Shown: piece by piece, positions 1-43,599 of the stretch
How the letters are laid out: each line of letters opens with the position of its first letter
Position numbering within the stretch: position 1 is the first letter of the stretch
Program-made: the position numbers and the translations under genes
IMG/VR virus record: IMGVR_UViG_3300005265_000679
Coordinates: 1 to 43,599 of that record
From: a virus
Length of the DNA stretch: 43,599 nucleotides
Reading direction: 5' to 3' (one strand)
Notes under the pieces: model-generated
What the model saw: only the letters and a program-made list of their open reading frames with translations
Told to the model about the DNA's origin: nothing
Databases searched by the model: none

Positions 1-222
1 AAATTAGGGGTTCCAGATGATAAAGAAATAATTAAAAAACATTGTAGACGTATGATTCATCCATCAAAATATAATTCTCCATGTATTTTGGAAAAATATT
101 TTTTTGATAATATATTATTATTAGGTTTAGAAAAAGATGAAGATATGAATTATTCTATTCTTGCTCCTATTGAATATAATAATGAAGATAAAGAACGAGT
201 GAAAAAAATACTTAGTGCTTAA
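1..222 (+). CDS. Unknown protein, C-terminal part only
   Basis: The frame is open from the first base and ends in TAA at 220-222, giving the last 73 residues of a protein whose start lies outside the window. The visible part is charged and Lys/Asp-rich (ending KKILSA), with a Cys-Arg-Arg stretch near its beginning and no membrane segment. I do not recognise a family. It reads in the same direction as the structural genes that follow and probably belongs with them; the next gene begins 38 bases downstream, after a candidate promoter motif. Confidence 0.6.
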   Translation, partial: KLGVPDDKEIIKKHCRRMIHPSKYNSPCILEKYFFDNILLLGLEKDEDMNYSILAPIEYNNEDKERVKKILSA

Positions 223-228
223 TTTTTT

Positions 229-241
229 TAGAACAAAATAA
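229..241 (+). promoter_or_regulatory. Candidate promoter/initiator motif TAGAACAAAATAA
   Basis: TAGAACAAAATAA lies 20 bases before the ATG at 261, in a short intergenic A/T tract. The same motif (TAGAACAWAATAA) occurs on the minus strand at 20173-20185 and 30081-30093, in each case in the gap before the first gene of an operon. Its recurrence in three leaders and my not noticing it elsewhere suggest a phage promoter or initiator element. That role is inferred. Confidence 0.4.
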
Positions 242-260
242 AAAAAAGGATAACTCTTTC

Positions 261-580
261 ATGAGTAAAAATATAAAGTCTAAATTAGAGTCGATTTTTG
301 CTATAGATACATACGAAACGTCTGATGAAAATAGACATAGTCCGGATGTTATGCATGCTCATAATACATTAACTGGAAAAAAGATATCTATTTTTAAAGA
401 TGAACCTATTGAAGAAGGAGAAGAAGATCCAATGTCAAGAATTGGCTTAGATCAAATGATATATATTTTGATGATATAACAGCGGATAAAATTGGCGCTG
501 TTGCTTATATCGATGATAAAGCCATTAGATTTGAAAATAATTGGAACCAAATACTTAAGATGGTTGACAATTTAAAATAG
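261..580 (+). pseudogene. Small unknown protein, apparently frameshifted
   Basis: The first frame runs from ATG 261 (AAGGATAA ribosome site 9 bases upstream) to TAA at 477-479, giving 72 residues ending DQMIYILMI. Immediately after, and overlapping it, the -1 frame is open to TAG at 578-580 and encodes a convincing protein end (FDDITADKIGAVAYIDDK, then more), with no usable start codon of its own. Joining the two at the T-run around 466-469 gives about 106 residues. One missing T in that TTTT run would explain it, so it is either a real mutation, a -1 frameshift or a sequencing error. I do not recognise the family. The acidic, soluble protein sits just before the tail tube gene. Confidence 0.55.
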
Positions 581-604
581 AGATTTAAACGGAGGGTTAA
601 AAGA

Positions 605-1300
605 ATGAAAAGTTCATTTTCAAACGTAAATAAAAATAGATTTAGTCGTAATTTTGGTGGAACACAAATTGGGGTTGCAGATCCATATGTAACTGGTTAT
701 CACCATATTTACTTCACTGGTTTGCCTGATTTATTGGCAAAATATACAGGTGAGAAAAAACCTGATATGGAAAGTTTACTTTCCGCAAGTTGTTTGTCAG
801 TTACACCTCCAGGTGGAACTTTAAATAAAATTGAGTTTACTGGGTTAGGCGGAACTAAATGGTCAGTACCTGGCAATATTGATTATGGAAATACTGTTTC
901 AGTTAAATTTTTAGAATTCAATACATTACCAATTACTAATATTTTTCATAATTGGATTAAAATGATAAGAGATTATCGGTCTGGTGTTACTGATATAATT
1001 GATGGTAATGATGGTGCTGGTTATAGCAAGAAAACATATGCTTGTTTATTATATTATTGGACCACAGCCCCCGATGGAAAGACAGTTGAATATTATGCTT
1101 GTTATGATGGTGTTTTCCCAACTAAAGATCCACAAGATTTATTTAGTTCAGATGTTGAAACTGTTGGTCGCCTTGATGTCGAAATTGAATTTAGTCTTGA
1201 TTATATTTGGCATGAAGATTGGGTTAAAACTAAATGTCAATCATTATCAGATAGATTGTCAGGGGATAAGGCGGGCATTCAAACAAGAAATTTGACATAG
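605..1300 (+). CDS. Tail tube protein (gp19-like)
   Basis: The 231-residue protein is rich in beta-strand-type segments and Gly/Tyr, with an N-terminus of the tube-protein kind (FSRNFGGTQIGVADPYVTGY). Its length and middle section (FLEFNTLPITNIFHNWIKMIRDYRSG) resemble gp19-like tube proteins of contractile phages, where the loop after the first sheet is followed by a 'WI..IRDYRSG' helix. It would stack as hexameric rings to form the inner tail tube. A good ribosome site (GGAGGG) lies 9 bases before the ATG. The downstream neighbours are structural paralogues. The call is by resemblance and context; no search was run. Confidence 0.6.
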   Translation: MKSSFSNVNKNRFSRNFGGTQIGVADPYVTGYHHIYFTGLPDLLAKYTGEKKPDMESLLSASCLSVTPPGGTLNKIEFTGLGGTKWSVPGNIDYGNTVSVKFLEFNTLPITNIFHNWIKMIRDYRSGVTDIIDGNDGAGYSKKTYACLLYYWTTAPDGKTVEYYACYDGVFPTKDPQDLFSSDVETVGRLDVEIEFSLDYIWHEDWVKTKCQSLSDRLSGDKAGIQTRNLT

Positions 1301-1312
1301 AAAATAAATGAA

Positions 1313-2326
1313 ATGGTTAAAAGAAAAAAAATACAAACATTACAATATTTACACTTTTTGAGGGAAATATTATTTAATATTTTTTCAGAAAATGTGAATG
1401 ATATTAACAAAATAAATGAATTAAAAAATAAATTTTTAAATGAGTATACTGATTATCAAATATTATTTTTGACTAAATTTGGTAAAATGCCAAAAGCTCA
1501 ATATAGTTCATTAGGTGAACATTTTTTAATAGAAAATTTAAAAATTTTTTTAATAAATAATTGTGACTTTTTAGATGAAAGTATTGGTAGTAATAATACT
1601 AATATTTTATTAGATTCATTAATTCCTTTAGGAAAATATAATCTCTCTTCTTCTGAAAAATTTCTTAATGAATTAAAAGAAAATAAATTATTATTAGAAC
1701 AAGTTGCTAATCAACAACAAGCCCAGCAACGTCCAGCATATGCTTGGAGAACAGATCCAAAAACTGGTGATAAAATATTAGTTGACCTCAAAACAGAAAA
1801 AATTGTTAAACGAGTGAATAAAAATACATCAACTCAAGAATTAGAAAAAATAATGAATAAGACTGTGAGATATGCAAGTGCTGCTATGTCAGCACAAATG
1901 TTGTATGGATTTGGTAAATCTATTATTAAAGGTGGAAGCAAGTTAGTTTCTTCAAGACCAATGGCTGCTATATATGATTATGCGAAAAAAGCTGGAACAT
2001 CAGCAGTTACAGCTGGGAGATTTTTAGCCTCAAAAGTTGGTGCCGCTAATCTTGGTTATGCAGCTTTAGCAGCCGCTTTATTTTATGGGGCAACAAAAAC
2101 ATATAAAAATTATATGACAAAAGAAGGAAGAGCGTGTAGAGATTATCATGGAGATCAAAAACAACAATGTATCAGAAATTATAGAGCTAATGCAATTAGA
2201 GCAGAAATATCTGATTTGAAATCTTCTATGAATATTTGTAATAAAACATCAAATCCTGTAAAGTGTAAAATGATAATACAAAATAAAATAAAACAATTAC
2301 AAAATAAACTTGTAGAAATACAATAA
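1313..2326 (+). CDS. Structural-type protein, paralogue 1 of 3 (four-Cys C-terminus)
   Basis: 337 residues; first of three consecutive paralogues (with 2351-3538 and 3569-4525). An N-terminal alpha-helical domain (FLREILFNIF... NEYTDYQILFLTKFGKMP...) is followed by a Gln-rich linker around residue 135, then an Ala/Gly-rich hydrophobic helix (about 245-260, AALAAALFYGATKTYK) and a C-terminal module with four conserved Cys (two flanking a Tyr-rich stretch, two nearer the end) and a Lys/Gln coiled tail. This copy is the most diverged. The hydrophobic helix plus Cys pairs suggests a membrane-active or virion-inserted protein, but I recognise no named family. The ribosome site is poor, so coupling to the tube gene upstream is likely. 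Confidence 0.6.
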   Translation: MVKRKKIQTLQYLHFLREILFNIFSENVNDINKINELKNKFLNEYTDYQILFLTKFGKMPKAQYSSLGEHFLIENLKIFLINNCDFLDESIGSNNTNILLDSLIPLGKYNLSSSEKFLNELKENKLLLEQVANQQQAQQRPAYAWRTDPKTGDKILVDLKTEKIVKRVNKNTSTQELEKIMNKTVRYASAAMSAQMLYGFGKSIIKGGSKLVSSRPMAAIYDYAKKAGTSAVTAGRFLASKVGAANLGYAALAAALFYGATKTYKNYMTKEGRACRDYHGDQKQQCIRNYRANAIRAEISDLKSSMNICNKTSNPVKCKMIIQNKIKQLQNKLVEIQ

Positions 2327-2350
2327 TAAAAAGTAAGGGAGATATGTATT

Positions 2351-3538
2351 ATGGACCAACAAAAAATAAATTCTATTTCATTTTTTTCTTGTTTGAGAGA
2401 GGCGATTGCCCTTTCTATTGATTCACAAGAAGGATTAAATGAAAGTGAAAAAGAAGGCTTGATTAGTCTGATTTTAAATGAAAGTACTGATTATGAGATT
2501 ATGCATTTTTCTGTTACTGGTAAATTTCCAGAAGAAAAATATAATTCTGTTGTAGAATCTGTTCTTGTTGATGAAATCAAAGGTATTCTTTTTGAAGGGT
2601 ATCATACTTTGTTAGAAACTATGACTGAAGATCAGATTGATAATTTAATTGAAGGATTAGTTCCTTTAAGCGAATATGGCTTGAGCTCATCTCAGATTAT
2701 TATTGAGCATACGATCAACACTGGATTATCTTCTTATTTAACTGAAGATAGATTTAATTGGAAGCAATCATTTGGAAGGAAAGCTTTTAAAGGAGCTTCA
2801 AGTGAAGAACTTCAGAAAGCTGGGGAAAGAGCTGTCGGTAGAATAAATCGTGGTGTTAACCGAGGTGTTGCTGCTACAGAAAAAGCAGTTAAAAGTGGAG
2901 TTGAAGGCGTTAAAAATTCTAATTGGCAAAAGACATTTGGAAAAGAAGCTTTTAAAGGAACAACTGCAAAAGAGGTTGAAGCTGCTGGTAATAGAGCTGT
3001 CGGTAGAATAAATCGTGGTGTTAACCAAGGTGTTGCTGCTACAGAAAAAGCAGTTAAAAGTGGAGTTGAAGGCGTTAAAAATTCTAATTGGCAAAAGACA
3101 GTTGGGAAAGAAGCTTTTGGAACTCCTCAACCAAAAACAAAAAATAGATCTGATATGGGAGATGTTGGTGATGAAATAGCTTCCAACCCTCCAGCCGCAG
3201 AAAAATCTAAATGGCAATCAGCTATTGATGCTGTTAGATCTTTTGCTAAAAGTAAAACAGGAAAGACAATTGGGGCAACAGTTATTGCTGCCGGCTTATT
3301 ATATGGTGCTTATAAAACATACAAACGTTTCTTTTCTAAAGCCGCTCGTGCTTGTAGTCAGTATAGTGGTGCAGAAAAGACTGCTTGTATGGAAAAATAT
3401 AAAGTAACTGCAACAAAAGCTCAAATAGCTGATTTAAGAAAAGCAATCGGTGCTTGTAAAAATTCTTCTAATCCACAGAAGTGTCGATCAACTATTCAGG
3501 CTAAAATTGCTAAACTGCAGTCTAAAATGACTGCTTAA
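2351..3538 (+). CDS. Structural-type protein, paralogue 2 of 3, with internal 55-aa repeat
   Basis: 395 residues, homologous along its length to the next gene and more distantly to the previous one. The N-terminal domain includes NESTDYEIMHFSVTGKFP and DEIKGILFEGYHTLLETM, identical in paralogue 3. The middle has two copies of a basic, amphipathic 55-residue unit (GRINRGVN.GVAATEKAVKS... NWQKT), nearly identical at DNA level with a 165-base period (about 2831 and 2996). The C-terminus has a hydrophobic Gly/Ala helix (GATVIAAGLLYGAYKTYKRF) followed by the four-Cys module (ACSQYSGAEKTACMEKYK). Function unknown. The repeats and recent duplication imply evolutionary plasticity, as seen in tail or capsid accessory proteins. 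Ribosome site GGGAG precedes the ATG. Confidence 0.65.
   Translation: MDQQKINSISFFSCLREAIALSIDSQEGLNESEKEGLISLILNESTDYEIMHFSVTGKFPEEKYNSVVESVLVDEIKGILFEGYHTLLETMTEDQIDNLIEGLVPLSEYGLSSSQIIIEHTINTGLSSYLTEDRFNWKQSFGRKAFKGASSEELQKAGERAVGRINRGVNRGVAATEKAVKSGVEGVKNSNWQKTFGKEAFKGTTAKEVEAAGNRAVGRINRGVNQGVAATEKAVKSGVEGVKNSNWQKTVGKEAFGTPQPKTKNRSDMGDVGDEIASNPPAAEKSKWQSAIDAVRSFAKSKTGKTIGATVIAAGLLYGAYKTYKRFFSKAARACSQYSGAEKTACMEKYKVTATKAQIADLRKAIGACKNSSNPQKCRSTIQAKIAKLQSKMTA
2829..3102 (+). repeat. Two tandem 165-bp direct repeat units inside a CDS
   Basis: The unit beginning AGAGCTGTCGGTAGAATAAA at 2829 recurs at 2994 with only single-base changes over more than 100 bases, encoding the duplicated 55-residue segment of the gene at 2351-3538. 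It is in frame, so copy-number change would alter protein length without breaking it. Confidence 0.85.
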
Positions 3539-3568
3539 TTTAAAAAAATTAAAATAGGAGAAAAAACA

Positions 3569-4525
3569 ATGAGTAAACAATTAGAATCAATTACTTTTTT
3601 TACATGTCTACGTGAAGCCATTGCTCTTTCAATTGAAGGTATGGAAGGGTTAAACGAGTATGAGGTAAAAGATCTACAAAATTTTGTCATCAACGAAAGT
3701 ACTGATTATGAGATTATGCATTTTTCTGTTACTGGTAAATTTCCAGGAGAAAAATATAATTCAGTAATGGAATCAGCATTAGTTGATGAAATCAAAGGTA
3801 TTCTTTTTGAAGGGTATCATACTTTGTTAGAAACTATGACTGAAGATCAGATTGATAATCTGGTTGAATCATTGGTTCCATTAAGTGAGTATGGTTTGAG
3901 TTCATCTCAATTAATAATGGAACATTTAACTCAGATTGGTTTGATGCCATCATTGTTAGCTGAGTCTGAAAGAAGTAGAGCTATCGAAAGAGCCAGAGCT
4001 AAAGATTGGGAACAAAGACAAAAAATCGCTGCTGATGCACTGCATACTGCTCGTGGTCAAGCAAGACTAGCTGCTGCCAAGAATAGAGTTGCCGGTGCTA
4101 AGGAAGAACTCAAAGCTCGTGAAGAAACAGTTAGTGATAAAAATGTTGGGGTTGCTGCTGGTGAAGGTGGCGGAATTAATTTACAGCAGAACAAATCTAA
4201 ATGGCAATCAGCTATTGATGCCCTTAGAACTTTTGCTCAGAGTAAAACTGGTAAAGCACTCGGCGCAACTGTTGTAGCTGCTGGTTTGTTATATGGTGGT
4301 TATAAAACATACAAACGTTTCTTTTCTAAAGCCGCTCGTGCTTGTAGTCAGTATAGTGGTGCAGAAAAGACTGCTTGTATGGAAAAATATAAAGTTACTG
4401 CCATTAAAGCACAGATTGCTGATCTGAAGAAAGCTATGGCTGCCTGTAAAAACTCATCTAACCCACAGAAATGTCAGGGTACCATTCAGGCTAAGATTGC
4501 TAAATTACAAGCTAAAGTATCTTAA
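3569..4525 (+). CDS. Structural-type protein, paralogue 3 of 3
   Basis: 318 residues. It shares long DNA-identical blocks with the preceding gene: the N-terminal region (around 3697-3753 and 3787-3860) and the C-terminal four-Cys module (around 4301-4392). Between these it has a different, highly charged Arg/Ala/Glu coiled-coil region (SRAIERARAKDWEQRQK...) instead of the 55-residue repeats. The hydrophobic helix (GATVVAAGLLYGGYKTYKRF) and terminal coiled tail are retained. Mosaic conservation (identical ends, replaced middle) points to recombination or gene conversion between the copies. Ribosome site AGGAG precedes the ATG by 8 bases. Function not recognised; the location argues for a virion component. 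Confidence 0.65.
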   Translation: MSKQLESITFFTCLREAIALSIEGMEGLNEYEVKDLQNFVINESTDYEIMHFSVTGKFPGEKYNSVMESALVDEIKGILFEGYHTLLETMTEDQIDNLVESLVPLSEYGLSSSQLIMEHLTQIGLMPSLLAESERSRAIERARAKDWEQRQKIAADALHTARGQARLAAAKNRVAGAKEELKAREETVSDKNVGVAAGEGGGINLQQNKSKWQSAIDALRTFAQSKTGKALGATVVAAGLLYGGYKTYKRFFSKAARACSQYSGAEKTACMEKYKVTAIKAQIADLKKAMAACKNSSNPQKCQGTIQAKIAKLQAKVS

Positions 4526-4537
4526 AGATATTATATA

Positions 4538-4577
4538 AAATAACTATGAAATTACTTTAGAAGTAATGGAGTTATTT
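4538..4577 (+). terminator. Hairpin, possible weak terminator
   Basis: An 8-bp outer stem (AAATAACT with AGTTATTT) and a 7-bp inner stem (ATTACTT with AAGTAAT) are separated by a small internal loop, with loop TAG, in the gap between the third paralogue and the membrane protein gene. Only a short T-run follows and the stem is AT-rich, so it could be a leaky terminator or an mRNA end-protecting hairpin. Confidence 0.45.
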
Positions 4578-4603
4578 TAACTTTAAATGAAAGGAGCATT
4601 ACC

Positions 4604-4981
4604 ATGAAAGGTATGACTCCTGTTAGAGGGTTTTTAGTTGATAATCAAGTACGAGGTGATATCGACTATAAAAACATACTTGAATCTATAACGCCGTTAA
4701 CTAAGATAGGAATCGTAATATTTATAATTGGAAAAATTATAGGTATTATGGCAGTTCCAGCTGTTTTTATTCCTACTTTACAAATGTTTGCTATTCCATT
4801 AATAATTTGTTGGAGTAGTTGCATAATTGTTACTATAGGTATCTGTACTTATGATCATTTCAAAAAAACTAATCAAGATTATAAGGGTAAAGATAAAATA
4901 GAACAAATTAAAAAATGGTTAAATGAAAATCCAGATCTAAAAGATCAAATTTTTGTAAGTGATAAAAAAATTAAGTTATAA
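4604..4981 (+). CDS. Small two-helix membrane protein
   Basis: 125 residues with two predicted membrane segments (IGIVIFIIGKIIGIMAVPAV and the IPLIICWSSCIIVTIGI stretch), followed by a hydrophilic Lys-rich tail ending KKIKL. No holin family signature that I can name, but size and topology would also fit a holin-like or membrane-anchoring protein. The ribosome site AAAGGAG is well placed. It sits alone between two hairpin-containing gaps, between the paralogue cluster and the baseplate block. Confidence 0.6.
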   Translation: MKGMTPVRGFLVDNQVRGDIDYKNILESITPLTKIGIVIFIIGKIIGIMAVPAVFIPTLQMFAIPLIICWSSCIIVTIGICTYDHFKKTNQDYKGKDKIEQIKKWLNENPDLKDQIFVSDKKIKL

Positions 4982-5066
4982 TGATTATTTAGAAATCCAA
5001 AATTCTGGATTTCATTGAATAAAAAACAAATATAGTTAACTGAAAAATCATTAAAGGAGATACACT

Positions 5067-5852
5067 ATGTTTACAGGATTCAAACAAAAATTCCCAGAGT
5101 ATGAAGTAGTTACCCCACAAACAAATCTATCTTTTACCCTCAGAACTTTAACAGTTCAAGAAGAAGAGCGCTTAAAAGGAAGTTTTGTCACTCCCCAAAA
5201 AATCATTGATCATTTGAATAAGTGTATTTATGATGCAATTGTTCAAAAACCAGAATCAATTCCAGATTATAAAACATTCTTAGAAAAAATTACAATAAAA
5301 GATAGAGATGCACTTCTTTATGGATTATATCATATTACTTATGAAGAAATTCGTAATTATGATGTTACTTGTAGCGCATGTGGAAAATCACAGCCAGTAA
5401 CTGTCAAAGCGAGTGATACATTTAGTATGGTTCCATATGAAGGTACAAATATTTTAGAAGAAGAAGTTTCAGTTAAATTACCTATTACTAATAATGTTAC
5501 TGCTATTATTAGACAAGCTACATTGGCTAACGAAGTTGATATTCTTCGTAATTTTTCAGGTAGTGCTGAATTCTCATCTGAGATTGTGTCTGAAACTTTA
5601 TTTATTAAGAGATTTGAAGAAGATGTAGAAGAACAAGTAGAACCAACTATTTATGATGATCGTAAAGATATCATTGAAGCATTTGGATCATTACCTGCTA
5701 AAGATAAAAGGAAACTTCTAAAAGAATATCAAGAAAACTTTGGTAAATATGGATGTTCATTAAAGATGAGAGTTTATTGCCCACATTGTGGAGAACAGGA
5801 GGTAGTCGACATAGATCTTGTCGATAACTTCTTTCGCTCATTATTCGAATGA
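5067..5852 (+). CDS. Baseplate assembly protein, gp26-like with zinc ribbon
   Basis: 261 residues. The N-terminal part (EYEVVTPQTNLSFTLRTLTV) and the arrangement of two CxxC pairs (C102/C105 and C238/C241) resemble the T4 gp26-type base plate proteins, where the pairs form a zinc ribbon. In T4 that protein is a chaperone needed to assemble the baseplate hub, or the hub/tape measure complex. The gene begins the baseplate block and has a clear AAAGGAG site. Its 3' end overlaps the next ORF by 35 bases in the +1 frame and ends with three adjacent stops in the same frame (TGA TGA TAA). See the findings for a possible frameshift. Confidence 0.6.
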   Translation: MFTGFKQKFPEYEVVTPQTNLSFTLRTLTVQEEERLKGSFVTPQKIIDHLNKCIYDAIVQKPESIPDYKTFLEKITIKDRDALLYGLYHITYEEIRNYDVTCSACGKSQPVTVKASDTFSMVPYEGTNILEEEVSVKLPITNNVTAIIRQATLANEVDILRNFSGSAEFSSEIVSETLFIKRFEEDVEEQVEPTIYDDRKDIIEAFGSLPAKDKRKLLKEYQENFGKYGCSLKMRVYCPHCGEQEVVDIDLVDNFFRSLFE

Positions 5853-6033
5853 TGATAATATAAATCAATATCTTAAAATATTAAAAGAAAATATATATAC
5901 TTGTATGGAATGGAGTAAACAATCTTACGAAGAGGTTGTTAATATGCCTGTTCAAAGATTAAATGACTATTTAAATTGGAAACATAATCTAGAAGAAGAA
6001 AAACGTAAATTAATGGAGGAGAGGACATCTTAA
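5818..6033 (+). CDS. Small gp51-position ORF overlapping the gp26-like gene
   Basis: 71 residues if started at TTG 5818. There is no ATG, and the frame is closed by TAG at 5812, so the only candidate starts are ATC 5815 or TTG 5818, both 12-15 bases from an AGGAGG at 5797-5802. The product is helical and charged (EEEKRKLMEERTS at the end). The position right after the gp26-like gene and size match where a gp51-type baseplate chaperone would lie. The alternative is a +1 frameshift extension of the upstream protein through TTC TTT CGC. The protein itself looks real (continuous helix, normal codon use) and its stop abuts the next ATG. Confidence 0.5.
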   Translation: MSITSFAHYSNDDNINQYLKILKENIYTCMEWSKQSYEEVVNMPVQRLNDYLNWKHNLEEEKRKLMEERTS

Positions 6034-6450
6034 ATGACAGATGCATTAAAGTTTTTTAAAGATAATGTAATGGGGTCGGATGGTAAAATTCAAGATGTTA
6101 TGCCTACTATTTCTTCGGATGGAGATTTTAAAAAAATTAAAGAACTAGATGTTATTATAAATTCTTGGAGAAATATTTTACTAACTCCACTTGGTAGTTA
6201 TGATCATGATCCTTCATATGGAAGTATTCTATATCAATTAGTATGGGAACCTGCAGATGAAGAAACAATGGAACGTATTGAAGCAGAAATAAATGATCGT
6301 TTAATGACTTTTGATGATAGAGCTAAAATTACTGGAGTTGATGTGACTTTCTTTTCCAATAGAAAAGGTTTTAATGTTAATATTCATGTAAAATATAAAG
6401 ATGAAAAGAGAGATTTAAGTATTAACTTAACAGATATGGATAGTGTATAA
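6034..6450 (+). CDS. Baseplate wedge protein, gp25-like
   Basis: 138 residues with the gp25/GpW-lysozyme-like fold pattern: INSWRNILLTPLGSYDHDPSYGS, then a long helix (EETMERIEAEINDRLMTFDDR), then strands (ITGVDVTFFSNRKGFNVNIHV). This family forms the conserved sheath-initiator of contractile tails and binds the gp6 and gp53 wedge proteins. Size is typical. GGAGAGG lies upstream and the gene starts immediately after the preceding stop. The next gene overlaps its stop (TAATG). Confidence 0.85.
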   Translation: MTDALKFFKDNVMGSDGKIQDVMPTISSDGDFKKIKELDVIINSWRNILLTPLGSYDHDPSYGSILYQLVWEPADEETMERIEAEINDRLMTFDDRAKITGVDVTFFSNRKGFNVNIHVKYKDEKRDLSINLTDMDSV

Positions 6451-7016
6451 TGAGATCTCAACTGTGGACAAGACTCTATGACTACATTGAAGAATATCAA
6501 TATTTAGTTTATGAGTATTACGCTAAAGATGCAATTGCATATTTAGTAACTTATTATCATTTAAATAAAGATGAAACAGTTTGGGATGACACAGATTTGT
6601 TTGGTGGATATTATGAAAAGATTGGAGATTTAACTGGAGTAAAGTGGGATAAAATTTTATTGCTACCAATCTTTTTTATTGAAGAAGTTAATACTCAGTT
6701 TGATGCATCAGTAGAAAATGGTCAAATAAAAATGAATGAAACCTCTATTGTCATTCCTTCCGAGTATGGTTTTACCCCATATCCAAATGATTTAGTAAAA
6801 TTTGATCAACGTTATTTACAACAAACTCCAAATAACTTTCCATTATTTTCTGTTACTGGTGTTGAAATAGGACCAAATACAGATAGACGATTTTGGAAGT
6901 TAAAAATTGAGACAGAGCAAAGTCGAACTATGACCGAAGTTGATCAACAAGTAATTGATATTTATACCTTTTTTGATTATGAAATCAAATCATTGCATAT
7001 ATGGAAGATTATTTAG
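6450..7016 (+). CDS. Probable baseplate wedge protein (gp53-position)
   Basis: 188 residues between the gp25-like and gp6-like genes, overlapping both (TAATG start, 16-base overlap at the end), so translation is coupled. The N-terminal helix is Tyr-rich (RLYDYIEEYQYLVYEYY) and the C-terminal half contains a strand-rich segment (YPNDLVKFDQRY... FSVTGVEIG... FWKLKIE). Position between gp25 and gp6 suggests the gp53-type wedge component, but I see no decisive motif, so the name is by context. Confidence 0.5.
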   Translation: MRSQLWTRLYDYIEEYQYLVYEYYAKDAIAYLVTYYHLNKDETVWDDTDLFGGYYEKIGDLTGVKWDKILLLPIFFIEEVNTQFDASVENGQIKMNETSIVIPSEYGFTPYPNDLVKFDQRYLQQTPNNFPLFSVTGVEIGPNTDRRFWKLKIETEQSRTMTEVDQQVIDIYTFFDYEIKSLHIWKII

Positions 7017-9424
7017 AACTGGAAAATATTGATCTAACCAAATCTTCCTTTTTAAGTTTTATGGTTAATGTCATATCAACATTGACTTCAAATTTAATGT
7101 TTTATCAAACATCAATTTATAAAGAATTTTTTCTAACCAAAGCTCAATTACCTGAATCTATTCTTAATCTTGCTGCTTTTTTAGGATATTCTCCATCATT
7201 AGCTAAATATGCTTTAACAGATGTAATGTTGACTTTTCCTTTTACTTTTGAAGATCCAAATGTAGAATTCACTTTGCCGAACGGTTTCTGTTTTAAAACT
7301 GGAGATGGAATAAATTTTATAACTGATTATAAAACAAAAGTAATAATAACTAATAATTCAACAGTTAGAATTCAAATAACTGAAAATCAAAGAACAAGAG
7401 ATATTCCAGTATATATAGATACTGATGCTAATACATTTAGTTTTCTTTTACCTGTAAAACAATATCAACTCGAATCACAAGAATTTCAAATTCCAGAAGA
7501 TACTCCTGAATATCAGTTTATTTATATTGATGTATCTTTTGAACATCAAGTATCTGAAATGGTTGTAAAAATAGTAGAACCTGGAAACCCAGATGATGTT
7601 TATGATGTTTATACTAAATTTGATTCTGTTTATTTAATGTCTTCGGATGACAAGGGTTATGTTGCAAGAAAAACATCATCTGGTTATAGAATATATTTTG
7701 GAAATGGGATAATGGGAGTTCAACCAACTCCGGGATCAAAAGTGATTATCGAAAGTCATGAAACGAGAGGTAGTTCTGGTAATATTATTAGTGGTACAAT
7801 AAATTCCGGAGAAAAAATTTATATTACCAAAAATAGTGGTGAAATTGAAATTGTTAAGTACAACGTTAGTAATCCTTCTCCAGCTTTCTATGGAGAAGAC
7901 GAAGAACCTATTGAATCGACCCGTAGTAACTCGATAGATAGTTTAACAACCCTTCATCGCCTTGTTTCGGAAAACGACTATAAGAACCTAAATGTGGTGG
8001 CATATGGTTCACCTGTGGCCGCTAATTCACTTCCAGTTCTTAAACGTTCGGATGTTAAAAATAATGAGATTCAAATCTTTTCTACTTTTAATTTTCAAAA
8101 TGAAATTGTACCAGCAAGAAATGCTTCGTTGACAATAGTTGATAGCACTACTTATATTCCAAGAAATACAATTATCAATATTGATGGTGAAGATTTTATT
8201 ACACTATTTGATATGAATGTTGATACTTTAAATAAGAGTACTTACTATCATTATATTATTCATGGTATAGAACAAGTTCCTATTCCAGAAGCTGGTTACA
8301 ATGAAGATTATGGATTATTTTCCGATAGAGTAAAAATATATAGAGATGGAAGTGCCGCTAAGATAGAAATTTATTATTCTTCATTGGAAACAGACCTCAA
8401 TAAATTATCTTGTACTATGGAGATAGCAATATCAGGTGTAACATATAATATGGTTCATGAAGAATCAAACAAAGTTTTCAAAATAACAATTGATCCATAT
8501 ACACTTCTTCCAGAAAATAATAATAAATATTATTTTACTTTTTCACATACTGATTTAGGTTTGATATCTCAATATTCTACCGAATTAACTTTTAGGAAGA
8601 ATCTTGATGATATGATGATGTCAAATACAACACTTGATTCAACAAGTATTACAATTTATGATATTCCTGTAGTTCAAAAAGAGTATTATGACAATATTGA
8701 TCAGTATACGTTTGAATTACAAATAATGCAAAAAATGTTAGATACTCTTGATTTTACATCCTATAAGATGCTTACGGATTTTGCTAATTTGAAATTTACT
8801 AATACTATTGGCAAAATGAAAAATATGCTATATAATAAAACTACACGATTACCTGTATTAGATTATGATATGTCAGCTATTCCAATAGTTGTTTCCGAAG
8901 GAGATAGATATATTGTTAGCGGAGATGAAAGACACGAATGGGAAGGAAAAAAAGATCAAATAGCAACATGTATTGATGCAACAAACGTTACATGGTCATT
9001 TACTATTCCTGTTATGGATGATACAGTTTATATTGAGTCACAAGGGAAAAATTTTATTTATACTGAAAGTGGCTGGATTCCTGCTGAATTTACTATTCCT
9101 TTAAAAATAAAATTACATGTTATCAAATCAGCTGATTATGGTGGTTCATTAACACAATTAATTGATGCGATTAAAAATACATTATATGAAAAATTTAAAG
9201 ATAGATTCGGAGCTAATGTTACTTTATTTAGATCTGAAATAATTAAGGAAGTGCAATTAGTTGAGGGAGTGGGACATTGTCGTTTGATTAAACCTGAATC
9301 AAGTATATATTTTAATTTTGATATAGATAATTTTACAGAAGAACAATTATTATTATATAGTCCAGAATATGTTTATTTTACTAAAGATGATATTGATGTA
9401 ACTATTTTGTCTGGTGAGATGTAA
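7001..9424 (+). CDS. Baseplate wedge protein, gp6/BaseplateJ-like
   Basis: 807 residues, large as expected for gp6-type wedge proteins. N-terminal helices (SFMVNVISTLTSNLMFYQTSIYKEFFLTKAQLPESILNLA) and AAFLGYSPSL are typical of the gp6/J family start. A beta-rich middle follows (with GNGIMGVQPTPGSKVIIESH) and then the TTLHRLVSENDYKNLNVVAYG region, which matches the core of BaseplateJ proteins. It would form the dimeric wedge ring around the hub. Its start lies inside the preceding gene with no clear ribosome site, so it is likely translationally coupled. Confidence 0.8.
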   Translation: MEDYLELENIDLTKSSFLSFMVNVISTLTSNLMFYQTSIYKEFFLTKAQLPESILNLAAFLGYSPSLAKYALTDVMLTFPFTFEDPNVEFTLPNGFCFKTGDGINFITDYKTKVIITNNSTVRIQITENQRTRDIPVYIDTDANTFSFLLPVKQYQLESQEFQIPEDTPEYQFIYIDVSFEHQVSEMVVKIVEPGNPDDVYDVYTKFDSVYLMSSDDKGYVARKTSSGYRIYFGNGIMGVQPTPGSKVIIESHETRGSSGNIISGTINSGEKIYITKNSGEIEIVKYNVSNPSPAFYGEDEEPIESTRSNSIDSLTTLHRLVSENDYKNLNVVAYGSPVAANSLPVLKRSDVKNNEIQIFSTFNFQNEIVPARNASLTIVDSTTYIPRNTIINIDGEDFITLFDMNVDTLNKSTYYHYIIHGIEQVPIPEAGYNEDYGLFSDRVKIYRDGSAAKIEIYYSSLETDLNKLSCTMEIAISGVTYNMVHEESNKVFKITIDPYTLLPENNNKYYFTFSHTDLGLISQYSTELTFRKNLDDMMMSNTTLDSTSITIYDIPVVQKEYYDNIDQYTFELQIMQKMLDTLDFTSYKMLTDFANLKFTNTIGKMKNMLYNKTTRLPVLDYDMSAIPIVVSEGDRYIVSGDERHEWEGKKDQIATCIDATNVTWSFTIPVMDDTVYIESQGKNFIYTESGWIPAEFTIPLKIKLHVIKSADYGGSLTQLIDAIKNTLYEKFKDRFGANVTLFRSEIIKEVQLVEGVGHCRLIKPESSIYFNFDIDNFTEEQLLLYSPEYVYFTKDDIDVTILSGEM

Positions 9425-10522
9425 ATGAAAGAATTAATTAATGATCATATTAATTTACGTGAAATTAAAAGATTATTAGGGAAAGTATCTGCTAATGAAT
9501 TAAGTCAGATTTCTCAACCATGTTATGTTCCACAACTTAAAAAACATTTTTATCAATTATTATCTCTAACAAATATAACAGAAAAAGAACTAAAAATTGC
9601 TGTTAAAAATTATTGGAAAGGAAATGAAGTTGGAATTTTAGAAACAGATATTTATACCAATTTGTTAATTTTTTACTTATATTTATTTTTACAAAAAAGA
9701 GATACTTACGGTTTTGATTCTACTATGAGATTTCATGTGGTCAGACAATATAGTGGTGTCTTTTATAAGTTCCTTCCTAAATATTGTGATCCTGATGTTT
9801 TCAGATATACTTTAGATAATTTAACAAAGACGCATATATTTTATACTAAAGAAACTATTGGGTCTGCTTTGTTATATTTTTCAAATGAGCTAAAGAAAAG
9901 ATGGACCCCTTCTATTCGTGATTATTATAAAGATCCAAAAGGAATTTCAAAATTCATAAGAGAGAGTCGAGGAAGAATAAATCAGAGTTTTAGAAGTTTT
10001 GCTAATTCATATCATTATAATGCTGAACATGGATTAAAAATATCTCAAAGTGAAGAATATAATGATCAGGTGGAAGATAAAACAGGAACATCAAAATTTG
10101 TTGATGATATGGTGAAAAATATTACTGTTTATAGAATTTTTAATCATAGTGCTTATGACTTAGCTTACAATGCAACTAAAGCTGATAGGAAGATTGGAAA
10201 ACTTTTAATTGTTAAAATGATGAATCCTAAATATACGGATTTATTGATTTTAATTTATAATCTATTTCTCAAAGATATAAAACATACATCAACAATATGT
10301 AACCCGAAAGATTTATTTAAAATAATAAAAAAGCTTCTATCCATAAAAAAATCAAATAAACAAATTTATTTTAAACAACAAATGATAGAATTATTAATAA
10401 GTCTTTTCAAAGATGCAAAAATGGAAAAAGCATATAAGAATTATTCAGACCAAACAAAATTTGTTTATTTATCATTTTTAACTTTTTATCTTATTTTGAT
10501 TTTAAGAAAAAATATATGCTAA
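9425..10522 (+). CDS. Unknown protein after baseplate gp6-like gene
   Basis: 365 residues, mostly helical and Lys/Tyr-rich; the end (KFVYLSFLTFYLILILRKNIC) is hydrophobic and could be a single membrane anchor. I recognise no family. It begins right at the stop of the gp6-like gene (TAAATG) and is the last gene of the rightward block. Its stop (10520-10522) overlaps the stop of the convergent minus-strand gene. Location suggests a tail or baseplate accessory protein. Confidence 0.55.
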   Translation: MKELINDHINLREIKRLLGKVSANELSQISQPCYVPQLKKHFYQLLSLTNITEKELKIAVKNYWKGNEVGILETDIYTNLLIFYLYLFLQKRDTYGFDSTMRFHVVRQYSGVFYKFLPKYCDPDVFRYTLDNLTKTHIFYTKETIGSALLYFSNELKKRWTPSIRDYYKDPKGISKFIRESRGRINQSFRSFANSYHYNAEHGLKISQSEEYNDQVEDKTGTSKFVDDMVKNITVYRIFNHSAYDLAYNATKADRKIGKLLIVKMMNPKYTDLLILIYNLFLKDIKHTSTICNPKDLFKIIKKLLSIKKSNKQIYFKQQMIELLISLFKDAKMEKAYKNYSDQTKFVYLSFLTFYLILILRKNIC

Positions 10523-12018
10523 ACACTTATAGTTTTTGGAGTAATATTATCTGTTTTATTTTTTAAACTTTGTGCTTTAGCATGAACATCCTTAACACGA
10601 ATTTTCTTCAAATCAGTGGCAACTTCATTATCAAATCTATCTAAACTATATGATAATTGTGACAGAGAAGATAATAAATTATTTTTGTCAAAACTTTTAA
10701 TATTTCCTGCCAAATTTAATGTTGCTTCATATTTATTTTTATAATCTCTCACTAAATTAACCGCACTATTCATTGTATTAATGGGATGTAATGTTGCATC
10801 TTTTGCTTGCTTAACAATAGCACTAGCAAAACTTTTTAATGATTTTGTTTGATTTGTCGTTTTTGTTAATTCTCCCATTGCTAAATCTTGTTGTATACTA
10901 GTTCTTTTTAATTGATCAGTAGCTTCTTTTGCTATTTTACCAGTTGCAGATTTAATTGTTTTATCAACATTTTCATTTGAACTTATTATGTTAGTCACTT
11001 TTATATTTTCAATATTATCCCTTGGTAATTTTCTTTCATGAATATTCTTTTCTTTAGCCATTGCTTCAAGATAACTTTCTAATGTAGGTCTATCTTTAGT
11101 ACCTTTAGCTCCACTTATTAAAGTATTAAATAAACTTGTGAACTCTAATCTGACATCCACAATTGCTAATCTTTGATTCCAAGCAATTGATTGTTGGTCA
11201 CCACCCTTGATAACATTTATAGAAGTAATACAACAAGGATTAAGAAAATATATACCTGGACATCTTAATGTATTAAAAAACGGCCAGTTATAAGCATAAT
11301 TAGACTCGTTACTTGCTCGAGGCAATCCTAATAATAATAAAGCAGCTAATGGACCAATAATATATTTTTTTGTACATTCTTCATCAGCAGGTTTTGGATT
11401 ATATAATCTAATAGTCATTGTATAAGATGGAGAAAATCCACTACCCTTCCATACTTGAGGAAAATCAAGTCTAGCTCCAGCTAATGATGCATTTACAGCA
11501 CTTCCAACTGTTCCAAGCATCCCTCCTTCTTTTTTCATTTTGTTAAAAATATTTCCAATAGATTCTGCTCCACCACCCACCATTGAAAAAGCATTTTTAG
11601 CATATGGATTATCTACATTGTCTTTAGCAAATTTACTAAATTTCGAAATCATTTCAGTTGCACTTTTAGATCCGGCCATTTGTGCTAATTGGCCTAATCC
11701 CGCTGGTCCAATATTCATCATATTTTCTAAAAAAGATGGCCCATATTCATTTGAAAAAGTATCTGTTGGAAAATTATCAGCAATAAATGCTATATTTAAT
11801 CGATTTATTCCGCTTGGAAAACTATAACCATATTCTTCTAACAATTCTTTATACTTAGAAAATTTAGGTATTATTTTAAAAACAGCTCCACTCTGCTGCA
11901 ATTGTGGTTCGCCTGGCACTATACTTGCAACAGGCATGCTATATTTCATTGGTAAATCAAGAACTGTTCCACCGCCAGGTGGTAAACCAATAGTAGACTG
12001 TAATTGAATAGTTGCCAT
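10519..12018 (-). CDS. Probable tail tube/baseplate cap protein (gp48/gp54-like)
   Basis: 499 residues. The N-terminus is Pro/Gly-rich, the middle contains a Gly/Ala stretch (PAGLGQLAQMAG), and the region with FSPSYTMTIRLYNPK and FFNTLRCPGIYFLNPCCITSINVIKGGDQQ resembles tube-related beta-barrel proteins that cap the baseplate hub and nucleate the tube in myoviruses. It directly follows the tape measure gene, the usual place for gp48/gp54-type proteins. The C-terminal third is helical and Lys/Asn-rich. Start supported by AGGAG 11-12 bases upstream. The exact gp48 versus gp54 identity is not decided. Confidence 0.5.
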   Translation of the reverse strand: MATIQLQSTIGLPPGGGTVLDLPMKYSMPVASIVPGEPQLQQSGAVFKIIPKFSKYKELLEEYGYSFPSGINRLNIAFIADNFPTDTFSNEYGPSFLENMMNIGPAGLGQLAQMAGSKSATEMISKFSKFAKDNVDNPYAKNAFSMVGGGAESIGNIFNKMKKEGGMLGTVGSAVNASLAGARLDFPQVWKGSGFSPSYTMTIRLYNPKPADEECTKKYIIGPLAALLLLGLPRASNESNYAYNWPFFNTLRCPGIYFLNPCCITSINVIKGGDQQSIAWNQRLAIVDVRLEFTSLFNTLISGAKGTKDRPTLESYLEAMAKEKNIHERKLPRDNIENIKVTNIISSNENVDKTIKSATGKIAKEATDQLKRTSIQQDLAMGELTKTTNQTKSLKSFASAIVKQAKDATLHPINTMNSAVNLVRDYKNKYEATLNLAGNIKSFDKNNLLSSLSQLSYSLDRFDNEVATDLKKIRVKDVHAKAQSLKNKTDNITPKTISV

Positions 12019-15000
12019 TTATGTTAAATCTCCTGTTATTAACTGATGAACAGCTGGATCTATTTCAGATTGATTTCCTTGAATATTATTGTTAGTTTGA
12101 TTATTTGTTGTAATATTACTAATAGAGTTAACAACACTATGTGTTAAATTGTTAATATTTTTTTGTCCAGATTCAACCAAATCATTTACTGCTTTGCCTG
12201 TTGTACTTGCCAATTCTTTTGCGGTCATTTTAGTGGCTATAATTAATTTATCTGTATCTATTTTAACAACAGTTTGACTATTTCCTCCTTCATTTGGAAT
12301 TTCTGTAGCTGTTGCTTTAGATTGATATTCAATTAATTTATTTCTTATTTTTGTTTGTAAGTCTTTAACTTTTGCATAATTTTGTCTTAAGTATTGTTCC
12401 CCATGTATTTCAAATATCTCAGATTGTAATGTTAAAAAGTCAAGTGTATCTTCAAGGTTACTTCTTTGATTTTTATAAAATTGTTCACCTTTGATTTTCC
12501 ATACTTCAACAGCATTAGTAAACACATCTTTTTGATCTTTATAATAATTTATAAATGAATCTCTACTTTTCTTTAATAAATGCTCACCTTTTATTTCATA
12601 AACTTCGGCCATATGTTTAACATAGTCCCAAGTTTCAGCAAAGTTTTTCTTTTGATCTTTATAAAATTGTTCACCTTTGATTGACCAAACTTCCATAGTA
12701 TTAGTGAAAAGATCTTTCTTTTCAGTATAAAATTCCATGAAAGATTGTTTGGCTTTAGTAAATTTATATTCAGCTTTTATTTGATATACTTCTGCCATGT
12801 TTTTAACATAATCTAATGTTTCGAAAAAATCTTTTTTCTGGTCTTTATAAAATTGTTCACCTTTGATTTTCCATACTTCTACAGCATTAGTAAAAATATC
12901 TTTTTTCTCAGTATAAAATTCCATGAAAGATTGTTTGGCTTTAGTAAATTTATATTCAGCTTTTATTTGATATACTTCAGCCATATGTTTCGCATAATCT
13001 AATGTATCCATTAAGTTCTTTTTTTGGTCTTTATAGAACTGTTCACCTTTGATTGACCAAACTTCGAAAGTATTAGTTAAAATATCTTTTTGTTCATTAT
13101 AAGTTTTCATAAATGCTTCTTTGGCTTTTGTATATTTATATTCACCTAAAATTTCATAGACTTCTAATTTATTTTTTATATAATCATATAACTCTCCAAC
13201 ACTTTTTTTCTGATCTTTATAAAATTGTTCACCTTTAATTGCAATGACTTCAGCTTTGTTTTTTATTTGCCATTGAAGATCAAGTAATTGATCTTTATGT
13301 TTGGTCCACCAATATTCTGCTTTTATTTGTAATACTTCTAATTGATTTTGATAATAATCTTTTTGATCTTGTAAAAAGTTTAATGCTTGTTTACCTTTTT
13401 CTTTTGCTGATTTATAAGCAGTTTTGGCTTTCCCTATTCCTTTTTTAGTTATATCAACAATAGAAGTTTTAACATTCTCAGCAGTTTTTTGTATAGATGA
13501 TACTTTTCCTTTTTGACCATGAATTTTTAGAAATTTAAGAAATTCATTTTCATATCTTTTTCCATACTTTTCTGGATCTTCATTATTGCCTATAACTGGA
13601 TGATTTGTCATAGTTGGATCATTAAATTTATTATATACTCTTAATAATTCTTCTTGAGAATATTGATCATATGTACTTTGTGATGATAAAAATACCTTCT
13701 GTCTGCCGTATTTAATTTTTTCAGCAATCATAGGATCAGCAGACCATTTTGAAAACCAACCAGTTGAAAAATGGGCAAATTTTGCTGTCTCACCAAGACC
13801 TTTTGTATTTATCAAAGCAGACATTTTACTATGGGCTGTTTTATCCAATCCCATAATTTTTGCAGTCATTTCTTCTTTTCTACTATAATCTTTTTTACTA
13901 GCATCTTTTAGTTCTTTATCTTTCTTTTTTTCCCAAAAATATTTAAATATTTTTGCACCGGCATATGTCAAGATTAATGGAACAGCTGCACCTAACAATG
14001 GTTTTAATAAAAGTGATAGTCCTCCAGTACCTCCTCCTAATAAACCACCTATTCCACCCAATAAAAAGTTCTTTATTTTTCCAAGTACTCCAAAAAGAAA
14101 CCCTCCTGCTTTTTTAATCCATCCCCAAATCTTTCCAGATTTTTTGCCTTGTTTTTTCTCTTCGTTTAAAATACCACTTAATTTTTCTCGCATAGATTTA
14201 AATATTTCAATTGGAGAATTCATATTTTTTACATTCATTTTTTCTTTAAATGAATCCATAAAATTTCCAACTACATAACCTTTCTTTTTTACTTTTCTTT
14301 CTAAAACTGTTGCAGCTGTTACACCTAGTTCGCCTCTTGTTTTCCATTTTTCTACACCGGATCTTAAGAGCTCTTTATTTAAATCTTTAGATGTAGTTTT
14401 GATTCTTTTCTTTATATATTCTTTTCTTGGTAATTCACTACCTATTATACGACTATATAATAAATCATCAATTCTATCTTCTAGTTCTTTTGATTTTTCA
14501 CCTATTCTATATTTTTGTTTTAATTTATGTTCTGCTAATAATCTAGCTCGTTGTTTTGGAGATAACTTACGCTCTTTTTCAATATCAGATTCATATTTCT
14601 CACCTTTAGTTAAAAACTTTTTTCGAAGAGTAGGAGGAATATTAAAAGCTAATAAATCTCTTATCTTTCTTAAAACATCTAATTGATCAATACAACATTC
14701 TAATAAAGTTAATTTTCTTTTTTGAGGCCCATGCATTATGTATTCTTTTTCTTCCGCTTTTTGATTTTTCCATTCTTTATACCTAGCAATTGATCCTCTT
14801 AAAACCCCATGTTCTAAAATACTTTGTTCCAGTTTTCCTTTTGTTAAATGAACACCAGGAATTAAATTGAATAAATTAGTTCCAATATCAACAAATTTTT
14901 GAGCTCGTGATTTTGCTGGTGGGGCCATACCTCCAGAAGTAAAACGACTTCCCCCTAATAACTTGATCATTTCAAGTTGATTTTCAATCATAGCATCATA

Positions 15001-16284
15001 TTTTACCATTGAATCAACATAAATGCTTCCTAAAATAGATGCAGTCATTTCTTGGGCTGGAGCATTTTTTGGCAGTCTAGCAGCGTATCCACCTTTTTTC
15101 TTAAAAAATCTATATGCAATTCTTAAAGGAGCAAAGAGTGACTTTTTAATCATTCTATAAGATATTGTCATATATCTATATGCTCTACTTTGAGCAATCA
15201 TTGACTCATGAATTAATTTCCATTGATTTCTTTGACTTGTTAGTGCGCCTTTAATTTCCAAAGTGGCACGTAACATTCTCTCTTGATAAGGAGCTTCGTA
15301 GTCATTATTAACTTCACGATAAGCAGATATAAAAGATTTAACTAATCCAGATTTTTGCTCATGAAGTGCAGATTTAACAAAAGTTTGTGTATCTGTTAAT
15401 TGACGTCTAATAAAGGTGTCCATGAATTTGGAAAATCCACCTTTAATTTTATTAACTGTTAAGGCTTTTTTAATTGATGATGGTGTATCTGGTGGTAAGT
15501 CTCCAATACCAATAGCTTCACCAGCAACAGATTTAGCTATAGTTGCTTGGTTAACTGCCATGTATGATTTAAAATCTTTTACTAAACGGTGAATATCTTT
15601 TGCAATTCTTTCTAATGGTTCGATAATTTTTTCAACTGGTGCAACAACTTCACCTTTATGTGCTTTAATCAAAGCATCTTTCTTTAAATAACCACCAATA
15701 GCTAGTTTAGGTACTATACCTTCAACTTTTTTAATTAGCTCTTTATCTTTTTTCTTTTCAATTGCTTTTTGATGGGCAGTGGATATTTTTTCTTTTGTTT
15801 CACCAAATTGATCTTTTATTAAACTACCAACTTTCTTTCCTATATTTTTTGTTCCTTCCCATCCTTGAGATGCTAACCTTTTGACCATCTCTGTATTTAA
15901 TGCTCTCGTGATAGCATAACCAAAAATAGGTGAAGATCTAGCCAAAGCTTGTGCTAAAACATTTTTTGTATCAACCGCAAAATCTTTACTAAGTTCATAT
16001 GTTAAATTTTTTAAATTTTCTTTCGTTAAATCCATAGCTTTCTTCGATGTAACTGTTGCAAGCTCTAAAGATTTTTTAGCAGTTAAAGCGGAAATTCTCA
16101 TGGATTGTTTAGCCATATCTTCCATTGTTTTAGAAGCTCTGGCATAAAATTTTAGAGCGTGATCATTAGCAACAGTTGAAATATTTTTATTTTTCGTTTT
16201 TGGAATATTATATTTCTTAGAATATTTCTCGGCAGCAGCAGATACGCCATTAATTTCTTTTAATAATTTATCAATCTCAGTCAT
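12019..16284 (-). CDS. Tail tape measure protein
   Basis: 1421 residues, the longest gene here, and long helical throughout. An 'AIGGYLKKDALIKAHKGEVV' segment at 195-214 is the typical 'glv..AHkGEvvvP' element of tape measure proteins. A Gly/Leu-rich hydrophobic section (about 735-780, LLGGIGGLLGGGTGGLSLLL) could be the membrane-inserting part. Residues about 980-1295 hold a periodic helical repeat (IKGEQFYKDQKK / IKAEYKFTKAKQ), with a 62-residue long period made of two ~31-residue halves. If the usual 0.15 nm per residue holds, the tail would be roughly 200 nm long. It lies between the HEXXH protein and the tube-cap-like gene. Confidence 0.85.
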   Translation of the reverse strand: MTEIDKLLKEINGVSAAAEKYSKKYNIPKTKNKNISTVANDHALKFYARASKTMEDMAKQSMRISALTAKKSLELATVTSKKAMDLTKENLKNLTYELSKDFAVDTKNVLAQALARSSPIFGYAITRALNTEMVKRLASQGWEGTKNIGKKVGSLIKDQFGETKEKISTAHQKAIEKKKDKELIKKVEGIVPKLAIGGYLKKDALIKAHKGEVVAPVEKIIEPLERIAKDIHRLVKDFKSYMAVNQATIAKSVAGEAIGIGDLPPDTPSSIKKALTVNKIKGGFSKFMDTFIRRQLTDTQTFVKSALHEQKSGLVKSFISAYREVNNDYEAPYQERMLRATLEIKGALTSQRNQWKLIHESMIAQSRAYRYMTISYRMIKKSLFAPLRIAYRFFKKKGGYAARLPKNAPAQEMTASILGSIYVDSMVKYDAMIENQLEMIKLLGGSRFTSGGMAPPAKSRAQKFVDIGTNLFNLIPGVHLTKGKLEQSILEHGVLRGSIARYKEWKNQKAEEKEYIMHGPQKRKLTLLECCIDQLDVLRKIRDLLAFNIPPTLRKKFLTKGEKYESDIEKERKLSPKQRARLLAEHKLKQKYRIGEKSKELEDRIDDLLYSRIIGSELPRKEYIKKRIKTTSKDLNKELLRSGVEKWKTRGELGVTAATVLERKVKKKGYVVGNFMDSFKEKMNVKNMNSPIEIFKSMREKLSGILNEEKKQGKKSGKIWGWIKKAGGFLFGVLGKIKNFLLGGIGGLLGGGTGGLSLLLKPLLGAAVPLILTYAGAKIFKYFWEKKKDKELKDASKKDYSRKEEMTAKIMGLDKTAHSKMSALINTKGLGETAKFAHFSTGWFSKWSADPMIAEKIKYGRQKVFLSSQSTYDQYSQEELLRVYNKFNDPTMTNHPVIGNNEDPEKYGKRYENEFLKFLKIHGQKGKVSSIQKTAENVKTSIVDITKKGIGKAKTAYKSAKEKGKQALNFLQDQKDYYQNQLEVLQIKAEYWWTKHKDQLLDLQWQIKNKAEVIAIKGEQFYKDQKKSVGELYDYIKNKLEVYEILGEYKYTKAKEAFMKTYNEQKDILTNTFEVWSIKGEQFYKDQKKNLMDTLDYAKHMAEVYQIKAEYKFTKAKQSFMEFYTEKKDIFTNAVEVWKIKGEQFYKDQKKDFFETLDYVKNMAEVYQIKAEYKFTKAKQSFMEFYTEKKDLFTNTMEVWSIKGEQFYKDQKKNFAETWDYVKHMAEVYEIKGEHLLKKSRDSFINYYKDQKDVFTNAVEVWKIKGEQFYKNQRSNLEDTLDFLTLQSEIFEIHGEQYLRQNYAKVKDLQTKIRNKLIEYQSKATATEIPNEGGNSQTVVKIDTDKLIIATKMTAKELASTTGKAVNDLVESGQKNINNLTHSVVNSISNITTNNQTNNNIQGNQSEIDPAVHQLITGDLT
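12400..13340 (-). repeat. In-frame ~186-bp repeats in the tape measure gene
   Basis: Long near-identical blocks, such as AAATTGTTCACCTTTGATT on the plus strand around 12479, 12664, 12850 and 13038, encode repeated IKGEQFYKDQ units spaced by 62 codons. Half-units (IKAEYKFTKA) alternate with them. The repeats are in frame, so recombination could lengthen or shorten the tail in 62-residue steps. Confidence 0.8.
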
Positions 16285-16286
16285 TT

Positions 16287-17186
16287 TTATTTAGCCTTTA
16301 TTTGATCAAATGCTTTTATATATTTTGATGAATTATCTATTTCTGATGCAATAGCTATTACTTCTGAAATAAAAAATAATTCTTGAATTGGCAATGTGTC
16401 AGTATCCGTTGAATTAAAAGTTTTTTTATAAGCAGACATCAATCCTTTTAAATAAGGTATAAATAAATTAATATGACTAAAAAAACTTTGTTGATTTAAC
16501 ATAAATTGTTGCATCATAATAGTTTGATTTTGTATTATAGAATATACCCGTCCATCAGTTGTTTCAATATAATCTTTACATAAATATTCAAAATCTTCAA
16601 TAAAATCTTTTACTACTTTTACAGAAACATCTTTATTTGTTTTAACTTCAAAATTGTATATTAAAGTCGTTAGTTCATAAGCAAATTTATCAATATTAAC
16701 TACCCATTTTCCATATATTTCTAAAATATAATTTTTATAAAATTCCAATGCTGTTTTGAAAAAAACATTTTTAAACCTGCTTGGATTTTGGTTAAATAAT
16801 TTATGCATTCCTTCATGTAAAGTTAAATGAGCTAAATTTTTATCAGAAGAAAAAATTCCTAAATTAGCCATCATTAAATATATTCGTTTAGAATCTGGAG
16901 AAAAAAATCCACAAATAGATTTTTCTGAACGAGATCCAAATATTTTATAGAAAGTAAATCCCATTAATCCTTTAGTTAGATAACAAGGGAGAATATAATT
17001 TTTATTTACTAATTCAATAATTTTTTTTGAATTTTTAAAAATCTTTTGTTTTAACATAGCTTTCAAAAATTTATTCTTTAATTTGTTAGATGAATAAATA
17101 TTTTGGCCATTATATTTTGCAACTATGGATAGTCCAATGGGCAATGAAAACATTTCTTGTAAATTATTTTTATTTTGTTGATCCAT
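16287..17186 (-). CDS. HEXXH-motif protein, putative metallopeptidase
   Basis: 299 residues with HEGMH at 124-128 inside a helix-like context (AHLTLHEGMHKLF), the zinc-binding HEXXH signature. A third ligand cannot be placed with certainty (Glu or His candidates lie downstream). The rest is helical. The gene sits between terminase and tape measure in one operon, spaced 2 and 11 bases from its neighbours, so a structural or processing role (virion maturation, tail fibre or tape measure trimming) is plausible. It may instead be a degenerate, structural member. AAAGGA precedes the ATG. Confidence 0.55.
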   Translation of the reverse strand: MDQQNKNNLQEMFSLPIGLSIVAKYNGQNIYSSNKLKNKFLKAMLKQKIFKNSKKIIELVNKNYILPCYLTKGLMGFTFYKIFGSRSEKSICGFFSPDSKRIYLMMANLGIFSSDKNLAHLTLHEGMHKLFNQNPSRFKNVFFKTALEFYKNYILEIYGKWVVNIDKFAYELTTLIYNFEVKTNKDVSVKVVKDFIEDFEYLCKDYIETTDGRVYSIIQNQTIMMQQFMLNQQSFFSHINLFIPYLKGLMSAYKKTFNSTDTDTLPIQELFFISEVIAIASEIDNSSKYIKAFDQIKAK

Positions 17187-17197
17187 TTGTTAATCCT

Positions 17198-18856
17198 TTA
17201 TTTTTTTGTATATAATGATAATATATCGATATAAGAATCTAAGCTATTATTATCTATATTTTCACGAATATCTTGTATTAATCTTTCGTTATTCATATCA
17301 CCTGCTAATCCAACTTCATTCAATTTCATAATATCTGTAAACGCTGAATCATTCAATGTACTTGCATTTAGTAATAATGGTGGATCATATTTTCTAACAT
17401 AAAAAGCCATTGCAGCAGATAATGCTAAGTCATCGTGACATCCAGTATCTGCTTCAACTCTTCCTGATGGTTTACTTACCAACCCAACTAATTCTAATGC
17501 TAATCTACGGGATTTCACAATTTCTGGATATTGTGAAATATAATCATAAAGAGCATCAATCATTAGCGGTCTTGTTTTAGCAGTTGTAGTTAAACCAGGT
17601 ACTGTTTTAGTTTTTTCTTGATATAAATTTGAAGGCATTGTTTTATCTTTCAATGTCTCAACAACTTGGTTGCCATAAGAATTCAATTCTATAACCAATG
17701 AACCTGGATAGATATTAGCAGCCAAAAAGACAATATTAACATAATCTTGAACTTCACATTTACCTTGATATTCCCATACTTGTTCTAATGTTTCATAATC
17801 CCATACAGTAACAGCTGATTTATCTTCACCGTGGGCTGGAGCTGTATCAACACCAATAATATAAGATCTACCTTTAATCGGTTCAGCAAATTTCCAAATT
17901 TCTCCATTGGCATATTTTGTTTTTTCAATCGGTTCAAGATCTTTTGTTTGTTCTTGTAATTTTTCAATAATCTCTTCATCAAAGAAAGAACCTTTTGATG
18001 AAACAAATTTAAGTTCGAGTTCTTGTTGAATTTTCTTTGGGTCATTTCCAAAAAGTTCACATTGAGTACTATACCATTCTGGGTCATCAGCTAATTCTTC
18101 AATATCTTTCCAATGAATAACAAATGGTTGGAAAATATCATGACCTGATAAAGCAGACATATATCTTTGATAAAACCAAGCTCCAACGCCCATTGTTTTG
18201 TTTGGTGTTGATAACACAACTGTTCCATATGGAACACCGGCAGCTCTAGCATGTTTCTGATTAGTAGATAATGCTGGAACCATACCAGTCCATGCTTCAT
18301 CAATTTTTTCAATAAATGCAGCTTCGTCAATTACTAAAAATGTTACGGCTTTACCACGAAGAGTTTTTGTTGGAGCTTTTGGATTAACAGTAGCAGCATA
18401 ACATTTCGAACCATTAGTTAAAATAAAAGACTGTTCAGATCTTTTATCAAATCCCAAACCTCCCTGACCACCTCTTGGACGCATCCATGGTGGAAGTTTT
18501 TCAATCATGCCAGCTATAGTACGGGCAAACACAGTCGCCTCTGGTCCATCTTTTGAAACAATACCTATGACAACATTTTTATAAAAAACAGCAAGCCAGG
18601 CGCAATATGCCTGTGTAACGGTTGATATTCCAACCTGTCGTGACTTCAAAACTAAAACAAAATGTTCATCGTGAATTTTATGGATTAGCTCTGCCTGTTT
18701 TTTATAAGGTTTCAAATGTTGGTCCCCACCAGGCAATTCCAGTAAAATATAATTAGAGCAAAAATAAACAAAATTATTTTTGCAAGCTAAATATTCTCGA
18801 ACTTGTTCTTCAGCAATTTGAATTTTAGTTCGTCTTTTTCTTGGTTTCTTTTCCAT
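17198..18856 (-). CDS. terL: Terminase large subunit
   Basis: 552 residues, full length. The ATPase half has a Walker A variant KSRQVGIST (71-79), Walker B FLVIDEAAF (173-181) and motif III VVLSTPNK (213-220). The nuclease half has GVDTAPAHGEDKSA with Asp336, LVIELNSYG (387-394), and CHDDLAL with Asp475/476, the metal-binding aspartates of the RNase-H fold. It packages DNA into proheads through the portal. It is a T4 gp17-type motor in arrangement. Good ribosome site (AAGGAAG). The small terminase subunit is not recognisable in this window. Confidence 0.93.
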   Translation of the reverse strand: MEKKPRKRRTKIQIAEEQVREYLACKNNFVYFCSNYILLELPGGDQHLKPYKKQAELIHKIHDEHFVLVLKSRQVGISTVTQAYCAWLAVFYKNVVIGIVSKDGPEATVFARTIAGMIEKLPPWMRPRGGQGGLGFDKRSEQSFILTNGSKCYAATVNPKAPTKTLRGKAVTFLVIDEAAFIEKIDEAWTGMVPALSTNQKHARAAGVPYGTVVLSTPNKTMGVGAWFYQRYMSALSGHDIFQPFVIHWKDIEELADDPEWYSTQCELFGNDPKKIQQELELKFVSSKGSFFDEEIIEKLQEQTKDLEPIEKTKYANGEIWKFAEPIKGRSYIIGVDTAPAHGEDKSAVTVWDYETLEQVWEYQGKCEVQDYVNIVFLAANIYPGSLVIELNSYGNQVVETLKDKTMPSNLYQEKTKTVPGLTTTAKTRPLMIDALYDYISQYPEIVKSRRLALELVGLVSKPSGRVEADTGCHDDLALSAAMAFYVRKYDPPLLLNASTLNDSAFTDIMKLNEVGLAGDMNNERLIQDIRENIDNNSLDSYIDILSLYTKK

Positions 18857-18863
18857 AACTTCC

Positions 18864-20126
18864 TTAATTTAAGATGCTTTTATTTGATCGACCTAAGGTA
18901 ATAAATGCCGCAGAAGCCCAATCTTTAGTATATCTATTAAATACCAAAACACTAGAAAATAAAATATACATTCCAGTAAAAGGAGCATATTCTAAAATTT
19001 TTGAGTCAAATTTAACTGGTTCACCAACCCGAATTAAATTATTTATATGTAATGATCTGACAATAGACATTTGTAATGTTGATAAATTAGCAAATGGTTT
19101 AGCTTTATTTGCATGGATAAAAATATCTGAATATTCTTGTCCTGTTTTATCAATATAATAATGACTTCTATTTTTTAATATTTCTTTATCTAAAAATAAA
19201 TTTGGTTTGGATGAAGAATCCTTATAATCAATTATTCCGTATTTCTGAACCATTTCTTCAAGATCAGTTCTAATTGTATATGATAAGTTATTCTTCGGTT
19301 TTATAATATGTTTCATATGTTTTGAATGAATAGAAAATTTTGTATTTCCTTTATAAGTTTTATCGATGGAACTTAATGTATAAAAATGTTTATCATCATA
19401 TAATTCTTCAGTTATTTTTTTATTATCACTATCTATTGCTAATTGTGTTACTGTAAAAACTGGTGATTCTTTTATTTTTTCTGTTAAATTAAATATTTGA
19501 AGTTCATTTTTATGTGTACAATATACAGATGTTATTCCATCATGAATTCCAAAATACTCATCCAAATACGATAATGTATTAATTATAGTTGATGGTGGTA
19601 TACAAACTTGATCTATAGTAACATTGTTTATTTTATTTTCATCTAACTTTAAATCACAATTTACTTCCGAAGCTACTGATTCAATAATATTTTTTATATT
19701 TGTGTTTGAAAAAACTTTATTGATAGGAGTTGTCATAGTGATCATTGATTTTTTACAAATCGTTGTAACTGTCACTTTATTATTTGCTACTTCAGAAGAG
19801 ATTCCTTCAGCAATGCCTGATTGTGAAATTCTATTAGTCATTTGTAAAGGAAAATTATCTGAAACATGAACAAGTTCAAAAGAATAAATAACTTGTTGTT
19901 GATTGATAGTTTCATCTAATAAATTTATATCTAATTTTATTGTATCTTGCCCATATATTTTTTTTAAAATAATATCATCAACATCAGCTATTAAAGTTAA
20001 TTGTATGATTGGATAATAACTTCTGAGAGTAGAAATAATTTGAACTGAAAATAATTCTGCTGAAAAATCTTCATCTTTGATTTTTAATGTTATATCATAT
20101 GATTGATTAGGCTTTAATGCAGGCAT
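18864..20126 (-). CDS. Baseplate hub protein, gp27/gpD-like
   Basis: 420 residues. The section FSNTNIKNIIESVASEVNC... then PPSTIINTLSYLDEYFGIHDG is the pattern of hub proteins of the gp27/late-control-D family, where a 'n..il..i....' helix is followed by a second beta domain. The N-terminal strands (ITLKIKDEDFSAELFSVQIISTL) fit the first tube-like barrel. This trimer would link tail tube to the central spike. It heads the operon with terminase, behind an AGGAGG ribosome site and the motif at 20173-20185. Confidence reflects motif-level resemblance only. Confidence 0.65.
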   Translation of the reverse strand: MPALKPNQSYDITLKIKDEDFSAELFSVQIISTLRSYYPIIQLTLIADVDDIILKKIYGQDTIKLDINLLDETINQQQVIYSFELVHVSDNFPLQMTNRISQSGIAEGISSEVANNKVTVTTICKKSMITMTTPINKVFSNTNIKNIIESVASEVNCDLKLDENKINNVTIDQVCIPPSTIINTLSYLDEYFGIHDGITSVYCTHKNELQIFNLTEKIKESPVFTVTQLAIDSDNKKITEELYDDKHFYTLSSIDKTYKGNTKFSIHSKHMKHIIKPKNNLSYTIRTDLEEMVQKYGIIDYKDSSSKPNLFLDKEILKNRSHYYIDKTGQEYSDIFIHANKAKPFANLSTLQMSIVRSLHINNLIRVGEPVKFDSKILEYAPFTGMYILFSSVLVFNRYTKDWASAAFITLGRSNKSILN

Positions 20127-20172
20127 TCAATTAAACCTCCTTGATATTTAAAAAAATATCACATCTCTATTT

Positions 20173-20185
20173 TTATTTTGTTCTA
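20173..20185 (-). promoter_or_regulatory. Candidate promoter/initiator motif TAGAACAAAATAA
   Basis: The minus strand reads TAGAACAAAATAA, 47 bases before the hub gene start, with an A/T-rich flank (AAATAAAA) just upstream. Identical to the element at 229-241 and one base different from 30081-30093. It precedes the operon of late structural genes, so it is a candidate late promoter element. Confidence 0.45.
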
Positions 20186-20214
20186 TTTTATTTTCAAAAT
20201 GATAGGAAAATTGA

Positions 20215-20245
20215 GAAAAAAATGACCAAGAATAGGTCATTTTTT
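20215..20245 (-). terminator. Intrinsic terminator of the RNA polymerase/ACP operon
   Basis: On the minus strand an A-run, ATGACC, a 7-base loop, GGTCAT and a T-run form a stem extendable to about 11 bp, overlapping the stop codon of the 242-aa gene and followed by TTTTTTT. It is symmetric, so it could also work for plus-strand transcripts. It marks the end of the operon that starts at 30064. Confidence 0.8.
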
Positions 20246-20972
20246 AAAAGAAATGCATTACAATTGATTTGAAAAATGGAAGGAAATATAACTCAAAATA
20301 TAAATCAACATCAATATTTTCTATTTCTATCATTCCTAATTTGATAGCACTGTCAGATATTTCAAACCCACCCATCTTTTTTAAAAAGACTTTGTACTTG
20401 ATTTCTGAAATAGGTACTAGAAAAATATCTATATCATTAGTATACAATTGTTCCTTCATTCGTTTTAGAGAAGAAGCGATAGAATTTTTATTGGAAAAAT
20501 TGATTTTAATAATTTTAGATATTTCATCATACATTTGAGGGTACAAATTAGGAACACCTTTAATAATAATTTCAGAACCATTATCAGCAATAAATGAATC
20601 TCTAGAAATAGAAATTAAAAATTTTGAGTAATAATTTTTTAAAGTTAAATTTATTTTTTGAGATGATAAAAAAACAATGGGCTTCCGTAACAGAAGCCCA
20701 TCATATTGACGTAACAAAATATCTTCTGATTTGATTTCATTATCTTTTATATATCCATCAATCAGTTCTTTAGTTGTTGATCTTAACAACTTAGTTATAT
20801 TGGGATTATCTCTCATCATAATTCCAATCTTGATGTTTCTTGTTTTCTTATCATCTTCAGGGATATCAGATACATCAATTCCATTTAGTTTTAAAATCTG
20901 ATAATGACATGCTGGAATATCGTAGTCATAAACTTCATTTAAAAATAATGGAACATTGGAATCAAATTGCAT
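20244..20972 (-). CDS. Unknown conserved-looking phage protein (242 aa)
   Basis: 242 residues, last gene of the operon. The N-terminal half is the most ordered (YDYDIPACHYQILKLNG, then RNIKIGIMMRDNPNITKLLR, then LLRQYDGLLLRKPIVF). The acidic and Tyr positions are faintly reminiscent of nucleic-acid polymerase motifs, but I cannot support that. It starts 5 bases after the previous gene with AGGAG upstream. A terminator-like hairpin with a T-run lies inside the coding region at 20670-20701. No family recognised. Confidence 0.6.
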   Translation of the reverse strand: MQFDSNVPLFLNEVYDYDIPACHYQILKLNGIDVSDIPEDDKKTRNIKIGIMMRDNPNITKLLRSTTKELIDGYIKDNEIKSEDILLRQYDGLLLRKPIVFLSSQKINLTLKNYYSKFLISISRDSFIADNGSEIIIKGVPNLYPQMYDEISKIIKINFSNKNSIASSLKRMKEQLYTNDIDIFLVPISEIKYKVFLKKMGGFEISDSAIKLGMIEIENIDVDLYFELYFLPFFKSIVMHFF

Positions 20973-20977
20973 TAATC

Positions 20978-21862
20978 CTACTCCTGAAATTTAAACATTG
21001 AAACAATGAGATCATCAATAACCATCCAATGATTTAAATCAATCATTAGATTCTTTCTCATCATAAACCACCTTATAACATCTTCGTTTGTCTTTATTTC
21101 ATCGGCTGACTTTGATAACTGTTTGTAACTATAAATTAACATTTCAATGTTACAATTAGTTTTCATGATTTCATCTGTTATAATATCAGAAGAAATAATT
21201 TGAATAGTAAAATCAGAATCACGTTTCTTCAGTTTTTCTAATTTTAATATAGGAATAATCATTCCTTTAAACCCGACTCCATAAAAATTAATTAATCCCG
21301 ACTTCGTTCCATATGAGATTAAATACTGTCTTTTTCCTAACTTGTAAGTAATATTGAACAATCCGTTTGTGAAAAAGAAAATATTTTCTGGCTTAATATC
21401 GAAAACATTATATATATTTGCATTTCTCACAAATTCAATTCTTCTTTCAGGAACCCCATCCACATCTTTTCCAGAATTTGTAGGAACTGTTACACATAAC
21501 ATTTCATTTGTTCTTACACCAGCAGCTTTCATATTTAATAAAGTAACATCACCAAGATAATTTAAAAACTTTTTTGACCAATCATATAAATTGATTGTAT
21601 CCAAAGTCATAAATCCTTCAGTTTTACTTTTTAATAATTCAGATGAAAATCCTTTATAAAAAGTTTCTTCGTTTTCACCTTCCGGAACTAATGTATAATC
21701 AGAAATAATATCATCAGTATTGGTGTTAATGAACTCATTTATTTCTTTTGTTATATCAGATTCATCTGGAATCGCTGATTCAGATTCAATTTCATCATCC
21801 TTAATTAAATCAGCTAAACTTATATCCATATCTCTATCTCCTTTCTGTTCTTTTTCCATCAT
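20978..21862 (-). CDS. Unknown protein with acidic N-terminus (294 aa)
   Basis: 294 residues from ATG 21862, which overlaps the stop of the ACP gene (ATGATG/TGA), so the two are translationally coupled. A second ATG at 21829 has a better placed AAAGGAG and would give 283 residues (starting MDISLADLIKDDE). The first ~70 residues are strongly acidic and probably disordered. The rest is a mixed alpha/beta domain with several strands (GVPERRIEFVRNANIYNVFD). No recognised family. Coupling with the ACP gene hints at partnership but does not prove it. Confidence 0.6.
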   Translation of the reverse strand: MMEKEQKGDRDMDISLADLIKDDEIESESAIPDESDITKEINEFINTNTDDIISDYTLVPEGENEETFYKGFSSELLKSKTEGFMTLDTINLYDWSKKFLNYLGDVTLLNMKAAGVRTNEMLCVTVPTNSGKDVDGVPERRIEFVRNANIYNVFDIKPENIFFFTNGLFNITYKLGKRQYLISYGTKSGLINFYGVGFKGMIIPILKLEKLKKRDSDFTIQIISSDIITDEIMKTNCNIEMLIYSYKQLSKSADEIKTNEDVIRWFMMRKNLMIDLNHWMVIDDLIVSMFKFQE

Positions 21863-22107
21863 CCTATCTCCCTAACAATAAACTCAACAATATCACCAAT
21901 TGTTTTAAAATCCATAATGTCATTATCTGAAATTGTTAAGTCAAATTCATCTTCAAAATCAAAAGATATTTCATGAATAGATAAAGAATCTAATCCCATA
22001 TCTTCAAGAATTCGAGATTCTGATTTAATAACTTCATTTTTCAACGATGGCTCATACTTTAAAAATAGATCAATAACTCTCTTTTCAATGTCGTTATATG
22101 TGGTCAT
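21859..22107 (-). CDS. acpP: Acyl carrier protein
   Basis: 82 residues, typical ACP size. The GLDSLS motif at 38-43 carries the Ser (residue 41) that receives 4'-phosphopantetheine, and helices II-IV are recognisable (EISFDFEDEFDLTISDNDIMDFKTIGDIVEFI). The protein is acidic as expected. ACPs carry acyl chains for fatty-acid or related synthesis, or act as interaction platforms. In a phage it may modify host lipid metabolism or act with the neighbouring unknown protein. No acyltransferase or holo-ACP synthase is recognisable in the window, so priming would rely on the host. GGAG precedes the ATG by 7 bases. Confidence 0.85.
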   Translation of the reverse strand: MTTYNDIEKRVIDLFLKYEPSLKNEVIKSESRILEDMGLDSLSIHEISFDFEDEFDLTISDNDIMDFKTIGDIVEFIVREIG

Positions 22108-22146
22108 ACAACTTCTCCGTATTAAGTTGAAAGAACTAAATGGTAT

Positions 22147-22503
22147 TTACTGTTTAATGTTTTCCCATTTTGACTTGATTCCTTCGTTTCTCCAATGCTC
22201 AGGATCAACATCTAAAAATGACTCTAAGGCTGCCCCCGCTAAAGCAAAAACTTTAATCAAATACTCATACATTTCAATAGGCACTTTATCTTGAATGTGA
22301 CCTTCCCTACAGCTTACGAACCAATGTGGTAATTCATCAGTCCATCCCTCACACATGCCAACTTTTGCTTTATTTAAATAAACATCAAGAAATGTAATAA
22401 AACTATTTGGAGTCAGCACTGGATTTTTTCCAGGGTCTCCAAATATCTTATTTTGATATTCTCTTTCTTTTAAATAAAGTTGAAATAATGTTTCGATATT
22501 CAT
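22147..22503 (-). CDS. Unknown protein (118 aa)
   Basis: Start taken at ATG 22503 (AAGGAAA upstream, 10 bases after the previous stop). A longer reading from 22638 would overlap most of the upstream Sm-like gene and is unlikely. The protein begins MNIETLFQLYLKEREYQNKI and continues with a helical, acidic region; a Trp/Cys segment (GMCEGWTDELPHWFVSCREG) is notable. EREYQ followed by helices is reminiscent of small all-alpha nucleotide pyrophosphatases, but the catalytic Glu pattern is not convincing, so I leave it unnamed. Confidence 0.55.
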   Translation of the reverse strand: MNIETLFQLYLKEREYQNKIFGDPGKNPVLTPNSFITFLDVYLNKAKVGMCEGWTDELPHWFVSCREGHIQDKVPIEMYEYLIKVFALAGAALESFLDVDPEHWRNEGIKSKWENIKQ

Positions 22504-22513
22504 TGCTATTTCC

Positions 22514-22816
22514 TTAGTTAATAGGTTGAACATTAGATGGTACGTTTTGAACAACAGTAATTCCTGAACCAAATTTTTCATTATAGAAATTCTTGATATT
22601 AATGTCTGGTTCAATTTCTGCCAAAATACAATTAGCATTTATTTTTACATTTTTGTCATCACCAACTAAAACCCATGGGATAGCAGCTAATCCATTTTCT
22701 TGATTTGGTATTAACATAATTGGAGATTTTACAAAAATGTAATTATCTTCTTGACTGTTAACAAAACATACAATATCTTGACCATTGATTAATTTGAAAA
22801 TCTTAATATCATCCAT
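22514..22816 (-). CDS. Small Sm-like-fold phage protein
   Basis: 100 residues. The opening (FKLINGQDIVCFVNSQEDNYIFVKSPIMLI) followed by an IPWVLVG strand and a C-terminal 'ILAEIEPDINIKNFYNEKFGSGI' matches the pattern of the small Sm/Lsm-like proteins I recall in T4-related cyanophages ('KLvnGedIia.v... FGSGI'). These probably form small rings and may bind RNA or mRNA; a direct RNA role here is inferred. Ribosome site GGAG precedes the ATG. The C-terminal ~20 residues look disordered. Confidence 0.5.
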   Translation of the reverse strand: MDDIKIFKLINGQDIVCFVNSQEDNYIFVKSPIMLIPNQENGLAAIPWVLVGDDKNVKINANCILAEIEPDINIKNFYNEKFGSGITVVQNVPSNVQPIN

Positions 22817-22836
22817 TTTAACTTCTCCTTTTTAAA

Positions 22837-22980
22837 TTATAAGATGTGAAACACAAATCCACAATTTGAACATTTTAAAACACTTTTTTCTCGAATGAGA
22901 GTTGTTTTCTTACATTTCCAACAAATCCCCTGAGATGATAACTTTTGTTTTTCCTTTCTAGTAAGTTTTTTCTGTTTCAT
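22837..22980 (-). CDS. Very small zinc-ribbon protein
   Basis: Start chosen at ATG 22980 because GGAG lies 6-7 bases upstream and the preceding gene stops at 22988. A longer reading from 23058 would overlap the upstream gene and add an unconvincing hydrophobic run. The 47-residue product has a basic N-terminus (KQKKLTRKEKQK) and two CxxC pairs (ICWKCKK and LKCSNCG), a zinc-ribbon layout. Likely a nucleic-acid or RNA polymerase-interacting small protein, by size and neighbourhood only. Confidence 0.6.
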   Translation of the reverse strand: MKQKKLTRKEKQKLSSQGICWKCKKTTLIREKSVLKCSNCGFVFHIL

Positions 22981-22987
22981 TGGACTC

Positions 22988-23179
22988 CTACCAGTTGAAT
23001 AAATAAATAAAACATAACAGAAATGCAATAATAAGAGAACCCGATTCAATAATTGCATGATACTTAATTACTTTTATTGGTAAATTAATATTAAATTTAA
23101 CACAACAAAACATAGCCATTCTAACAATGACATATATAATAACGGATAAACTAATTATAAATATTGTAAACTCTTTCAT
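22988..23179 (-). CDS. Small membrane protein (63 aa)
   Basis: 63 residues with two hydrophobic segments (FTIFIISLSVIIYVIVRMAM and SLIIAFLLCFIYLF). No family recognised. GGAGAAAA precedes the ATG and its stop is 7 bases before the next start, so it is part of the same operon. Confidence 0.5.
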   Translation of the reverse strand: MKEFTIFIISLSVIIYVIVRMAMFCCVKFNINLPIKVIKYHAIIESGSLIIAFLLCFIYLFNW

Positions 23180-23191
23180 TATTTTTCTCCT

Positions 23192-24052
23192 CTAAATAAA
23201 ATAATTTTCATTAAAGCCATCTATAACTCCACCCTTCCAATTGATGGCTATAGCTTCATGAGTATGAATAGATTCCTCATGTGAACACTTGACAATCCAA
23301 TCTAAAATTCTATTATCTTTTTTTAATTCATTTGAAATAAGTCGTATTGCATCTTCAACAAATAAAGGATTTTCCGATGCAATACGAGCTATTTCTTGTT
23401 CATCAACTCTTTTAATTATTGGATACGGTTGAGTTTTAATAACTCTATAAACCAACTCAATTAAATCTTCAAGCCACAACTTTTCCGCTTCTAAGTCATT
23501 TAACACGACAATATCAGCATAAGATCTTTGTGCATGTGGAAACCCACATTTTTCACTTTTGCCAGATTCAACAAGATCTTTTGATAACTCAGCAGAACAT
23601 GGACAATATGAAGCATATTGTACCTTAACACCTTGAATAAAACTATAGCCGTTACTTAGCTGTGCCTCGAAAAAACATTTGTGAAAAAGAGGAAATTCAT
23701 AATCAGATAAAATAGAAGTTTTCATAATTGGTAAGTCAAATTCAAATTTCAAATAAACTTCACAACAATCAATATTTTCTTTTATTTTATCTAAAATTTT
23801 AAACATAATAGAATGATTTAAAGGGGTACCAAGATAGGGCTTCAATGTCAAGAGTAACCTTGACATTGAAATCCCTTTTTTAGATGATTTTAAATCAGTC
23901 TTGATTGTTGTATTTGCAGGAATAAATACAAGTCCACCAGTTTTCATTTCCAACATAAAATTTAACTTTATGTTTTCAACTCCAACTTGTTTAATTGGAG
24001 ATTCTATTATTGGTTTCATTGTTTCTTGAACATCAGGTAAATTATCATTCAT
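23192..24052 (-). CDS. folE2: GTP cyclohydrolase IB (FolE2)
   Basis: 286 residues, close to the bacterial FolE2 length. Hallmarks: KGISMSR (59-65), the SYCPCSAELS segment with catalytic/ligand Cys (150/152), PHAQRS (172-177), and ESIHTHEA near the C-terminus. It would convert GTP to 7,8-dihydroneopterin triphosphate, the entry to folate and, via QueD, to 7-deazaguanines (preQ0/queuosine). FolE2 does not need zinc, unlike FolE. It follows rpoB directly. QueC/D/E, DpdA and folate genes are not seen here. The purpose (DNA base modification or folate supply) is inferred. A perfect 12-bp inverted repeat lies in the coding sequence at 23841-23870. Confidence 0.9.
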   Translation of the reverse strand: MNDNLPDVQETMKPIIESPIKQVGVENIKLNFMLEMKTGGLVFIPANTTIKTDLKSSKKGISMSRLLLTLKPYLGTPLNHSIMFKILDKIKENIDCCEVYLKFEFDLPIMKTSILSDYEFPLFHKCFFEAQLSNGYSFIQGVKVQYASYCPCSAELSKDLVESGKSEKCGFPHAQRSYADIVVLNDLEAEKLWLEDLIELVYRVIKTQPYPIIKRVDEQEIARIASENPLFVEDAIRLISNELKKDNRILDWIVKCSHEESIHTHEAIAINWKGGVIDGFNENYFI

Positions 24053-27000
24053 TTAATTTTCTCCTTTAATTTCAAATCCCAACACAGTACAATATTTATT
24101 CATTAATTCAATTGATTCAGGTGTTGATATTTGAATTTCTTCAAGTGAAAGTCTATCTGTATTGATTACTTTTTGAATAAAATCATTTTTGGCATCAATA
24201 CTATCTGACTTTAAGGTAAAGCATTCATATAAAGTATCATGAGCACCATAAGCAATTAATGAACTTTGTTCCATTTCACCTAATCTCTGTCCCCCTTTAT
24301 TTTTCTTTCCCGCAAGAGGTTGTAAAAATTTTCGTGAATATGGACCAATTGATCTTGCAGCTAATTTTCCGTCAGCCATATGTGTCATTTTAAACATGTA
24401 CATGTACCCAATGCTAATTTCATGATCAATATATCTTCTAAACTTTGGATCATATACTCTACTTGTGCTAGAAACTCCAGTATATCTTTTAATTTCCTGA
24501 GCATCATTAATAGATATAGAATCAAACGGAGGTTGAATAATATCTAAACTTTCAATAAATTCTTTTGTTATCACATCAGGCAGTTGTTCTGTAAACTGTT
24601 GAAAATACCAATTGTTTTCAGTTTTATCAACCAAACGAATAAAATGTAAAATATTGTTTTTAATGATTTCATTAGAAACATTAGCTTCAATATCTTCAAT
24701 AGTTTTCTCTTTGAAATATTCCAAAACTTTTGATAAGTAAATTTCATACAACTGTCCAATATTCATACGTGATGGAACACCTAATGGTCCAAGACATACA
24801 TCTAAGTGTTTACCTTCTTCTAATTGAGGCATTTCTTTTTCAGGGAGTATTTTAGTTATTACACCTTTATTACCATGCCTATTTCCAATTTTGTCACCAA
24901 CCTTAATGGGTCGTTCTACAATTGCTTCCATTTCAACATAGATACCATTAATGTGATCTTTTTGAATCTTATAATCTTTACCATTAAAAATATCTAAGTT
25001 TAAATCTTGAATTGTAGATTTAGCATCCTCTAATGGAAAAATAGTTTTAATTGCTGATTTAACAACTTCGTTTTTGTTTCTTTGCCATTCAATAACATCA
25101 TTAACCCATGTGCTATATCGTTGAATAGATCTGTTCCAATCGTTAGCATAAATAGCAACTTTAGAAATTACCATGTCTTCATTATGAGTTAAAACATTTG
25201 TTTCTTCAAAGATTGAAGGAATATCAGTTGGAGAAACAGGAACTTCTTTAATTTTTGCATATGGTTGACCCGCTTTGATAAATTCTCCTTTTTTAGGTAG
25301 CGGAGAATAATCTTTTTCAGAAAGAGTTAAGAGAACCTTATCAATCGGAATAGTAAAAGATAAATTGACAATATGTTTGGAAGTCAGAATATTTTCTTTT
25401 ACTAACCTATCTGAAATAACAATGCCATCCTCAAAGTTATCACCATAATAACTCATAAATCCAACTAAAACATTATTTCCAAATTGAATGCTGCCTTTGT
25501 CCATGAAATCACTTTCAAATAAAATATCACCCTTCTTAAATTTATCACCCAACTTAAAATAGACTTTATATTGATCCATGTTTTCAACATAGATTTGACG
25601 TGGAGCAATGTTATAAATATCACCATCATCTTCCCCATCATATTTAACAATCATCCATTCATCATCTAAATAAGTTATCATTCCATCTTTTTTAGCTTTT
25701 TGACAAAACTGAGTATATTCACTATACAAATGTTCGCACCCAGATTTTATCATTGGGGATTCAAAATTAACTAAATGGATTGCTTGTCTCATTTGTGATG
25801 ATGCCATTTGTAACCTTGTTTGATCGTTATGTTCACAAAAAGGAACCATGCTAACAGGAATAGAAGTTATATATTTTTCTTCATAATCCTTAGCGAATCT
25901 AAGAGTTGGATCTAATTTAGTTAAAGGGAGTAAATTTTGTAAAACACCACAGTTATCTCGGTCTGGTGTGTCTACTGGACAAATGCGCCCATACATGGAA
26001 GGATGAATGTCTCGCAAATGTTTTGGAACCTCTTTGCGTTTAAAACCACCTGGTCCTAAAACACTTGTTCTTGACATTTTTGTTAGTTCTTCAATTGGGT
26101 TAATTGAAAAGTCAAACTGGACAATATCAGACAAATTAACATCTTTGAGAATTTGACCAGAATTGACATTAAATCTAGCAAATTTTGTTTTGTTTCTGTT
26201 GACTGTAATTAAATCATAAATAGCTTTAATATAATGTCGATATATAACATATTCGAAACATCTTATTCTTTTATTTATGAAATCACTATCATCAACACCG
26301 TCACTTGTCATAATTCTCAATATTTCCAAAGGCATACAAGTTGTTTTGAAATATGGCTGAGACATAATATCAACTTGTAAAAGAATATCCAATGCAAATT
26401 TAACATCATCTGCCCTTTTTATTGGGTCATAAGATGAATAATAATAACCCAATAATTTATGAACATCTTCAAGTGATGCATCTTTATCTTCAAGTAACTC
26501 TTTAACATCCAAATATAAAGGATCAAACCATTTATGTGAAAATGCACTTGATTTAAATTCTTCATGGATTAATTTATCCAATTTTTCTTTTCCGAAATAT
26601 GCATACAAAAGAATAGCAAGAGGAACTTTTCTTCCCTGAAAATTGATTCCTAATCTAAATCCAATTTCCTCGGGCTTACGATAAAAAGATATTCCTATTG
26701 ATGACGCATTGGTTTTTATTTTAATCATACCACTTCTTGTAACAACTGGAATGTCATACAATTGAAACAGAGGTATTTTTTGACTTCCATTAATCACAAA
26801 ATATTGATCTTTAATTAATTTTGGAATAACAGAAGTTAAATCAAAAGTTTTATCACCCTTAGCCAATTTAAGAACTAATCTATTTGTGACACTAATTTGT
26901 AATTTGTTGTTACGTCTTCTTGACTTATCCATTCGAAAATCTTTTAATTCATATCCTTCATTTAGAGCAGGTTGAACAATTGCTCTAATTGTAGGCATGA

Positions 27001-27082
27001 TATTTTCATACTCCAATCTTCGAATAGTAAATAAGTTTAAATCATTATCATCTACAACTAAATAAGGATTACTTATTTTCAT
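24053..27082 (-). CDS. rpoB: DNA-directed RNA polymerase beta subunit (phage-encoded, unsplit)
   Basis: 1009 residues, shorter than bacterial beta (about 1,200-1,350) but a single chain. GPGGFKRK... DIHPSMYGRICPVDTP (343-372), NFEDGIVISDRL (549-560) with the acidic pair that helps bind NTP/metal, GDKIGNRHGNKGVI (729-742) with the active-site lysines, GVPSRMNIGQ (768-777), and GYMYMFKMTHM... RSIGPYSRKFLQPLAGKK (892-926) are recognisable in the bacterial order. The N-terminal region is reduced. It would pair with beta' from the gene upstream to form a phage transcription enzyme. Alpha and sigma are not seen. The stop is adjacent to the folE2 start. Confidence 0.95.
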   Translation of the reverse strand: MKISNPYLVVDDNDLNLFTIRRLEYENIMPTIRAIVQPALNEGYELKDFRMDKSRRRNNKLQISVTNRLVLKLAKGDKTFDLTSVIPKLIKDQYFVINGSQKIPLFQLYDIPVVTRSGMIKIKTNASSIGISFYRKPEEIGFRLGINFQGRKVPLAILLYAYFGKEKLDKLIHEEFKSSAFSHKWFDPLYLDVKELLEDKDASLEDVHKLLGYYYSSYDPIKRADDVKFALDILLQVDIMSQPYFKTTCMPLEILRIMTSDGVDDSDFINKRIRCFEYVIYRHYIKAIYDLITVNRNKTKFARFNVNSGQILKDVNLSDIVQFDFSINPIEELTKMSRTSVLGPGGFKRKEVPKHLRDIHPSMYGRICPVDTPDRDNCGVLQNLLPLTKLDPTLRFAKDYEEKYITSIPVSMVPFCEHNDQTRLQMASSQMRQAIHLVNFESPMIKSGCEHLYSEYTQFCQKAKKDGMITYLDDEWMIVKYDGEDDGDIYNIAPRQIYVENMDQYKVYFKLGDKFKKGDILFESDFMDKGSIQFGNNVLVGFMSYYGDNFEDGIVISDRLVKENILTSKHIVNLSFTIPIDKVLLTLSEKDYSPLPKKGEFIKAGQPYAKIKEVPVSPTDIPSIFEETNVLTHNEDMVISKVAIYANDWNRSIQRYSTWVNDVIEWQRNKNEVVKSAIKTIFPLEDAKSTIQDLNLDIFNGKDYKIQKDHINGIYVEMEAIVERPIKVGDKIGNRHGNKGVITKILPEKEMPQLEEGKHLDVCLGPLGVPSRMNIGQLYEIYLSKVLEYFKEKTIEDIEANVSNEIIKNNILHFIRLVDKTENNWYFQQFTEQLPDVITKEFIESLDIIQPPFDSISINDAQEIKRYTGVSSTSRVYDPKFRRYIDHEISIGYMYMFKMTHMADGKLAARSIGPYSRKFLQPLAGKKNKGGQRLGEMEQSSLIAYGAHDTLYECFTLKSDSIDAKNDFIQKVINTDRLSLEEIQISTPESIELMNKYCTVLGFEIKGEN

Positions 27083-27102
27083 ACATGCCTCTCTATTTCA
27101 GG

Positions 27103-29838
27103 TTATAGTTTTTCGCCAATTAATAGTTTATCCATTATTCCCATATACAAACCAGAATTGAAGATACCTTTCAACATGTGAAGTTTCGGTCTACCAAAAG
27201 CCATTCCTAACATCCAACTTTCTTGACTTGGAACAGATGTAACAGTTTTAAAGGTTGGAAAATATTTTTCCCTATCTTTAAGTAATCTCCACTTAGTATC
27301 ACCATGCCACATTAATTGAGCAACAACAGTTTCAAAGTGAATATGATATATTGTTCTGCTGGTATTATAAACATCAAATAGTTTACTGACCAATTCTTCT
27401 TCAGTAGTATTCCGATCCATACGATGAAATAAAGATGTTGCTGCACTCAAATCTGCAATAATATCTTGTTGGGCAAATGTTTGATCGTTTTCACTTTCAC
27501 TTTCCTTAATTTGAGCAACCCCAGAAGTATGAAATGTACGTAGAACTAATTGTGTATTTGCTTCACCTAATGCTTGAGCAGCTACAACTCCAATATATTC
27601 AGACTTCAAATTATTGCAAGTTTGACCATAACATGTTCTACAGACTTTTGGATTTTTGCAATAAATTGGACTTCTCACATATATTGTTTTTCCTACGAAT
27701 TTTTCACAATCATCATTTGAAAATACCCGCAATTTTTTATTTTTGAGATTTGATTTAAAATATTTTCCAATTAACATTTTTGCCTTTTTAATATCTTTTA
27801 CGATAACAGGCAGATAATCAGTTGTCCCACAATCTTCATCATCTCCTAATTGAATATTAACACATGAAAATATTAACTTTCGTGAAAGAAATCCTGAAAC
27901 ACCAGTGTTTAATGCAACATCCAACAATCCTTTTCTGCAACCATATGTTGAATTAAAAAATTCTCTAGAAGTTAGGCCATGAATTAAACTGTTTTTAATT
28001 GGTTCAGAAATAATTTCACCATCAAAATTTGAAATGAATCCACGTGAAAAGACCATTTGACGAACCTGATCCCAACTTCCACGAGCACCCGAATCAATAA
28101 TATCTGCATATGCAAAATTCTTTTGGAGATAATTTTTAACTTCTTCGCTATTAATCATTTCCAACTGTTTCTTCTTTGAATTTTTCTCACTGTAAATTTC
28201 ATCTTTAAGTTCCTCACTACCTTCAACAACACAATCAAATAATGACATTGTAATTCCATAATATGTAGCAAACTTAAAACCGATGAGTTTAATTCCATGA
28301 AGAGCAGCAGCAGTTATTTCATCTGAATATTTATCTCGAATATCAGATAAAATTTCGATCAATCGCTTTTTATCAATTGTTCCGGTAATAGGTGGATAAT
28401 CTTCTGGAAAACATGCATTAATCAAGGACATTCCTCCAGTCATTTCCACTCCCTTGACATTAATAGTAGAATTGCCCGGAGGACTGACTAACCCCTTTGA
28501 AAGAGCATATATTCCAAAAACAACATCCTGAGAAGGAATCATTGATAAAGAACCATTATTAGGACTAGTAAGGTTCTTAGTGGATAGAATTTTTTCAGAG
28601 ACTTCTTGTTTGGCTTCAATTGTTAATGGAACATAAACAGCCATTGTATCTCCATCAAAGTCAGCATTAAACCCTGAGCATACAAGAGGATTAATTTTGA
28701 TAACATTATCCTTATTAACTTTGACTTTGAATCCAACAATACCTAATCGATGTAATGTTGGCTGCCTGTTTAATATACAAACTTCATTCTTTGTTACTTT
28801 ACGACATAAATCGTATAAAATGAAATTGTTTGTTTTAATACATTCATCAACAAATTCTAAAGCCTTATTAAAGTTCTTGAAAATTCCGTGCTCAATTAAT
28901 TTCTTTGAAATTTGAAATCGAAATAATTCTAAAACCATTACATAAGGCAATGAGCATTCATCTAGTCTTAATTGATTTGATGGAACAATAACCGCCCGCC
29001 CCGAAAAATCAATTCGTTTTCCTAAAATATTAAGGCGAATTAATCCTTCTTTTCCAGACAGTTTTGAAATAATATGCTCATATAAATCGTTAACATGTTT
29101 TTGTAACTTTTTGAAATAATCGTAAAATATTGTTTTGTTATGGGTACTATCAATTTGCATTTTTGTTGATTCCATTAATAATTTATCAGCAAGAATATTT
29201 AAATAGAAATCATTAATTTTATCAACACGTCTATCTTTTTGAGAACTTTTAGAAGCAGGTCTTAAATCTGGAGGTAAAACTAATACATTATGAATAAACA
29301 TACAATCCATATTTTCTTTTAATAATTTTTCTCTTGGATTGTTCATATCACATCCAGATTTAATGCAATGTTTCATAACTTTTTCAATTGCATCTGTTCC
29401 TTCATAATATTCAACGTCCTTGGGTAAAGCATCCATAGATGTAACAACAATCCATTCATCAATTACATCATCATAATAAGCAGCACTATTTTCATTAACC
29501 ATTAATTCATTAACTACTTTTTGTGCATCTTTTGAAAATACAAATTTGAATAGATCTAAAAAGATAGGATTAACTAGGGGAATAGGTAAAACAATTTTAG
29601 CATATCTGTAACGACGTTGTGAACTATTAACAATATCAACCTTGCATTTATCACATTTTCCGCCTTCTCTTGATGGTCCATGATAAATGCCACATTCACA
29701 AGTATAATTTTTAACAGGTCCAAAAATGACTTCAGAAAATAAACCGTCGGGATGGAATTTTGCTTTCTTTAAGGTAGCTTGGGTTGTAATTTCAGGTAGG
29801 TCCTCACATAACTTATCAATATTAATTAGTTTAGGCAT
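27103..29838 (-). CDS. rpoC: DNA-directed RNA polymerase beta' subunit (phage-encoded, unsplit)
   Basis: The start is placed at the second ATG (29838), 10 bases after AAAGGAGA; the first ATG (29847) is too close to it. About 911 residues, shorter than bacterial beta' (about 1,150-1,400). N-terminal zinc ribbon (CEC... CDKC, about 47-65), RIDFSGRAVIVPS, NRQPTLHR, and the catalytic NADFDGD (about 391-397) with its three metal-binding aspartates. Then come the bridge-helix region GARGSWDQVRQM, the second zinc site (Cys in DDEDCGTTD, and CKNPKVCRTC), and the trigger-loop GEANTQLVLRTFHTSG. All key parts are present, so it should be catalytically competent. It overlaps the preceding small gene slightly. 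Confidence 0.95.
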   Translation of the reverse strand: MPKLINIDKLCEDLPEITTQATLKKAKFHPDGLFSEVIFGPVKNYTCECGIYHGPSREGGKCDKCKVDIVNSSQRRYRYAKIVLPIPLVNPIFLDLFKFVFSKDAQKVVNELMVNENSAAYYDDVIDEWIVVTSMDALPKDVEYYEGTDAIEKVMKHCIKSGCDMNNPREKLLKENMDCMFIHNVLVLPPDLRPASKSSQKDRRVDKINDFYLNILADKLLMESTKMQIDSTHNKTIFYDYFKKLQKHVNDLYEHIISKLSGKEGLIRLNILGKRIDFSGRAVIVPSNQLRLDECSLPYVMVLELFRFQISKKLIEHGIFKNFNKALEFVDECIKTNNFILYDLCRKVTKNEVCILNRQPTLHRLGIVGFKVKVNKDNVIKINPLVCSGFNADFDGDTMAVYVPLTIEAKQEVSEKILSTKNLTSPNNGSLSMIPSQDVVFGIYALSKGLVSPPGNSTINVKGVEMTGGMSLINACFPEDYPPITGTIDKKRLIEILSDIRDKYSDEITAAALHGIKLIGFKFATYYGITMSLFDCVVEGSEELKDEIYSEKNSKKKQLEMINSEEVKNYLQKNFAYADIIDSGARGSWDQVRQMVFSRGFISNFDGEIISEPIKNSLIHGLTSREFFNSTYGCRKGLLDVALNTGVSGFLSRKLIFSCVNIQLGDDEDCGTTDYLPVIVKDIKKAKMLIGKYFKSNLKNKKLRVFSNDDCEKFVGKTIYVRSPIYCKNPKVCRTCYGQTCNNLKSEYIGVVAAQALGEANTQLVLRTFHTSGVAQIKESESENDQTFAQQDIIADLSAATSLFHRMDRNTTEEELVSKLFDVYNTSRTIYHIHFETVVAQLMWHGDTKWRLLKDREKYFPTFKTVTSVPSQESWMLGMAFGRPKLHMLKGIFNSGLYMGIMDKLLIGEKL

Positions 29839-30064
29839 TCTCGTCATTCTCCTTTATTTCTTCTTCCAGGTATTTAGAAATTTCTTGAAAATGTTGAATA
29901 TTAGTTTCTGCTACTTTTTTGTTTATTATGTCATCCCATACCTCCATAATTTCATAGATTTGTTGTTTTTTAATTGTTTCAATTTGTTCGTTGAGTTGTT
30001 TTTCGACTTCTTCTTTAACTAAGGTTTTTATAATTTTTTTGATTCCCATCATAACATTTTTCAT
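29831..30064 (-). CDS. Small coiled-coil protein preceding RNA polymerase genes
   Basis: 77 residues, Lys/Glu-rich and strongly helical (VKEEVEKQLNEQIETIKKQQIYEIM), ending with an acidic tail. It is the first gene of the operon with beta' and beta and overlaps the beta' start, so synthesis is probably coupled. GAGGAG lies 6 bases before the ATG. No family is recognisable. An omega-like or polymerase-assembly role could be tested but is not supported by any motif. Confidence 0.5.
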   Translation of the reverse strand: MKNVMMGIKKIIKTLVKEEVEKQLNEQIETIKKQQIYEIMEVWDDIINKKVAETNIQHFQEISKYLEEEIKENDENA

Positions 30065-30080
30065 TCTAATCTCCTCATTA

Positions 30081-30093
30081 TTATTATGTTCTA
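30081..30093 (-). promoter_or_regulatory. Candidate promoter/initiator motif TAGAACATAATAA
   Basis: The minus strand reads TAGAACATAATAA, 17 bases before the small gene that opens the RNA polymerase operon. TATAAAAA lies immediately upstream, similar to the T4 late-promoter box. This is the third occurrence of the motif found at 229-241 and 20173-20185. Confidence 0.45.
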
Positions 30094-30160
30094 TTTTTAT
30101 AAGACATAAACTAGTTACAAAAAAAACTTTGTCCCTAGATTGTTTTTAAATAAATAAATA

Positions 30161-30214
30161 GATTTGAGGATCCCTTTCCTATTCATATTGACATAGGAAA
30201 GGGATCCTCAAATT
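30161..30214 (-). terminator. Very long perfect hairpin terminator
   Basis: A perfect 20-21 bp inverted repeat (TTTGAGGATCCCTTTCCTAT and its complement, each arm containing GGATCC) has a 10-base loop and directly abuts the stop of the 203-aa gene (stop at 30213-30215). A T-rich run (CTATTTATTTATTT) follows on the minus strand. It probably terminates that transcript and insulates the RNA polymerase operon. The perfect symmetry means it could also act on plus-strand RNA, or bind a protein. Confidence 0.75.
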
Positions 30215-30824
30215 AGTAGTGAAGGAGAGGAATGGGAGTTTTCCTCTTTCCAATAATCTTTTGGATAAAACTTTTCCTTGTGGCCATCAATGCTACATTA
30301 AGATCAAATTCTTGTGACGGAACAATATTGTACATGTTTTTATCACAATTTGTTTGAAGATCCATCCCTCTCCAAACTCTTAATGTCATAAATAAATGTG
30401 GAAACGCCTCATCCAAATCCATATCTCTGAGATGATCAATACAAATTTCCCACAAAGAAATTTTTTGATTCAGATCAGCCGCCCTATTTAATGGACATCC
30501 ATTCATATGATATGCATTGGTAATAACCTTACATATACGGTTATTTTTATTTAAAGTTATCCACACTTTAGTTGGAATAACTTTTTTATCCAATGCAATA
30601 AATGTGAATGTATCATTCGCTTTATGAACTCCTGTAAAATATCTAGGAATAATATATTCATTGATGACAATTTGTTTTTTCCCAGATGCTAATTTGAAAC
30701 ATTTATATCTAATATTTCTAGCATCTAAAAAAGGAATTTTAATCCTTTTTGGAAGTTTAATAAAATTGAAAAAAACATCAAATCCAAATTTCGCTTCATT
30801 TATAGTTTCCATGATAGCTTCCAT
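30213..30824 (-). CDS. Unknown protein (203 aa), own promoter and terminator
   Basis: 203 residues, basic, alpha/beta mixed (KFGFDVFFNFIKLPKRIKIPF, then KKQIVINEYIIPRYF). The central segment contains NAYHMNGCPLNRAADLNQKISLW, and the C-terminal tail is basic (KKIIGKRKTPIPLLHY after FIQ). No family recognised. A clean AGGAGG site is placed 7 bases from the ATG. It has its own copy of the AACTATATATATTAATT-type motif (30862-30885) and its own strong terminator, so it is a monocistronic unit next to the ubiquitin-like operon and may be co-regulated with it. Confidence 0.65.
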   Translation of the reverse strand: MEAIMETINEAKFGFDVFFNFIKLPKRIKIPFLDARNIRYKCFKLASGKKQIVINEYIIPRYFTGVHKANDTFTFIALDKKVIPTKVWITLNKNNRICKVITNAYHMNGCPLNRAADLNQKISLWEICIDHLRDMDLDEAFPHLFMTLRVWRGMDLQTNCDKNMYNIVPSQEFDLNVALMATRKSFIQKIIGKRKTPIPLLHY

Positions 30825-30861
30825 TTTTCTTCCTCCTTTTTAAAAAAGTTCTGTGATTTTA

Positions 30862-30885
30862 ATTCATAAATTAATATATATAGTT
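30862..30885 (-). promoter_or_regulatory. Candidate promoter motif (AACTATATATATTAATT type)
   Basis: The minus strand reads AACTATATATATTAATT then TATGAAT (24 bases), 38 bases before the 203-aa gene. It is the same, bar one base, as the element at 38850-38873 before the ubiquitin-like operon, and similarity extends a few bases further (AAAA). Long identity in two otherwise unrelated leaders argues for a functional promoter or operator, distinct from the TAGAACA class. Confidence 0.6.
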
Positions 30886-30899
30886 CTAAAGATACCAAA

Positions 30900-31760
30900 T
30901 TATGCCCCTCCAATTGCAGGTAAAATATGATATGAATTATACATTTTATCAGAAACTAAAAAGGAGGTATTATCAGATATTTTTTCTTCCATTATAAATC
31001 TATTTAACAACGTAGCAACTTCAGAAAAACTATGCTGATAATTTATTGGAATTGTGATGTGTTTTTCTTCCTCGGGAAGACACAATTTGAAAGATATATC
31101 TGACTTGTGCTCAGATTCAACTATTTTTCTTATAATGGAAGGTAATGTTGGAACATGTTCAAAAACCGGAAAATAATCACATATTAATTCCATATCACTA
31201 TTTTCTGTTTTCGAACAAATTTCATTCTTATTAAATTTTTCAAGATAATCCAAACCAATAAATTTTGATGAATGTGATTGAATAAATTGATAAATATAAT
31301 TTCCTTCTAATATAAATTGTGTAATGAATCTAGCACAATTGTCTATATCGTTTTTTCTTAAATTTTTTGGGTATTTTCCATAATTGATTTGATCTTCATT
31401 GCGATCTTTTCTAGCATCAAGAAATAAAAAATTTCCAGAAATACAACATTTTAAATCTACATCTTCGTTGTGAATTAAAGTTCGGTCAGCACAATTTATA
31501 ACTAAATCTTGTTTCGGAATCAGAGTATAACATTCTTCAAAGAAAGAATCAAATACTTTTATTTCAGTATTTGGAAATTTTTCTTTAATTGCAAGAATTT
31601 TTTTCTTTCCGACATCACTAGCACTAAAAAAACTAGTTTTAAGATTTTTTTTCTCCACAATATCTTTATCAATCAATTTAATAGGTACATTGTTTTGTAA
31701 TAAATAATAGGCTATGTGTGACCCTAGACTTCCACAACCGATAATAACAACATTGTCCAT
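30900..31760 (-). CDS. E1-like ThiF-type protein with C-terminal ubiquitin-like domain (second E1)
   Basis: The start is set at ATG 31760 because GGAGG ends 6 bases upstream (ATG 31766 is too close). 286 residues. The N-terminal Rossmann motif VVIIGCGSLGSH, then LIDKDIVEKKNLKTSFF and NCADRTLIHNEDV, matches ThiF/MoeB/E1 adenylating enzymes. The last ~67 residues (220-286) have a beta-grasp pattern (two strands, helix SFSEVATLLNRFIM, strands) ending YHILPAIGGA, close to the 'LPpvaGG' end of MoaD/ThiS-like proteins. Such a fused Ubl with GG-Ala would need removal of Ala before activation. It is separated from the preceding Ubl gene by a strong terminator. The Ubl-fusion call is inferred. Confidence 0.7.
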   Translation of the reverse strand: MDNVVIIGCGSLGSHIAYYLLQNNVPIKLIDKDIVEKKNLKTSFFSASDVGKKKILAIKEKFPNTEIKVFDSFFEECYTLIPKQDLVINCADRTLIHNEDVDLKCCISGNFLFLDARKDRNEDQINYGKYPKNLRKNDIDNCARFITQFILEGNYIYQFIQSHSSKFIGLDYLEKFNKNEICSKTENSDMELICDYFPVFEHVPTLPSIIRKIVESEHKSDISFKLCLPEEEKHITIPINYQHSFSEVATLLNRFIMEEKISDNTSFLVSDKMYNSYHILPAIGGA

Positions 31761-31773
31761 TGTCATCCTCCAT

Positions 31774-31809
31774 CAAAAAAAAAGGCGGGGGAAATAATAT
31801 TCCCCCGCC
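31774..31809 (-). terminator. Strong terminator between Ubl gene and second E1 gene
   Basis: Stem GGCGGGGGAA / TTCCCCCGCC (10 bp, very GC-rich, 6-base loop at 31794-31799) is followed on the minus strand by nine Ts (31775-31783). The GGAGG ribosome site of the next gene begins just four bases later. It is a textbook intrinsic terminator inside the operon, so downstream expression would depend on read-through. Confidence 0.9.
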
Positions 31810-31830
31810 CAAGCCTAAGCCTATTAAATC

Positions 31831-32205
31831 TTAACCCTTGGTACCAGCGGGCTTAATGAACTCGACATTATCACCAGGTTTGATAACATAGCTACCAGAA
31901 ACTTTCTTACCGCTAGCCAGAATGTTAGCGTTGTCAGGAATGTTAAAAGATTCTTTACAGGTTGCAGCCACTTCGGAAACAGTCATTCCAACACAAGCTA
32001 CGGGACCACGGTTAAGACCGCAAGTAATAATAGCCATACCACCATTATCAGGGCTGGGTGCAGAATCAACTGTACCAGTAGCTTCCTGAATCATGCCGAT
32101 CAGGGTGGCTTTATTTTTCTTTGAATAACCAGTCAGACCAAGATTCTGACAGATGTTACGAAGTTCAGCGTTAGTTTTTTCTTCCAAATTACCGTAAATG
32201 CTCAT
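31831..32205 (-). CDS. Ubiquitin-like modifier with N-terminal SAP/Rho-N-like domain
   Basis: 124 residues. Residues 1-44 (ending KKNKATLIGMIQEATG) look like a small SAP/Rho-N/HeH helical domain: 'LRNICQNLGLTGYSKKNK'. An acidic/Pro linker is followed by a beta-grasp domain (about 57-124: MAIITCGLNRG, helix TVSEVAATCKESF, GDNVEFIKPAGTKG). GDNVEF-type ends are typical of ThiS/MoaD/PRTRC-C ubiquitin-like proteins. It ends in Gly but with GTKG rather than GG. The gene is visibly richer in G+C and in CGT/GGT/AAC/CTG-type codons than its neighbours, suggesting high expression or recent transfer. It is followed by a strong terminator. Likely the conjugated or activated modifier of the cassette. Confidence 0.65.
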   Translation of the reverse strand: MSIYGNLEEKTNAELRNICQNLGLTGYSKKNKATLIGMIQEATGTVDSAPSPDNGGMAIITCGLNRGPVACVGMTVSEVAATCKESFNIPDNANILASGKKVSGSYVIKPGDNVEFIKPAGTKG

Positions 32206-32240
32206 AATATAAGTCCTCCAAAATAATAGTTTAAAATTTT

Positions 32241-32921
32241 CTATGCTTCAGGCACAGAACGTTTCGCTGCGGAAACTTGCAGCATTTCCATATCAAAATA
32301 TATTTCAGCAACACCTTCAATCTTTCCTTCCAGGTAAAGATAAAAAGCCCAACAAATAAGTGTTGCCGCCCCAAGATTTACGAAATAAAGCTGCGGTTCA
32401 GAAGCATGAAGTTCTTCACAACTCATCTCATCTGGGGATTTATCAGCAGGAACTTGAATTTCAGGATGGTAGTCCATTAAACTTGGGCTTATCTTTTCAC
32501 CGTCCTTTCTAATATAGATTTGGACATTACCATCAATGAAATCATTCCCACCGGAGAAGACTACACAATTGTTAAGAGTATCCACATGCTCAGAAATAAC
32601 TTTTCTGGTTTTGTGGTTATCTACGCCCAAAATTACAATCGAGTCTTCTGGTATAATTTTTGCCACATTCCTTTTAGTTACATATTCATCAACATAACTG
32701 AAAACTAAAGATGAAAATTTCTTTGATAAATCATTATATTTTACTTCTGCCTTTGAACCCATTGTTGAAAATTCTTGTCGTTCCATATTTTTGGGTTCAT
32801 ATTCATCACCATCAACTAAAGTGATATACCAAACGTTATCATTCTTATAATTTAGAAAACGACAAATTTTTTCAGCGGTGATTGATCCAATACCACCCAA
32901 CCCAATGAAAACAACTTTCAT
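32241..32921 (-). CDS. E1-like ThiF protein (PRTRC-ThiF-like), first E1
   Basis: The start is set at ATG 32921 (GAGAGG 7 bases upstream); a start at 32939 would overlap the JAMM gene further. 226 residues. GLGGIGS (7-13) binds nucleotide; VDGDEYEPKNMERQEF (37-52) and ILGVDNHKTR (98-106) are E1/MoeB/ThiF features. Near the C-terminus SCEELHASEPQLYFVNL (167-183) has Cys168 in the context seen in PRTRC-type ThiF proteins (Cys, then 'QdlfiN'). It would adenylate the C-terminus of a ubiquitin-like partner. It overlaps the JAMM gene and lies directly before the Ubl gene. Confidence 0.8.
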   Translation of the reverse strand: MKVVFIGLGGIGSITAEKICRFLNYKNDNVWYITLVDGDEYEPKNMERQEFSTMGSKAEVKYNDLSKKFSSLVFSYVDEYVTKRNVAKIIPEDSIVILGVDNHKTRKVISEHVDTLNNCVVFSGGNDFIDGNVQIYIRKDGEKISPSLMDYHPEIQVPADKSPDEMSCEELHASEPQLYFVNLGAATLICWAFYLYLEGKIEGVAEIYFDMEMLQVSAAKRSVPEA

Positions 32922-32922
32922 T

Positions 32923-34170
32923 CTAAACCTCTCTTTCATTCTTTAAGATTTCTTTTAAAATTCGTGGATCATCCCCAGTTACTTCGATGCTTGCATCATC
33001 TTTATCATAATCAATTAAATCAAACTCATCGTTAGAATCTAATCCATCAGATTCTGAATATGATGAATCTAAAACATCTGTGATTATGAATTCAATATCT
33101 TCAGCATGTTTACAATTATAACAAGGAGAAGTTTCAAACCCATATTCTTCCAAAAGACTTTGAAGAAGCGTTTTATCTTCCGTAACAATTTTTGCTTTTT
33201 CTTCATTCTTATCTTCAGTTTTGGATTTGTCATCCCAGCCCCACATATCCATCCACATTTCATCATAACCAAAACCTTGACGATTAACATAAGGATAAGG
33301 ATAATTTTTGTTTACAACTCGACCAGCGTGTGGAGATGTAATTGAAATATATGGTTTGCGAACATAAACTTTCTTTTTGACGTTTTCAATCCATTCATCA
33401 CATTTCCAATCTACAGGTAAAAGTTCATTTTCAAGCTGATAGTAATGTGAAGATTCATACTTGATTGTATGATAATTTTGCTTAAGTTTTTCAGTTATGT
33501 AAGTATCTTTGTTCTTTACAAAAGGTGAAAATGCCATTAACCGATTAAACAGGGTTTTTTGCTGTGCTACAATTTCTTTCTTATCAATTTGAAAATGTTT
33601 GATGCCCTCAATATATTTTGAAGGAGCTACTTTTTCTCTGTAACCATTAACAACTGCTTCAACAGATACTGAGAATTTATCTTTAGAATTAACATTGCCG
33701 ATTGTAATATGCAATCCATCAAAATCATTTTCATCATCAATATCCACACCTGAGTGAAAAGCACCCATTGAACCATGTGAATGAATAGTGCCAACAAGGT
33801 AATAACCATCCAAATTAATTGGCTCATAAGTCATTGATGCTCCAGCCACTTCTTGCTTAGGAGCAAAAACCTTTATTTCACTATCATCATTTTTCATAGC
33901 AATCAGTACCATGGCTTCAGACGAATATTTGTTATAAATTTCTCTGAAAAACTTAACAGTTTTTTCAAACTCAATTGCCGGAATTTTAGGTATGGTTATT
34001 TCCACAAATGGTTCAATATCTTTCAAAAAACTTATTTTATCTACCTTAGTTAAACTGTTAATCAATCCTAATTTTTTTCTAACGAAAATTCCATTTTTTC
34101 CAACGAGGTAAGAAATCCCATCCTCATCAGGTATGGGATTCTTACCGTCATTGACGATAACTTTAAACAT
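32923..34170 (-). CDS. JAB/JAMM metallopeptidase (PRTRC-A-like)
   Basis: 415 residues. The JAMM motif is complete: Glu85 (SSEAMVLIAM), His130 and His132 in GTIHSHG, Ser140 and Asp143 in HSGVDIDDE, i.e. HxHG...SxxD. The catalytic domain occupies roughly 1-185. A variable region follows with Trp/Tyr-rich segments, and a Cys pair (CYNCKH) and an acidic C-terminal tail end the protein. Such enzymes remove ubiquitin-like proteins from targets or trim Ubl precursors. It overlaps the upstream E2-like gene by 8 bases and the E1 gene downstream, so the three are translationally coupled. Confidence 0.85.
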   Translation of the reverse strand: MFKVIVNDGKNPIPDEDGISYLVGKNGIFVRKKLGLINSLTKVDKISFLKDIEPFVEITIPKIPAIEFEKTVKFFREIYNKYSSEAMVLIAMKNDDSEIKVFAPKQEVAGASMTYEPINLDGYYLVGTIHSHGSMGAFHSGVDIDDENDFDGLHITIGNVNSKDKFSVSVEAVVNGYREKVAPSKYIEGIKHFQIDKKEIVAQQKTLFNRLMAFSPFVKNKDTYITEKLKQNYHTIKYESSHYYQLENELLPVDWKCDEWIENVKKKVYVRKPYISITSPHAGRVVNKNYPYPYVNRQGFGYDEMWMDMWGWDDKSKTEDKNEEKAKIVTEDKTLLQSLLEEYGFETSPCYNCKHAEDIEFIITDVLDSSYSESDGLDSNDEFDLIDYDKDDASIEVTGDDPRILKEILKNEREV

Positions 34171-36619
34171 ATTTTTCTCCTCTTTTTAAGTTGGAATAAT
34201 AAATTGAGTCTTTATAATCAACAAAACTTTTTTCATATTTGTATAGAGAAGGATGGGGAATTCCATATTCAGCACCATTAACAATATTTATGCAAGTATA
34301 TAGACTAGATTCGGGATGATAAATACAAAAATCATTAGATGAATTAATGATCGCAGGTACTCTTAAATCTGAATCATCAACACTAACAATATCAAAATAA
34401 TTAGCCACATCACTAAAATATAGTGAAATACCATTTTCAAAAATCACTAATGGATCATTACCACAATCCGTCACTATAGCTTTAATAATATAACGATATT
34501 TTTTTGCTATATGTGGTCTTTTAAAAGGTAATGAATTACGTGTGACTGCATCCCCAACTTTTAATCCCCCATGTTCAGATACAGCTTTTCTAATGATAAA
34601 ACGATTGAATCCGAAATTATTATCAATTAAAGGTAAACTCACTTTTTGCTGATCTTCGGAAACTAAATTAACTATTAGAGACTGTTTATCCTCATCAGAA
34701 CTAAAAGAATCAATAGTATAAATAGTCCCATCTTCTAAAACATAGTTATAAAGTTTGGTAATAATAACTTTATCACCAATTTTATAGTATCTTTTAAAAT
34801 CATCAATTTCATGTTGATCAGCAATAATAATTCCGTTTTTAACTTGTTCATCAAAAGAAAAATATTCTAAATTGTCCGAAAACTTAGATAATTTAACAAT
34901 ATATTCTTTACCTTCTACATTGCAAATTAAAACATCTCCCCGTTTTGTTGATTTTCTAACTTTTGTTCGATTTGCTAAATATTTGATTGGAAGTCCTTCG
35001 TTAATTATTTTTTTTGTTAAAAACATTTTCATAGAGGAACGAAGCAAAAGATAATTATTTTCCGCACCCATAAGATTAAAAGTTATTGTGCAATCATTAC
35101 TTAAATTGATGTTTTTAAAATGAATTTGAGCTACGTACTCCATTTTCAATTTATCAATATCTGTACAGGTACAATTATAATCATTATTTGGGTAAGATGT
35201 TAACATTCCATTAGAATTAATATCAAATTTTAAAAGATGTGTTCTGGTCGTAACTGGAATGCCATTAATTTTAATTTTCGTTTGTTTGTTAATCTTATGA
35301 ATGTTTTTTCCAATACTTTGCAAATCAAACTGTTCACCATCAGTTGTTACTAAAATTAAATTTTCATAAATATCCCGAGTGAAATGGCTTATGGTTTTAA
35401 GAATAAAGTAAGGACTATTATTTGTTGGTTTAAAAACAATAACATCACCACTTTTCAAAACTAAATCAAAAACTTTCGTTTTCTTGATAAGACGTTTTTC
35501 CTTATCCATAATGGAAAGATAAATATCATTTATATTTTCCCGAATGGTTGATTCAGAAAATATGGTTGTGTGTTCTGGATTTTCAATAGAGGAACATATA
35601 ACATAACAGTTATTAGAATTAGCTTTATCTCTTGAAAAATTAATAACTTTGTAAGATTTATCATTCATATCAAATTCATCATTAATTTTTAATACACACT
35701 CACCATATTTTGACGAAAAACATCTTGAAGTTGTGTAACCTAGTATCTTATAAGTGTAAAATTCAGATACATTTTTAAAGATTTCTGATTTAGTAACAGT
35801 TTCACCATCAAAACAATTAAAAGTAGATCCCAATATTCTTTGATATATATCAGAATTTTCTTCACATTCATTATTCTGATATGTCTCAAATATTGATTGA
35901 AGATTTTGAGGACATGGTACAAATCCTAACATTGATGCCGCTAAAGGATTATCATGAGATATTTTTTCCCACATATAATAATTTTGTGGAGCTTCATCAA
36001 TATTACTATAAATAATATTATTAGTAATGTCAGAATTATAAACACTACCCCAAAAATTATTTATTAAATTGTTACAAGCATTATTATAATTTCCAGCCTC
36101 AGAAACGTAATAAGGAGGCATACAAATTGTTTGATCGCTATAAAAATTTGGAAGGGGTAACACAAATAACTGATCTTTTAGAGAAGATAAAGGAGCAGGT
36201 CTGCAAAAAGCTTTTAATGAAAATCCATGATTTGAAGGTGTCTCATGGAATGCAATCACGAACACCATATACGGAAAATATATACGAAAAATATTTTTTC
36301 GTTTAATAGGCATTCTCATTTTTGATTCCATTTCTTCTCTCATAGCATTATTTAAAGTTCTAAGAGTTCCATTAATTTTAATATTGTGCCATGCAGGTGG
36401 TTGTTCAATGACAAAAACTTTATACACAGAGTTTGTATAAAATCCCTTACAACCAGTTGGAAGGGATAAGTAAAAATTGAGAGAATTTGTTTTTCCTACC
36501 CATGTATTGACAATAGTTTCTATAAAGGAATTAGTAGGGATGGTAGTTCTAAGACTACCATCCGTATTAAAAATTGATGTTTTATATTTTTGAATGACAA
36601 TATTTGATAGTTCGGACAT
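34163..36619 (-). CDS. Very large E2-like/PRTRC-B-like protein (818 aa)
   Basis: 818 residues. The N-terminal ~230 residues have a UBC-like arrangement reminiscent of PRTRC-B/prokaryotic E2-like proteins: strand region (FRIYFPYMVFVIAFHE), then FVLPLPNFYSDQTICMPPYY with Cys166, a long helix and 'NNFWGSVYNSDIT'. The remaining ~500 residues are made of repeated small beta-barrel-like units with 'GD.V.' turns (e.g. KIGDKVIITKLYNY, LKVGDAVTRNS), probably SH3/KOW-like. Known bacterial PRTRC-B proteins are far shorter. E2 function and Cys166 as thioester acceptor are inferred. It overlaps the JAMM gene. Confidence 0.5.
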   Translation of the reverse strand: MSELSNIVIQKYKTSIFNTDGSLRTTIPTNSFIETIVNTWVGKTNSLNFYLSLPTGCKGFYTNSVYKVFVIEQPPAWHNIKINGTLRTLNNAMREEMESKMRMPIKRKNIFRIYFPYMVFVIAFHETPSNHGFSLKAFCRPAPLSSLKDQLFVLPLPNFYSDQTICMPPYYVSEAGNYNNACNNLINNFWGSVYNSDITNNIIYSNIDEAPQNYYMWEKISHDNPLAASMLGFVPCPQNLQSIFETYQNNECEENSDIYQRILGSTFNCFDGETVTKSEIFKNVSEFYTYKILGYTTSRCFSSKYGECVLKINDEFDMNDKSYKVINFSRDKANSNNCYVICSSIENPEHTTIFSESTIRENINDIYLSIMDKEKRLIKKTKVFDLVLKSGDVIVFKPTNNSPYFILKTISHFTRDIYENLILVTTDGEQFDLQSIGKNIHKINKQTKIKINGIPVTTRTHLLKFDINSNGMLTSYPNNDYNCTCTDIDKLKMEYVAQIHFKNINLSNDCTITFNLMGAENNYLLLRSSMKMFLTKKIINEGLPIKYLANRTKVRKSTKRGDVLICNVEGKEYIVKLSKFSDNLEYFSFDEQVKNGIIIADQHEIDDFKRYYKIGDKVIITKLYNYVLEDGTIYTIDSFSSDEDKQSLIVNLVSEDQQKVSLPLIDNNFGFNRFIIRKAVSEHGGLKVGDAVTRNSLPFKRPHIAKKYRYIIKAIVTDCGNDPLVIFENGISLYFSDVANYFDIVSVDDSDLRVPAIINSSNDFCIYHPESSLYTCINIVNGAEYGIPHPSLYKYEKSFVDYKDSIYYSNLKRGEKYV
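36538..36563 (-). other. 10-bp perfect hairpin inside the start of the 818-aa gene
   Basis: GGATGGTAGT and ACTACCATCC flank a 6-base loop at codons 19-28. No T-run follows in either direction, so it is not a terminator. It may influence early translation. It lies in coding sequence and could be chance. Confidence 0.4.
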
Positions 36620-36621
36620 CT

Positions 36622-38574
36622 TTAATTTACCTCTCTTTCTTTTGAAAAATGTCGGTTTATTAGAGATAAAGAAAATATTCGATTATCATCCATTAATACA
36701 TTGATAATATTTTTATCATGCATATTTTGAACAACTGCTTTGATTTTATATCGAACATTTTTTCTTATACCTCTAACAATATTTGATGATGTTTTTAATA
36801 AAACATCACCCGCTTTAAAATATTCATGATCAATAACTTTGTAAAGATTTGGAAAGAATATATCAAAATATCTCATAAAAGAAATGAGAGTCATTGATGA
36901 TTCTTCACCTTCTGCATTTTCGAGAATAACTTTTATGGATCGTATTGGTGATTCAGTATCTAATTCAAATAATGAAACTGTTCCAATTTTATTGCCCGGA
37001 ATTAAAAGTTGATCCCCTACTGATAAGTCATATCTTGTTTCACCAACCATGCAGCTGAAAGTTAATTTTCCATTTCTTTTCTTAATGAAATTGTCTGCTA
37101 GTTGTTTTTGTAAAGTAACATCACTTCTTACCTCTGAACCGGGATATATGTTAAAATCGGGATCATTAATAAAACTCACAACTTTTCCATTGCAGATAAA
37201 CGGTTCCTCAATATAATTAATATATTGTTTAGAAGAAGAAATAAAGAAATTTAAATCTTCAATGGGTTGAAGTTGTTTGTCTTCATCATCGATAAACATT
37301 AACCCAGGTTCTTGGAAAAATATCTCATCGTCTTTAATTATGAACCTGATTTCTGATCCATCTTTTAATGTGAAGTAAAACATAGAATCAGAAAAATCAA
37401 CTCTTTCGATTTGTGATTTTTTCCCAAAATAAAAACCCCTATACGAATAAACAAATGATATTGTATCTCCTTTCTTATATCTTAAGTTTTCCAAATTAAG
37501 AACTTTAATTTTTTCAGGATCAAACTTAAATCTAGTTCCATTTTGGGCTAATAAATAAATATCATCAGTTAAAATAGATCTAAAAACTTTATTAACCTGC
37601 ATTAACATAGAATATTTATCATTTTCCCCCCATTGATACTCAATAATATCATAAGATTTCAATATAGTTCCATCAGCAAGTGGACATTCAGATAATAATT
37701 TATTTTGATCTTTGAGATAATTTAAACATATTTCATTAGCATAATCTTCCAAATATGTTTCTTTTAAAGAAATAATTTGTTCATCATTAGATAATGCAAC
37801 CATTGGGATAGCATTACCAGATTCATAATTGACGAAAAAATCATCAATTTGATAATCTTTATCCCCTAATTTAATTTTGTCGCCAATATTAAAATCCATT
37901 CTATAATTTAACTCAGAAGATTGTAGTGTAATATTGGGTTTCCAATTAGTTGCATAAGCTTTTTGATAACCAAAAATTTCTTTAATCGAACGTGTTTCAT
38001 GACTTTTGCCATTTGACCAACGTAACAAAATATCATAAAAATCAGTTATTTTAGGTGAGTTAGGATTATCTTCAAATATAGACTGATTAAAATAAATTTG
38101 TGCAATGTGATTAACATTTTCATATTCCAATGGATTTAAAATTGAAATGGGTTTAGTTTTAGATATTTCTTCCCAAACAAAATAATTAGAAAATATAGTG
38201 TTTGAAAATAAATTAAATGCATCTGTAAACTCATCATTAAAAGATGCACTCCAAAACTTCAAAATCAAACCATTGATTATTTCATTAATAGTAGAATTGT
38301 CATAATCAATTTCACTTATGTTTCCGAGACAAACACTAGATACTTTTCCATCATCAAAAAGTTGAATATTCATCATTGGTAAATGATATAAACTTTCTGC
38401 AATCGATTTGATGGGTTTATAATGCATATACACTTCCATTCTTTGCAAATAGTTATCCCGAAACAAAAGGTTATAATAAACATATGGAAAATAAAGATAA
38501 AAATCATAATTTCCGTCATTATCCAATTCTTTATTAATATAGTCTGGATTTTTAACTTTATAAATTGCTTCCAT
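36622..38574 (-). CDS. Large E2-like/PRTRC-B-like protein (650 aa)
   Basis: Start at ATG 38574 with AAGG 10 bases upstream; GTG 38604, whose bases overlap the previous stop (GTGA), is the alternative. About 650 residues. HLPMMNIQLFDDGKVSSVCL (residues 64-83) with Cys82 matches the 'lP.pNv..dG.vClG' core of PRTRC-B/E2-like proteins, then 'INGLILKFWSASFNDEFTDAFN' and a conserved 'YFVWEEISKTKPIS' that is also found in the 818-aa protein (MWEKISHDNPLA). The rest contains repeated beta modules with GD turns (IGDKIKLGDKDYQI, KKGDTISFVY, YFKAGDVLLK). It is a paralogue of the next gene. E2 role inferred. Confidence 0.5.
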   Translation of the reverse strand: MEAIYKVKNPDYINKELDNDGNYDFYLYFPYVYYNLLFRDNYLQRMEVYMHYKPIKSIAESLYHLPMMNIQLFDDGKVSSVCLGNISEIDYDNSTINEIINGLILKFWSASFNDEFTDAFNLFSNTIFSNYFVWEEISKTKPISILNPLEYENVNHIAQIYFNQSIFEDNPNSPKITDFYDILLRWSNGKSHETRSIKEIFGYQKAYATNWKPNITLQSSELNYRMDFNIGDKIKLGDKDYQIDDFFVNYESGNAIPMVALSNDEQIISLKETYLEDYANEICLNYLKDQNKLLSECPLADGTILKSYDIIEYQWGENDKYSMLMQVNKVFRSILTDDIYLLAQNGTRFKFDPEKIKVLNLENLRYKKGDTISFVYSYRGFYFGKKSQIERVDFSDSMFYFTLKDGSEIRFIIKDDEIFFQEPGLMFIDDEDKQLQPIEDLNFFISSSKQYINYIEEPFICNGKVVSFINDPDFNIYPGSEVRSDVTLQKQLADNFIKKRNGKLTFSCMVGETRYDLSVGDQLLIPGNKIGTVSLFELDTESPIRSIKVILENAEGEESSMTLISFMRYFDIFFPNLYKVIDHEYFKAGDVLLKTSSNIVRGIRKNVRYKIKAVVQNMHDKNIINVLMDDNRIFSLSLINRHFSKEREVN

Positions 38575-38600
38575 ATTTTTAAAACCTTGACTATTTGCTT

Positions 38601-38801
38601 TCACTTTGATACTATGAAATCTTGGTTCATCCGAACATCAGTAGAAATAGTCATTCCATTACTGGTTAAAAAATCAAGTAATATTTTAGAAAATATTTTT
38701 ATGTTTCTGGGTTCATTAAACTCTTCAAATTTTTTAGTTTCGGGATCTAGGCCTAACTTTGATATCCCTTTGTTGTCAATAAAAAAACCAGTTTTTTCCA
38801 T
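38601..38801 (-). CDS. Small leader protein of the ubiquitin-like operon (66 aa)
   Basis: 66 residues, no membrane segment. The ORF begins MEKTGFFIDNKGISKLGLDP, continues with a Lys/Glu-rich helix (ETKKFEEFNEPRNIK) and ends FIVSK. AAGGAGG lies upstream. It is the first gene after the shared promoter-like motif at 38850-38873, and its stop overlaps the possible GTG of the next gene. Function unknown. Confidence 0.55.
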   Translation of the reverse strand: MEKTGFFIDNKGISKLGLDPETKKFEEFNEPRNIKIFSKILLDFLTSNGMTISTDVRMNQDFIVSK

Positions 38802-38849
38802 TTATACAACCCTCCTTTTTTAAATTAATTAAATAAAGTTAATGTTTTT

Positions 38850-38873
38850 ATTCATGAATTAATATATATAGTT
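38850..38873 (-). promoter_or_regulatory. Candidate promoter motif (AACTATATATATTAATT type)
   Basis: The minus strand reads AACTATATATATTAATT then CATGAAT (24 bases), 49 bases before the first gene of the ubiquitin-like operon. It is one base different from 30862-30885. Context is A/T-rich with TATATT-like -10 elements but no clear TTGACA. The terminator of the previous operon lies just upstream (38905-38936). Confidence 0.6.
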
Positions 38874-38899
38874 ATTTTTTTTATAACTAAAATAACGAA

Positions 38900-38936
38900 A
38901 GAAAGCCCGCCAAAAATCATAAGATTTCTGACGGGC
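38900..38936 (-). terminator. Intrinsic terminator of the SbcCD/radical SAM operon
   Basis: The minus strand reads GCCCGTCAGAAATC - TTAT - GATTTTTGGCGGGC, a 14-bp stem with two G-U pairs, followed by TTTCTTTCG. It lies 25 bases beyond the stop of the small gene at 38961 and before the promoter-like motif of the next operon. Confidence 0.85.
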
Positions 38937-38960
38937 AAAAAGTTTTTTATTTAAAATAAT

Positions 38961-39269
38961 TTATTTTCTTTTAATGCTATACCTCACGTTTTCTGCATCT
39001 TCAAGCCATTCTACTCTATCAAATTTAATAGATCTCCACCCTTTTTTCTCTAAATCATACACATGTATTACGGAACTGTTATTAATTAATTTAAGAATTT
39101 TAGGTAAATCGATCTTTTTGGGTTGATCTGATTTAGGTATTTTATCGAAATTTAAAGTACATTTCATTATTCTTTCAGTGCCATCGGCTTTAGTAAACTT
39201 AAGTTTGACAAAATCCTCACTACGAATTTTTTCTAAAAAGTCTATTGCCTTATCAATAACATTAGCCAT
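38961..39269 (-). CDS. Small DUF2693-like phage protein
   Basis: 102 residues. The pattern 'VKLKFTKADGTERIMKCTLNF', then IHVYDLEKKGWRSIKFDRVEW, fits small phage proteins of the DUF2693/WYL-like SH3-type fold, with the 'f.KkdGt.R.m.ctl... VyDl.kkgWRs' signature as I remember it. These are common small T4-like phage proteins of unknown function. It follows the radical SAM gene and ends before the terminator. Confidence 0.55.
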   Translation of the reverse strand: MANVIDKAIDFLEKIRSEDFVKLKFTKADGTERIMKCTLNFDKIPKSDQPKKIDLPKILKLINNSSVIHVYDLEKKGWRSIKFDRVEWLEDAENVRYSIKRK

Positions 39270-39272
39270 AAT

Positions 39273-40313
39273 TTAACTCCTTTTGTTAAGATGTAATAAA
39301 TTAGATACTTTTGTTTCATCTAAAATTGTTCTTTTCGACATTAATTGACATGTCCAATTACAACCTTTACAAGCGAAAATTTTATCTACTCTTAAAGCAT
39401 CTTTTACTTTTTTGAAATTAAAAACTCCACTTGGTGTAATAAAATTTAAAATATTCTTAGTTGAATTTGAAGGTGCAATACCTCGTATTCTTAAACATAA
39501 TCTTATAGATCCATCAGCATCAATTGTCAAATTATGAAACGAATCTTCTAGTCTACAATCCATCTTGGCAGGTAAAATATTAATTATATCTTCTAATAAA
39601 GGTTTTGACATATGAATATCATAACCCTTATCAATTAAACCAAATAGACATTTTTTTAATTCCTCAGATGGTTGGACTAAAAGACTTTCATCATTCACAT
39701 TTGAAAAATCATAATATTGATTTTTTGCAACATCAATGAAAGTAATACTACTAGTGATATTATTTTCATCTAATATTTTTACTAAAGGTTCTATATACTC
39801 TAAATTATTATTATCAATCGTAATTTCTGCAACCAAATCTTTGACTTTTTTATTTTTATTTAATTCAATTAACCTTTCTAACCCTTCTTTGCTTTTTCGA
39901 ATTCTATCTGTATTAACTTTATCTTTTTGAAAAATAATTGGATCAACAGATGAAGTTAACCCATCAACATAATCTACTTCTTCAAATAATTTCTTTAATG
40001 CTGGTTGTACTTCTTCAGAATTATTAGTAATAATTGTGTAATAAATATTCTTAGAATTGCAAAAATTTATTATATCAGGTAGATCTACTCTTAACAGTGG
40101 TTCACCACCATAAAAAATATGAAACATATAAGGATTATGTTTTTGTAACCTTTCTAAAATTTCTAAGATAAAAACGGTTGTCATTTCATTTTCTTCAAAA
40201 TATTTCATATCTGGGTAATGTTTGAATTTTTGATTTCTTACAATACCACAATACGAACATTTTAAATTACATCTTCTGGTTAATAACCAGTTAACAATAG
40301 CAATTTTGTCCAT
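39273..40313 (-). CDS. Radical SAM enzyme with C-terminal Cys cluster (SPASM-like)
   Basis: The start is set at ATG 40313 (AAAGGA 7 bases upstream); 40340 is an alternative inside the previous gene. About 346 residues. CNLKCSYC (15-22) is the CxxxCxxC cluster-binding motif, and YGGEPLL follows as usual for radical SAM (GGEP). The C-terminal part has Cys near DCRLEDSF, ADGSIRLCLRIRG, and CKGCNWTCQL, a cysteine-rich region like SPASM/twitch domains that hold extra Fe-S clusters. Such enzymes modify peptides (RiPPs) or other substrates. The partner is not evident; the small upstream gene is a candidate. Confidence 0.85.
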   Translation of the reverse strand: MDKIAIVNWLLTRRCNLKCSYCGIVRNQKFKHYPDMKYFEENEMTTVFILEILERLQKHNPYMFHIFYGGEPLLRVDLPDIINFCNSKNIYYTIITNNSEEVQPALKKLFEEVDYVDGLTSSVDPIIFQKDKVNTDRIRKSKEGLERLIELNKNKKVKDLVAEITIDNNNLEYIEPLVKILDENNITSSITFIDVAKNQYYDFSNVNDESLLVQPSEELKKCLFGLIDKGYDIHMSKPLLEDIINILPAKMDCRLEDSFHNLTIDADGSIRLCLRIRGIAPSNSTKNILNFITPSGVFNFKKVKDALRVDKIFACKGCNWTCQLMSKRTILDETKVSNLLHLNKRS

Positions 40314-40314
40314 A

Positions 40315-40671
40315 TTAATTCCTTTCTTTACCGACCTCAAAAATCAAATGATCATTTTCTTTTGTTATATAACCATTTATTTTCAAAGGAAAATTATTTT
40401 CTGCAATAAATCGTTCCATTCTTTCTATTAAATTAGAATGACATAAAATTTCTTGTAACTCATTATATTGGTCTCTATCTAAATGGCTTAGGGTTGAAAA
40501 CAGTTCTGGTACAATTTCAGACCCGCTTGCAGTAGCACTAAATACCATATCTTTTTTTCTTGAAGCAAAAGAAAGGGTAATAGACCCACGATACTCTATT
40601 TTGATATGAGTAATTTCTTTAACTTGATATATCAAATCAAAATTAAAATCAATATGTTTAAGAGTTTTCAT
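40315..40671 (-). CDS. Unknown small protein (119 aa)
   Basis: The start is set at ATG 40671 (AAGGA eight or nine bases upstream); GTG 40689 gives six more residues. About 119 residues with several strands (IKIEYRGSITLSFASRKKDM) and no membrane segment. No family recognised. Its stop overlaps the region just before the radical SAM start, so they are probably co-translated. Confidence 0.55.
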   Translation of the reverse strand: MKTLKHIDFNFDLIYQVKEITHIKIEYRGSITLSFASRKKDMVFSATASGSEIVPELFSTLSHLDRDQYNELQEILCHSNLIERMERFIAENNFPLKINGYITKENDHLIFEVGKERN

Positions 40672-40692
40672 GGGCCTATTCCTTTCCACAAT

Positions 40693-41472
40693 TTAAAGTT
40701 TTAAAATCTCATCAGCTTCAATTTGATCAATGTGTCGATGACTAATAATAATAATATTTTTATCTTTGATTAGTTGACGTAAAACATTACAAACATTTTG
40801 AATATTATCGTCATCCAGAGCATCAAAGATTTCATCAAACAACATAATATTGATTGAAACTCCATGTAAATAATCCTGCAAATCAGCTAAAGTTAAAATT
40901 GTTGCAACATCAACGATCTTTGTTTGACCGCCAGATAATAACTCTCTCCCATCAGCATGTGTTTCGTTATCATAAAATCGAATATTAAATTTATCCCGAA
41001 ACTCTCCTGATTTTGTTTCTTGTAATGTATCAAACGAAACCATATATCGACCATTAGAAATTACATCTAAATATTCATTAACACGTTTATTCATAAACGG
41101 AATTGCTTCATCGATTAACATGCTAGGAATACCAGACGATGAAAAACCAACTTTCCAAAATTCATAAACTCTTTTTTGATTTTCTAAAACCTTGATATTT
41201 TCTTTTGTATCTTTTATCTTTTCCCGACAAGATTTTATTTTCTCAGAGTTTTCTGTTATCATTGATGAGTCAAATTCATTCTTTTCAATTTCTGAAATAA
41301 TACTTTCTATTTTATTGATATTATTTTCTTTTTCTGTTTTTGAATTAAGCAACTCATCTAGTTCTTTTTTCAAAACATTTAGTTTTTCGTATGACCGTTT
41401 CTCTTTCTCAAGATCAACTTCAAGACTTTCCTTCTGATATCTCTTTAGAAATATTTTCTTTTTTCTCTCCAA
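40693..41472 (-). CDS. sbcC: SbcC/gp46-like ATPase, C-terminal half
   Basis: 259 residues as read from TTG 41472. It starts within the end of the upstream half in the +1 frame. A coiled-coil arm is followed by the ABC signature LLSGGQTKIVD (178-188), Walker B NIMLFDE (208-214) and D-loop ALDDD. It supplies the second half of the SMC-type ATPase whose Walker A is in the other ORF, and with the SbcD-type nuclease processes DNA ends (T4 gp46/gp47 role). The split would be explained by +1 frameshifting at TCT TGA or a one-base error in A6. It may also be a genuine two-chain arrangement. Confidence 0.85.
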   Translation of the reverse strand: MERKKKIFLKRYQKESLEVDLEKEKRSYEKLNVLKKELDELLNSKTEKENNINKIESIISEIEKNEFDSSMITENSEKIKSCREKIKDTKENIKVLENQKRVYEFWKVGFSSSGIPSMLIDEAIPFMNKRVNEYLDVISNGRYMVSFDTLQETKSGEFRDKFNIRFYDNETHADGRELLSGGQTKIVDVATILTLADLQDYLHGVSINIMLFDEIFDALDDDNIQNVCNVLRQLIKDKNIIIISHRHIDQIEADEILKL

Positions 41473-42817
41473 TGATATTCTCTAACTCTTTAATATCATT
41501 AGATTTTTTAACTTCTATGTTTTCTATATCTTTATTTAAAGATTGAATTTGTGTAGTTAATTCTGAAATTTTTTCTATGAGATTTTTAATTTCAGACTCA
41601 ATAGGAGGAATTTTATTTTTATATTCTTCAAGTTTTTCAACAAGTTTTCCATTATGTTCTTTACCCATTGGTCGTAAACAAACCGGACATACTGCTCCTT
41701 CTGAAACATTTAAAAGTTTATTATATTTATCAATTTCATCTTCAATTAGTTTTTTATAAGTTTCTAGCTCTGCTCTTTTAATATCACATTGAGAAATTTC
41801 CTGCTCAATTAATCTAATAGAAGATCTCCGCTTTTTAATTTTCGCAGATGCTCCTTCGCTAATATCATATTTCTTAGAATTGATATTTCCAACTTCTGTT
41901 TGAATAATAATAGAATACTGGCTTTTTATAGCTTTAATCCCATTTTCTTTTTTCTCACTAATCAAATTAAAGAAAGACGTAGCTTTTTCTTTTAAGATAT
42001 TAATCTGTTCAGAAATACTATTAATTAATTTATCTTTCTCTTTTAAATTATGTTCTATGAACTCACCGTTATAATCTTTAATTTTACTTTCCAATGTTGA
42101 AATTTCATCACGAAGAATTTGAATAAATGTTCTATGTTTTTTGATATCATGATCCTTCTTTTCATAAAACTCAATTTTATCTTTTTCAAGTTGTTCAATT
42201 TGTTTTTCAAATTCTTTTATCAACTGGTCTAAAGTATCTAACGAATGAGTTTCATTCTGAATAGTTTCATCACATAATTTAATTTTTTCAGATGCGATTT
42301 TTTGATATTCAGTATATATTTCCAAGTCCAATATTTTCCTGAATATATTTTTCTGCTCTGCATCAGTTAAATCTGTGAAGAATGTTGTCACTTTTTGACC
42401 AAACAATACAGTATTGAAAAATAACTGTCGTGGCATAATCAATCTTTCTATTTCTTCCACAACTTCATTATTCCCATTTTTATATTGTTTTCCATTCTTT
42501 GTTAAAATGACAGCACTACTACCCATTTTAGTATATTTTAGATATCTATCACAAGTATAAATATCATCATTGATCTTAAAAGTAACATGAGTTCTACAGT
42601 TTCTTTTTGCTTTTCGGTTAATGGCTTTTTCGCCCCTTAACCCAGTTTGTGTCATGCCATATAATGTAAAAGGAATGATTGAAAACAATGTAGATTTTCC
42701 AACTCCATTCTTTCCAACGATCATTGTGATTTTTCCTTCTTTAAAATCCAAACCAACTAGATCTGTATATCCACAATAGTTTTCACATTCGACATGTAAA
42801 AATTCTATTTTTTTCAT
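41420..42817 (-). CDS. sbcC: SbcC/gp46-like ATPase, N-terminal half (split gene)
   Basis: 465 residues with Walker A GKNGVGKST (35-43), Q-loop LFGQK (139-142 area), long coiled coil and the zinc-hook CPVC (377-380) at the arm apex. It ends in a coiled coil at TGA (41420-41422). The C-terminal half is the next ORF, overlapping by 53 bases and needing a +1 shift. An SD-like GAAGGA lies just upstream of the TCT TGA, similar in layout to the release-factor-2 frameshift. It starts one base from the SbcD stop (ATGA-type overlap). Confidence 0.9.
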   Translation of the reverse strand: MKKIEFLHVECENYCGYTDLVGLDFKEGKITMIVGKNGVGKSTLFSIIPFTLYGMTQTGLRGEKAINRKAKRNCRTHVTFKINDDIYTCDRYLKYTKMGSSAVILTKNGKQYKNGNNEVVEEIERLIMPRQLFFNTVLFGQKVTTFFTDLTDAEQKNIFRKILDLEIYTEYQKIASEKIKLCDETIQNETHSLDTLDQLIKEFEKQIEQLEKDKIEFYEKKDHDIKKHRTFIQILRDEISTLESKIKDYNGEFIEHNLKEKDKLINSISEQINILKEKATSFFNLISEKKENGIKAIKSQYSIIIQTEVGNINSKKYDISEGASAKIKKRRSSIRLIEQEISQCDIKRAELETYKKLIEDEIDKYNKLLNVSEGAVCPVCLRPMGKEHNGKLVEKLEEYKNKIPPIESEIKNLIEKISELTTQIQSLNKDIENIEVKKSNDIKELENIIGEKKENISKEISEGKS

Positions 42818-43599
42818 CAGATCTCCTTTGTTTCATCAATTATTTCTAATGCTCCTGCTAAATAAAATTCATGTAATTCTTCAGGAATTTCTTTGATTTT
42901 CAAGTACATTAAAAATTTATCCTTATCATCCATACTCATATTTATTCCACGGTTGGTTACATCCATTTCACTTCGATCAATGATTTGAAATTCCTTTTCA
43001 AATTCGTCAAGTTGTAATGATGAATCTATTTTACGAATTTGAACGTCATGACCTTTTTCTTGAAGTATTCTTGCTTCCTTTAAGATCTCATCTTTATTTT
43101 CAGACGTGATTTCAAATACATAATTTTTCCTATAACCCTCAGTTGGAATACTTTCAATTATATGTTTTTTCGTATCGATAACCAAAAATCTTTTTTCTTC
43201 TCCACGTTCTCCACGATCTAATTGAATAGGCGAACCAACATACCAAACTTTTGTTTTATCATTTTCAATGAACTGAGGTTTATGGTAATGTCCTAAAATT
43301 ACATATTTATAATTTTTTAAATCTTTTATGCTGATATCAGAAACAAGTGAAATTCCAGAACTTAAAGTTCCTTCATTTAATCCAAAATGTGAAATGAGAT
43401 AATCTGCATGGCTATCTTTGATGGATGGAATCATGTATTTATTCCAAGGAACAAATAAAATATTTTCAACTTTTTCGCCTGTGTGATAAGTTTTAACATT
43501 CTTTTCATTATCAACACATTTTAAAGCAGAAACCCCAACACCAGATTTTGATGATAAATCATGGTTTCCGTCAATGATATGAAAAAATATATCATTATT
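42817..43599 (-). CDS. sbcD: SbcD/gp47-like nuclease, 5' end cut off
   Basis: The frame is open through the right edge; the ATG at 43434 is internal, since the upstream codons encode HIIDGNHDLSSKSGVG, with the metallophosphoesterase GNHD motif. A GHYH motif (YKYVILGHYHKPQ) supplies further metal ligands. So this is the SbcD/Mre11/gp47 phosphoesterase, missing its first ~100 residues including the DxH motif. With SbcC it forms the end-processing nuclease for recombination-dependent replication. The stop overlaps the start of SbcC. Confidence 0.88.
   Translation of the reverse strand, partial: NNDIFFHIIDGNHDLSSKSGVGVSALKCVDNEKNVKTYHTGEKVENILFVPWNKYMIPSIKDSHADYLISHFGLNEGTLSSGISLVSDISIKDLKNYKYVILGHYHKPQFIENDKTKVWYVGSPIQLDRGERGEEKRFLVIDTKKHIIESIPTEGYRKNYVFEITSENKDEILKEARILQEKGHDVQIRKIDSSLQLDEFEKEFQIIDRSEMDVTNRGINMSMDDKDKFLMYLKIKEIPEELHEFYLAGALEIIDETKEI

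Follow-up and report, generated by a model that had tools for sequence, protein, structure and literature searches.

The DNA analyzed here, a 43.6-kb IMG/VR record of an uncultured virus (hereafter the window), carries a set of genes that we interpret, with a probability of roughly 0.7, as a dedicated operon for conjugation of a ubiquitin-like protein (Ubl) that belongs to a lineage of jumbo phages and would relay the Ubl onto proteins of the transcription complex. This interpretation builds on gene content, homology, catalytic residues, synteny and a compact, confident structural model of a relative of one of the encoded proteins, p203. Most of what is known about bacterial Ubl conjugation comes from systems encoded by the cell, which often act against phages. 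In the present case, the genes are inherited as a module within a widespread lineage of jumbo phages and adjoin those of the phage RNA polymerase (RNAP); the lineage combines a bacterial-type E2 with a compact HPN-type E2. If the interpretation holds, bacterial viruses run their own ubiquitin-like signaling.

The window is a fragment of a tailed-phage genome, given its PHROG matches to a large terminase, baseplate proteins, a tail-tube/virion structural protein and two RNA-polymerase subunits. The genes of interest are transcribed in the order radical SAM, WYL_2, p66, Big2, Big1, JAMM, E1a, Ubl, followed by E1b, p203, a 77-aa ORF, and then rpoC and rpoB in the same direction (Table 1). The spacing is operon-like: Big1 overlaps JAMM, JAMM overlaps E1a, and Big2 and Big1 are 2 bases apart. 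The preliminary description of this DNA had proposed a minus-strand operon, and all of its ORFs were found where it had placed them; it overlooked p203, the HPN-type E2-like protein, and the synteny with rpoC/rpoB. FolE2 and the radical SAM protein are frequent neighbors of the cassette, and 7-deazaguanine DNA modification is possible. The SbcC gene, which is split in the window, encodes a single protein of ~730 aa in the relatives, so that the split reflects a frameshift or an assembly error.

Table 1. Features of the cassette region of the window and the related operon of NC10 bacteria.
Feature	Position	Strand	Remarks
rpoB	24053-27082	-	PHROG RNA polymerase beta family
rpoC	27103-29847	-	PHROG RNA polymerase beta family
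p203	30213-30824	-	compact UBC/E2-like protein; HMN + EIC-IDHL
E1b (second ThiF-like protein)	30900-31766	-	ThiF match; ~100-residue C-terminal domain
Ubl	31831-32205	-	N-terminal Rho_N/HeH-like domain, C-terminal beta-grasp; end KPAGTKG
E1a (ThiF-type activating enzyme)	32241-32939	-	ThiF and PRTRC_ThiF matches; Cys174
JAMM/JAB metallopeptidase	32923-34170	-	PRTRC_A match; C-terminal extension with CxxC pair
Big1	34163-36619	-	Prok-E2_D/PRTRC-B domain with Cys166, then array of Tudor/KOW/SH3-like barrels
Big2	36622-38604	-	divergent Big1 paralog; VCLG cysteine kept
p66	38601-38801	-	small ORF overlapping the Big2 start
WYL_2	38961-39269	-	
Radical SAM protein	39273-40340	-	weak QueE-like PHROG match
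FolE2	23192-24052		GCHY-1 5.2e-58
SbcC	40693-42817		two overlapping ORFs (465 + 259 aa)
NC10 L071 operon	6657-10938		AAA ATPase, B (264 aa), JAMM (222 aa), E1 (227 aa), Ubl; beside dnaK

The peptidase, the activating enzyme and the modifier of the preliminary description were all borne out. The JAMM protein matches NCBIfam PRTRC_A (2.6e-8) and Prok-JAB (7.4e-5), and its metal site (Glu + HxHx7SxxD) is complete, with Glu85, His130, His132, Ser140 and Asp143 kept in 44 of 44 relatives. A C-terminal PCxxC motif (residues 349-353 of the JAMM protein encoded in the window), found in 37 of 41 sequences, is perhaps half of a zinc site. E1a matches ThiF (8.2e-15) and, across residues 6-209, PRTRC_ThiF (2.9e-11); its translation probably starts at Met7, and GxGGxG, R54, K63, D107, R112 and Cys174 are invariant in 42 sequences. 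The conserved catalytic residues fit predicted working forms of both E1a and JAMM. The Ubl of the window matches Pfam Rho_N (3.7e-5) and, weakly, ThiS (0.055; 0.003 in the per-contig search). Exactly one ThiS match was obtained in 21 of 41 related contigs (best 1.2e-5), and in the window, as in the relatives compared, this single match coincides with the Ubl. The C-terminal K-G is kept in 42/42 Ubl sequences. Many, including the Ubl of the window, end in this glycine, and others continue with C, R, YK, LL, DRKGC or ~70 residues. The Ubl and E1a are under purifying selection (NG86 omega 0.05-0.23 and 0.08-0.15, respectively), with lower values than Big and y, the gene that follows E1b. Four related loci (L023:6045-6482, L025, L026, L040) contain, directly upstream of Big, a second HeH-type Ubl-like ORF without the beta-grasp tail.

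The two large proteins, Big1 and Big2, had been described as E2-like, and the family-level searches support this assignment. PF14460 (Prok-E2_D) has one match in the whole window, at 35957-36274 inside Big1 (7.2e-4, per-contig search), and none in 14 control genomes; it matches 29 of the 38 Big family members (best 1.2e-6, mostly below the cut-off), and TIGR03737 (PRTRC_B) matches 10 of the 38 (best 4.8e-4). Big1 alone gave no match in the Pfam library scan, and single-sequence searches with it recovered no relatives. Big2 is a paralog, matching at 2.9e-34 a Big family profile built without it; it lacks the N-terminal ~110 residues and contains its own Cys (VCLG). This second Big sets the window apart from its relatives. 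The small ORF p66 was considered as the missing N-terminus of Big2 and rejected, as it shows no homology to Big; nor does it have recognizable homology to p120, a gene that lies upstream of Big in L015 (5587-5964) and 27 relatives and was not found in the window. The p120 proteins share conserved Cys24, E31, N46, E67 and R68, and most end in [RK]GE. The AF2 model of Big1 is poor (pLDDT 67, pTM 0.38), too low in quality for a direct test of the E2 fold, and no E2 is among its first 50 Foldseek matches. For the C-terminal half of this low-confidence model, Foldseek retrieved barrels like the SPT5 KOW and SETDB1/UHRF1 Tudor domains.

Downstream of the Ubl, E1b, already described as a second E1, matches ThiF (1.4e-13 in the window), and its family matches MoeB in a search of the PDB (8.2e-14). 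E1b retains GxGxxG, D33 and K56 and has neither a conserved transfer Cys nor the Arg-Gln pair of the MoeB/E1a site, so that its activity is doubtful. In some respects, its C-terminal domain resembles a Ubl: the conserved GGA/GAA tail and the strand pattern fit, but neither profiles nor PDB searches support this identity and comparison with the Ubl profile yielded no link; we retain it as a hypothesis. In L002, an in-frame stop separates E1b from the p203 relative.

The gene located directly after E1b in the relatives, designated y, is represented in the window by p203, which is preceded by a strong RBS. The His and Cys of the HPN...C active-site signature of E2 enzymes are invariant in the y family and the Asn is present in 40 of 41 members; p203 itself has HMN instead of HPN and an insertion before EIC-IDHL. 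A search of the PDB with the y profile, to E = 10, returned three sequences only, all ubiquitin E2s aligned on the HPN...C motif (E 0.065-0.76). UQ_con is matched by two y members (best 0.0059) and, in a whole-contig search, in 0 of 41 contigs; named phages yielded no y match. The AlphaFold model of the p203 relative from L015 has a pLDDT of 96.6. In Foldseek comparisons of this model, the three top-ranking PDB entries are E2-25K structures (E 0.18-0.31), and the first BFVD match is an E2 of Bodo saltans virus; the top E2 matches in the two databases (E 0.15-0.18, TMq 0.39-0.44) are individually weak. Taken together, these results make it very probable that p203 is a compact E2-like protein.

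One profile scan of viral contigs identified 53 loci. The gene order was examined in 52 loci, the window and L068 included; some are near-copies, so that they represent fewer than 52 independent phages. The order E2B(Big)-JAMM-E1a-Ubl-E1b-E2(y), followed by rpoC-rpoB, is colinear in 47 of the 52 loci, more than expected by chance; three further loci are truncated where their contigs end, and L048 and L051, which are divergent, lack E1b and y. Given this shared gene order, the cassette is an inherited phage module, and the earlier proposal of a phage-borne unit made up of genes for a modifier, an E1, E2-like proteins and a peptidase is supported. The rpoC/rpoB order is kept in 50/52 loci. Because L048 and L051 contain Big-JAMM-E1-Ubl and no detectable multisubunit RNAP, the core of the cassette cannot depend on such a polymerase. 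E1b and y were encountered in no lineage other than that of the RNAP-bearing phages, but shared ancestry confounds this correlation. L068 is binned as a Thermoplasmatales archaeon, but is a phage contig of this lineage and probably mis-binned.

We propose that E1a adenylates the C-terminal Gly of the Ubl and accepts the Ubl as a thioester on Cys174, after which the Ubl would be handed to the E2-like cysteine of Big1/Big2 and/or p203, with the barrel array of Big docking the substrate. Given that some Ubls of the relatives extend past the conserved KG, JAMM would trim precursors bearing residues beyond the terminal Gly, and might also strip the tag off substrates. The likeliest substrates would be transcription-complex proteins, namely RNAP, whether of the phage or of the host, and its partners, as suggested by the Tudor/KOW-like barrels of Big, the Rho_N/HeH domain of the Ubl and the continuation of the operon into rpoC/rpoB. 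Thus, on the basis of genomic neighbors and fold resemblance, we favor reversible tagging of such proteins as the outcome. A degradation tag was considered and rejected, with ClpP found in only 2 of 20 contigs. In particle preparations of phage Arash, remote homologs of JAB and ThiF and a weak E2_D homolog were detected, and the beta subunit of the phage RNAP was the most-detected protein (PMC10585845); by analogy, these data may be taken as supporting a transcription target.

The same Arash data bear on another scenario, in which the phage packages the components and these tag or process proteins of the virion during maturation or packaging, as proposed for the lambda-type TAPI/TAPK proteins (PMC1779556). 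The Arash preparation, however, contained 116 proteins (PMC10585845), so that contamination is possible, and in the window the cassette adjoins the RNAP/SbcCD genes and is distant from the tail genes, which are located at 0.6-10 kb; we consider this scenario improbable. A role in sulfur transfer appears more improbable still. Under such a scheme, the Ubl, E1 and JAMM would generate a thiocarboxylate used in making a modified nucleotide or a cofactor, in the manner of ThiS/CysO, with the E2-like proteins as accessories; ThiS/MoaD-type E1s and JAMMs indeed also serve sulfur transfer (PMC1779556), and FolE2 and radical SAM genes are located nearby. This reading is weakened by the lack of a rhodanese or cysteine desulfurase in all 20 contigs searched, although the host could supply these, and the Ubl ends in KG rather than GG; two E2-type families possess an invariant Cys.

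Counter-defense, raised in the preliminary description, has slightly better prospects than virion maturation, though it too is unlikely. The phage could tag or de-tag host immune proteins, or flood or mimic the Ubl-based defense of the host (CBASS Cap2/Cap3, Bil), and host Ubl systems do act against phages (reviewed in PMC11354881, PMC10286901). The E2-like genes evolve fastest, as substrate-facing parts in an arms race might; the NG86 omega of Big, 0.15-0.53, is above those of the Ubl and E1a, and that of y is 0.16-1.3, but the latter values are unreliable at 31-33% identity, where alignment error may inflate them. Furthermore, the cassette is ancient, colinear and near-universal in the lineage, unlike patchy anti-defense genes, and PADLOC detects in the window only generic E1-E2 and BilD (0.0012) similarity; BilA/B/C and CD-NTase gave no match. 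An elaboration of the transcription reading, to which we assign similarly low odds, is a two-branch cascade consisting of a PRTRC-like E1a-Big branch and an E1b-p203 branch, in which E1b would provide its own C-terminal, GG-A-tailed Ubl and both branches together would modify the phage RNAP or its partners and thereby time gene expression.

The phage cassette can be compared with several known systems. In the E1 tree (rough bootstrap), the phage sequences form a single clade (97/89) that is the sister group to six sequences from NC10 bacteria (99/99), in support of long vertical inheritance of E1a in the phages, and the joint branch lies outside the ThiF proteins of plasmid PRTRC. The closest non-phage E1 (44-49% identity to E1a of the window) belongs to a chromosomal operon of NC10 (Methylomirabilota), L071, with the same B-JAMM-E1-Ubl order as in the phages; L073 and L074 harbor similar operons. 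The NC10 operon differs in its location on a bacterial chromosome, the extra AAA ATPase (PF00004, 3.5e-25), a compact B without the barrel array, and the absence of E1b and a second E2. We found no published description of it in the open-licence literature, and it is apparently an undescribed chromosomal Ubl system. Judging from the sequences, it is the nearest kin of the phage cassette, and plasmid PRTRC is more distant.

The PRTRC plasmids, with the arrangement ParB-E-C-F-B-A-ThiF, correspond in our reading to operon type 6d of Iyer et al. 2006 (PMC1779556). They share with the phages E2_D (B), JAB (A), ThiF and a small Ubl that, by eye, ends in ...A(A/V)GTKG or similar, but have C upstream as well as ParB, E and F, counterparts of which were not seen among the neighbors of the phage cassette. 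The preliminary description had linked the cassette to PRTRC. Relatedness stands, given PF14460, the homology to PRTRC_A and ThiF, and the B-A-ThiF order, which is shared and old, being found in the phages, the NC10 locus and plasmid PRTRC; membership does not, with E1a at 43.2 bits against a cut-off of 144.75 (TIGR03736, PRTRC ThiF), JAMM at 33.7 bits against 101.8 (TIGR03735, PRTRC protein A) and the E1 grouping with NC10. In hhalign comparisons, Big aligned with plasmid PRTRC B (E 1.9e-4, probability 48%; the B set had one mis-assigned protein, from L063), the Ubl profile had no detectable match to PRTRC_C, and none of the cassette families matched PRTRC E or F.

The Bil/Bub and CBASS Cap2/Cap3 systems follow the same logic of a Ubl or tail, E1, E2 and JAMM, but are cell defense systems with other E2 and E1 families; unlike the phage cassette, BilA contains two Ubl domains and Cap2, in which E2 and E1 are fused, acts on a CD-NTase. 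Remote phage-borne counterparts are gp194-196 of Bacillus phage vB_BauM_KLEB27-3 (JAB, ThiF and Prok-E2_D, 0.00027), gp246-248 of Salmonella phage Arash (ThiF Gp246, JAB Gp247 and weak E2_D Gp248, 0.024), and the JAB and ThiF of Kolpuevirus, all annotated as hypothetical, structural or metabolic; no HPN-type E2 was found in these phages. In L053, L054 and Arash (OQ632216), rpoB and rpoC matches fall in frames of equal length (1586, 1525 aa), which suggests a fused beta-beta' RNA polymerase. In a survey covering 224 jumbo phages, there is no mention of ThiF, JAB or UBC (PMC7824862), and we found no experimental study of the PRTRC-like family in the open-licence literature. The phage cassette is a real variant of the known bacterial Ubl-conjugation systems and a testable entry into the function of this family.
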